Shown here in pieces: positions 1 through 64,000 of a stretch of 64,000 nucleotides of DNA. The number at the start of each line of letters is the position of its first letter. The stretch's first letter is position 1. A model generated the notes under the pieces. That model made no database searches, had not been told where the DNA came from, and saw only the letters and a program-made list of their open reading frames with translations. The DNA is from an uncultured Neomegalonema sp. (GTDB lineage Bacteria > Pseudomonadota > Alphaproteobacteria > Rhodobacterales > Rhodobacteraceae), in NCBI GenBank assembly GCA_937957975.1, contig CALFFK010000030.1, forward strand, positions 1 to 64,000, in the 5' to 3' direction. Position numbers and translations under genes: made by a program.

Positions 1-107
1 CTTTGTGTATCTTGTCTTTAATCATTTGGGCGCAAGCTTCGTCCCGCTTTCGGACAGTTTTATGGTGGAGCGTGTCGCACAGGGCGCAGTTCGCGCAAAG
101 AGTGACA

Positions 108-1520
108 TTAATTTCCCCGTCCACCAACCACAATATCGTCCATCAGCACCGTTGGCTGGCCCACACCCACTGGCAGCCATTGCCCTTGTTTTCCGCACAT
201 GCCGATACCGTCATCAAGAGCCATGTCATTGCCGATCATGCGAATTTTCTTCATTGCGCTGGCTCCGTCACCAATGAGCGTTGCGCCCTTGATAGGGTGC
301 AGAACCTTGCCATTTTTCACACGATACGCCTCGGTACAGGAAAAGACGAATTTTCCATTGGTAATATCCACCTGTCCGCCGCCGAAATCGACTGCGTAGA
401 TACCGTCTTCCACTGCCGCAACGATTTCGTCGGGTTCGTGTTGTCCGCCAAGCATATAGGTATTGGTCATGCGGGGCATCGGGGCGTGGGCGTAGGATTG
501 CCGCCGTCCATTGCCTGTGGGCGAAACGCCCATCAACCGCGCATTCTGGCGATCCTGCATATAGCCGACGAGCCGCCCGTCTTCGATCAGGGTCGTGCAG
601 TTTGATGCCTCGCCCTCGTCATCGACGCTGATCGAGCCGCGCCGGTCGGGCAGGGTTCCATCATCCACGACTGTCACACCGGGCGCTGCCACCATTTCGC
701 CCATCAGGCCAGCAAAAGCCGATGTTTTCTTACGGTTGAAATCGCCTTCAAGACCATGACCGACCGCTTCGTGCAGCATCACACCGCACCATGCGGGGCC
801 AAGCGCCACCTGCATTGCACCCCCTGGTCCGTCTTCGGCGGCCAGATTGACCAGCGCCTTGCGATGGGCCTCATCTGCCAGATGCTTCCAGCGGGAAGGG
901 TCGAGCAATAACGCATAGCCATGGCGTCCCCCACCCCCGGCAGACCCGCTTTCGCGCCGACCGTTTTCCTCGACGATGACCGAGACATTGATTCGGGCAA
1001 GGGGGCGCGTATCTGTCACCCGATGTCCATCGGCGCGCAGGATTTCGATTTCCTGTAATTCGCCGGACAGGGACGCAGTTGCCTGCACGACACGGGGGTC
1101 TTTATCCCGCAGATAGGCATCAATCTCCCGCAGCAGGGCGATCTTCACGCTGAAGGCCGGTTCATCGAGAGGATTATCATCGACATAGAGCTTGCGATTT
1201 GTGCGGGCGGGCGCATCCGCATAGGCCACATCGCGTCCGCTTTTCACCGCCGCCGCCGCATCCGCCGCCCGCTTGAGCGCCGTGCCGGTCAGCTCATCCG
1301 AATGGGCATATCCCACAGCCTCCCCCGCCACGACCCGCAATCCAAAGCCTTCAGCGGCATCATAGGAGGCGTTTCTGAGTCGCCCATCATCGAACATCAG
1401 CGTTTCCCCCCGCCGTCGCTCGAAGAACAACTCGCCATCATCGGCCCCGTGAATGGCTTCGCCCAGGACGGCCCCGGCAGTGTCGAGATCAATGTCACCG
1501 GAAAAGGGATCGAAGGGCAT
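108..1520 (-). CDS. tldD: Metalloprotease TldD
   Basis: A 470-residue protein of the TldD/PmbA family. In characterised bacteria the TldD-TldE complex is a cytosolic zinc protease that trims modified peptides and unfolded leader sequences. The zinc-binding HExxxH motif is visible as HEAVGHG at residues 250-256, with H250, E251 and H255, and the conserved C-terminal segment FSCTEAYRV is present. Length is normal for TldD. The partner TldE/PmbA is not in the window. It is divergent from coxB, an arrangement common in Rhodobacterales. The first 107 bases of the window, beyond its stop codon, contain no gene I can recognise. Confidence 0.95.
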   Translation of the reverse strand: MPFDPFSGDIDLDTAGAVLGEAIHGADDGELFFERRRGETLMFDDGRLRNASYDAAEGFGLRVVAGEAVGYAHSDELTGTALKRAADAAAAVKSGRDVAYADAPARTNRKLYVDDNPLDEPAFSVKIALLREIDAYLRDKDPRVVQATASLSGELQEIEILRADGHRVTDTRPLARINVSVIVEENGRRESGSAGGGGRHGYALLLDPSRWKHLADEAHRKALVNLAAEDGPGGAMQVALGPAWCGVMLHEAVGHGLEGDFNRKKTSAFAGLMGEMVAAPGVTVVDDGTLPDRRGSISVDDEGEASNCTTLIEDGRLVGYMQDRQNARLMGVSPTGNGRRQSYAHAPMPRMTNTYMLGGQHEPDEIVAAVEDGIYAVDFGGGQVDITNGKFVFSCTEAYRVKNGKVLHPIKGATLIGDGASAMKKIRMIGNDMALDDGIGMCGKQGQWLPVGVGQPTVLMDDIVVGGRGN

Positions 1521-1603
1521 GGGCTGGCTTCCTCACAGATTGGTTCTTGCCAGAGGTGGCGCGAGGGGAGGCGAAAAGCAAGCAGAGGGTGATTTTTGAC
1601 GTC

Positions 1604-1629
1604 TGATACTCACCCCTGATACTCACCCC
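1604..1629. repeat. 13-bp perfect tandem duplication
   Basis: Two head-to-tail copies of TGATACTCACCCC at 1604-1616 and 1617-1629, in the 234-bp divergent gap between tldD and coxB. It is probably a simple replication slippage product. It lies about 125 bp upstream of the coxB start, so an effect on either promoter is possible but not shown. Confidence 0.75.
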
Positions 1630-1754
1630 CGATTAGCGACGCGATGCCGCGTGTTGTGCGCTTGCGAAGGGTAGGGCCATATGCTTGATTGCATCGCGAT
1701 TGCGAAAGGGGTATCGCGCATCCGTCCGCGCCCCGAAAACCGGAGACTGTGTCC

Positions 1755-2654
1755 ATGGCCCGCCTGACTGCTGCACTTTCCCTCACTGGACTGCTCGCCC
1801 TTGGGGCTGGGTCCGCTTATGCCGCCGGACTGGGGCAACCTGATCCATGGCAACTTGGATACCAGGAACCGGCGACCGACATCGCCGAGCGCGTCGTCTA
1901 TATGTCCTGGTGGCTGCATGTTCTTGCGGCGGTCATCACATTGTTTGTGACTGCGCTGCTAATATATGTATGCGTCAGGTTTTCGGCGAAGAACAATCCG
2001 ACCCCCTCGCGCTTTACCCATAATACGACGGTCGAAGTTATCTGGACCGTGGTTCCCGTGTTGATCCTCGTGGCCATGGCCTATCCGTCGATCAAGCTGC
2101 TTTATTATCAGGAAACGGTTCCCGAAAGCGAAGTGACCATCAAGGCCACCGGGTATCAGTGGTACTGGGGCTATACCTACAACGTTGATGGCGAGGACTA
2201 TTCCTATGACGCCTACATGGCGGGCGGGGGGTATTCCAGCTATGATGAGATGGTCGCTGGCATGAAGGCCGATGGCGAGTCAGATGATGCGATCCCTGAC
2301 GAAATGGAATGGAAACTTGCTGCGACTGCCCCAATGGTCGTGCCCGTGAACACCAAGGTTCGCTTGCATGTCACTGCCGCTGATGTGATGCACGCATGGA
2401 CAATTCCTTCCTTCGGCGTGAAGGTCGATGCGATTCCGGGCCGCTTGAACGAGCTGTGGTTCGAGGCAACCAAGACAGGTCGCTTCTACGGTCAGTGTTC
2501 CGAACTTTGCGGCAAGGATCACTCCTACATGCCGATCATGGTTGATGTGGTTCCCAAGGAAGAATGGGATGCGCGTTTGAATTCTGTTCTTGAGAAATAC
2601 GCGGGCAAAACCCCTGATTCCAGCGTCAAGGTCGCTGCGGCGTCAGTCGAGTAA
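1755..2654 (+). CDS. coxB: Cytochrome c oxidase subunit II
   Basis: Subunit II of an aa3-type cytochrome c oxidase, which accepts electrons from cytochrome c at the binuclear CuA centre on the periplasmic side. The 299-residue product has an N-terminal signal-like segment, two membrane helices (about 52-76 and 92-117) and a cupredoxin domain with all CuA ligands visible: H213, C248, E250, C252, H256 and M259 in the run CSELCGKDHSYM. An acidic, Tyr- and Gly-rich insert at about 144-185 interrupts the domain. I chose the ATG at 1755 because GGAG lies 9 bases upstream and the signal segment begins there; a longer frame from 1689 lacks both. First gene of the oxidase assembly operon; subunit I is not in the window. 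Confidence 0.97.
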   Translation: MARLTAALSLTGLLALGAGSAYAAGLGQPDPWQLGYQEPATDIAERVVYMSWWLHVLAAVITLFVTALLIYVCVRFSAKNNPTPSRFTHNTTVEVIWTVVPVLILVAMAYPSIKLLYYQETVPESEVTIKATGYQWYWGYTYNVDGEDYSYDAYMAGGGYSSYDEMVAGMKADGESDDAIPDEMEWKLAATAPMVVPVNTKVRLHVTAADVMHAWTIPSFGVKVDAIPGRLNELWFEATKTGRFYGQCSELCGKDHSYMPIMVDVVPKEEWDARLNSVLEKYAGKTPDSSVKVAAASVE

Positions 2655-2659
2655 GCCCC

Positions 2660-3604
2660 ATGACAGATATTTCCGCCCATACCGCATCGCTCGGTGCGCC
2701 CCGCGAAAGCGAGGCGACCGTTGGGGACTTCTTCGCCCTGATGAAGCCGCGCGTGATGTCGCTTGTTATCTTCACGGCCCTTGCCGGGATGCTGGCTGCA
2801 CCTGTTTCGATACACCCGATTGTCGGCTTTGCATCATTGCTGTGCATTGCAGTTGGAGCAGGGGCTTCCGGTGCGCTGAATATGTGGTGGGAATCAGATA
2901 TCGATTCGCGCATGGGTCGCACCCAAAACCGTCCCATCCCTTCGGGCCGTGTTTCGCGTGATGAGGCGTTGGGCATCGGGTTTGGGCTATCAGTGATCTC
3001 TGTTGCGATGCTGGCGGTTTTCGCCAACTTCCTCTCGGCGGCCCTGCTCGCCGGGACCATCGCATTCTATGGCGGCTTTTATACGATGTGGCTGAAACGC
3101 CGAACCCCGCAGAATATCGTCATTGGCGGCGCAGCGGGGGCGATCCCGCCCGTGATTGGCTGGACGGTTGCGACTGGCTCCATCGCCATTGAGCCATTGC
3201 TGATGTTTGCGATCATCTTCCTTTGGACACCACCGCATTTCTGGGCATTGGCCCTCTGGAAGCGCCGCGAATATACCGAGGCCGAAGTGCCGATGCTGCC
3301 TGTTGTGGCGGGGCCGAAGGCGACGCGCGTTCAGGTGCTGGTCTATTCTGTCCTGTTGGCGATCAGCAGCATTGCGCTGATCTTTACCGATGTGGCTGGA
3401 CCGGCCTATATCGCGACGGCCATTGTCACGAATGCCATGTTCTGCTGGTTTGCATGGACTGTCTATCGCCGCGATGAACAGGCTGCACAGGCCGAAAAAT
3501 ACGGGGCAGAGAAAAAACTCTTCGCATTCTCGCTGACATATCTTGCCCTGATCTTTGCCTCGCTTCTGATCGATGCAGCCCTTCGCAATGCAGGGTGGAT
3601 TTGA
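2660..3604 (+). CDS. ctaB: Protoheme IX farnesyltransferase (heme O synthase)
   Basis: Transfers a farnesyl group to heme B to make heme O, the precursor of the heme A used by the oxidase encoded around it. The 314-residue integral membrane protein belongs to the UbiA prenyltransferase superfamily. The Asp-rich polyprenyl-diphosphate site is seen as N74, D80 and D82 in NMWWESDIDSRM, followed by NRPIPSG. It starts 5 bases after the coxB stop, so it is almost certainly co-transcribed with it. Multiple hydrophobic segments run through the rest of the protein, as expected for the family. Confidence 0.97.
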   Translation: MTDISAHTASLGAPRESEATVGDFFALMKPRVMSLVIFTALAGMLAAPVSIHPIVGFASLLCIAVGAGASGALNMWWESDIDSRMGRTQNRPIPSGRVSRDEALGIGFGLSVISVAMLAVFANFLSAALLAGTIAFYGGFYTMWLKRRTPQNIVIGGAAGAIPPVIGWTVATGSIAIEPLLMFAIIFLWTPPHFWALALWKRREYTEAEVPMLPVVAGPKATRVQVLVYSVLLAISSIALIFTDVAGPAYIATAIVTNAMFCWFAWTVYRRDEQAAQAEKYGAEKKLFAFSLTYLALIFASLLIDAALRNAGWI

Positions 3605-3606
3605 GC

Positions 3607-3729
3607 ATGGCTGATTCAGAACTGCATAAGCGCCGTTTGGGCCGGAACATCTTCGTTGGTCTGATTCTGCTCGGTTTCGTTGCGCTGGTCTTTGCTGTCA
3701 CGATGGTCAAGCTTCAGGCGACGCTGTGA
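3607..3729 (+). CDS. 40-residue single-span membrane protein in the oxidase assembly operon
   Basis: A short frame lying exactly between ctaB (2 bases away) and ctaG (9 bases away). The product starts MADSELHKRRLGRN and continues with one membrane helix of about 20 residues, ending MVKLQATL. Small proteins of this kind at the same position are known in the cox operons of other Rhodobacterales and are usually described as oxidase assembly or CoxF-like proteins; that label is from context. The positively charged segment before the helix suggests an N-in topology. It is likely real because of its tight spacing and conserved position, but its function cannot be read from the sequence. Confidence 0.75.
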   Translation: MADSELHKRRLGRNIFVGLILLGFVALVFAVTMVKLQATL

Positions 3730-3738
3730 GGAACGGGA

Positions 3739-4332
3739 ATGAGTGACACGACCGGATCGAACCGCCGCACCGGCGTTACCCTGCTTGGGGTCGCGGCGTG
3801 CATGGTTGCGCTTTCCTTTGCGGCTGTGCCGCTCTACCGCATCTTTTGCCAGATAACGGGGTTTGGTGGGACGCCCCTGCGCGCCTCCGTCGTGAATGAA
3901 GTCATCCTCGACGAGACAATCACTGTTACTTTCGATGCCTCTACCGAAAGCGACATGCCGTGGGTCTTCAAGCCAGCCCAGAAGAACATGGAAATCCCTA
4001 TTGGTGAGACCGGGTTGGCCTTCTACACTGCCCATAATCCGACTGACCGGCCCATCGCCGGAACAGCGGTCTTCAACGTGACGCCTTTCAAGATCGGGCC
4101 GTATTTCGTGAAGATCGATTGTTTCTGTTTCAACGAGCAGGTGTTGAAACCCGGCGAAAGCGTCGATATGCCCGTCACATTCTATGTTGATCCTGAAATT
4201 CGCGATGATCGGTCAACCAAAGAGGTGAAGGGCATTACCTTGTCCTATACATTCTACGAAACAGACTTGCCCGAAGGGTATCACACGGCGCAGATTGCGC
4301 GCGACGCCTCCGACGGGGCACAAGTCAACTAA
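3739..4332 (+). CDS. ctaG: Copper chaperone CtaG/Cox11
   Basis: Delivers copper to the CuB site of cytochrome oxidase subunit I. The 197-residue protein has one N-terminal membrane helix (about 11-33) and a periplasmic immunoglobulin-like domain. The copper-binding CFCF motif is present (C128 and C130 in DCFCFNEQ), and the conserved Cys after the helix is C37. Length and motifs are typical of the Cox11 family. It is located between the 40-residue protein and coxC, in the same orientation and presumably in the same transcript. Confidence 0.96.
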   Translation: MSDTTGSNRRTGVTLLGVAACMVALSFAAVPLYRIFCQITGFGGTPLRASVVNEVILDETITVTFDASTESDMPWVFKPAQKNMEIPIGETGLAFYTAHNPTDRPIAGTAVFNVTPFKIGPYFVKIDCFCFNEQVLKPGESVDMPVTFYVDPEIRDDRSTKEVKGITLSYTFYETDLPEGYHTAQIARDASDGAQVN

Positions 4333-4362
4333 CGTATACGAACCACGCTGCGGGAGCGAACG

Positions 4363-5241
4363 ATGGCAGGCCACGCTAAACACGATTATCACATCCTCGA
4401 ACCCAGTGTCTGGCCGTTCGTTGCGGCAGTCAGCGCCTTTGTCATGCTGTTCGGCGCAGTCCTGTGGATGAAAGGCGGCGCACCGCTGCTGTTCCTCGCC
4501 GGTTTTGCTGGTGTACTGTTCGTCATGTATTCGTGGTGGGCGGAAGTCATCAATGAAGCGCATGTCGGCGATCATACGCCGGTCGTCTATATCGGCCTGC
4601 GCTATGGCTTTATCCTTTTCATCATCTCCGAAGTGATGTTCTTCCTTGCATGGTTCTGGGCCTATTTTCGCTACGGTCTTTTCGTCCCTGACAAGACCAG
4701 CGATGACAGCCATGGCATCGGGTTTGAACTCGGAAGCGCGTTTCCACCCGAAGGTATCCACGCGGTTGATCCACTCGGCCTGCCGCTGGTGAACACACTG
4801 ATTCTGTTATTGTCCGGCTGCACCCTGACGGCGGCGCATCATTACCTGATGGAAATGCGCGAAGGCGGTGATGAACCCGATCCAAAACGTCAACAGGTTT
4901 TCTGGACCCTGGCGATCACAACGGCACTCGGTGCGATCTTCCTGATGTTTCAGGCTCTCGAATATGTCGAAGCATATCACCACGACCTGACGCTCCAGAA
5001 CACTTTCTATGGCGCAACCTTCTTCATGGCGACGGGCTTTCATGGAATGCACGTCCTCATCGGGACCATTTTCCTCGGCATTTGCCTGATCCGTGTGAAG
5101 AAGGGGCATTTCACTGCCAAGAAGCATATCGGGTTTGAGGCGGCGGCGTGGTACTGGCACTTCGTTGATGTGGTCTGGCTGTTCCTGTTCTTTGCCGTCT
5201 ATGTGGGCAGCGTCGGGTTCTTCGCCGTGGGCGGTCACTGA
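4363..5241 (+). CDS. coxC: Cytochrome c oxidase subunit III
   Basis: A 292-residue polytopic membrane protein, subunit III of the aa3 oxidase, which stabilises the catalytic core and its proton uptake. Seven hydrophobic segments can be traced. Diagnostic stretches include SEVMFFLAWFWAYF and the C-terminal TGFHGMHVLIGT and WYWHFVDVVWLFLF. The usual alphaproteobacterial order ctaG-coxC-SURF1 is kept, with 30 bases between ctaG and this gene and 6 bases to the next. Confidence 0.97.
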   Translation: MAGHAKHDYHILEPSVWPFVAAVSAFVMLFGAVLWMKGGAPLLFLAGFAGVLFVMYSWWAEVINEAHVGDHTPVVYIGLRYGFILFIISEVMFFLAWFWAYFRYGLFVPDKTSDDSHGIGFELGSAFPPEGIHAVDPLGLPLVNTLILLLSGCTLTAAHHYLMEMREGGDEPDPKRQQVFWTLAITTALGAIFLMFQALEYVEAYHHDLTLQNTFYGATFFMATGFHGMHVLIGTIFLGICLIRVKKGHFTAKKHIGFEAAAWYWHFVDVVWLFLFFAVYVGSVGFFAVGGH

Positions 5242-5247
5242 CCGGCG

Positions 5248-5952
5248 ATGACGTCATTCTATCGGACGGGACTTCTGGGGCCGATCATTATCGGCCTTGG
5301 CGGTCTCTCCACATTGCTTGCTTTGGGCTTTTGGCAGCTTGATCGCCTTGGCTGGAAGCGCGGTATCATTGCCGAAGCCGAGCGACGGCTGTCTTTGTCG
5401 CCTGTGGCCCTTCCTGTTGATCTTGACCCCCTGCGCGACGACTATCTGCCGGTCTTCGTGGAAGGGCGGTTTGCCGGTGATGAACTCTATCATCTGACAT
5501 CGAAAAAGCCGCAGGGACCGGGCTTTGACATCATTGCGCCCTTTGAGGCCGATGACGGACGCCGCATTCTTATCGAGCGCGGCTATGTTCCACAGGACCA
5601 ACGCGATCCAGCCACGCGCCGCGCGCCCGAAGGCACACAGCGGATAGAGGGCTTCCTGCGTTGGCCCGATGACGTGAACCGCTTTACCCCCGACCCCGAC
5701 CCTGCCAAGCGCATCTGGTACGCACGCAATGTCCCTTCATTATCCGGGGCGGCACAAACTGATCCCGTGATGATCGTGCAGGCGCCGACAGGCGCACAGG
5801 GCTATCCACGCGGGCGCGCCGTTGCCGTGCGGATCAGAAACAACCACCTGCAATACGCCCTGACATGGTTCAGCATTGCTGTGATCTGGCTCGTGATGAC
5901 CGTGATCTGGATGCGCCGTCTGCGCCTTGCACGCCCTTCACAGGGAGAGTAG
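5248..5952 (+). CDS. SURF1 family cytochrome oxidase assembly protein
   Basis: A 234-residue SURF1/Shy1 homologue. Members have two terminal membrane helices around a periplasmic domain and help insert heme a into oxidase subunit I. The N-terminal helix (about 9-28) ends in the family signature FWQLDRLGWK, and the C-terminal segment NNHLQYALTWFSIAVIWL carries the second helix. It starts 6 bases after coxC and closes the oxidase assembly block. Length is typical. Confidence 0.94.
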   Translation: MTSFYRTGLLGPIIIGLGGLSTLLALGFWQLDRLGWKRGIIAEAERRLSLSPVALPVDLDPLRDDYLPVFVEGRFAGDELYHLTSKKPQGPGFDIIAPFEADDGRRILIERGYVPQDQRDPATRRAPEGTQRIEGFLRWPDDVNRFTPDPDPAKRIWYARNVPSLSGAAQTDPVMIVQAPTGAQGYPRGRAVAVRIRNNHLQYALTWFSIAVIWLVMTVIWMRRLRLARPSQGE

Positions 5953-5981
5953 AGCAGGGCGTATCAGGACGCGGAGCTACC

Positions 5982-7370
5982 ATGAAGTATATCAGCACAA
6001 GGGGCGCTGCCCCCATTGTCGGTTTTGAGGATGCTTTACTCGCCGGTCTGGCCCGCGATGGCGGGCTGTATGTGCCTGAAGAATGGCCGGTCCTCTCGCC
6101 CGATGTCATTCGCTCCTTGCAAGGCGCTCCCTATGAGACGGTTGCTCTCGAAGTCCTGCGCCCTTTCGTTGGCGGCATGGATATGGTCGCGCTGAAATCC
6201 ATGATTGACCGCGCCTATGCCGGTTTTGGCCACCGTGCCGTCGTCCCGCTGGTGCAGATTGATGAGCGCAACTGGGTGCTGGAGCTGTTCCATGGCCCGA
6301 CACTGGCCTTCAAGGATCTGGCGATGCAGCTTATCGGGCTGTTGTTCGACCATGTGCTGGAGGCCCGTAACGAGCGTGTCACCATCGTGGGCGCGACATC
6401 GGGCGATACCGGCTCGGCGGCTATCGAGGCGTTCCGGGGCAAGGCGCGCGCCGATGTCTTTATCCTCTACCCCCATAACCGCGTTTCTGAAGTACAACGC
6501 CGCCAGATGACGACGCCAACCGAAGCCAATGTCCACGCCATCGCAGTGGAAGGCGATTTCGATGATTGTCAGGCTCTCGTCAAAGCCATGTTCAATGATT
6601 TCGAGTTTCGCGATTCGATGAAGCTGGGCGCGGTCAACTCGATCAACTGGACCCGCGTAATGGCGCAGATCGTCTATTACGCAACGTCCTCGCTGGCCCT
6701 TGGCGGTACGGAGCGTCGTATTGATTATTCCGTTCCGACCGGTAATTTCGGAGACATCTTCGCGGGCTATGTCGCCCGCAGAATGGGTTTTCCTGTCGGT
6801 GAACTGGTGATTGCCACCAACGAGAACGACATTTTGCACCGCACCGTCGAGACAGGCCGCTACGAGATCGAGGGGGTTACGCAAACCCTGACTCCAAGCA
6901 TGGATATTCAGGTCTCCTCCAATTTTGAGCGTCTGCTGTTCGATCTTGCCGACCGCGAGGGTCAGGCCGTCGCGCAGATGATGGACGAGTTGAAGACAAC
7001 CCGCACCATGGCCCTGTCGCAAGGCCAGCAGGATCGCCTGCATGATGGGTTTTCCTCCGCGCGCGTAGACCGGGCCACGACGCTGGAAACGATCAACCAG
7101 ACGCGCCGACAGATTGGCATGACCCTCGATCCACACAGCGCCGTTGGCCTCGCCGCCGCCCGCCGCAAGGCGCGCCCCGAACACCCCATGGTCACGCTCG
7201 CCACGGCGCACCCCGCGAAATTCCCCGATGCCGTGCGCGAGGCAATCGGCGTGGAAACCCCCCTGCCCGAACGCATGGCCGACCTCTACGAACGCCCGGA
7301 GCGCATGACGATCCTCCCCAATGACCTCGCCGCGATAGAAAATTTCATCCGCAAGGAAGCCAACGCATGA
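5982..7370 (+). CDS. thrC: Threonine synthase
   Basis: PLP enzyme converting O-phospho-L-homoserine to L-threonine, the last step of threonine synthesis. The 462-residue protein has the family N-terminus MKYISTRG and the PLP-binding lysine K111 in LAFKDLAMQ. I placed the start at 5982, where GGAG stands 6 bases upstream; the frame stays open back into the SURF1 gene, but that extension does not look like ThrC. It overlaps the following protease gene by 4 bases (ATGA), suggesting translational coupling. The same order follows the cox genes in many Rhodobacterales. Confidence 0.96.
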   Translation: MKYISTRGAAPIVGFEDALLAGLARDGGLYVPEEWPVLSPDVIRSLQGAPYETVALEVLRPFVGGMDMVALKSMIDRAYAGFGHRAVVPLVQIDERNWVLELFHGPTLAFKDLAMQLIGLLFDHVLEARNERVTIVGATSGDTGSAAIEAFRGKARADVFILYPHNRVSEVQRRQMTTPTEANVHAIAVEGDFDDCQALVKAMFNDFEFRDSMKLGAVNSINWTRVMAQIVYYATSSLALGGTERRIDYSVPTGNFGDIFAGYVARRMGFPVGELVIATNENDILHRTVETGRYEIEGVTQTLTPSMDIQVSSNFERLLFDLADREGQAVAQMMDELKTTRTMALSQGQQDRLHDGFSSARVDRATTLETINQTRRQIGMTLDPHSAVGLAAARRKARPEHPMVTLATAHPAKFPDAVREAIGVETPLPERMADLYERPERMTILPNDLAAIENFIRKEANA

Positions 7371-8650
7371 CCACTGAAATCGCCATTGAAGACGGGCGCA
7401 TCCGGGCGACGACATTGCCGAATGGCTTTCGTATTGTGACCGAGCATATGCCTTTCGTTAAATCCGCTGCGTTGGGGGTGTGGGTCGCCACCGGCTCGCG
7501 TAACGAGACACTGGCGGAGGCGGGGCTGTCGCATATGCTGGAGCATATGGCCTTCAAGGGAACTACGCGCCGTACCGCGCGCGGGATTGTGGAAGAGATC
7601 GAGGATGTGGGCGGCGACCTGAACGCCTATACCGATTACGAGATGACCGCGTATCAGGCGCGGGTTCTGGCCGAGCATGTGCCGCTGGCCCTCGACATCA
7701 TCGCTGATATTTTGCGTTCTTCGACCTTCCAGCCCGACGACATCGAACGCGAACGCCAGGTGATCCTGCAAGAGATTGGCGAGCGCAACGATATGCCTTC
7801 CATGGTCGCGATGGAGACGTTGCAGGAGATTGCTTTCCCGGATCAACCCCTTGGTCGCCCGATCATTGGCTCCCCTGAAAGCGTCCTGTCCTTTGATCGC
7901 GATGTGATCGCCGGGTATATGGATCGCCACTATGTTCCCTCGCGGATGATTCTTTCCGCCGCCGGGTACGTGGACCATGACGCCATCGTTCGCGATGCCG
8001 AGCGGCTGTTCGGTGATATGCCAGCCCGCGATGCCATTGCGGCGGACCCCGGCCATTACACATCCGGACGGAGCCAGACGATCAAGGCAAGTGAACAGGC
8101 ACATCTCGTGTTTGGCTTTGATGCCCCCGACAGTCGTGACATCGAAGCCCAGTTCCGTGCGCAGACGGCGGCGGCGGTCCTCGGTGGCGGCATGTCTTCG
8201 CGTCTGTTTCAGGAGGCCCGCGAGGAACGGGGGCTGTGCTATTCGATCTTCAGCTATGCTGATTCCTTTGCGGATGCCGGTCTGCTGACGGTTTATGCGG
8301 CGACCAGCGCGGAGCAATCGCATGAACTGGCGCATCTCATCATTGATGTGATGGCGCGCACGGCTGATGATATTACCGATGCCGAAGCCAGCCGCGCCCG
8401 CGCGCAATCAAAGGCCGGGATGCTCATGGCGCTTGAATCGCCCATGCGCCGTGCGGAAACGCTGGCCCGCCAGATTGCCCTGCGGGGCCGTCCGTTCCCG
8501 ATGAGCGAGATCGAGGCAATTATTGACGCGGTTGATGCCGCTTCGGTCCGCGATTCCCTGCGTGCGATTCTTGATGGTCCTGCGCCGAGTGCCGTTTATC
8601 TGGGGCCGGAAGGCGGTGGCCTGCCGGATGGCCTCGCCGAAGCCGCCTGA
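7367..8650 (+). CDS. M16 family zinc protease (processing peptidase-like)
   Basis: A 427-residue M16B peptidase, related to the mitochondrial processing peptidase beta subunit. The inverted zinc motif HxxEH is present as HMLEH at residues 56-60, followed by a downstream acidic region expected to hold the third ligand. Members act as cytosolic or periplasmic peptide-processing proteases; no signal peptide is visible here. It is coupled to thrC by a 4-base overlap. The gene order is syntenic with Rhodobacterales; its substrate cannot be deduced. Confidence 0.93.
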   Translation: MTTEIAIEDGRIRATTLPNGFRIVTEHMPFVKSAALGVWVATGSRNETLAEAGLSHMLEHMAFKGTTRRTARGIVEEIEDVGGDLNAYTDYEMTAYQARVLAEHVPLALDIIADILRSSTFQPDDIERERQVILQEIGERNDMPSMVAMETLQEIAFPDQPLGRPIIGSPESVLSFDRDVIAGYMDRHYVPSRMILSAAGYVDHDAIVRDAERLFGDMPARDAIAADPGHYTSGRSQTIKASEQAHLVFGFDAPDSRDIEAQFRAQTAAAVLGGGMSSRLFQEAREERGLCYSIFSYADSFADAGLLTVYAATSAEQSHELAHLIIDVMARTADDITDAEASRARAQSKAGMLMALESPMRRAETLARQIALRGRPFPMSEIEAIIDAVDAASVRDSLRAILDGPAPSAVYLGPEGGGLPDGLAEAA

Positions 8651-8655
8651 GACCC

Positions 8656-9255
8656 ATGGGATCGTGGTGGTCATTCCTGACGGGCAGGCGTGATTCTGTC
8701 ATTCCAATCCTGCAAACGGACAGGCTGGAACTGCGTGTGCCCGATGCGGATGATTTTCCTGAATGGTCACGTTTGCGCCGCGCTAACCGGGGCTTCCTGC
8801 AACCATGGGAGCCGAAATGGCCGCGCGATCACCTGTCGCAGCGATCCTTTCGTCGCCGGGTTCGTTGGGCGCAGGGCGAGGCGGAAAGCGGGCGGTCGCT
8901 GTCGTTTCTGATGTTTTTGCGTGATCCCCGGCTGATGGTTGGCGGCATCACCCTGAGCAATATCCGTCGCGGCCCTTCGCAATGTGGCACGCTCGGCTAT
9001 TGGGTCGGCGGTGAATATGCGCGGCGTGGCTATATGACCGAAGCCACTGATGCTGTTGTCCGTCATGCCTTCACGCAGATGCGCCTGACACGACTTGAGG
9101 CCGCCTGTCTGGAGGAGAACACCGCCTCACGCGGTTTGCTCACGGCCTGTGGTTTTCATTTTGAAGGCGTCGTGCGGTCGTATCTGGAAGTAGATGGTGT
9201 CGTCCGCGATCACATGCTGTTCGCCCGCGTCGTAGGGGATGAGGGATTACGCTGA
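8656..9255 (+). CDS. GNAT family N-acetyltransferase (RimJ/RimL-like)
   Basis: A 199-residue acetyltransferase of the RimJ/RimL group. The N-terminal part has the usual LQTDRLELRVPDADDFPEW stretch, and the acetyl-CoA binding region is seen around GYWVGGEYARRGYMTEA. RimJ-type enzymes acetylate N-termini of ribosomal proteins, but many relatives have other substrates, so the substrate is open. It begins 5 bases after the M16 protease gene with no strong ribosome site. Its 3' end overlaps the convergent yqgE gene by 9 bases. Confidence 0.88.
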   Translation: MGSWWSFLTGRRDSVIPILQTDRLELRVPDADDFPEWSRLRRANRGFLQPWEPKWPRDHLSQRSFRRRVRWAQGEAESGRSLSFLMFLRDPRLMVGGITLSNIRRGPSQCGTLGYWVGGEYARRGYMTEATDAVVRHAFTQMRLTRLEAACLEENTASRGLLTACGFHFEGVVRSYLEVDGVVRDHMLFARVVGDEGLR

Positions 9256-9837
9256 CCCCCCCTCCGCCGATAGCAGTTCCGGTGAAATCCCCATTTCCGA
9301 CAGCGCCGCGACCCATTTATCGTCATCGGATTCACCGAACACGATTTCAGGAACTGAATCGCTCGATAACCAGCCGTTTTGCTGGATTTCCTGTTCAAGT
9401 TGCCCTGGCGCCCAGCCGGTATAGCCAAGGGCGATCATCCGTTTGCTTGGCCCTTCGCCCCTGGCGATGTCGCGCAGAATATCGACTGTGCCGGTCAGCA
9501 TGAACTTGCCCGCAATATCGAGGGCTGTTTCGCCCTGATAATCGCTGGAATGCAGCACAAAGCCGCGCCCGCTTTCCACCGGCCCGCCAATGCGGATGGG
9601 GGTGCTTGCGGTTGCTTCGTTCTGTTCGATGTCAAGCTGTTCGAGCAATTCATCAAAGCTGATTGATTCGGCGGGTTGATTGATGACCAGCCCCATCGCG
9701 CCCTGATCCGAATGGGCGCAGATGAGGATGACGGACCGATGGAACCTGTCATCGCCGATGCCGGGCATCGCGATCAGGAATCGTCCTTCCAGACCGGCTT
9801 CTTCCATGGTCGCCGCCTTTCCTTCGTCGCTGCTCAT
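9247..9837 (-). CDS. yqgE: YqgE/AlgH family protein (UPF0301)
   Basis: A 196-residue member of the UPF0301 (DUF179) family. The N-terminal signature GRFLIAMPGIGDDRF and the following HSDQGAMGLVINQP are clear. The biochemical role of the family is not settled; the name AlgH comes from a link to alginate regulation in Pseudomonas. An alternative start at residue 11 (MEEAGLEG) is possible. It is convergent with, and overlaps by 9 bases, the GNAT gene. Confidence 0.92.
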   Translation of the reverse strand: MSSDEGKAATMEEAGLEGRFLIAMPGIGDDRFHRSVILICAHSDQGAMGLVINQPAESISFDELLEQLDIEQNEATASTPIRIGGPVESGRGFVLHSSDYQGETALDIAGKFMLTGTVDILRDIARGEGPSKRMIALGYTGWAPGQLEQEIQQNGWLSSDSVPEIVFGESDDDKWVAALSEMGISPELLSAEGGSA

Positions 9838-9936
9838 CCTCTACAGATGGGGCGGCGCACAGGTGTCTTCAACATCTTGTTCAAACCACGTCCTGCACTC
9901 ATACTTGGCATCAGGATCAGGGATGCGGATGCGACG

Positions 9937-10341
9937 ATGAACTGTAGGTATTGCGGGAATGTTTATGCCGATGAAGATCGCACCTGTGGTGGATGCGGAG
10001 CGCCCAAACACGCCTTTCGCCAGAAGATATTTGATGTCCCTGCGACACCGGAGCATTGGTCAAACTCGCTGAAACACACGATTTACCGTGTGATCGCGGG
10101 CACGGTTGGGGTGGTGATTCTCATTGCGGTCACGGGGGCGGTTGGCCTTGGGTTTTTCGGCACTATCCTTGCGCTATTCTGGATCATGCCTGTCGTTCCG
10201 TGCTTGCTGACCTACGCCGCATGGCGTGATGCGAAGGGGGAATGGGCCGGATTTTTCATACGCGGATTCGTGGTTTCCATGGTTTGGATGACGGTCCTCA
10301 TGGTCGTTCTGATGTGCATAGGTGTTGCTGCCTCGCTCTAA
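9937..10341 (+). CDS. Zinc-ribbon small membrane protein
   Basis: A 134-residue protein that I do not recognise as a named family. Residues 1-22 form a zinc ribbon with two CxxC pairs (C3/C6 and C17/C20), followed by a polar linker and two or three membrane helices in the C-terminal half. The frame is open further upstream but overlaps yqgE there; the ATG at 9937 directly precedes the zinc ribbon. It sits between yqgE and queC on the plus strand. The combination suggests a membrane-anchored binding or scaffold protein; function unknown. Confidence 0.7.
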   Translation: MNCRYCGNVYADEDRTCGGCGAPKHAFRQKIFDVPATPEHWSNSLKHTIYRVIAGTVGVVILIAVTGAVGLGFFGTILALFWIMPVVPCLLTYAAWRDAKGEWAGFFIRGFVVSMVWMTVLMVVLMCIGVAASL

Positions 10342-10434
10342 AGGCTGGCACGACCGGGGTGGGGATGCTATGCGCGTTCGGCTTCACTAGGGGGCTGATG
10401 CCCGTCTATGCCTGTTGAAAACAAGGACTTAGGA

Positions 10435-11118
10435 ATGAAAACCCTCGTCGTCTGTTCTGGCGGTCTCGATTCCGTGTCGCTGGCCCATAAGGTCGCCGCC
10501 GAGCGCGTGCTGGCTGGTCTCGTCACGTTCGATTATGGCCAGCGACACCGGCGCGAGATTGATTGCGCGGCGGCCTGTGCCGGGCGATTGGGTGTGCCTT
10601 TTGACGTTATTGACATCTCCGGTGTGGGCAAGGCGCTGGGCGGCTCTGCCCTTACCGATGATATAGCGGTGCCAGACGGGCATTATGCCGAAGAGACGAT
10701 GAAGGTTACGGTGGTCCCGAACCGCAATGCGATCATGCTGACAATTGCTTTCGGGATTGCCGCTGCCCGCCGGATTGACGCGGTGGCGGCGGCTGTGCAT
10801 GGGGGCGATCACTTCATCTATCCCGATTGCCGCCCTGCTTTTATAGAAAGCTTTGCGGCCATGCAAAACGCGGCGCTGGATGACGACCCCGCTGTTGCGC
10901 TCTATACGCCATTCCTGCATGGCCCGAAGTCCGACATTGTGACCGAAGGCGCGCGGCACGGCACACCCTTCGCTGAAACATGGTCCTGCTACAAGGGTGG
11001 TGCGCTGCATTGCGGGCGGTGCGGAACCTGTGTCGAGCGGCGCGAAGCCTTTCACGTTGCCGGGGTAGCGGACCCGACGGACTATGCCGACCCGGATTTC
11101 TGGCGGACAGTGGTTTGA
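10435..11118 (+). CDS. queC: 7-cyano-7-deazaguanine synthase
   Basis: ATP-dependent enzyme converting 7-carboxy-7-deazaguanine to preQ0 in queuosine synthesis. The 227-residue protein carries the PP-loop SGGLDS at residues 8-13 and a C-terminal zinc site (Cys in CYKGG and CGRCGTC). The ATG at 10435 is preferred to one 27 bases earlier because AAGGA at 10423-10427 is correctly placed. The stop overlaps the queD start by one base (TGATG). First gene of the queC-queD-queE-queF run. I looked for a preQ1 riboswitch in the 90 bases upstream and saw none. Confidence 0.96.
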   Translation: MKTLVVCSGGLDSVSLAHKVAAERVLAGLVTFDYGQRHRREIDCAAACAGRLGVPFDVIDISGVGKALGGSALTDDIAVPDGHYAEETMKVTVVPNRNAIMLTIAFGIAAARRIDAVAAAVHGGDHFIYPDCRPAFIESFAAMQNAALDDDPAVALYTPFLHGPKSDIVTEGARHGTPFAETWSCYKGGALHCGRCGTCVERREAFHVAGVADPTDYADPDFWRTVV

Positions 11119-11474
11119 TGTTTACGATCACCAAGGAATTTTCCTTTTCGGCCTCGCATCAGCTTTCGCGCTTGCCTGAAACCCACCAATGCGCGCGGCT
11201 GCACGGGCATAACTATGTGGTGCGGGTAGAGTTGCGCGCGGCCTCGCTCGACGAGAACAATTTTGTGCGTGATTACGGGGAATTGCGCGAGTTGAAGGCG
11301 TATATCGACGATACGCTGGATCACCGTCATCTCAACGATGTGTTTGGGCATGATGCGGTGACGGCGGAGTTTCTGGCCAAGGCACTCTACGACTGGTGCG
11401 CCGCCCGCTGGCCGGAGACAAGCGCCGTAGCAGTGAGCGAGACGCCCAGGACATGGGCGATATGGCGGGCATGA
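11118..11474 (+). CDS. queD: 6-carboxy-5,6,7,8-tetrahydropterin synthase
   Basis: Converts dihydroneopterin triphosphate to 6-carboxytetrahydropterin, the first dedicated step of the queuosine pathway. The 118-residue protein has the zinc ligands H14, H29 and H31 and the catalytic cysteine C25, which is the pattern expected for QueD. The downstream DHRHLND segment holds the catalytic Asp/His pair region. The start overlaps the queC stop, and queE follows after 37 bases. Confidence 0.95.
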
Positions 11475-11511
11475 TTATCCCGCAAACAGTGCCATTCCTG
11501 CGAGCCTTGAT

Positions 11512-12228
11512 ATGAGCGACATCCTCCGCATCGCGGAAATCTTTGGCCCGACCATTCAGGGCGAGGGAGCGTTGATCGGCGTTCCCACCGTTTTTGTCCG
11601 CACGGGCGGCTGTGATTTCCGGTGCTCATGGTGTGACAGCCTTCATGCGGTGCTCAGTGAGTATCGCCACACCTGGCTGCCGATGAGTCCGGCGGAGATC
11701 TGGGCTGAAATCCAGCGTCTCGCCCCCGCGCCCCTGACTGTCACGCTTTCGGGGGGCAACCCGGCAACGCAGAATCTTGCTCCCCTGATCGCGCTGGGCG
11801 CGGCGGCGGGCTATCGCTTTGCTATCGAGACCCAGGGTTCCATCGTGCAGGATTGGTTCGCCGCTCTCGATCTTCTGACCCTCAGCCCCAAACCCCCCTC
11901 CAGCGGCATGGAAACGGATCTTGCCGCCCTCGACGTCTGTGTCGCTTCAGGGGCCAAGCGCATTGTGTTGAAGATCGTGGTTTTCGACGAGGGCGATTAC
12001 CGCTACGCCCGCGAGATCGCTGCACGGTATCCGGCGCTGGATGTTTTCCTCCAACCGGGCAACCATACGCCTCCCCCTCCCGAAGATGACACGGCCATTG
12101 TCGATATGGAGGGGATCAATGCGCGGATGGAATGGCTGATCGACCGGGCGCTGGGTGATGGCTGGTATGGGGCCACCATTCTGCCGCAGCTACACGTTGC
12201 GATCTGGGGCAACAAACGCGGAGTCTGA
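11512..12228 (+). CDS. queE: 7-carboxy-7-deazaguanine synthase (radical SAM)
   Basis: Radical SAM enzyme making 7-carboxy-7-deazaguanine from carboxytetrahydropterin. The 238-residue protein has the cluster-binding CxxxCxxC motif at C34, C38 and C41 (CDFRCSWC), preceded by the typical [15 protein letters not shown] segment, and a glycine-rich SAM site (TLSGGNP). Length fits the family. It ends one base before the queF start codon, consistent with one operon. Confidence 0.96.
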
Positions 12229-12229
12229 C

Positions 12230-12697
12230 ATGAGCGACGAAACCATCTACAGCGGCTTGCAACAGCTTGGCGCACAGACCGCGCTACCGGCCTCGCCAGA
12301 GGAAGCGGTGCTGGAGCGGGTGGCCAATCCGCAAGCGGATACGAAATATTGCGTACGCTTCACTGCGCCGGAATTTACGTCGCTTTGCCCGATGACTGCG
12401 CAGCCGGATTTCGCGCATCTTGTGATCGACTATGTTCCCGGTGAGTGGCTGGTGGAGAGCAAATCCCTGAAACTCTATCTCGGTGCTTTCCGCAACCATG
12501 GCGCATTTCACGAGGATTGCACCGTTAGTATCGGTCGCCGTTTGGTAGAGCTTCTTTCGCCTCACTGGCTGCGCATCGGCGGCTATTGGTATCCGCGCGG
12601 GGGCATCCCCATTGACGTGTTCTGGCAGAGCGGGGCGGCCCCGACAGATGTGTGGATACCCGCGCAGGACGTGCCAGGGTATCGGGGGCGCGGGTAG
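12230..12697 (+). CDS. queF: NADPH-dependent preQ0 reductase
   Basis: Reduces the nitrile preQ0 to the amine preQ1. This is a 155-residue, single-domain (type I) QueF. The nucleophilic cysteine C53 ([10 protein letters not shown]), D60, H94 and the signature ESKSLKLYL are all visible at the spacing seen in the Bacillus enzyme. With queC, queD and queE it gives the pathway from dihydroneopterin triphosphate to preQ1; the GTP cyclohydrolase and the tRNA-modifying tgt, queA and queG/queH are not in the window. A hairpin lies just beyond its stop. Confidence 0.96.
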
Positions 12698-12718
12698 GCG
12701 GGGGTAGCCTGAAAAGTA

Positions 12719-12751
12719 CCGCAGCCCCTGCCTTTTCGGGCGAGGCTGCGG
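12719..12751. terminator. Hairpin between convergent queF and cyclophilin gene
   Basis: An 8-bp perfect stem CCGCAGCC (12719-12726) / GGCTGCGG (12744-12751) in the 63-bp gap between two converging genes. There is only a short, interrupted T tract on either side, so it may act as a bidirectional or Rho-assisted terminator. Confidence 0.6.
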
Positions 12752-12760
12752 ATGACAATT

Positions 12761-13363
12761 TTACTTCGTCTCGACTTTAAACGGGGCATCGAGAGGCAGG
12801 TCGCCGCTTTTGGCGATGGTGACATCCTGGCGCGGACGATCACGGCCATCGGTTTTCAGGCCTTCGATCCGCTCCAGAATCTCCATGCCATCCACCACCT
12901 TGCCAAAGACGACATGCTTGCCGTCAAGCCATGGGGTTTCGGTAAAGGTGATGAAGAACTGCGAACCATTGGTATTGCGGCCACTATTGGCCATCGACAG
13001 CCAGCCGGGGCCGTAATGGCTCAGGTCAAAATTCTCATCCGGGAATTTCTCACCGTAGATTGACTTGCCGCCAGTGCCATTGCCGCGCGTGAAATCGCCG
13101 CCCTGCGCCATGAAGTTCGGGATAACCCGATGGAATTTCGAGCCTTCGTAACCGAAACCTTTCTCGCCGGTCGCCAGCGCATGAAAGTTTGCAACGGTCT
13201 TGGGGGTCTTGTTGCCGAACAGGCCGATGACGATACGGCCCGCAGGCTCATCACCGATGGTAATGTCGAAATACGCCTGTCGCGTCACCGTGGGTCCATC
13301 GGCGGCAAGGGCCGGAAAGGCCAGTCCAACCATCAGGCATGTCAGGGCAAAGAGTTTTTTCAC
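12761..13363 (-). CDS. Exported cyclophilin-type peptidyl-prolyl isomerase
   Basis: A 200-residue cyclophilin. A signal peptide ([19 protein letters not shown]) is followed by a complete isomerase domain with the catalytic stretch [15 protein letters not shown] and later [22 protein letters not shown] chose a GTG start at 13363 because GGAG precedes it by about 10 bases and it opens directly onto the signal peptide; the frame extends 25 codons further upstream without one. The protein probably assists folding in the periplasm. It converges on the que operon. Confidence 0.92.
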
Positions 13364-13634
13364 GGGGGTCGCTCCGTCTTTTGGGTCAGGTAAAACGCAG
13401 GTTTGGGATACGGTCGTGGCCATATCTTGGCAATGCACGATATGTATTGACCAAAACGCCGAGACCTTAACGTTTCGTAATCATGGCGTTCAATGGACGT
13501 CAGTGCCGTAAGCGAAAAGTTCACCTGCCACTACTTATATTCGCGCTGCGGCGTTCATATGATTCATTATATGGACACAAAAACAAAAGGTTCGCGTTTT
13601 TCTGCGACCCGATTCGCCATGAGGATTCGCCTCC

Positions 13635-14354
13635 ATGACGCCTGACATGCTGCTCGTTCCTGAAATGCGCCCTTTCACGATTGCGTTGGGGCTGGTGCTG
13701 GGTTTGGTGGTTCTGGAGGTCATCCTGCTGTTTCTTGGTCTCAGTCTGATGACCGATGAAGGCGGCGCGGATTTTGATGCGGATGCAGACCTGAATGTCG
13801 AACCGGGTTTCGAACCGGAAGCCGATTTTGACGCGGAGGCTGTTGATGCCATTGATGCGCCTACCGCCAGCCCCTCCGGTGTCGGTACATTTCTGGGCTG
13901 GCTTGGCCTTGGTCACGTCCCTTTCGCGATTTGGTTTGCAGCTTTCCTGACAGCCTTCGGCCTCACGGGTCTGGCGCTTCAGTCCATCGCCACCGCGTTT
14001 ATCGGTGCGCCTTTGGCGCCGACCATCGCCAGCCTTGCGGCCCTGCTGCCTGCTCTCGCGGTCAGTTCCCGAATCGCCCGGATTCTGGGCAGGTTGGTCC
14101 CGAAATTCGAGAGCACTGCGATTTCCACGCGCTCCTACGGGGGGCGTCGCGGGGTTATCACCGTAGGTACGGCGCGGCGGGGCAAGCCCGCTCAAGCGCG
14201 CTTCACCGATGGTCACGGCAATATCCATTACACGCTGGTTGAACCGCTCGACAACGACGCCAGCCTCCCCCAGGGCACTGAGATTGCGATTTTGCGGCTG
14301 CGCGACGGAAGTTTGCGCGCCATCGCCATCGACGATGATGCCCCTCATTCCTGA
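13635..14354 (+). CDS. yqiJ: YqiJ-like membrane protein with C-terminal OB-fold
   Basis: A 239-residue protein with an N-terminal membrane helix, an acidic low-complexity linker rich in Asp and Glu (about 42-78), further membrane segments (about 85-150) and a C-terminal NfeD/OB-fold-like domain. This layout, directly upstream of a flotillin gene, matches the YqiJ family. YqiJ and YqiK are thought to work together in membrane microdomains. The gap of about 270 bases upstream holds no gene that I can support. yqiK follows after 15 bases. Confidence 0.85.
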   Translation: MTPDMLLVPEMRPFTIALGLVLGLVVLEVILLFLGLSLMTDEGGADFDADADLNVEPGFEPEADFDAEAVDAIDAPTASPSGVGTFLGWLGLGHVPFAIWFAAFLTAFGLTGLALQSIATAFIGAPLAPTIASLAALLPALAVSSRIARILGRLVPKFESTAISTRSYGGRRGVITVGTARRGKPAQARFTDGHGNIHYTLVEPLDNDASLPQGTEIAILRLRDGSLRAIAIDDDAPHS

Positions 14355-14369
14355 CGAAAGGATCATACC

Positions 14370-16073
14370 ATGGCCGAATTTCTGCCCACCATCGTTATTC
14401 CCATTATCGCTATTCTCGCGTTCCTCATCTTCGTGGGTTTTGTGCTGGCGCGTCTCTATCGTCGGGCGACACGCGAGATCAGCCTTGTGAAGACAGGGGC
14501 GGGTGGCCGAAAGGTCGTCATGGATGGTGGTACAGTGGTTATCCCGCTGCTGCACGAAATCAGCCTCGTGAACATGAAGACGCTGCGTCTTGAAGTGAAT
14601 CGCGCCAATGAAGCATCGCTCATCACGAAAGACCGGATGCGCGTCGATGTGGGCGTGGAGTTCTACGTCTCGGTCAATGCCACGGAGGAGGGCATTGCCC
14701 GCGCCGCCCAGACGTTGGGTGATCGCACCTTCGACGTGAACGAACTGCGTGAGATGATCGAAGGCAAGCTGGTCGATGGCCTGCGCTCGGTCGCCGCGAA
14801 GATGACGATGGATGAACTGCATGAAAACCGCTCTGATTTCGTGCAGGAGGTGCAAAACGCCGTCTCGGAAGACCTGCTCAAAAACGGTCTGGAGCTGGAA
14901 TCCGTGTCCCTTACGGCCCTCGATCAGACACCGTTCGAGAGCCTCGATGAGAACAACGCCTTTAACGCCGTGGGTATGCGTCAGCTTGCGGAGGTCATCG
15001 CCCATTCCAAGAAGCGTCGTGCGCTGATCGATGCCGAGGCCGATACCGCTGTGCGCCAGTCTGCCATGGAGGCGGCCAAGCGCAAGCTGGAGATTGACCG
15101 TGAGGAGCGCGAGGCCGAAATCTCCCAAACGCAGGAGATCGAAACCCGCCGCGCCGCGATGGAAGCCGAGATCGCGCGCAAACGTCAGGATGCCGAACGC
15201 GAAGCCGAGCAGGCCCGCATTCAGAAAGAGCGAATGATCCGCGCTGCCGAGATCGAACGCGAGGAAGCCATCCGCTCCGCCGAAATCGCCAAGGAGCGTC
15301 AGGTCGAGGTCGCAGATCAGGAGCGCCAGATCGTCATCGCTGTGAAATCCGAAGAAGAAAGCCGCGCCCGCGCCTCTGCCGATACTGCCCGCGCCGAAGC
15401 GGCCAAGGCCGCCGAAGCCATCACAACGGCGCGCGATGTGGCACAGGCCGAACGCTCCAAACGGATCGCGGTTATCGAAGCCGAACGCGAAGCCGAGCGG
15501 GGGGCCACGCAAATCCGCCTCTCCGCCGCTGCCGAAAAAGACGCGGCCGTTGATCGCGCCGAAGCGATGCGTGAGGAGGCCAATGCCGAGGCGGATGCCC
15601 TGATCATTCGTTCTGAAGCGAAGAAGGCCGACAAGCTGGCCGAAGCGGAAGGTATGCGCGCCCTTGTGGACGCCGAGAACGCCATGTCCACCGAGATCGC
15701 CGCAATGAAGGTACAGCTTGCGCGGCTGGAAGCGATGCCAAGGATCGTTGCGGAGATGGTCAAGCCCGCCGAGAAGATCGACTCGATCAAAATTCATCAG
15801 GTTACAGGTCTTGGTGGTGGTTCGAACGGGTCTGGTTCATCCGCCGCCAATGGTAGCAGCCCGATCACGCAAGCCGTCGATGCCATTGGCTCCATGGCCG
15901 TTCAGCTACCCGCCCTAAAGAAACTGGGCGAGGAAGTTGGTATCTCGCTGGATGGCGGTGTGTCCGGTCTCTTTTCGGAGGGGGCACTTGCTACGGATGC
16001 CCCTGCTGCCCCCGACAATACCGATAATCCGCCTGTCGCGTCGAAGTCGGAAGAATACAAGAAGGCGTTCTGA
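14370..16073 (+). CDS. yqiK: Flotillin family protein YqiK
   Basis: A 567-residue SPFH/flotillin protein. An N-terminal membrane helix (about 7-30) is followed by the SPFH domain (to about 215) and a long alternating Glu/Ala/Arg coiled coil (about 215-460), ending in a Gly/Ser-rich tail. Flotillins organise membrane microdomains and scaffold oligomeric complexes at the inner membrane. The pairing with YqiJ is the classic arrangement. It is one of two SPFH proteins in the window; the other is at 56998-57900. Confidence 0.93.
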   Translation: MAEFLPTIVIPIIAILAFLIFVGFVLARLYRRATREISLVKTGAGGRKVVMDGGTVVIPLLHEISLVNMKTLRLEVNRANEASLITKDRMRVDVGVEFYVSVNATEEGIARAAQTLGDRTFDVNELREMIEGKLVDGLRSVAAKMTMDELHENRSDFVQEVQNAVSEDLLKNGLELESVSLTALDQTPFESLDENNAFNAVGMRQLAEVIAHSKKRRALIDAEADTAVRQSAMEAAKRKLEIDREEREAEISQTQEIETRRAAMEAEIARKRQDAEREAEQARIQKERMIRAAEIEREEAIRSAEIAKERQVEVADQERQIVIAVKSEEESRARASADTARAEAAKAAEAITTARDVAQAERSKRIAVIEAEREAERGATQIRLSAAAEKDAAVDRAEAMREEANAEADALIIRSEAKKADKLAEAEGMRALVDAENAMSTEIAAMKVQLARLEAMPRIVAEMVKPAEKIDSIKIHQVTGLGGGSNGSGSSAANGSSPITQAVDAIGSMAVQLPALKKLGEEVGISLDGGVSGLFSEGALATDAPAAPDNTDNPPVASKSEEYKKAF

Positions 16074-16095
16074 ATACTTCGTATGGTTAGGAACC

Positions 16096-16135
16096 GGGTG
16101 TCGGGTTGCCCCTTGGGGGCTGCGGCCTGACACCC
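16096..16135. terminator. Nested hairpin downstream of yqiK
   Basis: An outer stem GGGTGTC (16096-16102) / GACACCC (16129-16135) encloses an inner stem GCCCC (16108-16112) / GGGGC (16116-16120). It lies 22 bases after the yqiK stop and before the next gene, so it is a probable terminator or mRNA-end structure. No clear T tract follows. Confidence 0.5.
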
Positions 16136-16197
16136 TCTCGACAACCTTGCTGCCCTGTGGTCATCTCCGACGCGTAACCCTAACAGGACGGCCCGCC

Positions 16198-17133
16198 ATG
16201 ACGACCCCCTTTCAATCCATTGACCATGTGCAGACCCGTCTTGCGGAGGTCGATTACGTCTGTGGGCGCGGCCTTGCCACTGTCATCTTCCTTGCGCTTA
16301 AACTGGGTCGCCCGATCTTTCTTGAAGGTGAGGCCGGTGTGGGCAAGACCGAGGTGGCCAAAGCCATTTCTTCCCTGCTGGATCGGCGTCTCATACGTCT
16401 GCAATGCTACGAGGGGCTGGATGCGTCTTCGGCGGTTTATGAATGGAATTATGCCGCGCAGATGATGGAAATCCGTCTTGCGGAAGCGACAGGCGCGACC
16501 GACAAGGATGCCATTGCGGGCGATGTTTTTGCTGAAAAGCACCTGATTGCCCGCCCCTTGCTGGAGGCCATGCGCCCCCAGAAGAACGGCCCGCCTGTCC
16601 TGCTTATTGATGAGCTGGACCGTGCTGACGAACCCTTTGAAGCCTTCCTGCTCGAAGCCCTGAGCGATTTTCAGGTCACGATTCCCGAAATTGGTGTGGT
16701 CAAGGCGCCTGAGCCGCCCGTGGTCATCATCACCTCGAACCGTACGCGCGAAGTGCATGATGCCCTGCGCCGTCGTTGCCTGTATCACTGGGTCGATTAT
16801 CCTGATTTTGAGCGGGAAATGACTATTCTCGCCGCAAAAGCCCCGGAAGCTTCCGAAACCCTCTCCCGCGAAGTGGCCGCTTTCATCCGTCGTTTGCGGG
16901 ATGAAGACCTCTTCAAATCTCCGGGTGTGGCCGAAACCCTTGATTGGGCGCGGGCGCTGGTGGCGCTTGATGCTGTTGCCCTCGATCCCCAGACAATATC
17001 GGATACGTTGGGGGCGCTTTTGAAATATCAGGACGACATCGCCCGTATACAGGGGTCCGCAGCTACGAAAATCCTCGATGAAGCCCGTGAGGATCTCGCC
17101 GGTCGCGGCACTGAAGCGAAGGGCAGAACCTGA
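16198..17133 (+). CDS. MoxR-type AAA+ ATPase
   Basis: A 311-residue AAA+ ATPase of the MoxR class. Walker A GEAGVGKT is at 44-51 and Walker B LLIDEL at 135-140, followed by a sensor region ending TSNRTREVHDALRRR. MoxR proteins usually act with a von Willebrand domain partner to mature or insert cofactors into metalloenzymes; the CoxD/CoxE pair of molybdenum CO dehydrogenase is a known example. No such partner lies beside it. The next genes, convergent and 3 bases away, encode molybdopterin synthase. The start at 16198 fits the family N-terminus; the frame is open upstream inside yqiK. Confidence 0.88.
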   Translation: MTTPFQSIDHVQTRLAEVDYVCGRGLATVIFLALKLGRPIFLEGEAGVGKTEVAKAISSLLDRRLIRLQCYEGLDASSAVYEWNYAAQMMEIRLAEATGATDKDAIAGDVFAEKHLIARPLLEAMRPQKNGPPVLLIDELDRADEPFEAFLLEALSDFQVTIPEIGVVKAPEPPVVIITSNRTREVHDALRRRCLYHWVDYPDFEREMTILAAKAPEASETLSREVAAFIRRLRDEDLFKSPGVAETLDWARALVALDAVALDPQTISDTLGALLKYQDDIARIQGSAATKILDEAREDLAGRGTEAKGRT

Positions 17134-17136
17134 ACC

Positions 17137-17583
17137 CTACCGTGCCCAACGCTCCGCCGCCGCGTTATCCGTCTCGCGGGCATCCACCCATTCCTCGGTT
17201 CCGTCTGCCGTGACTTCCTTTTTCCAGAAGGGCGCACGGGTCTTGAGGAAATCCATAAGGAATTCTGCCGCTTCAAAGGCTGCGCGCCGATGGCGGCTGG
17301 CGGTGGCGACAAAAACGATTCGCGCCCCTGCGGGCAGCGGACCAACACGGTGGATGACAAGGCTTGCCTGCAAGGGCCAGCGTTCATGGGCCTCGGCCTC
17401 AATGGCCTCCAACGCCTTTTCGGTCATGCCCGGATAATGCTCCAGCGTCATGGTCGAGACGTCGCCGGTCCCGCGCACCAGCCCCGTAAAGCTGACCACG
17501 GCCCCGATTTCCTTATCCCCCGCCGCCAGTGATTCCAGCTCTGCGCCGGGATCGAAATCGGCCTCCTGCACCCGCACGGTCAT
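17137..17583 (-). CDS. moaE: Molybdopterin synthase catalytic subunit
   Basis: A 148-residue MoaE. With MoaD thiocarboxylate it adds the dithiolene sulfurs to precursor Z to form molybdopterin. The recognisable core runs from GAVVSFTGLVRG through TLEHYPGMTEKAL to the region VGPLPAGARIVFVATASRHR, and on to the substrate-binding segment KTRAPFWKKE. It directly follows moaD in the same direction (1 base apart). Confidence 0.95.
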   Translation of the reverse strand: MTVRVQEADFDPGAELESLAAGDKEIGAVVSFTGLVRGTGDVSTMTLEHYPGMTEKALEAIEAEAHERWPLQASLVIHRVGPLPAGARIVFVATASRHRRAAFEAAEFLMDFLKTRAPFWKKEVTADGTEEWVDARETDNAAAERWAR

Positions 17584-17584
17584 G

Positions 17585-17836
17585 TCAGCCGCCCGTCACC
17601 GGCGGGAACAGCGCGACCTCGCGCACGCCCGTCAGGGGCGCATCAAAATCCGCTTGCTCCTGATCGAGAGCCACCCGGATTGCCGTTACATCCCCGAATG
17701 CCGCTTCATAGCGTGCCTCGCGCGTTTTTAGCCACGCGATCAGGTCTGCGACTGTCGTCACGTTATCGGGGGGCGATATTTCTTCCGATCCCATCCCGAT
17801 TCGCTCTCGCAACCAAGCGAAATAGAGTACCCGCAT
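17585..17836 (-). CDS. moaD: Molybdopterin synthase sulfur carrier subunit
   Basis: An 83-residue beta-grasp protein ending in the diagnostic C-terminal Gly-Gly (PPVTGG), the site of adenylation and thiocarboxylation. It supplies sulfur to MoaE. I chose the start at 17836 (MRVLYFAWLRERIG): it overlaps the pgsA stop by one base, and the longer frame upstream lies inside pgsA. It is transcribed after pgsA and before moaE. The activating enzyme may be the MoeB-like protein at 62473-63225. Confidence 0.94.
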   Translation of the reverse strand: MRVLYFAWLRERIGMGSEEISPPDNVTTVADLIAWLKTREARYEAAFGDVTAIRVALDQEQADFDAPLTGVREVALFPPVTGG

Positions 17837-18447
17837 CAGCGTTCCTCCCCGGCCATGATCGTCCCCATGCCCCGAATGAAATATTGATAGCCGGTGATTG
17901 CCGTCATTGCCGCCGCAAGCCACAGTAACCCGATTCCCAGCAGATCAAGCATCCCAAGCGCCGGGCGTCCGCACAGGATGCACTTTGTCAAATATCCCGC
18001 ATAATTCATGTAAAGCGCCAACAGCAACACGGCGATGGCCGTCATCTGCACAGTCGTTTTCCATTTCGCCAGCAGCGACGATGGCATGACAACCTTTTTG
18101 TCAGCGAGGAATTCCCGCAGCCCCGATACCGCAAATTCCCGCACCATGATGATCGCCGCCGGGATCAGCACCACCCAGCTTGCGCCATATAATCCGCATA
18201 TGACCAGCAGCGCGACGGCCACCATGGCCTTGTCTGCAATGGGATCGAGCAATCGTCCCAGTGCCGTTGTCTGCGCCCAGCGCCGCGCCAGCCAGCCGTC
18301 CAGAAAATCTGTCAGCGAGGCGGCGGTGAACAGCACAAAGGCCAGCGCATCCGAATAAGGATGCGACAGCACGACATAGCCCAGCGGAAGCAGCAGGGCC
18401 GCAAAGAGGCGCGCGAAGGTCAGCGCGTTGGGTATCGTCCAGTTCAT
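17836..18447 (-). CDS. pgsA: CDP-diacylglycerol-glycerol-3-phosphate 3-phosphatidyltransferase
   Basis: Makes phosphatidylglycerol phosphate, committing CDP-diacylglycerol to acidic phospholipids. The 203-residue integral membrane protein carries the CDP-alcohol phosphotransferase motif with D47, D50, G51, A54, R55, G64, D68 and D72. I start it at the methionine of MNWTIPNALTFARL, which matches the family N-terminus; an upstream ATG at 18477 would add ten basic residues without a ribosome site. It is followed in the same operon by moaD and moaE. Confidence 0.94.
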   Translation of the reverse strand: MNWTIPNALTFARLFAALLLPLGYVVLSHPYSDALAFVLFTAASLTDFLDGWLARRWAQTTALGRLLDPIADKAMVAVALLVICGLYGASWVVLIPAAIIMVREFAVSGLREFLADKKVVMPSSLLAKWKTTVQMTAIAVLLLALYMNYAGYLTKCILCGRPALGMLDLLGIGLLWLAAAMTAITGYQYFIRGMGTIMAGEER

Positions 18448-18488
18448 GCCCCCTTGATAGCGGCCCCGGCGCGGCATAGGAAGCGCGG

Positions 18489-18965
18489 ATGAGTAGACTC
18501 GATAGCGTAATTCGCCGCCTTACCGCACAGCGTGACTGCCTTGGGGTTGCGCTGGACCGCGCCCCCGATGGTGCAATTCTCGATATTGGCCTCGGAAACG
18601 GGCGTACCTACGATCATTTGCGGGAAAGTGCGCCCGCCCGCGACATATGGGCCATTGATCGCGCAATGAACGCCCATCCCGCCTCCGCCCCGCCTGATGG
18701 CTTTTTTCTGGAGGGAGAGGCCGACGCGATGCTCGAAGCCCTTCACACCCGCATCGGGCGTGGTGTGGCCCTCGTGCATTATGATCTTGGCATCGGCGTC
18801 CCGGAGGAAGATGTGCCACTGCGCGCGTCGCTGACAGGGGGCATCGCCAATCTTCTCGTCCCCGGTGGCCTGCTCGTCGCCAATGGTGCATTCGAGGGCA
18901 TGGCGCAATTGCCTTTGCCGAATGGCGTCGCGGAAGGGCGCTACTTTATCTATCTGGCGGAATGA
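18489..18965 (+). CDS. Small class I SAM-dependent methyltransferase
   Basis: A 158-residue protein with the SAM-binding motif I ILDIGLGNGRTYDHL near residues 30-44 and an acidic motif II region (DIWAIDRAM). Later strands (ALVHYDLGIG, LLVPGGLLVANG) complete a compact Rossmann-like fold. It is much shorter than most characterised methyltransferases and has no added substrate domain, so the substrate is unknown. It is divergent from pgsA with 41 bases between the starts. Confidence 0.75.
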   Translation: MSRLDSVIRRLTAQRDCLGVALDRAPDGAILDIGLGNGRTYDHLRESAPARDIWAIDRAMNAHPASAPPDGFFLEGEADAMLEALHTRIGRGVALVHYDLGIGVPEEDVPLRASLTGGIANLLVPGGLLVANGAFEGMAQLPLPNGVAEGRYFIYLAE

Positions 18966-19007
18966 TTGTGCATAAAGTGCCGGACGCTTTTGGGCGTAAG
19001 TAAACTC

Positions 19008-19117
19008 TGGTGAATTAGAGTAATCGGCGATCAGGTTGAGCCAAAGAGTGTCAGGAAATGCGCGGCTCCTGGCGCAATTCCTGACCCATCTTGATCGCCG
19101 ATTACTCTAGGCTACCA
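19008..19117. repeat. 110-bp nested palindrome
   Basis: The outer arms contain a perfect 18-bp inverted repeat (19016-19033 with 19092-19109; core TAATCGGCGATCA), which extends imperfectly outward to TGGT/ACCA. Inside is a second stem of 14 bp with one mismatch (19050-19063 with 19072-19085) and an 8-base loop GGCTCCTG. It stands about 40 bp after the methyltransferase gene and before the toxin-antitoxin pair. It could be a strong terminator, a structured RNA, or a small non-coding mobile or REP-like element. Confidence 0.8.
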
Positions 19118-19194
19118 CGTAACCTGTGGCCGGGAGAGGAGTTTGTGTTGGCGAGCGTGTGAGAGTGGTCATCAGACCTGCGATGGTTCTTGTT

Positions 19195-19225
19195 TTGGTG
19201 CCATTTTTCTTTATCTTGGCGCCAA
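19195..19225. promoter_or_regulatory. Putative autoregulatory operator of the VapBC-like pair
   Basis: TTGGTGCCA (19195-19203) and the palindrome CTTGGCGCCAAG (19215-19226) share the core TTGGYGCCA, with centres about 21 bp apart, that is two helical turns on the same face of DNA. They lie just upstream of the antitoxin ribosome site AAGGGG (19231-19236). This is the arrangement expected for cooperative binding by a ribbon-helix-helix antitoxin. Binding itself is an inference. Confidence 0.55.
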
Positions 19226-19244
19226 GGCATAAGGGGTGACTGTG

Positions 19245-19529
19245 ATGTCCACATCAGCAGAATCGGAAACCGGGCGGATCAACCTCCGCGATGTCCCTGT
19301 GCCGGTCATCCAGCACTACAAGGCCAGAGCAAAAGCGCAGGGCGAGTCGCTCAATACCTTTCTGGTCAAACATCTTGTGGAGGCGATGGCAGGGGAGAAA
19401 TCCGAATGGCAACGCTTTCTCGATACCCATACGCGTGCGGATATTCCCCAAGACGACGGTGAAGCGGCGTTCGTGGCGCTTGATTATGCCCGGAAGGTGT
19501 TCGGACGCTTCGAAGACGACCCGGTATGA
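19245..19529 (+). CDS. VapB-like antitoxin (probable ribbon-helix-helix)
   Basis: A 94-residue protein encoded immediately before a PIN-domain toxin. The N-terminal part (INLRDVPVPVIQHYKARAKAQGESLNTFLVKHLVEAMA) has the strand-helix-helix pattern of FitA/VapB-type DNA-binding antitoxins. The C-terminal part is acidic and would neutralise the toxin. AAGGGG stands 8 bases before the ATG at 19245, which I prefer to the in-frame GTG at 19236. The stop overlaps the toxin start by 4 bases (ATGA). Confidence 0.82.
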   Translation: MSTSAESETGRINLRDVPVPVIQHYKARAKAQGESLNTFLVKHLVEAMAGEKSEWQRFLDTHTRADIPQDDGEAAFVALDYARKVFGRFEDDPV

Positions 19530-19930
19530 TCCTGGTCGATACGAATGTCGTCAATCTAATCGTACGACGACTATGGATACCGTCAGAGCCGGTCGCGATC
19601 AGTGCGTTGTCCTTATGCGAAACCTTCGCAGGTTTAACGCTCTATCCCGAAAATGAAACCCTCAAGCTTTGTGCGGGGTTTATCGAATCCCTGCCTGCTT
19701 CCGCCGTCGTGCCCCTCGATCAGTCAATCGCCCGGATTGTTCCGGCATTGATCGTCGATGCTCCGGCACGCAAACGCCGTTTCGATATCCTGATTGTCGC
19801 CACGGCAATTCATCATCGCGCTGAGCTTGTGACAGCGGATCGGGGCGTTGCGGCGATTACGGAGAGGTACAATCAACACGGGGATCGCCCGCCGGTGTCT
19901 ATAACCCTGCTCAACCGCGATCCCGATTGA
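19526..19930 (+). CDS. vapC: PIN-domain toxin, VapC family
   Basis: A 134-residue PIN-domain ribonuclease. The acidic metal-binding residues are in place: D5 (MILVDTNVV), E32 (LCETFAG), D87 (RFDILIVATAI) and D105 (VTADRG). VapC toxins cleave tRNA or rRNA when the antitoxin is lost. It is coupled to the antitoxin by a 4-base overlap. All catalytic positions look intact, so the module is probably functional. Confidence 0.9.
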   Translation: MILVDTNVVNLIVRRLWIPSEPVAISALSLCETFAGLTLYPENETLKLCAGFIESLPASAVVPLDQSIARIVPALIVDAPARKRRFDILIVATAIHHRAELVTADRGVAAITERYNQHGDRPPVSITLLNRDPD

Positions 19931-19963
19931 ACGGTGTCGTGGTTTGCTGAAGCTTCAGGGGCG

Positions 19964-21010
19964 CTAGGCCACTGACACCACCTCTATCCGCCCCGACAGC
20001 GCCGAGCGCCCTATCGCTTCGATCACTGCCAGCGAGCGCAAGCCCTCTTCCGCCGAAACCAGTGGTTCTTCATCCCCTGCAATAACCCGCGCGAAATGGG
20101 CGATTTGACCCTCCAGAGGGTGTGCGCGCCTTAATCCGGGGCGCGCGGCGCGAATCGGTTCCCACCAGCCGCGTGGTTCATCCTGAGTCCAGCCTGTGCC
20201 ACCGGGTAACGAGAGCGCGCCATGCGTTCCGCCAATCAGGTAACAGGCCTGGTCCGTCACCGGATAGGCCGGGTTTTCAGCGGCGGTCAGCTCCCAGCTC
20301 CACGGCGAAACCACGGTATCCGAGACGCTGACGGTTCCCAGCGCCCCATTCGCAAAATGCAGGATGGCGGCGGCGGTGTCCTCAACGGCATGGCCACGCA
20401 GCACATTGCGCGAGCTTGCCTGTACCGCCTCGACCTCGCCCACCAGATGCCGCATCAGATCGACATCATGGATCAGGTTGATGAATACCGGCCCCGCCCC
20501 CGGTTGTGTTCGCCATGCGACATCGAAATAATCGTCTGGTTTGTAAAGCCAGCATGTCGCCTGCGCCGTAACCGCCCGCCCGATCTCGCCCGCTTCGATG
20601 CGGGCCTTGGCTGCCTGAATCAGGGGATTATGCCGCCGGTGATGCCCTGCCAGTAACGGTATTCCTGCTATCCGCCCCGCTTCGACCAATCGCGCGGCTT
20701 CCGCAACCGTATCGGCCACCGGCTTTTCGATCAGTGCAGGGATACCCGCCGCCACCGCCGTCAGCCCTGTCTCCACATGAGTATGGTTCGGGGTCGCAAC
20801 GATCAGGCCATCGGGTCGTTCCGCAGCGATCAGCGTGGCCACATCATCATACCACGCCAGCCCGCGTTCGCGCGCCCACGCCTCGCCCATCGGGTCGGCC
20901 ACAGCGACCAGTTGCACCCCCGGCACTCGCGCTATGGCATCCGCATGTTGCCGTCCGACCAGCCCTGCTCCCGCAATGGCCAGCCGCGTTTCCGAATCGT
21001 TGGTTTTCAT
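19964..21010 (-). CDS. Gfo/Idh/MocA family oxidoreductase
   Basis: A 348-residue NAD(P)-dependent dehydrogenase. The Rossmann motif AGAGLVGRQHADAI is at about residues 13-26, and the conserved EKPVADTVAEAARLV segment carries the catalytic lysine. A C-terminal alpha/beta substrate domain follows. Relatives oxidise inositols, sugars or other polyols; no neighbour reveals the substrate. The start at 21010 is chosen because the Rossmann fold begins there; a longer frame overlaps the preceding gene. It follows the sensor-like gene by 23 bases on the same strand. Confidence 0.88.
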   Translation of the reverse strand: MKTNDSETRLAIAGAGLVGRQHADAIARVPGVQLVAVADPMGEAWARERGLAWYDDVATLIAAERPDGLIVATPNHTHVETGLTAVAAGIPALIEKPVADTVAEAARLVEAGRIAGIPLLAGHHRRHNPLIQAAKARIEAGEIGRAVTAQATCWLYKPDDYFDVAWRTQPGAGPVFINLIHDVDLMRHLVGEVEAVQASSRNVLRGHAVEDTAAAILHFANGALGTVSVSDTVVSPWSWELTAAENPAYPVTDQACYLIGGTHGALSLPGGTGWTQDEPRGWWEPIRAARPGLRRAHPLEGQIAHFARVIAGDEEPLVSAEEGLRSLAVIEAIGRSALSGRIEVVSVA

Positions 21011-21033
21011 GGAATGGGGCTTTACCGCCGATC

Positions 21034-21915
21034 CTATATGAACGCCATTCCGGTTTTTTGTGCTGTGCCGGAAGGTTCCAGTATCGTAATTCCGCCAATG
21101 TCGCGGGTCTGGACATTTTCTATCGCGCAAAGCTCTGCCATCTTTGCTTTGGACGCATCAATCTCGCGGTCGATCATCGCAATATCGTTGGCATCCAGAT
21201 GCCTCCCCATTTCCGCCTTCGTGCGAAAATAAATCATATTATTCAATAGATTGTTCTGCATATCCATTGCTGACCCCATTGCCGCGCGCAGGGTTGTCAG
21301 CTTTGCATCGGCGTAGCGCAAATCGGCTTCTACAGCCTTGCGCCGCAGAATCTGCGAAAATGTCAAAGCAATAATCAACAGCAACATCAGTCCTTTAAGG
21401 AGAACATTGAGGCGTTGGTTGCGCAGCTTGCCGCTCGATTGTTCATGTATGGCATAGAGCACAGTGCCGATGGCCGCTATATGATCGTCGCGCAGGTCGC
21501 GTGTCCGGGGGGCGTCGAGCAATTTCAGGGCTTTTGACGTGTTCCCTTTCGCCATTTCGGCGCGCGCTTCATCCGATGTAGCCATGACCGCAGCGGAGCG
21601 TTGTTTGATCGCATCCCGCAAGGCCACCATGGATGTGTCGCAGAACAGATCAAGCGCTGTAGTAAGCTGTCGGTCCAGGTCTTCGACAAGCACGAAATAG
21701 CGATGGGCGTGATAGGCATCGCCTGTCGCCGCTCCCATCCTTGCTGAAGCGCCGAGCATCGCAATGGTATTGCTGATCTTGCTGGTATGCGACAGCAGAC
21801 GTGAATGGGTTTCGATGCCGCGTGTCATTGACGCCCACGACATCGCGAGAATGACGACAACGATTGTTGCCATCATCCCCATTACCCACAAGCCCTTGTT
21901 TGCCCCGATATTCAT
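21034..21915 (-). CDS. Membrane sensor-like protein without a kinase domain
   Basis: A 293-residue protein I cannot name. It has two membrane helices (about 8-29 and 168-190) enclosing a helical periplasmic region of about 140 residues, the layout of a chemoreceptor or histidine kinase input module. After the second helix a cytoplasmic tail of about 100 residues forms a helical stretch (LTTLRAAMGSAMDMQNN onward) but there is no ATPase, HAMP, GGDEF or MCP signalling domain. It could be a truncated sensor or a stand-alone ligand-binding adaptor. The Gfo/Idh/MocA gene follows closely in the same direction. Confidence 0.6.
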   Translation of the reverse strand: MNIGANKGLWVMGMMATIVVVILAMSWASMTRGIETHSRLLSHTSKISNTIAMLGASARMGAATGDAYHAHRYFVLVEDLDRQLTTALDLFCDTSMVALRDAIKQRSAAVMATSDEARAEMAKGNTSKALKLLDAPRTRDLRDDHIAAIGTVLYAIHEQSSGKLRNQRLNVLLKGLMLLLIIALTFSQILRRKAVEADLRYADAKLTTLRAAMGSAMDMQNNLLNNMIYFRTKAEMGRHLDANDIAMIDREIDASKAKMAELCAIENVQTRDIGGITILEPSGTAQKTGMAFI

Positions 21916-22007
21916 GGGGAGTGAGTATTACATCCTTTTAGAAACAGGGAATTAAACGAAGTATGTATATTTTTTTGAAGCGTGTGCCCGAAGAATTCGT
22001 TTGCCAG

Positions 22008-23036
22008 TCAGGCACTTCCGCCCCCGATCAACCCAAGCGTATCATAAATTTCGCGCAATATGGGTCGCGCCAGCGCCGCTGCCCGTTCTGCTCCATCCGC
22101 AAGGACCGCGTCGATTTCGTCGGGGGTTTCCATCAAGCGGCGCATCTCGTCGCCGATGGGGGCTATTTTCGCAACGGTCAGATCCGCCAGCGCGGGTTTG
22201 AACGCGCCAAATCCCTGTCCGCCATATTCGGCCAGCACTTCGGTCACGCTCACCCCTGACAGGGCCGCAAAGATACCAATAAGATTCTGTGCTTCGGGCC
22301 GCTCGGCCAGGCCGTCCGGTTCGGACGGTAACGGTTCGGGGTCGGTCTTCGCCTTGCGGATTTTCTGGGCGATCAGATCCGCATCATCGGTCAGGTTGAT
22401 CCGGCTCATATCCGAGGGGTCGGATTTCGACATCTTGTTCTTGCCATCCCTCAGCGACATGATCCTTGCTGTATCAGGTTGAATCAATGGTTCCGGCAAG
22501 GGGAAGAAATCCGGGACATTGAAGTCATTATTGAACTTCGCGGCGATGTCGCGGGTCAGCTCCAGATGTTGCTTCTGGTCTTCGCCCACCGGCACATGGG
22601 TTGCCCGGTATGCCAGAATATCGGCGGCCATCAGCGTTGGATATGAAAAGAGGCCGACGGAAGCATTCTCCTTGTGCTTTCCCGCCTTTTCCTTGAATTG
22701 CGTCATCCGGTTCAGCCAGCCCATGCGCGCCACACAGGTGAAAATCCAGCCCAGTTCTGCATGGGCAGAAACCCGGCTCTGATTAAAGATGATCGAGCGT
22801 TTCGGGTCCAGCCCGCTGGCAATATAAGCCGCCGCCACTTCCCGCGTGGCCCGCGCCAGTGCCGCCGGTTCCTGTGCTGTGGTGATCGCATGCAGGTCCA
22901 CGACACAATAAAGCCGTTCGAACTCTTCACGCTCCTGCAATGCCACAAAATTCACCAGCGCGCCGAGATAATTCCCCAGCGTCAGGTTTCCTGTCGGCTG
23001 CATCCCGGAAAAGACACGGGGAGAATGGGTGGTCAT
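22008..23036 (-). CDS. trpS: Tryptophanyl-tRNA synthetase
   Basis: Charges tRNA-Trp. The 342-residue class I synthetase shows the HIGH-equivalent TLGN at 19-22 after FSGMQPTGN, the GEDQKQH stretch at 151-157 and the KMSKS loop at 201-205. Length matches bacterial TrpS. AGGAA lies upstream of the ATG. The short AT-rich gap (21916-22007) after its stop separates it from the sensor-like gene. Confidence 0.97.
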
Positions 23037-23191
23037 GGCGGCGTATTCCTGTGACGAATGAACTGGTCAGAGGGATAAGCGGCGCGGGGTTGCCGTGCAA
23101 GGGTTCAGGGTAGGGTCACAGTGTCAGATGCTTTCACCGAGTGCGTTGTTCAGCGGGGATTGCATCAAACCGGGCAGGTTATTGGAACGAG

Positions 23192-23211
23192 GCCGGGCAT
23201 TTGCGCCCGGC
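23192..23211. terminator. Small GC hairpin upstream of trpS
   Basis: A perfect 7-bp stem GCCGGGC (23192-23198) / GCCCGGC (23205-23211) with loop ATTTGC, located after the stop of the YcxB-like gene and before trpS on the minus strand. There is no strong T tract, so it is a weak terminator candidate or a member of the hairpin repeats seen elsewhere in the window. Confidence 0.45.
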
Positions 23212-23247
23212 ACTGTTGCATCCTTACGAATATAATGCCCTACGGGT

Positions 23248-23775
23248 TTACCGCCGTTTTGCGTGTCGCACCAATGTTGCGATGACTTCCAGATCGCCAT
23301 GCCCTTCGCGATCAAGCGCCCATTTCGGAATCATCACGCATTCCGCCGGAGAGACGATGAGGGCCGCATATGTCTCGTCTTCGACCACATCCACAATGGC
23401 CGACCATGGCAACGCCCGCATCCCGAATGGCCCCCGCGCCTGCACACCCTCCAGCGTAAGGGTTACAGAATGTGTCCCCGGTTCCAGCCCGCGCATATAG
23501 GATGGCTCCAGTGGCAACCCTGCGCGATAGCGGTCATATTTCGCCCAAAGTTCCATCCCTTGCCGGACGATGCAAAACATCAATGCCGAACCAAGCGCGC
23601 CAAAGGCTGCACGGGTTGCCCCGGGCGCATCCATACCAAAGGGCCAGACCAGCGAGAGCGCCGCGCCCCCCGCCATAACCGCCATCAACAGAATCGCATC
23701 ACGCTGATCCCGCAAGGCGAGGGCCGTCAGCGCGGCATCGCGCTCCTGTCCCGTGAATTCATACCGGATATTCAT
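23248..23775 (-). CDS. YcxB-like membrane protein
   Basis: A 175-residue protein with two adjacent membrane helices (about 27-65) followed by a C-terminal beta-rich domain (from about 95), similar in layout to YcxB-domain proteins. The function of that family is not known. I begin it at 23775 (MNIRYEFTGQERD); an upstream ATG at 23808 adds 11 residues of unlikely sequence. It is transcribed toward trpS with a gap of about 210 bases that contains only a hairpin. Confidence 0.65.
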   Translation of the reverse strand: MNIRYEFTGQERDAALTALALRDQRDAILLMAVMAGGAALSLVWPFGMDAPGATRAAFGALGSALMFCIVRQGMELWAKYDRYRAGLPLEPSYMRGLEPGTHSVTLTLEGVQARGPFGMRALPWSAIVDVVEDETYAALIVSPAECVMIPKWALDREGHGDLEVIATLVRHAKRR

Positions 23776-23894
23776 GCGAGAGGCATAGCAAGAGCTGCGC
23801 CACCCCACGCCTCATCAGACAGGATTGAACGTGATGCTTTGCGGTGGGCCTGGACACCCTTATAGGAAGGGAAGAACCGTATGAGGACGAACCC

Positions 23895-24725
23895 TTGCGT
23901 ATCTTTGCTGTCTGTCTTGCCTTCGCCCCCTTGCCTGCCGTCGCCGCCGAACCGGCCCATAAGACATTCGGGGCAGTTTCGACCCCCGCGCCCGGCCCGG
24001 CGCAGGTTTTTGGCTCCTACGCCAGGGGGTGTCATGCAGGGGCTGTCCTGTTTCCCGCTGATGGCCCCACCTGGGCCGCAATGCGCCTGTCGCGCGATCG
24101 GCGCTGGGCGCAGCCACCTCTGGCTGATTTCCTAGTCCGACTGTCCAACAGGGCGCGGGATGCCGGACTGACCGGCCTGCTCATTGGCGATATGGGACAG
24201 GCGCGCGGTGGCCCGATGAAGAGTGGCCACCGTTCGCATCAGACAGGTCTGGATGTTGACATCTGGCTGCGCCCCCTGACGACGCGCCCCGACGCGGACG
24301 CAAGGGAGAGCCTGTCTTCCTATGACGTGGTAAAGGGCCGCAAGACCCTTGATACCGCCCTTTGGAACAAATCCTCTGCCCGTGCGATACCATTGGCGGC
24401 TGCTGATCCGGCAGTTGCGCGCATCTTCGTGCATCCGGTCATCAAACGCGCGCTTTGCAAGGTGACGCAACCCGGCCAGCGCCCGTGGATGAACAAGATC
24501 AGACCCTGGTGGGGCCATGACGCCCATTTCCACGTCCGCCTTGCCTGTCCCGCAGGGTCTTCCGCCTGTGAAAACCAGCAACCGCCTCCGTCGGGCGACG
24601 GCTGTGGTGAGGAACTCGACTGGTGGTTCACTGACGAGCCGTATGCGGGCGGGTCAAAACCGCGCAAGGATCTGACCATGGCCGACCTGCCAGCCGCTTG
24701 CCGTGCCGTGGTGAATGCCAATTAA
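23895..24725 (+). CDS. mepA: Penicillin-insensitive murein endopeptidase
   Basis: A zinc peptidase of family M74 that cuts D-Ala-meso-DAP cross-links in peptidoglycan. Motifs include SGHRSHQTGLDVDIW and HDAHFHVRLACP, which carry the His and Asp metal ligands. The most plausible start is a TTG at 23895: GAGGA lies 8 bases upstream and a signal peptide (LRIFAVCLAFAPLPAVAAEP) begins there. An ATG at 23844 is also in frame but places 17 charged residues ahead of the signal. The 3' end overlaps the next gene by 11 bases. Confidence 0.88.
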   Translation: MRIFAVCLAFAPLPAVAAEPAHKTFGAVSTPAPGPAQVFGSYARGCHAGAVLFPADGPTWAAMRLSRDRRWAQPPLADFLVRLSNRARDAGLTGLLIGDMGQARGGPMKSGHRSHQTGLDVDIWLRPLTTRPDADARESLSSYDVVKGRKTLDTALWNKSSARAIPLAAADPAVARIFVHPVIKRALCKVTQPGQRPWMNKIRPWWGHDAHFHVRLACPAGSSACENQQPPPSGDGCGEELDWWFTDEPYAGGSKPRKDLTMADLPAACRAVVNAN

Positions 24726-25677
24726 ACCGTTATTCCGCTTTGTCGTCCTCTGCGCGGTCGTCGCTGCGCTGACCGCCTGTGCGCTTTTTGCCAAGTACGA
24801 AGTAACCTCCCGCGCCATGCGGGTCGGGATGCCGCTGGGTCAGAAGATTGGCGCGCTCACCCTGCTCAGTGCTGTTGAATGGCGTGCGAACCGGCCTGAT
24901 TTCGGGGGATTTTCGGGGCTGGAACTGGGGGAAGGTGGCGGATTCGTCGCGATTACCGACAAGGCCCATTGGGCGCGGGCGCGGCTTGTGTTGGACGGGG
25001 ATGGTATCCTGACAGGCATCGACGGGCTGGAAATCGGGCGGCTTAATGGTGCTGATGGCACCGATTTGATGTTCCCCTTCACTGACTCAGAGGCACTGAC
25101 GCAAACAGCGGATGGTGCTTATTTGATCAGCTTTGAGAACAAGACCCGGATCGGGCGCTTTGCCACCCTGCGCGCATCGGAGGAAACACTCCCCATCCCC
25201 CCCGGCTTTGAGGCACTGCCTGTTAATGGCGGGTTGGAAAGCGTACTGGCATTGCCCGACGGGCGCATCATTGCCCTCGCGGAAACGAGCGGAGATTGGG
25301 CAAAAGGGTTTCCCGGCTGGATCATCCGGGGCGATCAGGTGAGCCGGTTCTCGTTGGCGCGTAACGATTGGTACGTCCCGACCGATCTCTCCCTTGGGCC
25401 AGAGGGAGAATGGATCTATCTGATCGAGCGTCGTTTCACGCTGATTGGTGGTTTTGGAATACGGATACGACGCTTTGCGCTCACCGCCTTGCAAGACGCC
25501 GCTCGCATTGAACCCGAATTGCTTGCCGAGGTGGGCGAGCCTCCGCTGGTTGAGAATTACGAAGCCCTTGCGACCGCTCGCGATACAAGCGGACGCACAA
25601 TTCTCTACCTGCTTTCAGACGATAATTTCACGACGCTGCAAAAGACGCTGTTCGTCCAGTTTCGCGTCGATCAATAA
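24715..25677 (+). CDS. Esterase-like/phytase-like lipoprotein
   Basis: A 320-residue protein that resembles the 'esterase-like activity of phytase' family, a beta-propeller group of exported proteins. The N-terminus is a lipoprotein signal ending in LTAC (lipobox, modified Cys at 22). The rest alternates short strands with the typical FSGLELGEGGGFVAITD and later SLGPEGEWIYLIERR. Catalytic activity is unproven for most members. It overlaps mepA by 11 bases, suggesting coupled expression of two envelope proteins. Confidence 0.75.
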   Translation: MPIKPLFRFVVLCAVVAALTACALFAKYEVTSRAMRVGMPLGQKIGALTLLSAVEWRANRPDFGGFSGLELGEGGGFVAITDKAHWARARLVLDGDGILTGIDGLEIGRLNGADGTDLMFPFTDSEALTQTADGAYLISFENKTRIGRFATLRASEETLPIPPGFEALPVNGGLESVLALPDGRIIALAETSGDWAKGFPGWIIRGDQVSRFSLARNDWYVPTDLSLGPEGEWIYLIERRFTLIGGFGIRIRRFALTALQDAARIEPELLAEVGEPPLVENYEALATARDTSGRTILYLLSDDNFTTLQKTLFVQFRVDQ

Positions 25678-25683
25678 ACCGTA

Positions 25684-26292
25684 TCAATCGTCGCTATCGT
25701 CTTCTTCGTCCAAGGGAGGGCTGTCCCCATTGCGCTGATCCGGGTTGTCATAGCTGCTGCGGGGCCGTTGTTCGCGTCCAATTACATCGCTGAGTTCTTC
25801 CAGCTCGATAAAGGCATCGGCCTGACGACGCAGCTCATCGGCAATCATCGGTGGCTGTGACCGGATCGTCGAGACGATACTGACCCGTTTGCCCTTGCGT
25901 TGCAGGGCTTCCACCAGACTGCGGAAATCCCCGTCACCGGAGAAGATTACCAGATGATCGACATGGTCGGACATCTCCATGGCATCAATGGCCAGCTCGA
26001 TGTCCATATTGCCCTTGATCTTCCGCCGACCTGTGGCATCCGTATATTCCTTGGTCGGCTTGGTCACGAGTGAAAAGCCGTTATATTCCAGCCAATCAAC
26101 AAGAGGGCGGATGGGCGAGTATTCCTCGTTTTCCATCAGGGCCGTGTAGTAATAGGCGCGGATCAGCTTGCCCCGCGACGCAAACTCCGACAGCAGCTTC
26201 CGGTAATCTATGTCGAAGCCAAGCGAGCGCGCGGCTGAATATAAATTGGACCCATCGATAAAAAGGGCTAGGCGATCATCGCGATAGAACAT
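25684..26292 (-). CDS. NYN domain (LabA/DUF88-type) putative ribonuclease
   Basis: A 202-residue NYN/PIN-like protein. The N-terminal [18 protein letters not shown] holds the first metal-binding Asp, [10 protein letters not shown] the second, and [10 protein letters not shown] the third, as in LabA/DUF88 proteins. These are predicted RNases acting on structured RNA. The C-terminus is acidic (DEEDDSDD). It is divergent from folK and convergent with the phytase-like gene, from whose stop it is 6 bases away. Confidence 0.87.
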
Positions 26293-26398
26293 TTCAGAAC
26301 CTCTGAGGCTTTCAAATTACTTGTCGTGGATCAAGGCGTGTACGCCATGCGTCGCAAAAGGAAGTACGTCGTATTTAGATTTTGCGAAAGGGTGTTCA

Positions 26399-26980
26399 AT
26401 GCCGAATGAAAATAGAATGTTGCCCTTGTCGCGGGTCTCCATCCTCGCCCTTGGTGCAAACCTGACCTCGGCACATGGATCGCCCGTTGAAACGCTGGAG
26501 CGGGCGGTCGCAATGCTTGCGGAATCCGGTTTGCAGATTGTGGCGCGTTCGCGCTGGTATTCCAGCCCTGCATGGCCCGTGGATTCCGGGCCAGACTATG
26601 TAAACGGCGCGATTGCAGTACATGGCGAGGGCGATGAGGCGTTGCTGCAAAGGATGCATGAAATCGAGGGTGCGCTGGGCCGCACCCGCAAGGCCGGGCG
26701 CTGGGATGCGCGCGTTTGCGACCTTGATCTGATGTGCAGCGGGGATCGCATCCTTCCCGATGAACAGACGTGGTACAAGGTCGCAGCGGCCCCTGCGGAA
26801 GCTGAACGCCCCGGTCTGGTTCTGCCTCACCCCCTGATGCACCTGCGGGCCTTTGCGCTGGTTCCGATGGCCGAAATCGCGGGCGATTGGCGGCATCCTG
26901 TGCTGGGGGAAACAGTTGCCGGGATGTTGGCCAACCTGCCGAAAAGCGACATCGAAGGCGTACAACCCCTGACGGGTTGA
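26399..26980 (+). CDS. folK: Dihydropterin pyrophosphokinase (HPPK)
   Basis: Transfers pyrophosphate from ATP to 6-hydroxymethyl-dihydropterin in folate synthesis. The 193-residue protein shows the ALGANL start of the fold, the [12 protein letters not shown] metal-binding motif and [19 protein letters not shown]. The start at 26399 has AAAGGG 7 bases upstream; the frame is open further back without family similarity. Folate is also the C1 acceptor for the TMAO demethylase encoded downstream, but no direct genetic link is implied. Confidence 0.92.
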
Positions 26981-27033
26981 GCGGCAGGCATCACTGCCCC
27001 ATATAGAAACACGGACAAACCCGCGAGGCGAGC

Positions 27034-27291
27034 ATGAGTACCAACAATCGGTTTTTCGACGACATCGGCAAGATGATGACCAGCGCAGCAGGCGTCGCCA
27101 AAGGTGCGCGTGATGAGGCGGAAACGGCTATGCGCGGTCAGGTCGAACGCTGGCTTGCCAATATGGATCTTGTTACCCGCGAGGAATTCGATGCCGTCCG
27201 CGAGATGGCATTAAAGGCCCGCGAAGAGAACGAAGCCCTCAAAAAACGCCTCGACGCGCTGGAAGGTGGGAGAAGTGGCTCCCAGATGTAA
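27034..27291 (+). CDS. ubiK: UbiK/BMFP accessory factor
   Basis: An 85-residue helical protein of the BMFP family (YqiC/UbiK). Members form coiled-coil oligomers and assist aerobic ubiquinone synthesis as part of the Ubi metabolon. The N-terminal RFFDDIGKMMTSAAG and the C-terminal coiled coil EEFDAVREMALKAREENEALKKRLDALE fit the family, including its usual length. A ubiquinone gene, ubiA, lies 4 kb away. Confidence 0.85.
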   Translation: MSTNNRFFDDIGKMMTSAAGVAKGARDEAETAMRGQVERWLANMDLVTREEFDAVREMALKAREENEALKKRLDALEGGRSGSQM

Positions 27292-27379
27292 AACCCGGAG
27301 ACCGTCACGTCCCTGTCATTCGATTCGGTAGCGGCCTATACCCTGCTGCGATCCGCTAAACCGAACAGGACATCAGCCC

Positions 27380-28402
27380 ATGACCAAGACACTCAATCTG
27401 GCCCTTCAGGGGGGCGGCGCGCATGGGGCTTATACGTGGGGGGCGCTTGATCGTTTGCTGGATGAGGAGGATATTTCCTTCGAGGCCATAACCGCGACGA
27501 GCGCCGGTGCGATGAATGCGGCGATGCTGGTGACGGGGCTGGCGCGCGGGGGGCGGCAAGGGGCCAAGGACCAACTGGCCGAGTTCTGGCACCGGATCAC
27601 CGAAAACGCCGTCGGGCCGCGCTCACCTTTTGCAATGTTTGCACTGCCGCCCGATCCGGCGGTGCTGAATGCGTTCTACTCAATGTCGCCCGCTTATATG
27701 GCCGGGGAGTGGATGACGCGGACATTTTCGCCTTATCAGCTTAACCCCATGAATCTGAACCCGTTACGCGATCTGTTGGAAGACATGATTGATTTCAACG
27801 AGGTGTGCCGGGGCAAGGGGCCGAGGATGTTCGTCAATGCAACGAATGTCCAGAAAGGGCGCGGGCGGGTCTTTACGGGCAGCGAGATCACGACCGATAC
27901 ATTGCTGGCCTCTGCGTGTTTGCCCTCGCTGTTTCAGGCGGTTGAGATCGACGGCGAAGCGTATTGGGACGGCGGATATATGGGGAACCCGGCGGTCTGG
28001 CCGTTGGTCCATGGGGCCGAATGCCGGGATGTGCTGATTGTGCATATCAATCCGATCATCCGCGAAGAAGTGCCTGTCACAGCAACAGAAATCGCAAATC
28101 GTATCAACGAGTTGAGCTTTAACGCCTCGCTGATGCGGGAAATGCGGGCGGTGGATTTCGTGCAGCGGTTACTGGATGAAGGGGTGATCCCGGAAGGGAA
28201 GTGGAAGCGGCTGCGCATCCATTCGGTGCGCGACGATGAAACGATGCGCAGCTTTGGCGTGGCAACCAAAAGCACGCCGGACTGGACTGTTCTGACCCGG
28301 CTGCGCGAGGCCGGAGCGGCGTCGATGGAGGCGTGGCTGACCGAGCATAAAGACAAGATCGGGGTCAGCGACAGCGTGGATATTCAGGCGGAATTTCTGT
28401 GA
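27380..28402 (+). CDS. Patatin-like phospholipase
   Basis: A 340-residue patatin-domain acyl hydrolase. The oxyanion loop GGGAHGAYTWG is at 11-21, the nucleophile is S41 in ATSAGAM, and the catalytic Asp is D197 in YWDGGYMGN. The first Gly of the GxSxG elbow is Ala here (A39); the Ser/Asp dyad is otherwise intact. No signal peptide is visible, so it is probably a cytosolic lipase or phospholipase. Start supported by the family N-terminus. The acyl-CoA ligase gene follows one base after its stop. Confidence 0.9.
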   Translation: MTKTLNLALQGGGAHGAYTWGALDRLLDEEDISFEAITATSAGAMNAAMLVTGLARGGRQGAKDQLAEFWHRITENAVGPRSPFAMFALPPDPAVLNAFYSMSPAYMAGEWMTRTFSPYQLNPMNLNPLRDLLEDMIDFNEVCRGKGPRMFVNATNVQKGRGRVFTGSEITTDTLLASACLPSLFQAVEIDGEAYWDGGYMGNPAVWPLVHGAECRDVLIVHINPIIREEVPVTATEIANRINELSFNASLMREMRAVDFVQRLLDEGVIPEGKWKRLRIHSVRDDETMRSFGVATKSTPDWTVLTRLREAGAASMEAWLTEHKDKIGVSDSVDIQAEFL

Positions 28403-28403
28403 C

Positions 28404-29933
28404 ATGGCGGGGGTAAGCGTCCATGTGGCGGGACCGCACGAGCCTTGCCCCCTGCGTTTTAACATGGCCGCCTACACGGTAGCCGAACCCGCCGCCCGCT
28501 GGCCGGAGCGCGAGGCGCTGGTGGTTGTGGACGGGGACGCGCCGGGGATGGCGCGGGAGATCTGGACGTTTGCCGGAGCGGATGACGCGGTGCGGCGCGC
28601 GGCGGGGGCATTGCGTGCGGCGGGCGCAGGGCCGGGCGTGCGGGTGCTGATCCGGCTTGCTGATGGACCACAGTTTCCGGTGGCGTTCTTCGGAGCGATT
28701 GCGGCGGGGGCGATTGCGATGCCGCTGTCGGCGCAGCTTTCGGTGCCGGAGCTGGAGGCAATTGCGCGCGATGCACAGCCTGCGCTGGCGCTGTTGGCCG
28801 GGGATGCGCCGGATTTCGATATGGCCGGGGCCAAACGGCTGGACCCGGCGGCGCTGTATGCGGCGGAACCGGGCGATTATGCGGATACTGCGGCGGATGA
28901 TCCGGCGTTTCTGGTCTATACTTCCGGCTCTACCGGCAAACCCAAGGGTGTGCTGCACGCGCAACGCTCGGTTTGGGGGCGTCGGGCGATGCGGGCGGGA
29001 TGGCAGGGGTTTGGCCCCGGCGACCGCGTGATGCATACGGGCGCATTCAACTGGACCTATACATTGGGGGTGGGCCTCTCGGACCCATGGAGCGCGGGGG
29101 CGACGGCGATCCTGAACGCGGGCAGTCGCGCGCCGGAGGTCTGGCCCCGGCTGGCCGCGCAGTGGACGCCGACGGTTTTTGCCGCTGTGCCGGGGGTCTA
29201 TCGGCGTATCCTGAAATATGGCGAGGGGCTGGAAAGTGCATTTGCAAGTCTGCGCCATGGGCTGACCGCCGGAGAGAAACTGGGCGCGGATGTGCATGAC
29301 GGTTGGGTCGCCGCGACGGGAAAGCCGCTTCTGGAGTCCCTGGGCATGTCAGAGATTTCCACGTACGTTTCCTCGTCGCCGGATCGACAGGCGGGACCAG
29401 CCTATGCGGGCTGGCCACAGCCAGGGCGACGGGTGGCTGTGCTGGGGGAGGATGGTGAGCCGGTGACGCTGGGGGGCGAGGGTGTCCTAGCCGTCGATGC
29501 GCGCGATCCGGGGTTGATGCTGGGATACTGGCAAGGCGAGGGCGTGGCCCCTGACCTGCCATTGACGGGCGAATGGTTCGTAACGGGCGACCGGGCGGCG
29601 ATGGAGGCGGATGGGCGGATCGCCTATCGCGGGCGACAGGATGATCTGGTCAATGCGGGGGGCTATCGCGTCGCACCGGAGGAGGTAGAGGCAGTGCTGA
29701 TGGACCATCCTTCCGTGAGCGAGGTGGGGGTGGCCGCTTACGCGCCGAAGCCGGGGGTAACGCTGGTGGGCGCGTGGATCGTAGCGACGGAGCCGCTAGA
29801 CGCCGGGGCGCTCACGGCTCATTGCGTAGCGCACCTTGCTGACTACAAACGCCCCCGCGCGTTCTTCGCCGTGGAGGCGTTGCCGCGCAGTGCAAACGGT
29901 AAGTTGCGGCGGCGGGCATTGGTGCCAAATTGA
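28404..29933 (+). CDS. AMP-dependent acyl-CoA synthetase
   Basis: A 509-residue member of the adenylate-forming superfamily. The P-loop VYTSGSTGKPKG is at 171-182, the hinge and A8 region reads YRGRQDDLVNAGGYRVAPEE, and the C-terminal lysine in ANGKLRRRAL (about residue 500) is present. It would activate a carboxylic acid as acyl-AMP and then as the CoA thioester. The closest relatives are short-chain or benzoate-type ligases, but the substrate is not certain. One base from the patatin gene, so the two may release and activate fatty acids together. Confidence 0.88.
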   Translation: MAGVSVHVAGPHEPCPLRFNMAAYTVAEPAARWPEREALVVVDGDAPGMAREIWTFAGADDAVRRAAGALRAAGAGPGVRVLIRLADGPQFPVAFFGAIAAGAIAMPLSAQLSVPELEAIARDAQPALALLAGDAPDFDMAGAKRLDPAALYAAEPGDYADTAADDPAFLVYTSGSTGKPKGVLHAQRSVWGRRAMRAGWQGFGPGDRVMHTGAFNWTYTLGVGLSDPWSAGATAILNAGSRAPEVWPRLAAQWTPTVFAAVPGVYRRILKYGEGLESAFASLRHGLTAGEKLGADVHDGWVAATGKPLLESLGMSEISTYVSSSPDRQAGPAYAGWPQPGRRVAVLGEDGEPVTLGGEGVLAVDARDPGLMLGYWQGEGVAPDLPLTGEWFVTGDRAAMEADGRIAYRGRQDDLVNAGGYRVAPEEVEAVLMDHPSVSEVGVAAYAPKPGVTLVGAWIVATEPLDAGALTAHCVAHLADYKRPRAFFAVEALPRSANGKLRRRALVPN

Positions 29934-29982
29934 GAGCGCAAAGCTTCGCTGCGCAAAAAAACGCCCATAACGAACCATACTC

Positions 29983-30431
29983 TCACCACTGAATAATCTG
30001 GTGCTTTTCGTGTGAGATGACGCGGAAATTGTCGGTGACGGTATCGCGGAAATCGCGCCATTTCCGGGGAATGGTTTCGCGGAAGAAGCCAAGGACGGCG
30101 TCGAGGAATCTGCCGAAATCCGGATAATGGGCGTTGTGGGTCACGTAGCTGTGCATGACGCCCCATAATCGCTCTATGGGATTGAGATGGGGCGCATATT
30201 TGGGCAGAAAATGCAGCCTCACGCGCCTGGCCGAATATGCTGTCTCGATCTTCGTCAGCAGCTGCCGGGTCGTCCGGGCATTGATCTTCTCGCTCTGGAC
30301 GAACCTGAAATCGAAGGTTTCCAGATTGAGCGCACCCTGGATATTGACCCGCATACGCCCTGACGAACAACCAGACCTTCCAGAATCTGACGTTCATCAG
30401 ACGCCAAGCTGAATTCCGAAATCCTGCTCAT
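29983..30431 (-). pseudogene. Decayed IS630 family transposase
   Basis: Two pieces of an IS630-type DDE transposase remain. An N-terminal fragment starts MSRISEFSLASDERQILEG near 30431. After a frame change and the loss of most of the middle, a 123-codon frame from about 30354 resumes with RVNIQGALNLETFDF and contains the final Glu region LPKYAPHLNPIERLWGVMH and the tail RETIPRKWRDFRDTV. The segment that normally carries the second catalytic Asp, between KIETAYSA and the LPKYAPH block, is missing. No terminal inverted repeats were found. It cannot be active. Confidence 0.85.
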
Positions 30432-30595
30432 CGGAAAATCATGAAACAAAAACCGAGTCTTTTCAAAGGCGGGGATATTCGAGAGTCTGGGTATATCAAT
30501 AAATCCGTTCTCTTTTTCGTGTTTTCGTGTTGATGGAACGATTTCGCGTTTCAGCGTTTGAATCAGCGAAAGCGAAATCCGAAAGGAACGATACC

Positions 30596-31060
30596 ATGGC
30601 TTCGATTAACGTTCCAGGCAGGGCCAGGTATGAAGCCCGGAATTCAGGCCACAACAATTTCAGGGAACATTTCGACGTTCTGAAAACCGAGATGATAGCG
30701 ATGACCGAAATGCTGGGGGCAACGACCGAAGGTCGTTTAGATGATATGACAGGCAAGGCCGAAGATGTGAAAGGCGACACCATCACCCAAATGGCACTGA
30801 TGGGCGTTCTCACTGCGATTTGCGTCCTGTTCCTCCTCACGACAGCAACTATTCTGTTGGCGGAGGAAATCGGGTTGCTCAACTCATGCTTCGCTATTGG
30901 CGGGGTAGTTGGTCTGCTGGTTCTCGGTGTTTCCCTGCGGCATCGTTCGGCACAGCGCCTTGACGAACCTGCTGGGGCAGGGCGGTCGGCTAATGCTGCA
31001 ACTTGGATTGAAAAGCTTGTTGAGGCATTCATGCGCGGGTTTATGGACGGGAAGCGGTGA
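30596..31060 (+). CDS. Hypothetical two-helix membrane protein
   Basis: A 154-residue protein I do not recognise. An N-terminal polar, helical region of about 75 residues (with VLKTEMIAMTEMLGATTEG) precedes two membrane helices (about 65-105), then a basic, Ala-rich tail ending in EAFMRGFMDGKR. AAGGAA stands 7 bases before the ATG at 30596. The surrounding DNA is poorer in GC than its neighbours and lies next to the IS630 remnant, which suggests an acquired segment. The layout is compatible with a holin-like or stress-related membrane protein, but nothing specific supports that. Confidence 0.6.
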   Translation: MASINVPGRARYEARNSGHNNFREHFDVLKTEMIAMTEMLGATTEGRLDDMTGKAEDVKGDTITQMALMGVLTAICVLFLLTTATILLAEEIGLLNSCFAIGGVVGLLVLGVSLRHRSAQRLDEPAGAGRSANAATWIEKLVEAFMRGFMDGKR

Positions 31061-31094
31061 ACCATAACTTCCCCACAAACAGTCCCAACGCTCC

Positions 31095-32018
31095 CTAAAA
31101 TAATCCACCGAGCAGGATCGCCCCGGCCACCAGCAATCCCGCTTGCCGGTTCGCCCGGAAAAGGCGCAGACAGAGTGCGCCATCATCAGGGTTGAGCGTG
31201 CGAACCTGCCAGACCAGATGCGCGGCAAATCCCGCGAGCAAAAGGGTTGCCCATCCCATTCCCGCCGACAGCAAGGCTATGGCAAGCAATAGGGTTGCAG
31301 CGGCATAGAACCCCGCGATCCATTCACGGGTGCGCGCACCAAAGCGCAAGGCCGTGGATTTGACGCCGATCAGGGCGTCGTCTTCCTTGTCCTGACAGGC
31401 ATAGATCGTGTCATAGCCAATGGTCCAGCAGATGCCCCCCAGATAAAGCCAGATAGCGGGCCATCCGGGCGAACCCGTTTGCGCGGTCCAGCCCACCAAT
31501 GCACCCCAGTTGAACGCAAAGCCGAGGAAAAGCTGGGGCCAATAGGTGATGCGCTTCATAAACGGGTAAATGCCCACGAAGATGAGCGAGCCAAAGGCCA
31601 CCGCAATCGCCACTCTGTTCATCGTCAACAGCACGACAAGACCGACGAGGCACAGCGCGGCCATACAGAACGCCGCCTGACGCACGGTAATCGCACCCGA
31701 CGGGATGGGCCGCGACCGGGTACGCTCGACCTGTGCATCAATCTTGCGGTCCACAATGTCATTGAGGCAGCATCCCGCCCCCCGCATCGCCATTGCCCCG
31801 ATCCAGAAGGCGATGATCAGCCACAGATCAATCCAGCGAAATCCATGGTTTGCTCCGGCCAGCGCCAGCCCCCACCAGCAGGGCAGCAGCAACAGCCACC
31901 AGCCGATAGGTCGATCCGCCCGCATCATCCGCAGGTAAGGTCGCCACGCCTGGGGCGCACGGCTATCAACCCATCCCCCCTGAACGGCATCGGCAGTGGC
32001 GGTATCGGATACGGTCAT
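31095..32018 (-). CDS. ubiA: 4-hydroxybenzoate polyprenyltransferase
   Basis: Adds the polyprenyl chain to 4-hydroxybenzoate in ubiquinone synthesis. The 307-residue membrane protein has both Asp-rich motifs, NDIVDRKIDAQVERT and the later YDTIYACQDKEDD, and multiple helices. Start placed at 32018 (MTVSDTATADA); a longer frame would run into the rsmE promoter region. It is divergent from rsmE with 40 bases between start codons, so their promoters must overlap or be very compact. Confidence 0.95.
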   Translation of the reverse strand: MTVSDTATADAVQGGWVDSRAPQAWRPYLRMMRADRPIGWWLLLLPCWWGLALAGANHGFRWIDLWLIIAFWIGAMAMRGAGCCLNDIVDRKIDAQVERTRSRPIPSGAITVRQAAFCMAALCLVGLVVLLTMNRVAIAVAFGSLIFVGIYPFMKRITYWPQLFLGFAFNWGALVGWTAQTGSPGWPAIWLYLGGICWTIGYDTIYACQDKEDDALIGVKSTALRFGARTREWIAGFYAAATLLLAIALLSAGMGWATLLLAGFAAHLVWQVRTLNPDDGALCLRLFRANRQAGLLVAGAILLGGLF

Positions 32019-32058
32019 GGCACTTTCCCTCGTCCCGTTGACCGTGCATAAGACGACC

Positions 32059-32802
32059 ATGAACGAAACGGAACCGAAAATCAGGTTGTTTATCGACGCG
32101 CCCTTGCAGGAGGGCGCGGAAATCGGGCTGGACCGGGGGCAATCAAATTATCTCGTGAACGTCATGCGGCTGGAGGCCGGGGCCGCGATTGCCGTCTTCA
32201 ACGGGCGCGATGGGGAATGGCGGGCGGAATTGACCAATGCTCATCGCAAGGCCGCGACCCTGACGGCGCGGGCGCAGATGCGGGGGCAGGAACCATTGCC
32301 CGACCTGCATCTTCTGTTTGCACCAATCAAAAAGGCCCGCACGGATTTCATCGTCGAGAAAGCGTGTGAGTTGGGTTGCGCGCGGGTGCAGCCTGTCATC
32401 ACGCGCTATACGCAATCAGACCGTTTGAATCTGGAGCGGTTGCGCGCGCATATGATCGAGGCGGCGGAACAATGCGGCGGGGTATCAGTGCCAGAGCTTG
32501 ATGCGGCACAGCCCCTCGGTACAATATTGGCCGATTGGCCGTTACCCAGAACCCTGATTTTCTGTGATGAGGCGCGTACGGCTTTGCCCATGGCCGATGC
32601 GCTTGCCGCTCTGCCGCGTGGAACACCTGCCGCCATTTTGATCGGGCCGGAGGGCGGGTTTTCGCCGGATGAAGCCGAGCGACTACATGGCCATCCGGCT
32701 ACCTTGCCTGTCAGCCTTGGCCCCCGAATCCTGCGCGCCGATACCGCTGCCGTGGCCGCATTGGCGTTGGCGCAATCCATACTTGGGGATTGGACTGCAT
32801 GA
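32059..32802 (+). CDS. rsmE: 16S rRNA (uracil1498-N3)-methyltransferase
   Basis: Methylates U1498 of 16S rRNA. The 247-residue protein belongs to the SPOUT class with an N-terminal PUA-like domain and the C-terminal trefoil-knot signature LIGPEGGFSPDEAERL followed by LGPRILRADTAAVAAL. The start at 32059 gives the normal N-terminus (RLFIDAPLQEG). The stop codon overlaps the start of the next gene. Confidence 0.95.
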   Translation: MNETEPKIRLFIDAPLQEGAEIGLDRGQSNYLVNVMRLEAGAAIAVFNGRDGEWRAELTNAHRKAATLTARAQMRGQEPLPDLHLLFAPIKKARTDFIVEKACELGCARVQPVITRYTQSDRLNLERLRAHMIEAAEQCGGVSVPELDAAQPLGTILADWPLPRTLIFCDEARTALPMADALAALPRGTPAAILIGPEGGFSPDEAERLHGHPATLPVSLGPRILRADTAAVAALALAQSILGDWTA

Positions 32803-33758
32803 TGAGCAAGCTGGAACAGGCGCGGGCGACATGGGCGGGTCTCAACCGCTATCCGTTCTTCCGTTCCCTGCTAAAGCAGGTGGGCATCGCGCTGTGGGCG
32901 GTTGGTACGGTCTGGGCCGTGGCCTGGGGGACCGGAACCGGCATCTCGGTCCTGTCTATTTTGTTGATCCATATCCTGCTGACGGCGTGGATCACGACCG
33001 AGAACACCCCGCAGCCTGAGCCAAGCGATGAGGAGGCCGCCCTCAACGCTTTTGGCGAGACGGCATTGGGGGCATTGGTGCTGGAGGCCAAGGGACAGTT
33101 AACCGATGCGCGCCGCCGGATCGGGCGCGATGCTGTGATGCATCAACCGCTGGACCGGCTCGTGCGCGCCACCCGCAAGGTCGAGAAGCGTTTGGCCATG
33201 GAATCGCGTTTGCGCCCCGCCCTCAATCGCATTGTCACCCGCGAATTACCTCTCATTGCCTCGACTGCCGGACAATACGTGGCAATGAAAGGGCGCGACG
33301 GGGTGGACCCTGACCGGCTGATAACCATCGAAGGCATCCTGCGCGACGCTGCCGAGCGGTTCGAAGTGCTGGCAAAGGTGGAAGCGGGGCCGGAGGGGGC
33401 GCTGATCGGGCTGGCGCGGCTGGATGCCGATGCGGAAGTGCTGGCCGATTACATGGCGACTGATCTGGGGGCTGCGCGGGGCCGCGCCGAGGTGTTGCGC
33501 GTGGCGCATCGGCTGGACCGGGCCGCGCCCCATGTCGTGCCGGAACTTGAATACAAGCTCAGGACGGTTTCGGAACTGTTACAAGCCCATGCCGACCGCA
33601 CGGAAGTGCACATGCTGGTCGCGGAAAAGGGGGTGCAGGTGGCCGGAATTGCCGAGATTGCGGATATGGATACGGGTGGCCGCGCGGCGCTGCGGGTCGC
33701 CCTCGAAGACTGGCGCAAGACGCTGAATGATCTTTCCAACGTCAAGGGACTGCCATGA
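32802..33758 (+). CDS. Hypothetical membrane-anchored helical protein
   Basis: A 318-residue protein not assigned to a named family. Two hydrophobic helices near the N-terminus (about 25-65) are followed by a long, mostly helical, charged cytoplasmic or periplasmic part. An adjacent ATG three bases earlier is also possible; both overlap the rsmE stop. The 3' end overlaps rmuC by 4 bases, so rsmE, this gene and rmuC form one operon. Its position suggests a membrane partner for RmuC, which is also membrane-anchored, but this is only context. Confidence 0.65.
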   Translation: MSKLEQARATWAGLNRYPFFRSLLKQVGIALWAVGTVWAVAWGTGTGISVLSILLIHILLTAWITTENTPQPEPSDEEAALNAFGETALGALVLEAKGQLTDARRRIGRDAVMHQPLDRLVRATRKVEKRLAMESRLRPALNRIVTRELPLIASTAGQYVAMKGRDGVDPDRLITIEGILRDAAERFEVLAKVEAGPEGALIGLARLDADAEVLADYMATDLGAARGRAEVLRVAHRLDRAAPHVVPELEYKLRTVSELLQAHADRTEVHMLVAEKGVQVAGIAEIADMDTGGRAALRVALEDWRKTLNDLSNVKGLP

Positions 33759-35176
33759 CCGCCGATACCGCTTCGTTCTTCACGATACTGGTCATCGTTG
33801 CGCTGGTTTGCGCCGTTTTCGCGATCTGGACATTCCTGCGCGCGCGCAAGCTGGACGCAATGGTCAACGACATGCGTGAGCGGCTGGGCGAGGCGGCAAC
33901 GAAGCTGTCCGCGCTGGATGCCGAACGCATGGCGCAAGCGGAAAGGCGGGGACAGTTGGAGCGCGATCTTGTGGAAGCACAGGGAACGCTGCGTGAGGCT
34001 CAGGCCAATGCCGGGAACGAACGGGCCGAGAATGCCGCCCGTATTGCCGCGCTGGAAACGCAATCGCGCGAACAGGCGCGCCAGACAGATCTGCGCCTGA
34101 AAGAGGCCGCTGAAAGCCGAAGCCAGATGATGAATGAGCTTGCCGAAGCGCGCAAGCAGATGGACAGTCATTTCAACGCTTTGGCCGGAAAAGTCATCCG
34201 GCAACATGGCGAGGATTTCCGCAAGACGGCCCATGAGCAACTCGGCATCATCGTCGCACCGCTGAAATCGGATATAGGCAAGTTCCAGTCCGAAATCCGC
34301 ACGGCGCATCAGGGGGCGCTGGCCGAACGGGCCGCATTGAAAGAACAGCTTGGAACCCTGACGCAGCGCAGCGAGGCGATGTCCAGAGAAGCCGAAAGCC
34401 TGACAAGAGCCTTGCGCGGCGACACACAAAAGCAGGGGGCATGGGGCGAGGCGGTTCTTGGACGGCTGCTCGATAATTCCGGCCTGCGCGAGGGGCATGA
34501 ATACGCCACACAGACGAGCGTGAGGGACGAAGAAGGCCGAACCCTGCGCCCTGATGTGGTCGTCTCCCTGCCCGGTCAGAAAGACATGGTTATCGATTCC
34601 AAGGTTTCACTGGTGGCTTATGAGCGCGCGGTGAACACCGATGATGAGGGCGAATACCGCAGGGCCATCGTCGATCACGTCGCGTCCCTTCGCGCGCATA
34701 TCAAGGGACTGAGCGCGAAGGAATACGCCGCCGTCACTGCTGGCACCGCCGATTACGTCATCATGTTCGTGCCGATTGAGGGGGCACTTTCCGAAGCCTT
34801 GCGCGCACAACCCGACCTGACCGAATACGCCGCGAACCTTCAGGTGATGATCGCAACGCCAACCACATTGATGATGGCGCTGCGTACCGTAAAGACTGTC
34901 TGGGACGTGGAAAACCGCAACAGTAACGCCGAGAAAATCGCCAAGCGGGCCGGGGCGATCTACGACAAGGTGGTCGGCTTCTGCACCGATATGGAAAAGG
35001 TCGGCAAACAACTCGATGCGGCGCGCGATGCCCATGCGGCGGCGCTCAACAAGCTGACCGACGGGCGGGGCAACGTGTTGCGACAGGTCGAGGAGCTGAA
35101 AACCCTCGGCGCGAAGACAGTCAAATCCATGCCCGATTCCATGGGAATCGAGGCAGGGGAAGAAAGCGCCCTGTAA
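33755..35176 (+). CDS. rmuC: DNA recombination protein RmuC
   Basis: A 473-residue RmuC homologue, linked in E. coli to limiting inversions between repeats. It has an N-terminal membrane helix (about 9-28), a long coiled coil (about 35-190) and the nuclease-like domain with GAWGEAVLGRLLDNSGL and the metal-site region LRPDVVVSLPGQKDMVIDSKV. It is coupled to the preceding gene by ATGA. The stop codon is directly adjacent to the stop of the convergent oxidoreductase gene, with no bases between. Confidence 0.92.
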   Translation: MTADTASFFTILVIVALVCAVFAIWTFLRARKLDAMVNDMRERLGEAATKLSALDAERMAQAERRGQLERDLVEAQGTLREAQANAGNERAENAARIAALETQSREQARQTDLRLKEAAESRSQMMNELAEARKQMDSHFNALAGKVIRQHGEDFRKTAHEQLGIIVAPLKSDIGKFQSEIRTAHQGALAERAALKEQLGTLTQRSEAMSREAESLTRALRGDTQKQGAWGEAVLGRLLDNSGLREGHEYATQTSVRDEEGRTLRPDVVVSLPGQKDMVIDSKVSLVAYERAVNTDDEGEYRRAIVDHVASLRAHIKGLSAKEYAAVTAGTADYVIMFVPIEGALSEALRAQPDLTEYAANLQVMIATPTTLMMALRTVKTVWDVENRNSNAEKIAKRAGAIYDKVVGFCTDMEKVGKQLDAARDAHAAALNKLTDGRGNVLRQVEELKTLGAKTVKSMPDSMGIEAGEESAL

Positions 35177-36163
35177 TCACCCCATCGTCAGGACAATCTT
35201 GCCGATATGGTCGGCGTCGAGGGCCGCGTGGCTGTCGGCGGCTTTGTCCAGTGGGAAGCTGCGATCCATCACGGGTTTGACCCGCCCGTCTGCGAACATT
35301 GGCCAGACATAGCGGAGCAGGGCTTCTGCGATCCCGCCCTTTTCTTCCGGCGAACGAATACGCAGGGTAGAGCCGGTCAGGGTCAGGCGTTTGAGCATGA
35401 CGGGCAGCATGTTGATCTCGACCTTTGATCCCTTTTGAAAAGCGATATTGACGATGCGGCCATGTTTGGCGGCGACCTTCATATTGCGTGCAACGTAATC
35501 GCCGCCGACCATATCAAGGGTGACGTCGATGCCCTTGCCGCCCGTTGCCTCCTTGAGGATTTCGACGAAATCGGCATCGCGGTAGTTGATACATTTCTCT
35601 GCGCCCAGCGCCTCGGCGGCGCGGCATTTCTCGTCCGATCCGGCGGTGGCAAAGACTGTTGCGCCGAAGGCTTTGGCAAGCTGGATGGCGGTGGTGCCGA
35701 TACCGCTTGTGCCACCATGAACGAGAAATGTGGACCCTTCGGCCAGATCGCTGCGCTCGAATACATTGGTCCAGACGGTGAAAAAGGTTTCAGGTACTGC
35801 CGCCGCTTCTTCCATCGTCAGGCCATCGGGCGCGGGCAGGGTACACAGCTCGTGTGCAACGGCATATTCGGCATAGCCGCCGCCGGACAGCAGCGCGCAG
35901 ACCTTCTCGCCAACCTCATAGCGGGCAACGCCCTCGCCAAGTGCTTCGATAACGCCGGAAACTTCCAGCCCCGGAATGTCGGATGCACCGGGGGGAGGGG
36001 GATAATTACCTGCGCGCTGCATGGCATCGGGGCGGTTGACGCCCGCCGCATGGACCTTGATGAGCACCTCGCCTTTCCCCGGTGCGGGGATGGGGCGCTC
36101 GCCAAGGACCAGTGCTTCCGGTCCGCCGGGTTCCGGTATCTCAATCGCGCGCATCATGGCCAT
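35177..36163 (-). CDS. NAD(P)H-quinone oxidoreductase (MDR family, zinc-free)
   Basis: A 328-residue medium-chain dehydrogenase of the quinone oxidoreductase/PIG3 branch. The NADP-binding motif is VHGGTSGIGTTAIQLAKAFG, and the usual GVNRPDAMQRAGNYPPPPG stretch is present. The zinc ligands of alcohol dehydrogenases are absent, as in this subfamily. The start at 36163 has GGGAG about 8 bases upstream; the preceding seven codons lack such a site. A 156-base gap separates it from the divergent sdaA. Confidence 0.9.
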   Translation of the reverse strand: MAMMRAIEIPEPGGPEALVLGERPIPAPGKGEVLIKVHAAGVNRPDAMQRAGNYPPPPGASDIPGLEVSGVIEALGEGVARYEVGEKVCALLSGGGYAEYAVAHELCTLPAPDGLTMEEAAAVPETFFTVWTNVFERSDLAEGSTFLVHGGTSGIGTTAIQLAKAFGATVFATAGSDEKCRAAEALGAEKCINYRDADFVEILKEATGGKGIDVTLDMVGGDYVARNMKVAAKHGRIVNIAFQKGSKVEINMLPVMLKRLTLTGSTLRIRSPEEKGGIAEALLRYVWPMFADGRVKPVMDRSFPLDKAADSHAALDADHIGKIVLTMG

Positions 36164-36319
36164 GGTTTTTGCTCCCTCATTCATTCAGGCCAGACCATAG
36201 CGCCTTGTGCGAAGCGATAAAGGGTTAAGGGCCGCTTTCCGGCCCGTACGCGCCGTTTGCCGCCCTTGCGCCACGATGATCACCCTGTATCGAAGGGGCA
36301 ACAATTCGGGAGACCCCTC

Positions 36320-37711
36320 ATGTTCCTCAGCGTTTTTGACATCTTCAAGATTGGCGTCGGGCCATCATCTTCCCACACGATGGGGCCAATGACTGCCGCA
36401 AATCTTTTCCTTGATGTATTGCGACAGCGACAGGACGAGGGGCTGTCGCGGGTGCGCTGTTCGTTGCATGGTTCGCTGGCCTTTACGGGCAAGGGGCACG
36501 GCACTGACCGCGCGGTGATGCTGGGCCTTCTGGGCTTTGCGCCCGATACGCTCGACCCCGATGCGGCGGAGGCGATGGAGGCGCGGCTGCGCGCGGTGGG
36601 ACGGATCGCCCATGATGGCTTGCCCGAATTTGCGTTCGACCCGGAGGGCGACCTGATTTTCGATTACGGCCCTGCCTTGCCCGGTCATGCAAACGGACTG
36701 ATCCTCTGGGCTTTGGATGGCCATGGCGAAAAGCTGGTGACGCGAACCTATTACTCTGTCGGGGGTGGCTTTGTCGTGGATGCGACTGAACTGGAGCAAA
36801 CCCATGAAGGAGGATTGGGCGAGATGCGCCGGGAACTGGGCGTTCCCTATCCCTTCGATAATGCCTCCGAAATGTTGCGCCTTGGGGAAGAAAGCGGTTT
36901 GAGCATCGCCCGGATGAAACGTGCGAACGAATTGGTCCTGCGCGATGAAGCCGACCTTGATGCGGGTATGGATATGATCTGGGAAACGATGAAGGGCTGC
37001 ATGGAGCGCGGATTGAAACTGGATGGCACGTTGCCCGGTGGCCTGCATATCCGCCGCCGCGCCAAGGGTATCCGCGAGGCGCTGATGCGCGAGCGGGGAA
37101 CGAATTTAGCTGACCCCTATGCGATCAACGAATGGCTGTCGCTTTATGCCATGGCGGTAAACGAGGAGAATGCCGCCGGGGGCAAGGTCGTGACAGCACC
37201 GACCAATGGAGCCGCAGGAGTGATTCCGGCGGTTTTGCGCTGGTATTTTGAGCATCATCCGGGGGCGACCATCGAAGGTGTGCGCGAATTTCTGCTGACG
37301 GCGGCGGCGGTGGGCGGCCTCATCAAGCATAACGCTTCGATCTCCGGGGCCGAGGTCGGATGTCAGGGCGAGGTCGGCTCCGCAAGCGCGATGGCGGCGG
37401 CGGGCCTGACGGCGGTACGCGGAGGCACGAACATGCAGATTGAGAACGCGGCGGAAATCGCGCTGGAGCATCATCTGGGGATGACATGCGATCCCGTGGG
37501 TGGGTTGGTTCAGGTGCCGTGCATCGAACGTAACGGGTTTGGAGCGGTCAAGGCGGTGACGGCTTCGTCGCTGGCCCTGCGCGGAGACGGGGTGCATTTC
37601 GTCTCGCTCGATGCCTGTGTCGAGACGATGCGACAGACGGGCATCGATCTCAGCGACAAGTACAAGGAAACATCAAAGGGCGGTTTGGCGGCAACGCTCC
37701 CTGCGTGTTGA
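36320..37711 (+). CDS. sdaA: L-serine ammonia-lyase (iron-sulfur type)
   Basis: Deaminates L-serine to pyruvate using a 4Fe-4S cluster. The 463-residue single-chain enzyme has the N-terminal signature [19 protein letters not shown], and cysteines in [26 protein letters not shown] and VPCIERNG, as expected for cluster binding. The start at 36320 fits the family N-terminus. It converges on the TMAO demethylase gene with 11 bases between stops. Serine is the usual entry point and product of C1-folate units through glycine, so the neighbourhood may be meaningful, but this is inference. Confidence 0.95.
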
Positions 37712-37722
37712 TCTGCACTCCG

Positions 37723-40104
37723 TCATTTCTGCGGTGGGTCGCCGTAATTCCCCTTCGCCCGCTCCTTGGTTGGATCAAAATGGGCAAAGCGGACTACTTC
37801 CGCTTTCAGGCGTTTCTGGTGACCATCAAGCTGCCCGATTTCCAGCGCCGTGCCGATTTCGGAGACGGTCGTATCCACCCGCGCCAGCGCGATAACCTTG
37901 CCGAGAATTGGTGATTTCACCGCTGAAGTGACCACCCCGACCTGCGCCTTGCCGAGCCGGACGCAATCGCCATGCGATGGCACAATCCCGCCTTCCACAT
38001 CCAGTCCGACCAGTTTTTCGCGCGGGTTGGCTTTGCGCCGTTCAATCGCCGTGCGCCCAATGAAATCGTCTTCCTGTGTTTTCAGCGGCACGGTGAAGCC
38101 GATGCCCGCTTCAAAGGGATCAGTCGTATCGTCGAACTCATACCCCGCAAAGATCAATCCGGCTTCGGTGCGCAGCATGTCGAGCGCCTCCAGCCCGCAG
38201 GGGATCAGTCCGTGTTCCTGCCCCGCCTCCCAGATGGCATCAAACACTTCCACGGCATCGCGGGGATGGCAAAAGACTTCATACCCCAGCTCCCCCGTAT
38301 ACCCCGTGCGCGAGACAACAACCGCCGTCCCTTGCAAATCACCGATCCGCGCGGGCGCAAAACGGAACCATTCCAACTCGCTCATGGTTGGTTGATCCGG
38401 GTTCGTCCAGAATACCGCTTCCATGATCTTGCGCGCGTTCGGCCCCTGTACGGCGATATTGTGCAATTGGTCGGTGGAAGATCGCACCCACGCCTGAAGC
38501 CCGTGCTTCTGCGCCTGTTCACGCAGCCAAAGGCCAGAGGTGTCGTTCCCCCCGATCCAGCGGAACAGGTTCTCACCCAGCCGGAAGACCGTGCCGTCAT
38601 CAATCATGCCGCCATGGTCATAACACATGGCTGTGTAGACCACGCCGCCCGTGGCCAGCTTTTTCATGTTCCGCGTGACGCACATTTGTAGCAGCGCCTC
38701 GGCATCCGGCCCTGTCACTTCGTATTTGCGCAGGGGCGACAGGTCCATGACCACTGCCTTTTCGCGGCAGGCCCAATATTCAGCGACCGCCCCATGGGCG
38801 TTCATCTTGTTGGCCAGCCAATAGCCATTATACTCCACGAAGTCGCGGGTATGGCGCGCGAAACAATCGTGGAAGCCGGTTTTTGTCGTCTCGTTCAAGT
38901 CATCCTCCACGCTCGCGCGCCAGCCAATCGAGCGCGTGAATGTCTCGTCCGCGCCATAGACGCGCACCTGAATATCTGTCGGGTTCCAGCCATTGGTCGC
39001 ATCTATGTCCGACGGACAGGCGGTGGAGACGCAGACCAGATCATCGAGTGCCTGTAACAGCAGATAATCGCCGGGGCGCGTCCACGGGTCGTCATGGGAA
39101 ATCTGATGATGGTCATCGAGGGCTGTGTTGTAAAAGAAGTTCAGGGCGGGCCATGAACTGCGTGGCTTGAGGCCGAACGCCCCGGTCGTCGCGTTGATAT
39201 TGTCCGTGCAGTTCACATGCCCCGGATAGCCCGCATCCTCATACCCGCGCGCCGTACAGGCCGCGCCAAAGGTATCGTGCCGTCCTACCGTATCCTGAAT
39301 AACCTCGACCAGTGGTTCGTGATCGACCGACCAGTATTTTGAAAGGATGCCGGGCTGTGGATAGAGGCTGCCATTCATCGAGCGGGTCGTGGTCGGGTCG
39401 ATTTCATGCTCGATCCCTGCATCAATCTTGCGCTGGCTGAAAGCCTGAAAATCGGAAGCTTCGCGGCCCTGCACATCAAGGATCTGTATCCATTCGCCTT
39501 TTTTGACCTGATAGGCATGGGCGCGCCCCGGTCGCAGGTTCACATCCATCAGCGTATCGGCCAGCGGGTCGGGCGGGGCAAGGGTTTCGCTGCGCTCACG
39601 CGGAGTAATGCGGCGGATATAGGCGACGAGATCAGTGGGGGCGTCCTGATCGTGGGGTGACATCGGCGTGCCGGGCGCGCTGATAATCAACGTGCCGGAC
39701 GTCGTGGCCGTCACCGTTTCCATGTCTCCCGCGCGTGAGCCTTGGGCGAACAGGCGCACGGCCTGACCCTTGGCAAGATCAAGGCCGCGATCATCAAGCG
39801 CCGCCCGCATTTTTGTGGCCGATGCCCCCCCGCTTGCCAGCAACGCCTGCGCCCCTTCGGGAGAACCGGAAGAGGGCCGCCCCAACATCGTCGCATCCGA
39901 TATGCCGCTTGTATCGAAGAATACGAGTTCAGCGGGTTGCAGTCCTTCACGATCCTGCACCGTGATTTCGTCGCCCGCTTCTATCTGAACCATCAGCGAA
40001 CCAAGCGCGGCGATAGGATGGCGCTCCATATCATCAGGCAGGATTGGCAGGCCGGGGATGATGACCCCGCCATGTTCCAGCGGCCTTTCAAAACCGTCCA
40101 TCAC
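37723..40104 (-). CDS. tdm: Trimethylamine N-oxide demethylase (DUF1989-GcvT fusion)
   Basis: A 793-residue protein matching Tdm, which converts TMAO to dimethylamine and formaldehyde. The N-terminal half (to about 420) contains the DUF1989 catalytic domain. Its metal-site cysteines C283, C299 and C363 have spacing 16 and 64, the same as I recall for the Methylocella enzyme, with D218 at the equivalent offset. The C-terminal half (about 425-790) is a GcvT-like folate-binding domain, thought to capture formaldehyde as methylene-tetrahydrofolate. The first 4 bases overlap the permease gene, so it is the last gene of the importer operon. A simple aminomethyltransferase annotation would miss the N-terminal enzyme. 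Confidence 0.92.
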   Translation of the reverse strand: MMDGFERPLEHGGVIIPGLPILPDDMERHPIAALGSLMVQIEAGDEITVQDREGLQPAELVFFDTSGISDATMLGRPSSGSPEGAQALLASGGASATKMRAALDDRGLDLAKGQAVRLFAQGSRAGDMETVTATTSGTLIISAPGTPMSPHDQDAPTDLVAYIRRITPRERSETLAPPDPLADTLMDVNLRPGRAHAYQVKKGEWIQILDVQGREASDFQAFSQRKIDAGIEHEIDPTTTRSMNGSLYPQPGILSKYWSVDHEPLVEVIQDTVGRHDTFGAACTARGYEDAGYPGHVNCTDNINATTGAFGLKPRSSWPALNFFYNTALDDHHQISHDDPWTRPGDYLLLQALDDLVCVSTACPSDIDATNGWNPTDIQVRVYGADETFTRSIGWRASVEDDLNETTKTGFHDCFARHTRDFVEYNGYWLANKMNAHGAVAEYWACREKAVVMDLSPLRKYEVTGPDAEALLQMCVTRNMKKLATGGVVYTAMCYDHGGMIDDGTVFRLGENLFRWIGGNDTSGLWLREQAQKHGLQAWVRSSTDQLHNIAVQGPNARKIMEAVFWTNPDQPTMSELEWFRFAPARIGDLQGTAVVVSRTGYTGELGYEVFCHPRDAVEVFDAIWEAGQEHGLIPCGLEALDMLRTEAGLIFAGYEFDDTTDPFEAGIGFTVPLKTQEDDFIGRTAIERRKANPREKLVGLDVEGGIVPSHGDCVRLGKAQVGVVTSAVKSPILGKVIALARVDTTVSEIGTALEIGQLDGHQKRLKAEVVRFAHFDPTKERAKGNYGDPPQK

Positions 40105-42125
40105 GCGACTCCCAGTTGCCGTTTACGCTCTGCCGCCCATGATCCGATCAGGCGGTCAGCGATAATCCCCAGCGCGGCGATAAAGAACCCGGCGAGGATG
40201 CCGCGTCCGAAGTTCTGCGTTGAGATGGATCGCACAACTTCCTGCCCCAGATCAGTCGAGCCGATCAGCGCCGTGATCGCCGTCATGGCCAGCGCCATCA
40301 TAATCGTCTGGTTCAGCCCCAGCATGATCTCCGGCAGGGCCACGGGCAATTCAACCTTGAACAGCCGCTGCATCCGTGTCGCGCCATTGGCGATAGCGGC
40401 TTCGATGGTCACGGGCGGGATGCGTTTGAGGCCCAGATACGTGTAGCGGATCGCGGGCACGGTCGCATAAGGCAGGATCGCGAAGATGTTCGCAAAATCC
40501 CCGATGCGGAACAGCATGATGGCCGGGATCAAATAGATGAAACTTGGGAAAGTCTGGAGCGTATCGCAGATTGGCATAATGATATTGGCCACCCGTTCCG
40601 AACGCGCCGCCCATATTCCCAAAGGAACGCCGATCATCACGCAAAGCGCGGCGGCGATGAGAACCAGATAGGTTGTTTTCATCGTCTCGACCCAGAAGCC
40701 GGTCACGATAAAGCTGAACATCAGCGCCAGACAGAGCAACAGCACCGATAACCCGCCCAGACGCCATGCCGCCAGCCCGATAACTCCCACGAAAACAGGC
40801 CATGGCAGCCAGAGGAAGAAATCGCGCACGGGTAGCAAGATCCAGATCGTCACCCAGTCGCGGATTGGATTGATATAATCGAAGGCCACGACGTTGAAAT
40901 CCCGGATCGCCTGATCCGCGTGGCGGGCCAACAGTTTGGCATCGAACAGCACCGTCTTGGCATCGCCCGTTCCCCAGACGAATTTCGAGGGTGGAATCTT
41001 GACCCATCTCCAGTATTCGGCGGCGATATAGCTGACCACGAGAATACCGAGGAACAGCAGCATATGCTTATGACGCTGCGTCCAGGTCTTGGTGGCGGCG
41101 AAATGGTCGGTTTCCTTATAGGCATAGGCTTGCGTCAGCCGGTCGAGAACGATGGCGATAAGCGAAATCGCGATGCCCTGCTCGATGGCCACGCCAAGGC
41201 GAAGCTGTTGCAGCGAGTACAGCAGCTTATGCCCAAGGCCCGTGGCCCCGGCGATGGAGGCGATGACCACCATGGCAAGCGTTTGCATCACCACCTGATT
41301 GAGGCCCAGCATCAGGGTGCGCTTTGAGGAGGGCAGGGCGACTTTCCACAGCAATTGCCGCTTGGTACATCCCGACATCTGCCCCGCTTCCAGCACATCG
41401 GACGATACAGTCTGAAGACCGAGAATTGTACAGCGTGCCATGGGGGGCATGGCGAAAATCACCGTGGCAATCAGTGCTGTCACCGGCCCAAAGGCGAACA
41501 AGGCGGCGACAGGGGCCAGATAAGCCATATGTGGCGTCGCCTGCATCAGATCGAACATGGGCGAGATAATGCGCGAGGCGGTTTGGGACCGTGTAACCCA
41601 TATGCCCAGCACCACGCCCAGCAATGCGGCCATGGGGACGGCGACGATGACAATCGTCATCGTCTTCATCGAGTCTTTCCACAGGTTGAAGGTCGCGAGA
41701 TAGATCATGGTCAGAACGCAGAGCAGCGCCAGTCGCCGCCCCCCGACCCAATGGGCAAAGATCGTCACCCCTGCGGCCACCGCCACCCATGGCAAGGGAC
41801 CAAGACCGATGCCCTTGAAACCGCGATAAAGCAGGTATTCTGCCCATTTTACGGGTGCTTTCAGGGCCGCGCCGATGCCGCGTGTGATTTCCTTGAACTC
41901 GACACCAAAGATCGTGGCTTCACTTTTCAGCCACTCGATAAATTCTGTGATCCACGCCGCCATCGGAACGGTCCAGGCTTCTGGCCAGCGGGTCGCCCCA
42001 TCCCAGACGAGCGACAGAAGAACGCCAAAGATGATGATGGCGGCGAATTGCGCCCAGAGCGGTATTGCTGCGAGCGAAAAGCCACGGTTTGTTTCTGTAG
42101 CGGTCGGAGCGGTCGCTTCGGTCAT
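40101..42125 (-). CDS. tmoW: TMAO/betaine-type ABC transporter permease, fused double domain
   Basis: A 674-residue inner membrane protein containing two copies of the OpuAB/ProW permease domain in tandem. Each has the EAA-like loop (for example LEAGQMSGCTKRQLLWKVALPSS in the first and VTIEAAIANGATRMQRLFKVELP in the second). Most ProW proteins have one such domain; a fused pair is known for TMAO transporters. It is coupled by 4-base overlaps both to the ATPase gene before it and to tdm after it, which makes TMAO the most likely substrate, although choline or glycine betaine cannot be excluded. Confidence 0.8.
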   Translation of the reverse strand: MTEATAPTATETNRGFSLAAIPLWAQFAAIIIFGVLLSLVWDGATRWPEAWTVPMAAWITEFIEWLKSEATIFGVEFKEITRGIGAALKAPVKWAEYLLYRGFKGIGLGPLPWVAVAAGVTIFAHWVGGRRLALLCVLTMIYLATFNLWKDSMKTMTIVIVAVPMAALLGVVLGIWVTRSQTASRIISPMFDLMQATPHMAYLAPVAALFAFGPVTALIATVIFAMPPMARCTILGLQTVSSDVLEAGQMSGCTKRQLLWKVALPSSKRTLMLGLNQVVMQTLAMVVIASIAGATGLGHKLLYSLQQLRLGVAIEQGIAISLIAIVLDRLTQAYAYKETDHFAATKTWTQRHKHMLLFLGILVVSYIAAEYWRWVKIPPSKFVWGTGDAKTVLFDAKLLARHADQAIRDFNVVAFDYINPIRDWVTIWILLPVRDFFLWLPWPVFVGVIGLAAWRLGGLSVLLLCLALMFSFIVTGFWVETMKTTYLVLIAAALCVMIGVPLGIWAARSERVANIIMPICDTLQTFPSFIYLIPAIMLFRIGDFANIFAILPYATVPAIRYTYLGLKRIPPVTIEAAIANGATRMQRLFKVELPVALPEIMLGLNQTIMMALAMTAITALIGSTDLGQEVVRSISTQNFGRGILAGFFIAALGIIADRLIGSWAAERKRQLGVA

Positions 42126-43147
42126 GCTGCCCTCGTGCCAAATATCGAGGTGGCGATTGTCTGCCGGTCGATTGAGCCAACGATGGTGTTATTACCCTCA
42201 TCCATCACGGCGACAGGATGTTCGGAAGTCAGTACCTGTTCGGCCACTGACCCGATCTTGGCGCTCATCGGTACCGTACCGCTCGCATTACCAGCCACGG
42301 GCTGCATGATCGCGCCGACCGAGACAATGCGCTCGCGTGGGGCGTTTTTGGCGAATTCGGCCACATAATCGTCAGCGGGGTTGAGAACCAGTTCTTCGGG
42401 GGTGGCAAGTTGCACCATCCGGCCATCCTTCATAATCCCGATGCGGTCAGCGAGTTTGGTCGCCTCCTCAAAATCATGGGTGATGAACACGATGGTCTTG
42501 TGCAGCAGGGATTGCAGGCGGATAAATTCATCCTGCATCTCTGCACGGATCAGGGGATCAAGCGCGCTGAATGGTTCATCCAGAAACCAGATATCCGGTT
42601 CGATGGCGAGACTGCGGGCGATGCCAACGCGTTGCTGCTGGCCCCCTGACAATTCACGCGGGAAATAGGATTCACGGCCTGAAAGGCCGACCAGTTCGAT
42701 CATGGCCTTGGCGCGTTCGATGCGCTCTGGTCTGGCAATGCCCTGTACTTCCAGCGGGAAGGCGACGTTTTCAAGCACGTCGCGGTGTGGCAGCAGACCG
42801 AAATTCTGGAAAACCATGCCCATCTTGTGGCGGCGCATGTCGATCAGGTCGCGTTCGGAGAGTTTGAGGAGGTCACGGCCCTCATACTCCATTTCACCAC
42901 TCGTGGGGTCGTTGAGGCGGGTGATACAGCGGATCAGTGTCGATTTGCCGGAACCGGATAGTCCCATGATAATAAGGATTTCGCCTTGGTGGACGTCAAA
43001 ACTGACATCCTGCACCGCGCCGATATAGCCTTCATCCGCCAGCGCTTCTGCTGTTGGTGCGCCATTATGGCGGTGTAAAAACCCTTTCGGATCGGCTCCA
43101 AAGACTTTCCAGAGATTGCGGCATTTGATCTGGACGTCGGTGGGCAT
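42122..43147 (-). CDS. tmoV: TMAO/betaine-type ABC transporter ATP-binding protein
   Basis: A 341-residue ProV-like ATPase. Walker A is GLSGSGKST, the signature is LSGGQQQRVGIARSLA and Walker B is IWFLDEPFSALD. A C-terminal regulatory extension of about 80 residues, CBS-like, follows (AVMDEGNNTIVGSIDRQ). I start it at 43147, where GAAGG lies 5 bases upstream; an ATG at 43177 lies inside a palindromic repeat and is unlikely. It overlaps the permease gene by 4 bases. Confidence 0.82.
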   Translation of the reverse strand: MPTDVQIKCRNLWKVFGADPKGFLHRHNGAPTAEALADEGYIGAVQDVSFDVHQGEILIIMGLSGSGKSTLIRCITRLNDPTSGEMEYEGRDLLKLSERDLIDMRRHKMGMVFQNFGLLPHRDVLENVAFPLEVQGIARPERIERAKAMIELVGLSGRESYFPRELSGGQQQRVGIARSLAIEPDIWFLDEPFSALDPLIRAEMQDEFIRLQSLLHKTIVFITHDFEEATKLADRIGIMKDGRMVQLATPEELVLNPADDYVAEFAKNAPRERIVSVGAIMQPVAGNASGTVPMSAKIGSVAEQVLTSEHPVAVMDEGNNTIVGSIDRQTIATSIFGTRAA

Positions 43148-43173
43148 GGCGGCCTTCTTTTTTGTTTGGGTTG

Positions 43174-43235
43174 TCATTCCCGCAAAAACGGAAACCTCCC
43201 TGAGCGAAGTGAGGGTCCCGTTTTTGCGGGAATGA
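43174..43235. repeat. Long palindrome between tmoX- and tmoV-type genes
   Basis: 18-bp perfect arms TCATTCCCGCAAAAACGG (43174-43191) and its complement (43218-43235) flank a 26-base centre that itself can fold (CCTC with GAGG). Palindromes with a TCATTCCCGC core are common dispersed repeats in alphaproteobacteria. It sits within the importer operon, between the binding-protein and ATPase genes, where such elements commonly reduce expression of the downstream genes relative to the binding protein. Confidence 0.85.
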
Positions 43236-43247
43236 GAAAGGTTGGTT

Positions 43248-43269
43248 GCCCCGGCGCTTTGGCCGGGGC
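43248..43269. terminator. GC hairpin just after the binding-protein gene
   Basis: A perfect 8-bp stem GCCCCGGC (43248-43255) / GCCGGGGC (43262-43269) with a 6-base loop, 13 bases past the stop of the binding-protein gene on the minus strand. Together with the neighbouring palindrome it probably stabilises or partly terminates the mRNA, which would raise the amount of binding protein. Confidence 0.6.
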
Positions 43270-43282
43270 AGGAAGTGCCGGA

Positions 43283-44224
43283 TTACTCCATCCAGCTTTT
43301 CACGATGTCGCCGTTATCTTCGATCCACTTTTCAGCGGCTTCTTCCGGCTCCATGCCGTCCACATCGACCATCAGGGCCGCTGCGGCGATTTGGGCGTTA
43401 TTGAAATCGACCTTCTGGAGCGCGGCCCATGCGCCGGGCCATTCTTCTGGCAGACGGGGCGAAGCCGCCTTCTTCAGCCAACCGCTGTGTGGTGCGCCAC
43501 AATCGCCGGTGGCGTTGGGGTTTGGACCCCATTCCTTGACCTCGTTGCAGGCGTCGCTTGGTGCCGGGAAGTCCACAAACTGGCCTTCAAACTTCGATTC
43601 GATGAAGTTGGGCGTCCAGTTGAAGAGGACAATAGGCTCCTTGCGGTCATAGGCGGATTGCAGTTCGGCCCAGAGGGTCGCGGCCTGTCCGACGTTGATC
43701 GCTTCAAAATCCATTTCCAGCGCACCGACACGATCCGCGTAGTTCTTGCCCCAGTCGGCAGGTGGGCCAACGAAGCGGCCTTTTGGTTTGGTCTCTGCTG
43801 TGGCGAACTGTTCTGCACAGCGATTAAGACCTTCCCATGAGCCAGCGCCGGGGCAGGTTTCGAGCACATAATTCGGAATCCACCATTCCTCACGGGTCAG
43901 CGCAGAATGTGTACCAGCGTCGAGCATACCGTTTTCGGCGGCTTTCTCGAAGGCAGATTTCATCGAGCCTTCCCAGGCCTCGACCTGAAAGTCCATGTCG
44001 TTATCGGCCATCGCCTGAAACTGGAGCTGGCTATCGGAAGGGGCGTATTCGACAGTGTAACCCATTTTTTCAAGGGTTTTGCCAACCACGTAGGACAGCA
44101 CGAGCTGGCTGGTCCAGTTATTCTGAACGATGATAATAGGCTCGTCGGATTCGACCTCGGCGGCGGCCATTCCCGGTGCAAGCATCAGCGCGGCAAGTGC
44201 TACGCCCTTGAGCAGGTTCTTCAT
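43283..44224 (-). CDS. tmoX: TMAO/betaine-type substrate-binding protein
   Basis: A 313-residue periplasmic binding protein of the OpuAC class. A clear signal peptide (KNLLKGVALAALMLAPGMAAA) is followed by the mature domain, rich in Trp and acidic residues that form aromatic boxes for quaternary amines (for example EAWEGS, REEWWIP, LFNWTPNF). GGGAG is placed 8 bases before the ATG at 44224. By family it could bind TMAO, glycine betaine or choline; linkage to tdm favours TMAO. A 163-base gap upstream may hold its own promoter; a GTTGCAAC palindrome lies about 10 bases before the start. Confidence 0.82.
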   Translation of the reverse strand: MKNLLKGVALAALMLAPGMAAAEVESDEPIIIVQNNWTSQLVLSYVVGKTLEKMGYTVEYAPSDSQLQFQAMADNDMDFQVEAWEGSMKSAFEKAAENGMLDAGTHSALTREEWWIPNYVLETCPGAGSWEGLNRCAEQFATAETKPKGRFVGPPADWGKNYADRVGALEMDFEAINVGQAATLWAELQSAYDRKEPIVLFNWTPNFIESKFEGQFVDFPAPSDACNEVKEWGPNPNATGDCGAPHSGWLKKAASPRLPEEWPGAWAALQKVDFNNAQIAAAALMVDVDGMEPEEAAEKWIEDNGDIVKSWME

Positions 44225-44387
44225 TATACTTCTCCCTTGTTGCAACAGTTAGTTGTCATGTTGGTTCTTGCTTATCCGGCGCTCTTGTCGGCTCCTTCGA
44301 AACTGTCATCCCACGCCCTTCATCAGTGCGCGGGCATAAGTCTGCCTCTGTTTCCTTGCTGCTGGCAAGGTATTCTGCGGATCACGT

Positions 44388-44981
44388 TTATGCGCCCCGC
44401 ACGGCGGGGTCGGCGGTGGCCCCGGACCAGTCCGGCTCAAATCCAAGGATCGTGCAGTCCTGGGTAAGCGCGGGGTTAAACAGGTGATTGTGCCAGAACG
44501 TCGCCTGAAACAGCGGATTATGCGCCGCCAGCGTCCAGACGCGGCAGGGCAGGGTATATTTCTGGCGATAGGCGTCGAAGGCCAGCGTACAGAATTCTGC
44601 CTTGCGGATGTCTTGCGCGCCCGGTGATCCCGGTGGAAAGGTCGAGGTCAGGGTATCTGAGAAGGTTTCGCCCTTCTGATAATACGTCTCCGAAAAGAAC
44701 CGCAGGGCATTATCGCGGCGCTGGGCCGGATCATTCGTCTTGCGGATCATGTGCTGCATTTCGGTTATAACCGAATGGCCCGGAGCCTTGCTCATCACGG
44801 TGATGATATGGCCGAGTGGTTCTTCGTGGCCCGCCAGCGTCACGGCAGGCATAATTCCATCGCCGGGACGTCCCATCTCGTCGCGCATAATCATCTGCCG
44901 AATGCGACATTGCCACCGCAGAAAGGCGGTGCGAATTGCGGTTTCCTCTGGTGCGAGGGGAAGGGAAGAAGCGGGAATCAT
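44388..44981 (-). CDS. Unrecognised protein in the TMAO cluster (197 residues)
   Basis: I do not recognise this family. The product is soluble-looking with no signal peptide or membrane helix. It starts MIPASSLPLAPEETAIRT and contains LRWQCRIRQMIMRDEMGRPGDG, four conserved-looking Cys, a YYQKGETFSD segment and a His/Trp/Asn-rich stretch FQATFWHNHLFNPAL that could form a metal or ligand site. The start at 44981 has GAGG about 8 bases upstream; a GTG at 45026 gives 15 more residues without a ribosome site. Its place between the glutamate-synthase-like genes and the importer suggests a role in methylated amine breakdown. Confidence 0.7.
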   Translation of the reverse strand: MIPASSLPLAPEETAIRTAFLRWQCRIRQMIMRDEMGRPGDGIMPAVTLAGHEEPLGHIITVMSKAPGHSVITEMQHMIRKTNDPAQRRDNALRFFSETYYQKGETFSDTLTSTFPPGSPGAQDIRKAEFCTLAFDAYRQKYTLPCRVWTLAAHNPLFQATFWHNHLFNPALTQDCTILGFEPDWSGATADPAVRGA

Positions 44982-45042
44982 GGTACGCACCTCGCCCTCA
45001 GCGAAGATCGGGGTGTCGTGAGCCACAGGCCGTTATGTTCAG

Positions 45043-45079
45043 CACGCGGTTGCGTGAAACCCCCGGCCTTTGCCGGGGG
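45043..45079. repeat. Two hairpins between the unknown genes
   Basis: CACGC (45043-45047) / GCGTG (45052-45056), then CCCCCGGC (45060-45067) / GCCGGGGG (45072-45079). They fill the gap between the two unrecognised genes and resemble the other intercistronic hairpins of this cluster. Confidence 0.65.
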
Positions 45080-45099
45080 CATGGGAACGGGGCTGCGCA

Positions 45100-45513
45100 T
45101 CAATATTTCCGATACGCCTCGCGCAATTGCACGAGGGGATGGCGTTCGGACATCTGGAACTTGATGAGCAATTCGCGCGCAATCATGTCCCGGTCCTGCT
45201 GGTTGTCGGGCAGGTCGATGGTGTCAGGCACCCGCACCCAACCGTTGATGTTGCGGTCAAACACGGCGGGCTTGCCCTCTTCATAGCCCATGTGGACATC
45301 CTCAAGCCAGTTGAGGTCATCCCAGCCCATTTCCTCGATATATTTGGTGAGGAAGGGCGTTATGCGATTGTAATCAGGAACCAGATTCACATCGTAGCGA
45401 TAGCCGATGTGCTGTCCGATTTCCTTTTCGCGCTCGGAGGCAAGCCCCGCCGCATCCTTGACGAACTGATCGACGTCGAGGATTTCCGACCCGCGATATT
45501 GTGTTCCGGCCAT
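45100..45513 (-). CDS. Unrecognised protein in the TMAO cluster (137 residues)
   Basis: A 137-residue acidic, soluble-looking protein of no family I can name. The N-terminus reads MAGTQYRGSEILDVDQF; a central part (IGYRYDVNLVPDYNRITPFLTKYIEEMGWDD) and the tail MSERHPLVQLREAYRKY are probably helical. AGGAG stands 7 bases before the ATG, so translation is well supported. It lies between the glxD-type gene and the other unknown protein, in the same direction, with hairpin elements on both sides. It may be a small subunit or assembly factor for the amine-handling enzymes; that is a guess from position. Confidence 0.75.
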   Translation of the reverse strand: MAGTQYRGSEILDVDQFVKDAAGLASEREKEIGQHIGYRYDVNLVPDYNRITPFLTKYIEEMGWDDLNWLEDVHMGYEEGKPAVFDRNINGWVRVPDTIDLPDNQQDRDMIARELLIKFQMSERHPLVQLREAYRKY

Positions 45514-45536
45514 TTTTCTTCTCCTTTTCGCCGCAT

Positions 45537-45603
45537 CCCCGCACTTTATGCGGGGTCTCGATGGGCGATGTGCTGTCCGTCGAGGCCCCGGATGAATCCG
45601 GGG
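45537..45603. repeat. Composite hairpin repeat upstream of the 137-residue gene
   Basis: CCCCGCA (45537-45543) / TGCGGGG (45549-45555), followed by TCTCGAT, a 24-base spacer, and CCCCGGA (45586-45592) / TCCGGGG (45597-45603). The same order of parts recurs at 47046-47103, so this is a mosaic repeat and not a simple terminator. Confidence 0.75.
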
Positions 45604-45615
45604 CTGCGTGCTTTT

Positions 45616-46992
45616 TCAGAGTTTGTGATAATTATCGACGCCGACGGTGTATTCCGTTCCGGCGAGGGGCACAGCGGCCATTGCAGAGGCTTCCATCGTC
45701 AGCGCCGCCAGATCTTCTGGTTCCAGCGAGTGGATGTTGGTCTTGCCACAGGCGCGGGCGAAGAGTTGCGCTTCAATGGTCAGAGTATGCAGGAAGTTAT
45801 ACACCCGCTCTGCTGCTTCATCGGGATCAAGACGTTTGCGAAGCTCCGGGTCTTGCGTCGCAATGCCGACCGGACAGCGGCCCGTGTGGCAATGGTAGCA
45901 ATAGCCCGCCTCAACGCCCATCTCATTCTCGAAATCGGCTTCGGGGATGTCCTTGTTGCAATTCATCGCCATCAGCGAGGAATGGCCGATTGCGATGGCA
46001 TCCGCGCCCAGCGCAATCGCTTTGGCCACATCGGCCCCGTTGCGGATACCGCCCGCATAGACCAGCGTGATGTCGCCGCGTTTGCCCAGATCGTCGATGG
46101 CCTTGCGTGCCTGACGGATCGCTGCAATGCCGGGAACGCCGGTATCTTCGGTCGCGAAGTGTGGTCCGGCTCCTGTGCCGCCCTCCATGCCGTCGATATA
46201 GATCGCGTCAGGATCGCATTTCACGGCCATACGAACATCATCGTAGACGCGCGCCGCACCCAGTTTCAACTGGATCGGAATCTGCCAGTCGGTTGCTTCG
46301 CGAATTTCCTGAATCTTCAGCGCCAGATCATCGGGGCCGAGCCAGTCGGGGTGGCGAGCTGGCGAGCGTTGGTCGATCCCGGCGGGCAGTGAACGCATCT
46401 CGGCAACCTGATCGGTCACTTTCTGGCCCATGAGGTGGCCACCAAGGCCGACCTTACAGCCCTGACCAATGAAGAATTCACAGGCATCGGCCAGCTTCAG
46501 GTGGTGCGGGTTAAAGCCGTAGCGCGACTGGATGCACTGGTAATACCACTTGGTCGAATAGCGCCGCTCATCGGGGATCATGCCCCCTTCACCGGAGCAG
46601 GTTGCCGATCCGGCCATGGTCGCCCCTCGCGCCAGTGCGGTCTTGGCCTCAAAGGACAGCGCACCAAAGGACATGCCCGTGATGTAGACCGGAATATCCA
46701 GATCAATGGGGCGCTTTGCGCGCGGACCAATGACTGTGCGCGTCTCGCATTTTTCGCGATAGCCTTCGATCACGAAGCGGGTCAGCGTACCGGGCAGGAA
46801 TGTCAGGTCATCCCAATGCGGAATTTTCTTGAACAATGAAAAGCCACGCATCCGATACCGTCCGAGTTCGGACTTGATGTGGATGTCATCCATGACCCGT
46901 GGCGGGAAGATAAAGCTGTCCCCAAGCCGGTTCGTGTCGCGCTTTGCTGTCGCTGGCGCCATGTGCGCCGGTGTTTCGCCGTCTGCGGCCAT
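45616..46992 (-). CDS. glxD: Glutamate synthase-like FMN subunit (GlxD/MgsC type)
   Basis: A 458-residue homologue of the FMN-binding domain of glutamate synthase. The synthase barrel is seen from DIPVYITGMSFGALSFEAK through IDGMEGGTGAGP and LVYAGGIRNGADVAKAIALGADAIAIG. The iron-sulfur cysteines are in CYHCHTGRCPVGIATQ. In the N-methylglutamate pathway the corresponding MgsC joins MgsA and MgsB to move methylamine onto glutamate; GlxD is the name used where the function is not tested. AAGGA precedes the start. It follows glxC by about 125 bases containing a repeat. Confidence 0.88.
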   Translation of the reverse strand: MAADGETPAHMAPATAKRDTNRLGDSFIFPPRVMDDIHIKSELGRYRMRGFSLFKKIPHWDDLTFLPGTLTRFVIEGYREKCETRTVIGPRAKRPIDLDIPVYITGMSFGALSFEAKTALARGATMAGSATCSGEGGMIPDERRYSTKWYYQCIQSRYGFNPHHLKLADACEFFIGQGCKVGLGGHLMGQKVTDQVAEMRSLPAGIDQRSPARHPDWLGPDDLALKIQEIREATDWQIPIQLKLGAARVYDDVRMAVKCDPDAIYIDGMEGGTGAGPHFATEDTGVPGIAAIRQARKAIDDLGKRGDITLVYAGGIRNGADVAKAIALGADAIAIGHSSLMAMNCNKDIPEADFENEMGVEAGYCYHCHTGRCPVGIATQDPELRKRLDPDEAAERVYNFLHTLTIEAQLFARACGKTNIHSLEPEDLAALTMEASAMAAVPLAGTEYTVGVDNYHKL

Positions 46993-47045
46993 TGTTGCGG
47001 TCCTTGTCTTGGGTCGCGGGGAGCGCCTTTGTTTTTCGGCGCATC

Positions 47046-47103
47046 TCCGGGACTTGATCCGGGGTCTCGATATGTTTTGCGAAGCCCCGCACCTTCATGC
47101 GGG
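47046..47103. repeat. Composite hairpin repeat between glxC and glxD
   Basis: A CCGG-rich imperfect hairpin (TCCGGGACTTGATCCGGGG) is followed by TCTCGAT, a short spacer and a stem CCCGCA (47086-47091) / TGCGGG (47098-47103). It shares the CGGGGTCTCGAT core with the element at 45549-45562. A CCGGACTTGATCCGG core is a known dispersed motif in alphaproteobacteria. Confidence 0.75.
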
Positions 47104-47119
47104 ACAGCGGTATTCAAGC

Positions 47120-48034
47120 TCAGAGGATCAGCTTTTTCTCGTTCGGTTCGAGGTTGTCGTAGTTCCAGAGCTGCTTGCCCGCGACGATCTTGGTGAAGTG
47201 ATCGACACCCTTTTCAGGCATCAGGCCGTATTGGGTCAGCTTGCGGGTCAGCCACGCCTTGTCGAGATCGGTCAGTTCCGCCGGGATCGCATCGACCCCG
47301 TAATCCTTGACCTCGCCACCGACATAGATCGTGCCGTCATACATCGAATCGCCCAGGTTTTTACCTGCATTGCCACAGATGACCATGCGTCCGCGCTGCA
47401 TCATAAAGCCCGAAAACGCGCCCGTATCGCCACCGACGATGATCGTGCCGCCCTTTTGGTCGATGCCTGTGCGCGAGCCAACCGAACCGCGACAAACGAG
47501 ATCGCCACCACGCATCGCTGCGCCGAAGGTCGAGCCTGCGTTCTTCTCGATCAGCACCGTGCCGGACATCATGTTCTCGCCACAGGACCAGCCAACCCGG
47601 CCCTTGATCCGCACATTCGGGCCGTCAATCAGGCCAACGCCGAAATAACCGATGGAGCCTTCAACGATCAGGTTCAGTTTGTTGAGAATACCGACGCCGA
47701 CCGAGTGCATCCCACGCGGGTTTTTCAGGACTATGGTACCGTAACCCTCTTCCATCAGGGCGCGGATATCCTTGTTCACCTGCGTCGTGGGTTTGCCTTC
47801 ACAGTCGAGTTCGGTGCGTTTGTTGAAATCAACCTTGTCCGCATAGGGATAGACAAGATTTTCTTCCTCACCGACCTCAAAGAACACTTCCATGGAGCGG
47901 TTCTTGAGCTGTTCAGACATCATCCCCAGATCGCGGGCGCGATCTTCCTGGGTCGTGCCCTCTACTTCGTCGCGGGTTTTGCCTGCACGGGGATCATACC
48001 CCATGTCTTCGGCCATAACGCTCATGCTTTCCAT
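47120..48034 (-). CDS. glxC: Glutamate synthase-like GXGXG subunit (GlxC/MgsB type)
   Basis: A 304-residue protein whose C-terminal two thirds form the right-handed beta-helix of glutamate synthase, with repeated Gly motifs (GVGLIDGPNVRIKG, GNAGKNLGDSMYDG). The first 60 or so residues are a polar, acidic extension that I believe is longer than in typical stand-alone GlxC proteins. GAGGAG stands 8 bases before the ATG at 48034, giving a 13-base overlap with glxB; a second ATG at 48025 would overlap by 4. It probably channels or positions substrate between the GlxB and GlxD subunits. Confidence 0.87.
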   Translation of the reverse strand: MESMSVMAEDMGYDPRAGKTRDEVEGTTQEDRARDLGMMSEQLKNRSMEVFFEVGEEENLVYPYADKVDFNKRTELDCEGKPTTQVNKDIRALMEEGYGTIVLKNPRGMHSVGVGILNKLNLIVEGSIGYFGVGLIDGPNVRIKGRVGWSCGENMMSGTVLIEKNAGSTFGAAMRGGDLVCRGSVGSRTGIDQKGGTIIVGGDTGAFSGFMMQRGRMVICGNAGKNLGDSMYDGTIYVGGEVKDYGVDAIPAELTDLDKAWLTRKLTQYGLMPEKGVDHFTKIVAGKQLWNYDNLEPNEKKLIL

Positions 48035-48957
48035 ACGCGAATCTCCTCGTCGTAGGGGTCGGTGGTGTCGATTTCCTGAGGCAGGATCGCGCGGATGGCG
48101 ACTTCTTCCGAAGCCATGGCGATCATGTCGTCGCTCTCGTAGAGGACCAGCGGTTTTGCGGCCATGGTGTCCTTGGCCATGCCCAGCTCGTCTTTTGTGG
48201 CGACTAGATAGGTGAAGACGCCATCAATCTCTTCAATGGAGGCTTTGAGGCTGTCTTCCAGCGTCGCGCCATTGGCAAGATTGTCGGCGGTATAGACGGC
48301 CAGCAATTCACTGTCGCAGGACGACATGAAGCGGTGTCCACGCTGCTCCATCTGGCGGCGTTTCAGCCAGTAATTCGTGATCTGTCCGTTATGCACGACC
48401 GACACGTCATTATACGGGAACGCCCAATAGGGGTGTGCCGAGCGAATATCGACGTCGGATTCCGTGGCCATGCGGGTGTGACCGATGCCATGGGTTCCCT
48501 TGAAATCGCGCAGACCATAGCTGTCGGCCACGACATTGGCGTCACCCAGATCCTTGATGAGTTCCAGCGAATTGCCGAGCGAGAGGATTTCAGTACCCTC
48601 AACGTCCTCGATATAACGCGCCATCGCCTCGGTATCGCCGTCATGGGTTATGACATAGCGCATGGCGTAGGGGGTCGCGGCATCCTTGGCCTTGATGCTG
48701 GCCTTGTGTTCGGCGAGTCGCTTTTCGACCATCGCGACACGCGCGTCGATCTTGTCCTGCATGTCGTAGCCGGAGGCCATATCCTCCTGCTCCGCCACTT
48801 TCAGACGCATGATGTAATCACCCGCATTCGGTTCGCCATAGACGGCAAAGCCGGTCGAGTCAGGGCCGCGATGCTTGAGCGCGGTCAACATTGAGGTCAT
48901 TTCGGACCCAACGTCCGAGCTTTTCCCTCTATGGATTAGTCCGGCAATGCCGCACAT
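48022..48957 (-). CDS. glxB: Class II glutamine amidotransferase (GlxB/MgsA type)
   Basis: A 311-residue N-terminal-nucleophile amidotransferase. The start at 48957 places Cys at position 2 (MCGIAGLIHRG), as required for this class, and GGAGG lies about 8 bases upstream. Further motifs are KHRGPDSTGFAVYG and HTRMATESDVDIRSAHPYW. In glutamate synthase this domain releases ammonia from glutamine; in N-methylglutamate synthase (MgsA) the donor is gamma-glutamylmethylamide and the product is methylamine. Which donor is used here is not decidable by eye. Confidence 0.88.
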   Translation of the reverse strand: MCGIAGLIHRGKSSDVGSEMTSMLTALKHRGPDSTGFAVYGEPNAGDYIMRLKVAEQEDMASGYDMQDKIDARVAMVEKRLAEHKASIKAKDAATPYAMRYVITHDGDTEAMARYIEDVEGTEILSLGNSLELIKDLGDANVVADSYGLRDFKGTHGIGHTRMATESDVDIRSAHPYWAFPYNDVSVVHNGQITNYWLKRRQMEQRGHRFMSSCDSELLAVYTADNLANGATLEDSLKASIEEIDGVFTYLVATKDELGMAKDTMAAKPLVLYESDDMIAMASEEVAIRAILPQEIDTTDPYDEEIRVWKA

Positions 48958-49065
48958 GGGGTATTCCTCCAGAATAGCGGCAAGATGCCGCAAGTGTCCT
49001 GTCCGGCGGGAAATAGAAGCCGCCGATTGGGTCGTGGGGCAAATGCCCTTTGTTTTACTAGGCCT

Positions 49066-49161
49066 CTCCCTTTTCGGGGAGGTCGGGTGGGGAAGTGACA
49101 TTTCACCGGAACAACAATTCCGTGTGAAAAGATCACTACCCCTTCCCCCTCCCGTGGGGAG
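49066..49161. repeat. Two hairpins between glnT-like and glxB genes
   Basis: CTCCC (49066-49070) / GGGAG (49077-49081) inside GGCCTCTCCCTTTTCGGGG, and CTCCC (49149-49153) / GGGAG (49157-49161) extended by flanking CTTCCCC/AAGGGGG. They occupy the 228-base space after the ligase gene. The pattern is that of widespread GGGAG-type dispersed hairpins. Confidence 0.6.
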
Positions 49162-49185
49162 AAGGGGGAAGAAACGCCTTAAACC

Positions 49186-50712
49186 TTACGGCAGGCACTC
49201 CATATACGTTTCCTTGTCCCAATCGGTGACGGTTGCCATGGAACGCTCGTATTCGTCGGTTTTGTATTCGTGATAGAGGCGGTACATCTCGCCTGGCAGA
49301 CCGCGTTTGACGACCTCTGATCCTTCCAGATGGGTCAGGGCATCGCCGAGGGTCATGGGCAGTTTCTTGACCTGCTTGCCCGCTTCCATCGCTTCGTAGA
49401 TGTTACGCTCTTCCGGCTCGCCGGGATCGAGGTTGTTATCCAGGCCATCGTCCATCGCGGCCAACAGGGTTGAACCCATCAGATACGGGTTCACCATCGA
49501 ATCGACCGAGCGATACTCAAAGCGACCAGGGGCCGAAACGCGCAGGCCCGTAGTCCGGTTCTGGAAGCCCCAATCCGCAAAGACCGGTGCCCAGAAGCCT
49601 GCATCCCAGAGGCGGCGGTACGAATTGACCGTCGAGCAACCAATAGCGGTCAGCGCCTGAAGATGATGCACCACACCACCGATGGCTTTCAGACCTTCGG
49701 GACCAGGCATCTGCGGATCATCGCCATCGGGCATGAAGGTATTGTTGCCACCCTTCACGTACATATAGTTGTCAGCCATACCCGGAAGCTTGTCGGGATC
49801 ATTGCCGCATTTGACCATATGATCTTCGCCGCCACTCCACAGGCTCATGTTGTGGTGACAGCCAGAGGCCGAGACGCCCATGAATGGCTTGGTCATAAAG
49901 CATGCAAAGATGCCATGTTCGCGGGCGACCTGTGCACAGATCTGGCGGTATGTCGTCAGGCGGTCAGCATTGCGTAGCACATCATCGAACATCCAGTTGA
50001 GCTCGAGTTGGCCGGGGGCGTCCTCATGGTCGCCCTGAATCATATCGAGGCCCATTTTCCGCGCATAGCGGATCACCTGTAGCGTGACTGGACGCAGGCT
50101 CTCGAACTGATCAATGTGGTAACAATAGGGTTTTGAGAAACCGGGGCCGGGTTTGCCATTCTCATCGAATTTCAGCCACATCATCTCCGGCTCGGTGCCG
50201 ATGCGAAGCTGTGTGCCGTGCTTCTTGGTAAATTCCTTGTGCATCCGGCGCAGGTTGCCGCGACAATCAGAAGTCAGAAATCCGCCGGGATTTTCTTTCT
50301 CTTCCCGGTTGCGGAACAATGTGCAGTAGAAGCGCCCGATAGTCGGAGCCCAAGGTAACTGCATGAAAGTTTCCGGCTCAGGGATGCCGACCAGTTCGGC
50401 GGCTTCAGGGCCATAGCCCATGTAATCGCCTGCGCGGTTCAGGAACAGATTCATCGTCGCGCCGTAGACGAGCTGGAAGCCCTTTTTCGCAACCGATTCC
50501 CAGTGATCCGCCGGGATGCCTTTACCCATGATCTTGCCGGTCACAGAGACGAATTGCAGATAGAGATACTCAATTCCCAGTTCGTCAATCTTTGCACGAA
50601 CCTGCTTGATCTTCTCTTCCCGGCCTTCTTCTTCGACGAATTCTTCGATGTCCATCGGCACGCTTTTTCTCCCCGTTGACGTCATGGTGTAATGTGACTG
50701 CCGGTCATTCAT
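49186..50712 (-). CDS. glnT: Glutamine synthetase-like ligase (GlnT/GmaS type)
   Basis: A 508-residue (or 489 from the ATG at 50655) member of the glutamine synthetase superfamily, type III/GmaS branch. ATP and metal sites are seen as RIGTEPEMMW, MIQGDHEDAPGQLELN, GCHHNMSLW and RVSAPGRFEYRSVDSMVNPY. In the N-methylglutamate pathway GmaS joins methylamine to glutamate; GlnT-type enzymes may use ammonia. Being first of a run that continues with glxBCD and the TMAO genes argues for an amine other than ammonia. No good ribosome site marks a start: ATG at 50712, 50685 and 50655 are all possible. Confidence 0.85.
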   Translation of the reverse strand: MNDRQSHYTMTSTGRKSVPMDIEEFVEEEGREEKIKQVRAKIDELGIEYLYLQFVSVTGKIMGKGIPADHWESVAKKGFQLVYGATMNLFLNRAGDYMGYGPEAAELVGIPEPETFMQLPWAPTIGRFYCTLFRNREEKENPGGFLTSDCRGNLRRMHKEFTKKHGTQLRIGTEPEMMWLKFDENGKPGPGFSKPYCYHIDQFESLRPVTLQVIRYARKMGLDMIQGDHEDAPGQLELNWMFDDVLRNADRLTTYRQICAQVAREHGIFACFMTKPFMGVSASGCHHNMSLWSGGEDHMVKCGNDPDKLPGMADNYMYVKGGNNTFMPDGDDPQMPGPEGLKAIGGVVHHLQALTAIGCSTVNSYRRLWDAGFWAPVFADWGFQNRTTGLRVSAPGRFEYRSVDSMVNPYLMGSTLLAAMDDGLDNNLDPGEPEERNIYEAMEAGKQVKKLPMTLGDALTHLEGSEVVKRGLPGEMYRLYHEYKTDEYERSMATVTDWDKETYMECLP

Positions 50713-50767
50713 CGCCAGCGTGTTTTTTTGAGTCGTTTTCAGTTACACGCATCTTCAAACCACTCGC

Positions 50768-50825
50768 AACCAATTTTTACAATTGGTTTATAATTGGTCT
50801 TTTTTATTCAAGCACTTTTTTGTGC
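50768..50825. promoter_or_regulatory. AT-rich operator-like region upstream of the glnT-like gene
   Basis: An 8-bp inverted repeat AACCAATT (50768-50775) / AATTGGTT (50781-50788) is followed by a further AATTGGT (50792-50798) and by GCAC-TTTTTT-GTGC (50812-50825). The region is far richer in A+T than its surroundings and lies between the divergent glnT-like gene and the DUF1194 gene. It most likely holds the promoters and a regulator site; a sigma-54 pattern was looked for and is not convincing. Confidence 0.5.
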
Positions 50826-50866
50826 AGGCATTGCCTTTTCGGGAATCCTTGCTCTAGCGTGGAGGG

Positions 50867-51622
50867 ATGAAGTTTCTGGTCCCTGCTTTATGTCTCTTTG
50901 CCATCCCTGCCGCTGCGCAGGAGAGTGCGCCCGATGTGGACCTCGAAATCGTTCTCGCTGTGGATGGTTCCGGGTCAATCAGCGCAAGGGAATTCAGGTT
51001 GCAACTGGAGGGCTATGCGAATGCCCTGCGCGATGAGGCGGTACAATCGGCGGCGGTGTCGGGGCCAATTGGCAAAGTGGCGATTGCGTTGATGGTCTGG
51101 TCGGATGCGGCATTCAAGAAGTTCGAAACGGACTGGTTCATTATTGATTCACGCGAGGCGGCGGGGCGCTACGCTGATATTCTGGAAATCTTCCATGTTC
51201 ATTCGGGCCGCAATTACGGGATAGGCGGGGGTGGCACGGGCATTGGCGCAGGGATCGAATACGCCCTTGAAATGATTGATGAGAACGGCATCGAAGCGCG
51301 ACGGCGAACCATTGATGTCTCTGGTGACGGGGTTGAGACTGACCCATGGTTTCGTGAGGCAATGGTGCTGCCCGAAGCCCGCGCCCTTGCGGCGTCGAAG
51401 GACGTAACCGTCAATGGCCTTGCAATCCTGACCGATTTCAAGGCGCTCGACCGCTATTACGAAGACGAGATGATTACCGGGCCGGGGGCGTTCGTCATCG
51501 AAGCGAAAGATTTTGACGCCTTTGCCGAGGCGATCCAGCGAAAACTGTTTCTGGAATTCCTGTCACCGATTGCGAAGGACGCAGAGCGTCGGTACGCGCT
51601 CGGAGAAACTCCACCTGATTGA
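50867..51622 (+). CDS. Exported DUF1194 protein with von Willebrand factor A-like domain
   Basis: A 251-residue protein with a signal peptide (KFLVPALCLFAIPAAAQ) and a vWA fold. The metal-adhesion site residues are visible: DGSGSIS near residue 34, a conserved Thr in GGTGIG, and SGDGVETD. DUF1194 proteins are periplasmic or surface proteins of unknown partner. A GGAG sits only 2-3 bases before the ATG, closer than usual. It is divergent from the glnT-like gene. Confidence 0.82.
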   Translation: MKFLVPALCLFAIPAAAQESAPDVDLEIVLAVDGSGSISAREFRLQLEGYANALRDEAVQSAAVSGPIGKVAIALMVWSDAAFKKFETDWFIIDSREAAGRYADILEIFHVHSGRNYGIGGGGTGIGAGIEYALEMIDENGIEARRRTIDVSGDGVETDPWFREAMVLPEARALAASKDVTVNGLAILTDFKALDRYYEDEMITGPGAFVIEAKDFDAFAEAIQRKLFLEFLSPIAKDAERRYALGETPPD

Positions 51623-51651
51623 CCGTAATGGGCCGCAAGGTCGAAAGCGTG

Positions 51652-52446
51652 TCAGACCGAAAAGACGTTCGAAATGCTGCTGACGATCGAGTCTGTGATC
51701 CAGCTCCGTAGAAAAATCCAGTCGAAGAAGAGGCAGGCGACGAAGATCATCCAGAACTGGTAGCCCGTTGCCGCCCAGTCCTGAAGCAGAACCGTCCTGG
51801 CCCAGTCTTGCTGGAAAAGGTAATCGTAAGCCGCCCATGCCGTGTAACCGGTGACGGCGACAGAGAAGAGTGCGATGCGTGTGCTCAATGATCGGCGCGT
51901 GGCTATCAAGACCAATGCGAGCGACAGCACCATGAAATTGACCAGACCGAAACGCCGCAGGTCGGAGGTCATCCCGCTGACTGCCCGGTCATAGCGCCCG
52001 ACAATGAAGTCCTGAAGGCTTGTTTCGCCCAACCGCAGGCCGGACACTGCCTTGACCATCACACTGTCAGTCATTCGCGTGCTTTTCACCCACGGGTTGC
52101 AATCGTTTCCGCACCGTTCGGAAAGCGCATTGGCGAGGACGCCCTGAACGAAGCGTTCGTGCTTTTCCTCGATCTTTTCTGCCTTGTCTGCGAGCGATCC
52201 TGCGAAGGCCATGAGCTTGCCGATGGCTCCGGTTTGGCTGGTTGGACCGGTTTGCTTGATTTCGCTCCAATTCGCTTCGGTGGCGTGCCCGGCTTTGGTG
52301 AAGGCGAGCTGTTGATACCGGTCCTCGACCTGCCCCGGATCGAGATAAGTAACCAGCACCAGAAACGCGGAGAGAAGCACCCCGGCCAACTGGATCGCCA
52401 TGACGGTTAATCTGCTTTTGGTGCCCATAACGCTGCGATACGGCAT
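51652..52446 (-). CDS. Hypothetical membrane protein
   Basis: A 264-residue protein with no family I recognise. An N-terminal membrane helix (about 14-34) precedes an external region of about 120 residues, which contains a probable disulfide pair in ERCGNDCNPW. Three more helices lie in the C-terminal half (about 165-255). The ATG at 52446 or one at 52428 may be used. It lies between the DUF1194 gene and rpsA and is convergent with the former. The 250 bases between it and rpsA hold the rpsA leader. Confidence 0.6.
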   Translation of the reverse strand: MPYRSVMGTKSRLTVMAIQLAGVLLSAFLVLVTYLDPGQVEDRYQQLAFTKAGHATEANWSEIKQTGPTSQTGAIGKLMAFAGSLADKAEKIEEKHERFVQGVLANALSERCGNDCNPWVKSTRMTDSVMVKAVSGLRLGETSLQDFIVGRYDRAVSGMTSDLRRFGLVNFMVLSLALVLIATRRSLSTRIALFSVAVTGYTAWAAYDYLFQQDWARTVLLQDWAATGYQFWMIFVACLFFDWIFLRSWITDSIVSSISNVFSV

Positions 52447-52697
52447 TCCATGGAAAACCTGTCAGGTTTCAATCCGTATCGACCCTATCGCGCGCTTGCT
52501 GTTCTGCGCCTTTTGGGCTATGGACCCGCCCACTATCGCGCAGGCGGTGGATCAGCAACAGATCGATTCGTGCGGCTTCGGGATTTCCGGGCAGAGGTTT
52601 CGACGTTCAGGCTCCCACTGCGCACCATAACTTCGTGTAAAGACCGTCGGAGACAACCGGCTGGCCAGTAATAGACGTTTTAGGAGCTACAACACTT

Positions 52698-54404
52698 ATG
52701 CAAGAAGCACTCGCTGCACCCAGCATGGACGATTTTGAGGCCATGCTCAACGAGTCCATGGCGGACGAGAACCTTTCCGAAGGGTCCGTCGTCAAGGGCA
52801 AGGTCATCGCCATCGAGAATGGTCAGGCCATCATCGACGTCGGCTTCAAGATGGAAGGTCGCGTTGATATCAAGGAATTCGCCCCTCCGGGCAAACCCGC
52901 CGATATTGAAGTTGGCGATGAGGTCGAAGTCTATCTCGACCGCACTGAAAATGCGAAGGGCGAAGCCGTCCTGTCGCGCGACAAGGCCCGTCGCGAAGAA
53001 GCATGGGACCGTCTCGAAAAGGCATTCGACAAGACCGAACGGGTCGAAGGCGCGATCTTTGGCCGTGTCAAAGGCGGCTTTACTGTCGATCTCGGTGGCG
53101 CTGTGGCGTTCCTGCCCGGCTCTCAGGTTGATGTGCGCCCGGTGCGCGATGTCACCCCGCTGATGAACATTCCACAGCCTTTCCAGATCCTCAAGATGGA
53201 CCGCCGCCGGGGCAATATTGTTGTCTCCCGCCGTGCGATCCTCGAAGAAACGCGCGCTGAACAGCGTTCGGAAATCGTTGGCAAGCTCAACGAGGGCGAT
53301 GTGGTCGAAGGCGTGGTCAAGAACATCACCGATTATGGTGCGTTCGTGGACCTTGGCGGTGTCGATGGACTGCTGCACGTCACCGACATGGCATGGCGTC
53401 GGGTGAACCACCCGACCGAAATCCTGTCCATCGGCCAGACCGTTCAGGTTCAGGTCGTGAAGGTGAACAAGGATACCCAGCGTATCTCGCTTGGCATGAA
53501 GCAGCTTCAGGCTGATCCATGGGAAGAAGTCTCTGAAAAGTACGCACTTGGCTCCAAACACAAGGGCCGCGTCACGAACATCACCGATTACGGTGCATTC
53601 GTGGAGCTGGAACCCGGTGTCGAAGGTCTTGTTCACGTCTCGGAGATGAGCTGGACAAAGAAAAACGTCCATCCCGGCAAGATCGTTTCTACTTCGCAGG
53701 AAGTGGAAGTCATGGTGCTGGACGTGGACGCCACCAAGCGCCGCATCAGCCTTGGCCTTAAACAGTGCCTCGATAATCCATGGGATGCTTTCGTCCTCAA
53801 CCACCCACGCGGCACCGAAGTCGAGGGCGAGGTCAAGAACATCACCGAGTTCGGCCTGTTCATCGGTCTGGACGACGACATCGACGGCATGGTTCACCTG
53901 TCCGATCTGGATTGGGATCGTCAGGGCGACGATGCCGTTCAGGACTACAAGAAGGGCGATGTTGTCCGCGCTGTGGTTCTTGATGTCGATGTGGACAAGG
54001 AGCGTATCTCGCTCGGCGTCAAGCAGCTTGGTTCCGATCCGTTCGTGGAAGCGACCGACGGCATCAAGCGCGGTTCGATCGTCAAGGGCGTCGTTACCGA
54101 GGTCAACGATGGTGGTGTCGAGCTGCTGGTTGCTGGCGACCAGAAAGCCTTTATCCGCCGCGCCGATCTCAGCCGCGACCGCGACGAGCAAAAACCTGAA
54201 CGCTTCAAGGAAGGCGAAGAGATCGAAGCCCGCGTCACAGCGATCGACGCCAAGACGCGTAAGATCAGCCTGTCGATCAAGGCGCTGGAAATGGCAGAAG
54301 AGAAAGAAGCTGTGCAGCAATACGGGTCTTCGGATGCCGGTTCCTCGCTGGGCGATATTCTTGGTGCTGCCCTCAAACAGCGCGAAGACGGCGACGACGA
54401 GTAA
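52698..54404 (+). CDS. rpsA: 30S ribosomal protein S1
   Basis: Ribosomal protein S1 with six S1 (OB-fold) repeats in 568 residues, the first two being ribosome-binding and the last four RNA-binding. Repeat cores such as ITDYGAFVDLGGVDGLLHVTDM and ITDYGAFVELEPGVEGLVHVSEM are clear. AGGAG is 11 bases before the ATG, a common spacing for rpsA. In many bacteria rpsA lies between cmk and ihfB; neither is adjacent here. A strong terminator follows. Confidence 0.98.
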   Translation: MQEALAAPSMDDFEAMLNESMADENLSEGSVVKGKVIAIENGQAIIDVGFKMEGRVDIKEFAPPGKPADIEVGDEVEVYLDRTENAKGEAVLSRDKARREEAWDRLEKAFDKTERVEGAIFGRVKGGFTVDLGGAVAFLPGSQVDVRPVRDVTPLMNIPQPFQILKMDRRRGNIVVSRRAILEETRAEQRSEIVGKLNEGDVVEGVVKNITDYGAFVDLGGVDGLLHVTDMAWRRVNHPTEILSIGQTVQVQVVKVNKDTQRISLGMKQLQADPWEEVSEKYALGSKHKGRVTNITDYGAFVELEPGVEGLVHVSEMSWTKKNVHPGKIVSTSQEVEVMVLDVDATKRRISLGLKQCLDNPWDAFVLNHPRGTEVEGEVKNITEFGLFIGLDDDIDGMVHLSDLDWDRQGDDAVQDYKKGDVVRAVVLDVDVDKERISLGVKQLGSDPFVEATDGIKRGSIVKGVVTEVNDGGVELLVAGDQKAFIRRADLSRDRDEQKPERFKEGEEIEARVTAIDAKTRKISLSIKALEMAEEKEAVQQYGSSDAGSSLGDILGAALKQREDGDDE

Positions 54405-54431
54405 TCGTCCGTCTTCCGGTAAAAAAGGAAA

Positions 54432-54457
54432 AGGGTCGCCTTCGGGTGGCCCTTTTT
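54432..54457 (+). terminator. Rho-independent terminator of rpsA
   Basis: Stem AGGGTCGCC (54432-54440) / GGTGGCCCT (54445-54453) with a stable TTCG loop (two G-T wobble pairs), followed by a run of T to 54457. It begins 28 bases after the rpsA stop. Confidence 0.9.
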
Positions 54458-54585
54458 CGTTTGGTGTGAGACCGGGTCGCGAGTGAGTGGCTTCATCGTG
54501 ATTTTGACAGGGATGCACATTCACCCTAACTTATTCGTACTGACCTAAGCTCATATCGAATTGGTAGACAGGCAACAGTTCCGCA

Positions 54586-54921
54586 ATGCTTAAAAACAGC
54601 AACAAGGCTGTACTGCCGGACGAAGTGCATCGTCTCGTTGAATTATGTAAATACGACATGGGCGCATCCGAAGTCTGGCTCTTCGGGAGCCGCGCTCGCG
54701 GAGATTTTCGTGAGAACAGTGATTACGACCTTTTGGCTGTAATACCGGATAATGCGCCGCCCGACGTGGATACACCGGTTGCAGCTTTTCGTCTTTGTCG
54801 AAAATCACGTGCTCATGCTGATCTGCTGACTGCTCGTATGAGTGATTTCATTGCGGCACGTTCGACTGTAAACACGATAAGCTATGCGGTCGCGCAAGAG
54901 GGCATTCGGCTGGATGTCTGA
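54586..54921 (+). CDS. MNT-type nucleotidyltransferase antitoxin
   Basis: A 111-residue minimal nucleotidyltransferase. The motif GSRARGD at 34-40 followed by D46 and D48 (SDYDLL) is complete. In HEPN/MNT toxin-antitoxin modules this protein inactivates the HEPN RNase by AMPylation. It overlaps the HEPN gene by 8 bases. The local base composition is lower in GC than the rest of the window, pointing to acquisition by transfer. Confidence 0.88.
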   Translation: MLKNSNKAVLPDEVHRLVELCKYDMGASEVWLFGSRARGDFRENSDYDLLAVIPDNAPPDVDTPVAAFRLCRKSRAHADLLTARMSDFIAARSTVNTISYAVAQEGIRLDV

Positions 54922-55366
54922 GGCTCGGCTCATCGGTTCCCATCTTAAGTTAGCCAATGCCAACTTGCTGGCGGTAAAGAAGATTGGGACGTCTGATCAC
55001 ACAGCGCCCACTCTTATGTTCTACGCTGCTGAAAACCTTCTCATGGCTGTTTTTACTTCCGAAGGCATTGATTCAGGAGGGGCGCGTCGTAAGCACGGCA
55101 ACCATCAACTTGACCGAATGCTGGACGAACTTCCTGACACCTGTACAATCAAGTCTGATTTCCAAAATGTGGTCGATCTTGTCGCCTATTCCACGACCTA
55201 CAAATATCCGACCCCTACAGGCAGGATTCCAAAGCCTCCCGCTGAAGAGGATGCAAGAGGCTATTTTGATTTGCTAGTGGAAATACTCGACATCTGCAGG
55301 AGGAATTTTCAAGTGGATTTGACACTCGAAGACCCTGAGGCTGGTTCAGTCTCGCCCATCCGATGA
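54914..55366 (+). CDS. HEPN-domain protein, probable toxin of an MNT/HEPN pair
   Basis: A 150-residue helical HEPN protein. The candidate catalytic pair is R58 and H64 (RRKHGNH, Rx5H), within the range expected for the HEPN RNase motif. It follows the nucleotidyltransferase gene with an 8-base overlap, the usual order for the module. The last codon overlaps the start of the MmgE/PrpD gene by 4 bases (ATGA), an unusually tight join between a probably acquired module and a resident metabolic gene. Confidence 0.83.
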   Translation: MSEARLIGSHLKLANANLLAVKKIGTSDHTAPTLMFYAAENLLMAVFTSEGIDSGGARRKHGNHQLDRMLDELPDTCTIKSDFQNVVDLVAYSTTYKYPTPTGRIPKPPAEEDARGYFDLLVEILDICRRNFQVDLTLEDPEAGSVSPIR

Positions 55367-56736
55367 CGACGCATGAAACCTTGCCTGAACCCGGTGGCGC
55401 TTTCGGGCCATTTGCGCGATTTGTGCTTGAGGATGGTGCGATCCCGGCAGCGGTACGCGAGACGGCGGCGCTTTATATCCTCGATCTGATCGGAGTGGCG
55501 GCGGCGGCGACCCGACTGGAAGTCGGGCGTATTGCGCGGGATCATGCGGTGAAGCACTGGGCGGCGGGGGAGGGTGCGCCCTCTGCGCGATTGATGTTCG
55601 ATGGGCGGCGCGCGTCCCTGCCGGGGGCCGGGTTTGCGTTGGCCACACAGATCGACAATCTTGACGCCCATGACGGATGGCAACCCTCGAAAGGCCATGC
55701 CGGAGCAGCCCTATTTCCTGCCCTTGCAGCCTTTGCAGAGGATGCACCGGACCTGACCGGGCGCGAGGCGCTGGCGGCGATGGTGGTCGGCTATGAAACA
55801 TCCTATCGCGCAGCCCATGCGTTGCACGCGACGGTGGAAGATTATCATACGTCTGGCGCATGGAACGGCATCGGCTGCGCGGCCATTGGGGCGCGGATAC
55901 GGGGCAGTTCGCCCGAAGTGCTGCGTCACGCCATTGGCATCGCTGAATACCATGCCCCGCGCAGCCAGATGATGCGTGAAATCGCCAATCCGTCGATGCT
56001 GCATGACGGCACGGGGTTTGGTACGCCGACTGGTATCTACGCGTTGTTGATCGCTGAAGACGGGTTTGAGGGTGCGCCCGCTGCGTTGATCGAATTTGCC
56101 GATGCGGGGTTTGCGTGGCAGGGGTTGGGCGCGGAATGGCTGACCACGAAACAATATATCAAGCCCTATCCGATCTGCCGCTGGGCGCACGCGCCCATTG
56201 ATGCGACGCTCGGCTTGCGCGCGGCCCACGGGATCGCGCCGGACGAAGTGGCGGCGATTGAGATTGCGACCTTCGCCTATTCGGCTTCATTAAATTGCGA
56301 TGTGCCGTCCACCACCTCCATTGCACAATATTCGCTGGCATGGCCCGTGGCGGCGGCATTGGTGCGCGGAGAGGTTGGCGTAGAAGAGGTATTGCCAACC
56401 TCATTCGATGATGCGGATCTGCGGGCGATGCTGGCCCGAATATCGGTGCGGGTGGACCCGGAGATTGATGCGCTGTTCCCGGAACGGCGAGCGGGTCAGG
56501 TGACAGTGACATTGAAGGATGGTCGCCGTTTTGACAGCGGATTGACCGAAGCCTCCGGTGGCCCGGACCCGGCCCCGACGCATGACGAGATTGTCGCGAA
56601 GTTCCGGGCTTTTGCGAAGCCAGTGCTAGGCGATGCGCGGGCGGCAGCTATCGAGGCGACAGTCCTTGGAATGGATGCGCCGGGGGTGCAGTTCTCCGAT
56701 TTGATGGAGCTGTTGGTAGGCGCGCCTACCCGTTAA
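55363..56736 (+). CDS. MmgE/PrpD family protein
   Basis: A 457-residue member of the family that includes 2-methylcitrate dehydratase, iminodisuccinate epimerase and cis-aconitate decarboxylase. Typical segments are TQIDNLDAHDGWQPSKGHAGAALFPAL and KPYPICRWAHAPIDA. It is not possible to say which reaction it performs, as no propionate or itaconate genes are nearby. The 3' end overlaps the convergent NfeD gene by 11 bases. Confidence 0.88.
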   Translation: MTTHETLPEPGGAFGPFARFVLEDGAIPAAVRETAALYILDLIGVAAAATRLEVGRIARDHAVKHWAAGEGAPSARLMFDGRRASLPGAGFALATQIDNLDAHDGWQPSKGHAGAALFPALAAFAEDAPDLTGREALAAMVVGYETSYRAAHALHATVEDYHTSGAWNGIGCAAIGARIRGSSPEVLRHAIGIAEYHAPRSQMMREIANPSMLHDGTGFGTPTGIYALLIAEDGFEGAPAALIEFADAGFAWQGLGAEWLTTKQYIKPYPICRWAHAPIDATLGLRAAHGIAPDEVAAIEIATFAYSASLNCDVPSTTSIAQYSLAWPVAAALVRGEVGVEEVLPTSFDDADLRAMLARISVRVDPEIDALFPERRAGQVTVTLKDGRRFDSGLTEASGGPDPAPTHDEIVAKFRAFAKPVLGDARAAAIEATVLGMDAPGVQFSDLMELLVGAPTR

Positions 56737-57001
56737 TATCGTCGCGGATGATCTTCGTCTCGTTGCGGCGGGGTCCGAGTGAGTACCGTATCGCCAGCGT
56801 GGCAATGAGAGAGATCGCTCCGAATGTCGCGAGCGTCCATCCGAAACTGTTCCCGAACGTGACGCCAAGGGCCAGCATCACTCCGATTGCTGCTGCGCCG
56901 ACGGTCATGCCAGCAAAAGCAAAGACCGGGAGCAGGGTTTCCAAGATGGCAAGGATCAGGGCAAGCGCGATCCAGGCCCACCATGCGGACCAGAGCGTCA
57001 T
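56726..57001 (-). CDS. NfeD family membrane protein
   Basis: A 91-residue short NfeD-like protein with two or three membrane helices (about 6-60) and a brief polar tail. Short NfeD proteins usually pair with an SPFH protein such as QmcA/YbbK, as here: its start overlaps the SPFH gene by 4 bases. It lacks the soluble OB-fold of long NfeD proteins. Its 3' end overlaps the convergent MmgE/PrpD gene by 11 bases. Confidence 0.82.
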   Translation of the reverse strand: MTLWSAWWAWIALALILAILETLLPVFAFAGMTVGAAAIGVMLALGVTFGNSFGWTLATFGAISLIATLAIRYSLGPRRNETKIIRDDING

Positions 57002-57900
57002 GGTTTTCCTTTCAGCATTTCGAAAGCCTGACCGAAGGCTTCGATGGCGCTTGAGGGCAGCAGCACTGTCTGTCTGCCTTCCCCGCGCCCCACGTCGCGG
57101 ATTGCTTCGACCTGCTTCAGCGCAACCTGATACTGGGCCGCTTCTATCCCTTTTTCCTTAAGCACATCGGCGACCACGCTGGTCGCATAGGCTTCGGCGT
57201 CGGCCTGTATCCGTCGGCCTTTTGCGGCCTGTTCGGAAGCATAGAGTTCGGCATCTGCATTCAGTTCGACCGAGCGGCGCTGGCCTTCGGCGCGGGTCAC
57301 GGCGGCGCGGCGCTCCCGCTCGGCGTTGAGCTGCTGGAGCATGGCGTCGCGGGTCGCCTGATCGAGATTGACGTCTAGGATTTCGGCGCGTGTGACTTCG
57401 ATTCCCCAATCATTGACCGACTCCTCCACATTCCCCTTGATCGTGTCGATCAGGACCGAGCGGTTGGATTGCACTTCATCAAGTTCCATCCGCCCGATCT
57501 CCGCGCGCACAATCCCTGCAACCGTCGTCGCGATGGCTCCGTCCACATCCCGGATGCGGTACACGGTTTTTTCAGGTTCGAGGATGCGGTAGAAAACGCT
57601 GGTATCGACCTGAACGAGCACGTTATCCGAGGTGATGGCATCCTGCTTCGCGATTGGTAATTGCCGTTCGAGGATCGAAACCTTGTGGGCAATCCGGTCG
57701 AGAAACGGGATGATAAAATTTATCCCCGGTGACAACACAGCCCGTAACCGCCCGAAACGCTCCACCACATGCTGCTCGGATTGCGGTACGATCCGCACGC
57801 CCTTCAGCATCAGAACCAGAAGTAGTATTGCGAGTAAAATCGGCACGATCGAAGCGATGTTCATCTGACCGAGCATTTCGGCCAGTAGATAGAAATCCAT
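56998..57900 (-). CDS. SPFH/stomatin-like membrane protease-associated protein
   Basis: A 300-residue SPFH protein resembling QmcA. A membrane helix (about 16-34) precedes the SPFH domain (QSEQHVVERFGRLRAVLSPGINF onward) and a short coiled coil. AAGGAA stands about 9 bases before the ATG at 57900 (MDFYLLAEML); the frame is open 31 codons further without a site. It is coupled to the NfeD gene by ATGA. It is the second SPFH module of the window, separate from YqiJ/YqiK. Confidence 0.9.
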   Translation of the reverse strand: MDFYLLAEMLGQMNIASIVPILLAILLLVLMLKGVRIVPQSEQHVVERFGRLRAVLSPGINFIIPFLDRIAHKVSILERQLPIAKQDAITSDNVLVQVDTSVFYRILEPEKTVYRIRDVDGAIATTVAGIVRAEIGRMELDEVQSNRSVLIDTIKGNVEESVNDWGIEVTRAEILDVNLDQATRDAMLQQLNAERERRAAVTRAEGQRRSVELNADAELYASEQAAKGRRIQADAEAYATSVVADVLKEKGIEAAQYQVALKQVEAIRDVGRGEGRQTVLLPSSAIEAFGQAFEMLKGKP

Positions 57901-57946
57901 ACTCTCGGTTCCTTCTGATACTACGATGGTACGACCGATACGTATT

Positions 57947-58981
57947 CTATCCGAATAAATCTGGTGCGTCTTCTTTCGGTCGCTTTGGCGCATCCATCCC
58001 CAGATGCGTCCATGCCTTGCGGCCCAGCATTCGCCCGCGCGGGGTGCGGGCGATAAGACCCTGTTGCAGCAGGTACGGCTCGATCACGTCTTCAATGGCA
58101 TCGCGGGCTTCTGACAGCGCGGCAGCGATGGTTTCCACCCCGACCGGCCCACCGCCGTAATTCTCTGCAATGCACATCAGATAGCGACGGTCGAGCGCAT
58201 CCAGCCCTGCCGAATCCACTTCCAGCCGCATCAGCGCGCGGTCGGCCTGATCGCGGGTGATACGCCCATCCGCCTCCACGATGGCAAAATCCCGCACCCG
58301 GCGCAGCAGGCGGCCCGCGATGCGGGGCGTGCCGCGCGAACGGCGTGCAATCTCGGTCGCGCCATCGGGAGTAATCTCGACGCCAAGCAGCCGTGCGCCG
58401 CGTGTCACGATGGTTTCCAGTTCATGGACTTCATAGAAATTCAGCCGCACGGGAATGCCAAAACGGTCGCGCAGGGGGGTGGTCAATAATCCCAACCGTG
58501 TGGTTGCACCAACCAGCGTGAAGGGTTGTAGATCAATCCGCACTGTGCGCGCCGCCGGGCCTTCACCGATAACGAGGTCCAGTTCGAAATCTTCCAGTGC
58601 CGGATAAAGAATTTCCTCTACTGCCGGATTCAGACGATGAATTTCGTCGATAAACAGAACATCCCGCGCATCAAGATTGGTCAATACAGCAGCAAGATCA
58701 CCCGCCCGCGCGATAACCGGGCCGGAGGTCATGCGAAAATTGACACCCAGTTCGCGTGACACGATCTGCGCCAGCGTCGTCTTGCCGAGGCCGGGTGGGC
58801 CGTGCAGCAACACATGATCCATCGCCTCGCCCCGCGAACGGGCCGCTTCCACGAAGACGCGCAGATTCGCGCGCGCTGCCTCCTGCCCGATGAATTCATC
58901 AAGGGTTTGCGGGCGCAAGGCTTTATCGGGACTGTCAGCCTCTTGCGATTCAGGGGCAATGATGCGGGTTTCGTCTTCCAT
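57947..58981 (-). CDS. ruvB: Holliday junction helicase RuvB
   Basis: The 344-residue AAA+ motor that drives branch migration of Holliday junctions with RuvA. Walker A is GPPGLGKTT at 61-69, Walker B is [10 protein letters not shown], and the sensor segment [18 protein letters not shown] is present. It begins 2 bases after the ruvA stop. Length is normal. Confidence 0.98.
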
Positions 58982-58983
58982 CC

Positions 58984-59631
58984 TTACCCCTTCGGAGCCA
59001 GCGCCTTGAGCGCCGCCTTGATAAGCGCACCGGCATCGGCGTCCGGGGCGTCAGCGGCGACCCGCGCCACAGCGTCGGCGGCTTCCATCGGTTGATAGCC
59101 GAGATTGGCCAGCGCTGAGAGGGCGTCGGCAGTCGCGGTCGCATCGGCTTCCGCGGTCGGCAGGATTACAGGGGTATTCTCATCCGCCGGGATTGACCCC
59201 GCAGCGGCAGGGGCCGCACTGGCCATCATCGCGGGAGCCTTGGATTTCAGCTCGTTCACGATCCGGGTGGCCAGCTTTGGGCCAACACCGGGGGCGCGGC
59301 GAACGGTGGCGGCATCGCCCAGTGCAATGGCCCGGCTAATGCCGTCCGTCCCCAGTGTGCCGAGGATGCCGAGCGATACTTTCGCCCCGACGCCCTGAAC
59401 AGTGGTCAGCAGTTTATGCCATTCGCGATCAAGCATCGTCGGGAAGCCAAATAGCTGGAGCAGGTCTTCACGCACCAGCAGGTCTGTATAAAGCGCCACC
59501 GGCCCGCTCGCCGCCGCCAACGCGCCGAGTGTGCGCGATGAGCAATGCACGATATAGCCGACCCCGCGCACATCAAGCAGCACATGGTCTTCGCCTGTAT
59601 GCACGACCTCTCCGACCAGCCGCCCGATCAC
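58984..59631 (-). CDS. ruvA: Holliday junction DNA-binding protein RuvA
   Basis: A 215-residue RuvA with the N-terminal OB-fold ([20 protein letters not shown]), two helix-hairpin-helix motifs ([15 protein letters not shown] and [17 protein letters not shown]) and a C-terminal RuvB-binding domain linked by an Ala-rich hinge. I assign a GTG start at 59631, because it overlaps the stop of the preceding small gene as GTGA and begins the OB-fold. The upstream extension of the frame is not family-like. Confidence 0.96.
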
Positions 59632-59783
59632 GCGAGCAGCGCCGTTACGGCGATCAGGTAGAAGCCTGCAACGCCGAGCCACGCATGACGCCATGCCCCG
59701 CGAAAGGGGTACAGGTTTGCGAAACGCTGAAAGGTCGCCAATGCGAAAGCCGCAGTCAGCAAGGATACGAGTTCCGTTTCCAT
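59628..59783 (-). CDS. 51-residue membrane protein in the ruv operon
   Basis: A short protein beginning [19 protein letters not shown] with two hydrophobic segments separated by the basic turn [11 protein letters not shown]. It overlaps the ruvA start by 4 bases (GTGA) and follows the 64-residue gene by 4 bases. The tight coupling on both sides suggests it is translated. Function unknown; genes of similar size lie between ruvC and ruvA in other Rhodobacterales, to my knowledge. Confidence 0.65.
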
Positions 59784-59787
59784 GGCG

Positions 59788-59982
59788 TCACTCCCTGGTC
59801 CTGATGAATTCGCGAGCGCTGAAATGCGCGCCGATGCCGATGACAACCCATCCCGCCATGGCGAGGAGGGAGGGCAACCCTGCACCAGCGCCTTCTATCA
59901 TTGGTCTTATCATACCAAAAATAACCGCAGCCGCTGCGATATTGTTCATAAACGTACCAGTCAGCTTGTCTTGCTCTGTCAT
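59788..59982 (-). CDS. 64-residue membrane protein in the ruv operon
   Basis: A small protein with two probable membrane helices (about 12-28 and 37-54), starting [14 protein letters not shown]. Its start overlaps the ruvC stop by 4 bases (ATGA). Not a family I recognise. With the 51-residue protein it forms a pair of tightly coupled membrane microproteins inside a DNA-repair operon. Confidence 0.65.
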
Positions 59983-60494
59983 CCGGCGGTAATCCTCAAC
60001 TTTTCGAGGCGGTCCATGGCTGGCGCCCGATGCGCGTGACAGATTGCGATGGCCAGCGCATCCACGGCATCGGCCCCGGTTACTTTCACACCCGGCAGCA
60101 ATAGCGAGATCATGTGAGCGACCTGTTTTTTATCGGCATGGCCCACACCGACCACCGCTTTCTTCACGGCGTTGGGGGCGTATTCGGTGACAGGAAGGCC
60201 CGCTTCCGCTGGCACGAGCAGGGCAATCCCCCGCGCATGGGCGAGCTTCAGGGTTCCCACCGCATCCTTGTTCACAAAGGTATGCTCTACCGCCGCCACA
60301 TCGGGCCGTGCGTCCTCGACCACTTTTGCCAGGGCGCGGCGAAGGGCGACGAGGCGGGTGGCCAGATCGTCCCCCTTTGCCTGTATCGTGCCATGGGCAA
60401 CATGGGTCAGGCGCGAGCCTGCGAGGTCCACAACGCCCCATCCGGTGCGGACGAGGCCGGGGTCTATGCCGATGACTCTGAGTGATCCATTCAT
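59979..60494 (-). CDS. ruvC: Holliday junction resolvase RuvC
   Basis: A 171-residue RNase H-fold nuclease that cuts Holliday junctions. The four acidic catalytic residues are present: D11 (GIDPG), E70 (AVEHTFVN), D142 and D145 (GADAVDALA). It is the first gene of the operon continuing with two small membrane proteins, ruvA and ruvB. The 260-base gap upstream holds no gene I can support and separates it from the divergent frmA. Confidence 0.97.
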
Positions 60495-60754
60495 GCTGTC
60501 ACGTTAGCACGAAGGGTGAACACATACCAGAAGAAAGACGGTACGCTTCATTTCCCGGGTTCAAGGCACAGGTCGAGCAACCGGGACAGGTGTTCCGGGT
60601 CAGATCGCGTATGAAAGCTGTCCATTCGTCATGTTTTGGCCTGTTCTTTTTTGCGTTATCCTGTACCCCGTTTCCATTTCGCGAAAACCCTCTCGCAAAT
60701 CGGGGATCGTTGGGCCATGGTACAGTCAACGATACGTAAGGGAGAGGATCACCC

Positions 60755-61867
60755 ATGAGAGTACGCGCAGCAGTGGCCTTTGAGGCTGGAAAGCCGCTGG
60801 AAGTCACCGAGGTCAATCTTGAAGGCCCGAAGGCCGGTGAGGTTCTGGTCGAGATCAAATCGACGGGCCTTTGTCATACCGATGAGTTCACCCGTTCGGG
60901 CGATGACCCGGAAGGTGCGTTCCCCGCGATTCTCGGCCATGAGGGTGCGGGCGTGGTCGTGGATGTTGGCCCCGGCGTCACGACCCTCAGTAAGGGCGAC
61001 CATGTGATCCCGCTCTACACGCCGGAATGCCGGACCTGCGATTACTGCCTGAATCCCAAGACCAATCTGTGTCAGGCGATCCGCTCGACGCAGGGACAGG
61101 GTTTGATGCCCGATGGCACCTCGCGTTTCACCACGCTCGATGGTGATCCGATCCTGCATTACATGGGCTGCTCGACTTTCGCGAACTTCACTGTGTTGCC
61201 TGAGATTGCGCTGGCAAAAGTGCGCAAGGACGCACCCTTCGAAAAGATTTGTTATATCGGCTGTGGTGTCACAACCGGCATCGGCGCGGTTATCAATACG
61301 GCAAAAGTCGAAATCGGGTCGAATTGCGTGGTGTTTGGCCTTGGTGGTATCGGCCTCAATGTTATTCAGGGCTGCCGTCTGGCGGGCGCAAACAAGATCG
61401 TCGGGGTAGACCTGAACGATTCGAAGAAGGCAATGGGCGAACGCTTCGGCATGACCCATTTTGTGAACCCGTCCGAAGTTGAAGGCGATCTGGTCGCGCA
61501 TCTGGTCGAATTGACCGGCGGCGGGGCGGATTATTCCTTTGACGCGACGGGGAATGTCGGCGTGATGCGCGCCGCTCTTGAATGTGCGCACAAAGGCTGG
61601 GGTGAAAGCGTCATCATCGGCGTGGCGCCCGCCGGGGCCGAAATCTCGACCCGTCCTTTCCAGCTTGTTACGGGCCGCGTCTGGCGCGGTACGGCCTTTG
61701 GCGGCGCACGGGGCCGGACAGATGTACCAAAAATCGTGGATTGGTACATGGATGGAAAGATCGAGATTGACCCGATGATTACCCACACCATGGGCCTTGA
61801 AGACATAAACAAGGGCTTCGATCTCATGCACGAAGGCAAATCCATCCGGGCAGTGGTGAACTACTGA
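60755..61867 (+). CDS. frmA: S-(hydroxymethyl)glutathione dehydrogenase / class III alcohol dehydrogenase
   Basis: A 370-residue zinc alcohol dehydrogenase that oxidises S-hydroxymethylglutathione, the adduct of formaldehyde with glutathione. Catalytic zinc ligands C40 and H62, and structural zinc cysteines C92, C95, C98 and C106 are present, as is R110, the likely equivalent of the Arg that binds the glutathione carboxylate. GGGAGAGG is placed about 8 bases before the ATG. The partner S-formylglutathione hydrolase is not next to it. It is a natural sink for formaldehyde made by the TMAO demethylase 20 kb away. Confidence 0.95.
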   Translation: MRVRAAVAFEAGKPLEVTEVNLEGPKAGEVLVEIKSTGLCHTDEFTRSGDDPEGAFPAILGHEGAGVVVDVGPGVTTLSKGDHVIPLYTPECRTCDYCLNPKTNLCQAIRSTQGQGLMPDGTSRFTTLDGDPILHYMGCSTFANFTVLPEIALAKVRKDAPFEKICYIGCGVTTGIGAVINTAKVEIGSNCVVFGLGGIGLNVIQGCRLAGANKIVGVDLNDSKKAMGERFGMTHFVNPSEVEGDLVAHLVELTGGGADYSFDATGNVGVMRAALECAHKGWGESVIIGVAPAGAEISTRPFQLVTGRVWRGTAFGGARGRTDVPKIVDWYMDGKIEIDPMITHTMGLEDINKGFDLMHEGKSIRAVVNY

Positions 61868-61992
61868 CGGATGATTTTGTGCTGCCCTGCACCAATTGCA
61901 GGGCGGCACATCTATGACCGGCACGTGAACGTGATTTTTCTCAACCGGAAAACGCAATAGTCTGCTTTGGCAATCACGAAGACCGGAGATCC

Positions 61993-62424
61993 ATGATGCC
62001 GTTGTTGAACCGCCGTTTCCTTATCGCCGCTCCAGCGGCCTTTATGGCTTTTCCGGTGTTCGCTGCGGATATTGGACAGCTCACTGTGGCAGAGGCGCAT
62101 AAGAAGGCGAAGGCCGGGGAAATCGTCCTGATTGATATTCGTCGCCCCGATGAGTGGAAAAAGACGGGAATTGCCGACGGCGCAATCCCCATTGATATGC
62201 GGGTTCGTGACCTTGGCGCGCGTATAGACGCGGCGCTGAAGGGAAACCGTGATGCGCCAGTGGCGCTGATTTGCCATACAGGCGTGCGCTCAAAGGCGCT
62301 GTCACAGGCCATGGCAAAGGCGGGTTTTACGCAGATTTATGACGTTGGCGAAGGCATGGCCGGATCGTCGCGCGGGCCGGGGTGGCTGAGGCGCGGATTG
62401 CCGGTGACACAGCCGGAGGAATAG
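61993..62424 (+). CDS. Exported rhodanese-domain protein
   Basis: A 143-residue single-domain rhodanese. The N-terminus (NRRFLIAAPAAFMAFPVFA) is a signal peptide with an RR pair that may use the Tat pathway. The active-site loop is CHTGVRS, with the persulfide-carrying Cys. It would handle sulfur or act as a redox protein in the periplasm; many such proteins remain uncharacterised. GGAG lies 5 bases before the first of two adjacent ATG codons. Confidence 0.82.
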   Translation: MMPLLNRRFLIAAPAAFMAFPVFAADIGQLTVAEAHKKAKAGEIVLIDIRRPDEWKKTGIADGAIPIDMRVRDLGARIDAALKGNRDAPVALICHTGVRSKALSQAMAKAGFTQIYDVGEGMAGSSRGPGWLRRGLPVTQPEE

Positions 62425-62472
62425 CGCGGCTTTTCTGCTGTGGCAGATTCGGCCAGCCCCACCTACCGTCCG

Positions 62473-63225
62473 TCATCCGCCACAAACCCCACACCCCGCA
62501 TCCCGCTTTATGTTCAGCGTTCGCGTCTCTGCCGCCAATGCGTCATAGACCAGCAATCGCCCCATTAGCGTCTCGCCCGCACCGCAGATATGCTTGATAA
62601 CTTCCATGGCCATCAGTGAGCCAATTACCCCCGGCAGAGCACCCACAACCCCGGCCTCGGCGCAAGAAGGGGCCAGCCCATCCGCTGGTCGCTCCGGGAA
62701 GACACAGGCATAGCATGGGCCGCCCTTTGCCGGATCATAGACTGAAAGCTGGCCGTCCCATTGCCCGATAGCCCCGGCCACCAGCGGCACGCCCGCTCGC
62801 GCACAGGTCTGATTCACCAAATACCGTGTATCGAAATTATCCGACCCGTCACAGACCAGATCATATCCGCCGATGATCCCGTCAGCGTTTCCTTCGGTCA
62901 GGCGTAGCGTGTGCTGCACCACCGTCACCCCCGGATTGATCCCGGCCAGCGTCGTGGCGGCACTTTCGGTCTTCGTTTTCCCAATGGCTTCGGTCGCGTG
63001 GATCACTTGCCGCTGCAAATTCGACAAATCCACCACATCATCATCCACGATACCGAGTGTTCCGACCCCGGCAGCGGCCAGATACATCAATAGCGGAGCG
63101 CCAAGACCCCCGGCACCAATGCTCAGAACCTTTGCCCGTCGTAACCGCGCTTGTCCCGGCCCACCGATCTCCCGCAGCATAATATGCCGGGCATAGCGGT
63201 CGAGGTCGTCATCGGAAAGGGCCAT
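62473..63225 (-). CDS. moeB: Ubiquitin-activating-like adenylyltransferase (MoeB/ThiF family)
   Basis: A 250-residue E1-like enzyme. The ATP-binding GAGGLG is at 37-42, the conserved DLSNLQRQ at about 66-73, and the DGSDNFDTRYLVN catalytic segment follows. Zinc cysteines are PCYAC and the terminal CGVC. MoeB adenylates the Gly-Gly tail of MoaD, and ThiF that of ThiS; the presence of moaD and moaE in the window favours MoeB, but no neighbour decides it. The start at 63225 is standard for the family. Confidence 0.88.
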   Translation of the reverse strand: MALSDDDLDRYARHIMLREIGGPGQARLRRAKVLSIGAGGLGAPLLMYLAAAGVGTLGIVDDDVVDLSNLQRQVIHATEAIGKTKTESAATTLAGINPGVTVVQHTLRLTEGNADGIIGGYDLVCDGSDNFDTRYLVNQTCARAGVPLVAGAIGQWDGQLSVYDPAKGGPCYACVFPERPADGLAPSCAEAGVVGALPGVIGSLMAMEVIKHICGAGETLMGRLLVYDALAAETRTLNIKRDAGCGVCGG

Positions 63226-63313
63226 ATGGATTTCCTGTACTGGAGAAAGGCCGTCCCGTTATCGGTAAAGCCATTCGTCCTGTACAGGCAATGATGATGG
63301 TTCGAGCTTCGGC

Positions 63314-63661
63314 CTAGAAACGCAGTGAGAAGCCGAAAGAGGATTGCGTTTCAGGGATAGGCTCATAAGTCCGGGCCGGGAACGAAGCCGATGTTCCGAA
63401 AGAAGGGGTCAATCGTGGGTCCGGTCCAAAGTTTGTCCGACGCTCCCGTTTAAGGTCGGGGAGTGGGAAGGATTGGCCAAAGACATAGAAGATACTGCCC
63501 TGCTGACCCGTTGGTACGGCATCATTGGCTTTTCCTGTTTCGTGTGCGGCATCGCGAATGCTGTCGCTTGTGTCTTCGGCGGCGGCAATACCGGGCAGCA
63601 GCAAGGCCGAGAAGACGAGCGCGCTAACCGTTGCGAGGGAATTTTTTCCAAGGGAAATCAT
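63314..63661 (-). CDS. Small exported hypothetical protein
   Basis: A 115-residue protein with a signal peptide (KNSLATVSALVFSALLLPGIAAA). The mature part is polar, and ends in SSFGFSLRF, a terminal Phe with alternating hydrophobic residues of the kind recognised by the outer membrane assembly machinery. That ending is only suggestive, as the protein is too short for a full barrel. Not a family I know. The 240 bases upstream, to the cysK 3' end, contain no other gene that I can see. Confidence 0.6.
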   Translation of the reverse strand: MISLGKNSLATVSALVFSALLLPGIAAAEDTSDSIRDAAHETGKANDAVPTGQQGSIFYVFGQSFPLPDLKRERRTNFGPDPRLTPSFGTSASFPARTYEPIPETQSSFGFSLRF

Positions 63662-63900
63662 AAGCGTGCCTTTCTGAATTCATCAGGGCCGCATCGGGTA
63701 TCGACCCGGCCATACAAGCACAACCCGCAGGAGAGGCACAAGGTTCAGCACAAGAATCCCCATGCACTTGCGTAAGTTCCGGCAGTATGGATAGGGCTTT
63801 GTTAACCTTAACAAATTCTTGCGGTCACGAAACTGTTCCGAATTGTTTCAAAGGCGATTGCAAAGCCTATCCCTGCCGGAAAAACCTACACGCGCTGCGG

Positions 63901-64000
63901 TTATCCCATTCCTTCAAACAACGCTGTTGAGAGGTATCGCTCGGCAAAACTGGGGATGATAACGACAATTTTCTTGCCCTTCATCTCCGGCTCTTTACCC
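63901..64000 (-). CDS. cysK: Cysteine synthase, 3' end only
   Basis: The last 32 codons and stop of a minus-strand gene that enters from beyond the right edge. The visible residues end KGKKIVVIIPSFAERYLSTALFEGMG, the characteristic C-terminus of O-acetylserine sulfhydrylase (CysK), which makes cysteine from O-acetylserine and sulfide. Truncated by the window, so start, length and neighbours are unknown. Confidence 0.8.
   Translation of the reverse strand, partial: GKEPEMKGKKIVVIIPSFAERYLSTALFEGMG

Follow-up and report, generated by a model that had tools for sequence, protein, structure and literature searches.

Among genomes that encode the TMAO demethylase Tdm, a cluster composed of a glutamine-synthetase-like (GS-like) ligase, type I GlxB, GlxC and GlxD and a small protein of 137 residues (P137) occurs where clear genes for the dimethylamine monooxygenase (Dmm) are lacking. 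We tentatively read this cluster, at a little under even chances, as a monooxygenase-independent, glutamate-linked route for dimethylamine, in which P137 would be a dedicated synthase subunit and its neighbor of 197 residues (P197) an accessory protein. The reading builds on genetic linkage, conservation, a modeled fold class for P197 and a distribution complementary to that of the monooxygenase, from which we infer substrate, complex and activity. Both small genes lie in what we call the window, the whole stretch of DNA analyzed (64,000 nucleotides of contig CALFFK010000030.1, assembly GCA_937957975.1, an uncultured Neomegalonema sp.), together with the genes listed in Table 1.

Table 1. Genes of the cluster and of the adjoining Tdm and importer region, in window coordinates.
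Feature	Position	Strand	Product	Evidence
P137	45100..45513	(-)	137 aa; proposed as dedicated type I GlxBCD subunit	Conservation, linkage to type I GlxD
P197	44388..44981	(-)	197 aa; predicted PNPOx-like split barrel, proposed accessory	Model and structure searches, co-occurrence with P137
GlxD, type I	45616..46992	(-)	FMN glutamate-synthase-like domain	Domain match
GlxC	47120..48034	(-)	Glutamate-synthase C-terminal-like domain	Domain match
GlxB	48022..48957	(-)	Class II amidotransferase, N-terminus MCGIAG	Domain match; seen in 29/29 full loci
Putative GS-like gamma-glutamyl-amide ligase, non-canonical GmaS	49186..50712	(-)		289 bits against TIGR03105 cut-off of 469.6
TmoX-like substrate-binding protein, TMAO importer	43283..44245	(-)		ProX/choline-binding-like, below cut-off; substrate named from gene place
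TmoV-like ABC ATPase	42122..43177	(-)		ORF and sequence; name putative
TmoW-like permease	40101..42125	(-)		ORF and sequence; name putative
Tdm, TMAO demethylase	37723..40104	(-)		1176 bits on NF053776, cut-off 1100

The original prediction had placed two unrecognized proteins between the glx genes and a TMAO importer, and both indeed lie between glxD and the TMAO-importer-like genes. The two ORFs behave as real genes, because their changes against congeners fall mostly in third codon positions, e.g., 8/6/75 by codon position for P197 against L001 (dN 0.045, dS 0.80) and 4/5/40 for P137 against L002 (dN 0.035, dS 0.65); over 12 comparisons dN was far below dS wherever it could be computed (P137 against L010 gave no dS). 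The predicted ribosome sites are also there, AGGAG 7 nt before the ATG of P137 and GAGG 8 nt before that of P197 (ATG at 44981), for which an alternative GTG at 45026 would give 212 residues. The two products had been said to match no family, and Pfam and NCBIfam likewise gave no match for either, a Pfam scan of 31 P197-family and 32 P137-family members gave scattered weak matches only, a PDB sequence search gave noise only for both, and neither was matched in the plasmid collection. The three named loci holding P197 come from assemblies of uncultured Neomegalonema, at 73 to 91% identity. Rfam gave no match over window positions 36000-52000. GC-rich hairpins of the form CCCCGG-N6-CCGGGG stand on both sides of P137 (45061-45078 and 45586-45603); with two matches in the window against 0.64 expected, a number reached in 15 of 100 shuffles, they are possibly a dispersed repeat or terminator, or chance.

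P137 keeps to a single type of GlxD. In an even sample of the class (289 genomes), P137 was present in 27, and type I GlxD orthologues (at least 78% identity to the window GlxD) in 28, namely in all of these 27 and in G197, where only 107 bases separate the end of GlxD from the contig end, the position of P137 lying beyond the sequence. The 41 other genomes with a GlxD match reach at most 55% identity, and none of them has P137. In all 30 loci, P137 sits directly behind GlxD on the same strand, at most 208 nt away (between match ends), and its profile found only two of 398 genomes in a phylum-wide sample, the window's own (G000) and G061, both already known. The homologues thus gather beside GlxD rather than outside amine clusters, and the earlier suggestion of missing subunits in a methylated-amine cluster gains ground from the tie of P137 to one GlxD type (27 of 28 genomes) and from P197, whose 23 strong matches all fall in P137 genomes. 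We therefore propose that P137 would be a subunit dedicated to the type I GlxBCD complex.

The sequence of P137 is strongly constrained, with 50 of 137 positions invariant among 32 sequences, and its structural model is of moderate quality (pLDDT 71.3). Residues 28-44 have a mean top-residue frequency of 0.96 and 10 of 17 positions invariant, yet fall below pLDDT 50; a segment so strongly conserved and modeled so loosely suggests folding on a partner, and probably does fold on one. Fold searches of the PDB with the pLDDT 71 model reached no better than Foldseek E 0.49 and VIA Z 2.3, and a profile match to 9ya3 (E 0.015) looks like chance. Several P137 homologues (L054:1366-1500, L019:868-990, L055, L059, L033) carry long Lys/Ala-rich, histone-H1-like N-terminal tails preceding the conserved core. 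Such tails would suit an alternative in which P137 and P197 act outside any enzyme complex, as regulators of amine metabolism or as its assembly factors; the lack of a recognized catalytic motif in either protein and the opposite strands of P197 and P137 in 11 of 21 loci would suit it too. We regard this alternative as unlikely, given the many invariant residues of P137 and its operon-like GlxD neighbor everywhere seen.

P197 is found in strong matches in 23 of the 289 genomes and not in four of the 27 P137 genomes (G105, G220, G231 and G252), where a profile search of the cluster loci also found no P197; a match in G263 (E 4e-4, four internal stops) was discarded as noise. In the 21 loci holding both genes, the strands agree in 10 and differ in 11, and the distance is 2 to 931 nt, with one exception at 4.4 kb. 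That P197 stays near P137 despite strand flips suggests a functional link. The model of P197 is confident (pLDDT 93.7) and resembles PNPOx-like split barrels in the PDB (Foldseek best E 1.8e-4; VIA Z up to 10.7 over 118 residues at 2.5 A), and P197 is thus predicted to have this fold. The likeness is that of a model rather than of a solved structure, whereas the sequence differs, with 4-12% identity among the matches listed, no Pfam family and conserved WQC and HN..F motifs of its own. PNPOx-like split-barrel proteins often bind FMN, F420 or heme. Concerning a cofactor, the original prediction had pointed to a His/Trp/Asn-rich patch and to several Cys: the patch proved conserved among 31 sequences (H164, N165 and F168 invariant, N169 nearly), while metal or cofactor binding by Cys found no support beyond C25, the one invariant Cys. 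Despite this little Cys conservation, the predicted fold is one that often holds flavin, F420 or heme, and P197 is perhaps a flavin-binding accessory protein. From the same fold and the conserved His-Asn patch one could go further and take P197 itself for a flavin or heme oxidase attacking dimethylamine, with P137 helping. This we hold to be very improbable, since P197 is missing from the four genomes named above, both by search and by profile, including the SAR11-like G231, which has Tdm and no Dmm.

The glx genes are not the ordinary set: they are of type I, and canonical-type GlxD and GlxC (G000:C20) and a canonical-type GmaS (G000:C82, 682 bits) are encoded elsewhere in the same genome. 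The ligase of the window scores 289.5 bits on TIGR03105, a type III glutamine synthetase model with a cut-off of 469.6. In a ligase tree of 36 rows, the 29 window-type sequences form a 100/100 group apart from seven canonical GmaS. In a GlxD tree of 35 rows, one of them very distant, four canonical-type rows form a 100/100 group and the 30 type I rows are kept together by a branch with weak support (59/60). The cluster resembles the N-methylglutamate pathway (GmaS with MgsABC/glxBCD) in its GS-like ligase adjoining separate GlxB, GlxC and GlxD genes in order, and in the methylamine-pocket residues that this ligase retains from RhGmaS. It differs in that the window-type ligase is 28-30% identical to canonical GmaS and under the TIGR03105 cut-off, type I GlxD is at most 55% identical to the canonical type, the window cluster is Tdm-linked, and the extra gene P137 is present in 30 of 30 loci. 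This cluster is not canonical gmaS-mgsABC.

What the ligase acts on bears directly on the substrate of the pathway. By alignment and by eye, it keeps the methylamine-pocket residues of RhGmaS and has a Trp replacing the flap Glu of glutamine synthetases (pocket and flap residues as given in the part of PMC7948447 consulted), which together point to an alkylamine ligase. The same excerpt gives a Km of RhGmaS for dimethylamine of about 16 mM, and efficient use of dimethylamine would therefore need a different enzyme. Nearly as likely as our preferred reading is that the cluster is a second monomethylamine (N-methylglutamate) pathway, in which a divergent GmaS would work with a type I N-methylglutamate synthase whose fourth subunit is P137; its inverse link with Dmm would then reflect gene modules traveling together, dimethylamine being handled otherwise or released. 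The kept pocket residues speak for it, as does the proposal of HTCC1062 glxBCD as N-methylglutamate synthase in the consulted part of PMC3160333. So does G253, the one exception among 29 full loci to the window-type ligase preceding GlxBCD, where (L079:2596-9500) a canonical GmaS replaces the GS-like ligase before type I GlxBCD-P137 and neither Tdm nor DAO is matched, a combination that fits a role of type I GlxBCD in methylamine use. Furthermore, of the 28 cluster genomes, 21 hold a canonical GmaS (at least 58% identity to the L086 copy) and seven gave none. The 21, together with the canonical-type GlxD of at least 13 of the 28 (at most five candidates scored per genome), would make a second set redundant and so count against the monomethylamine pathway, whereas the seven count for it. 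In six cluster genomes with canonical GmaS no other GlxD appeared among the at most five candidates scored per genome, and type I GlxBCD may serve methylamine in genomes of this kind. The link between P137 and GlxBCD is common to both readings; the strong Tdm link and the complementarity with Dmm weigh against the monomethylamine one.

Many clusters are adjoined by an FAD-dependent DAO oxidoreductase, found in 24 of 28 cluster genomes vs one of five other Tdm genomes, with no match in a search of the window's own genome. A profile comparison relates it to the sarcosine oxidase beta family, with a score far under the family cut-off; the example at L086:13307-14635 and its homologues are monomeric and FAD-dependent. 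P137 or P197 has a further conserved neighbor in five loci (L079, L090, L091, L071 and L095; cluster c16), a protein of about 282 aa that from its sequence reads as nitrilase-like and could act on a gamma-glutamyl amide.

The distribution of Tdm and Dmm gives the cluster its proposed place. In the class sample, all candidates were scored for P137, P197 and PF22290, and at most five for GlxD and three for Tdm (a match being E at most 1e-100), so that a missing second GlxD or a missing Tdm is less certain than a missing P137, P197 or PF22290. Tdm was matched in 24 of 289 genomes, 18 of them with P137 and a nineteenth being G197, i.e., in 18 of 27 P137 genomes vs six of 262 others; nine of the 27 had no match at E 1e-100, which counts against a strict TMAO link. 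A clear Dmm was defined by a best PF22290 match of at least 66 bits and a second within about 1 kb (in G307 the second falls under the family cut-off and was still accepted). By this measure, Dmm was present in none of 19 Tdm-positive cluster genomes vs three of five other Tdm genomes (G183, G276 and G307; Fisher 0.005). Of the remaining two, G046 has a partial 44% Tdm match only, and G283 has Tdm with neither cluster nor Dmm.

Closer to the window, 16 of 24 relatives (G001-G024) have Tdm. The nine Tdm-positive relatives with P197, each of which has P137 in that locus as well, lack a clear Dmm, and all five Tdm-positive relatives without P197 have one, their cluster status being judged by the P197 search rather than by a direct P137 search. 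Three of these five (G001, G006 and G013) belong to the window's own genus, and hence one system replaces the other among close relatives, the window's genus included. Combined, a clear Dmm occurs in none of 28 Tdm-positive cluster genomes, 22 of which are at least 90% complete, vs eight of 10 without the cluster (Fisher 9e-7, uncorrected for kinship; the genomes are related and the counts not independent). This count excludes G011 (no Tdm) and G003 and G009, whose contigs end at the cluster; in these two congeners (G003:C47, L129, and G009:C123, L130) the sequence breaks off either shortly before the importer genes or just within them, at the end on which P197 and P137 should follow.

DmmB-, C- and D-like genes were detected by tblastn in G276 (source of the queries), G183, G307, G001 and G023, and the evidence for Dmm in G006, G013 and G015 is that of PF22290. 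Lone weaker PF22290 matches were not counted, whether above the family cut-off (G014, G018, G020, G046 and G218; 33-43 bits) or below it (G022, G058, G187, G209 and G285). Among these, G014, G058, G187, G209 and G285 are Tdm-positive cluster genomes; counting G014 by the PF22290 family cut-off alone gives Dmm in one of 28 (Fisher 8e-6). PF11927 was tried as the sole Dmm marker, matching seven of 33 genomes including the window's and G054, and was dropped on neighborhood and PF22290: the matches in these two genomes are short HODM-like genes beside recF or a TauE gene, and strong PF22290 matches were restricted to G183, G276 and G307. These short HODM alpha-like (PF11927) proteins stand away from amine genes, at L112:7615-8391 (G000:C48) beside recF and at L113:7979-8692 (G054) beside a TauE-type gene; judged by its ORF layout, G283 has the same arrangement as G054. 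The likeness of the cluster to DmmDABC is one of pathway place after Tdm, as suggested by the complementary distribution; it differs in having no oxygenase-like gene in the window cluster and no match to PF11927 (HODM alpha-like) or PF22290 (DmmA-like) in a Pfam search of P137 with 32 family members and P197 with 31.

An apparently SAR11-like genome, G231 (1.2 Mb, one contig, 33% G+C in the stretch examined), carries on one strand Tdm, DAO, the window-type ligase, GlxBCD, P137, a gene that reads as ammonium-transporter-like and canonical GmaS, with neither Dmm nor P197. This run resembles the HTCC1062 genes described in the part of PMC3160333 consulted, namely glxBCD (SAR11_1313-1315, proposed there as N-methylglutamate synthase), glnT (SAR11_1316) and a 'monomeric sarcosine oxidase' (SAR11_1304) beside an aminomethyltransferase. 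According to excerpts of PMC5520151, dmmDABC is absent from all SAR11 genomes examined there, SAR11 and other abundant marine bacteria have genes from TMAO to dimethylamine without dmmDABC, and a bottleneck is inferred that lets aerosol-forming dimethylamine build up. An excerpt of PMC8918994 reports growth of HTCC1062 on TMAO as its source of nitrogen and raises the idea of a DmmDABC isoenzyme. Among the papers searched, none joined dimethylglutamate with dimethylamine, three related names gave nothing relevant, and the locus tag SAR11_1312 did not occur.

For the glutamate-linked dimethylamine route that we prefer, the following scenario can be drawn. The cluster (GS-like ligase, type I GlxB-GlxC-GlxD, P137, usually P197 and often DAO) would take up Tdm-made dimethylamine where Dmm is absent. 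The GS-like ligase would join dimethylamine to glutamate at the expense of ATP, giving a gamma-glutamyl amide, from which GlxB would free the amine for GlxCD to combine it reductively with 2-oxoglutarate into an N-alkylated glutamate (N,N-dimethylglutamate in this case), whose methyl groups would then be stripped by DAO or an N-methylglutamate dehydrogenase. P137 would serve as the dedicated subunit of type I GlxBCD, its residues 28-44 probably folding on a partner, and P197, with its predicted split barrel, as an accessory that perhaps binds flavin. The gap that the original prediction had perceived after TMAO demethylation would be filled better by the whole GS-like/GlxBCD/P137 cluster than by P137 and P197 alone, although both do belong to it. 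In favor of this route we counted the P137-type I GlxD linkage, the distinctness of the ligase, the Tdm link, the Dmm complementarity and the G231 gene run, and against it the nine P137 genomes without Tdm, G253, the six genomes without another GlxD and the lack of DAO in the window's genome. Also against it are G283 with neither system, G014, the four P137 genomes missing P197 and the relatedness of the genomes. Distribution cannot separate dimethylamine from methylamine as the substrate.

Taken further, bacteria without Dmm, SAR11 among them, might use an undescribed oxygenase-free route in which gamma-glutamyldimethylamide is turned into N,N-dimethylglutamate by a four-part synthase needing P137 and then demethylated by flavin dehydrogenases; in this complete form the proposal is doubtful. 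Nevertheless, a cluster that replaces the monooxygenase in Tdm genomes offers a candidate for the missing dimethylamine step that is concrete and can be tested, and the question bears on SAR11, which reportedly grows on TMAO although the known monooxygenase is missing from it. It also calls for a correction in annotation, as the ligase by type I glxBCD is easily read as gmaS, though 21 of 28 such genomes have a separate canonical gmaS. Dimethylamine is a climate-relevant, aerosol-forming amine, and many TMAO degraders carry this cluster in place of the known enzyme.
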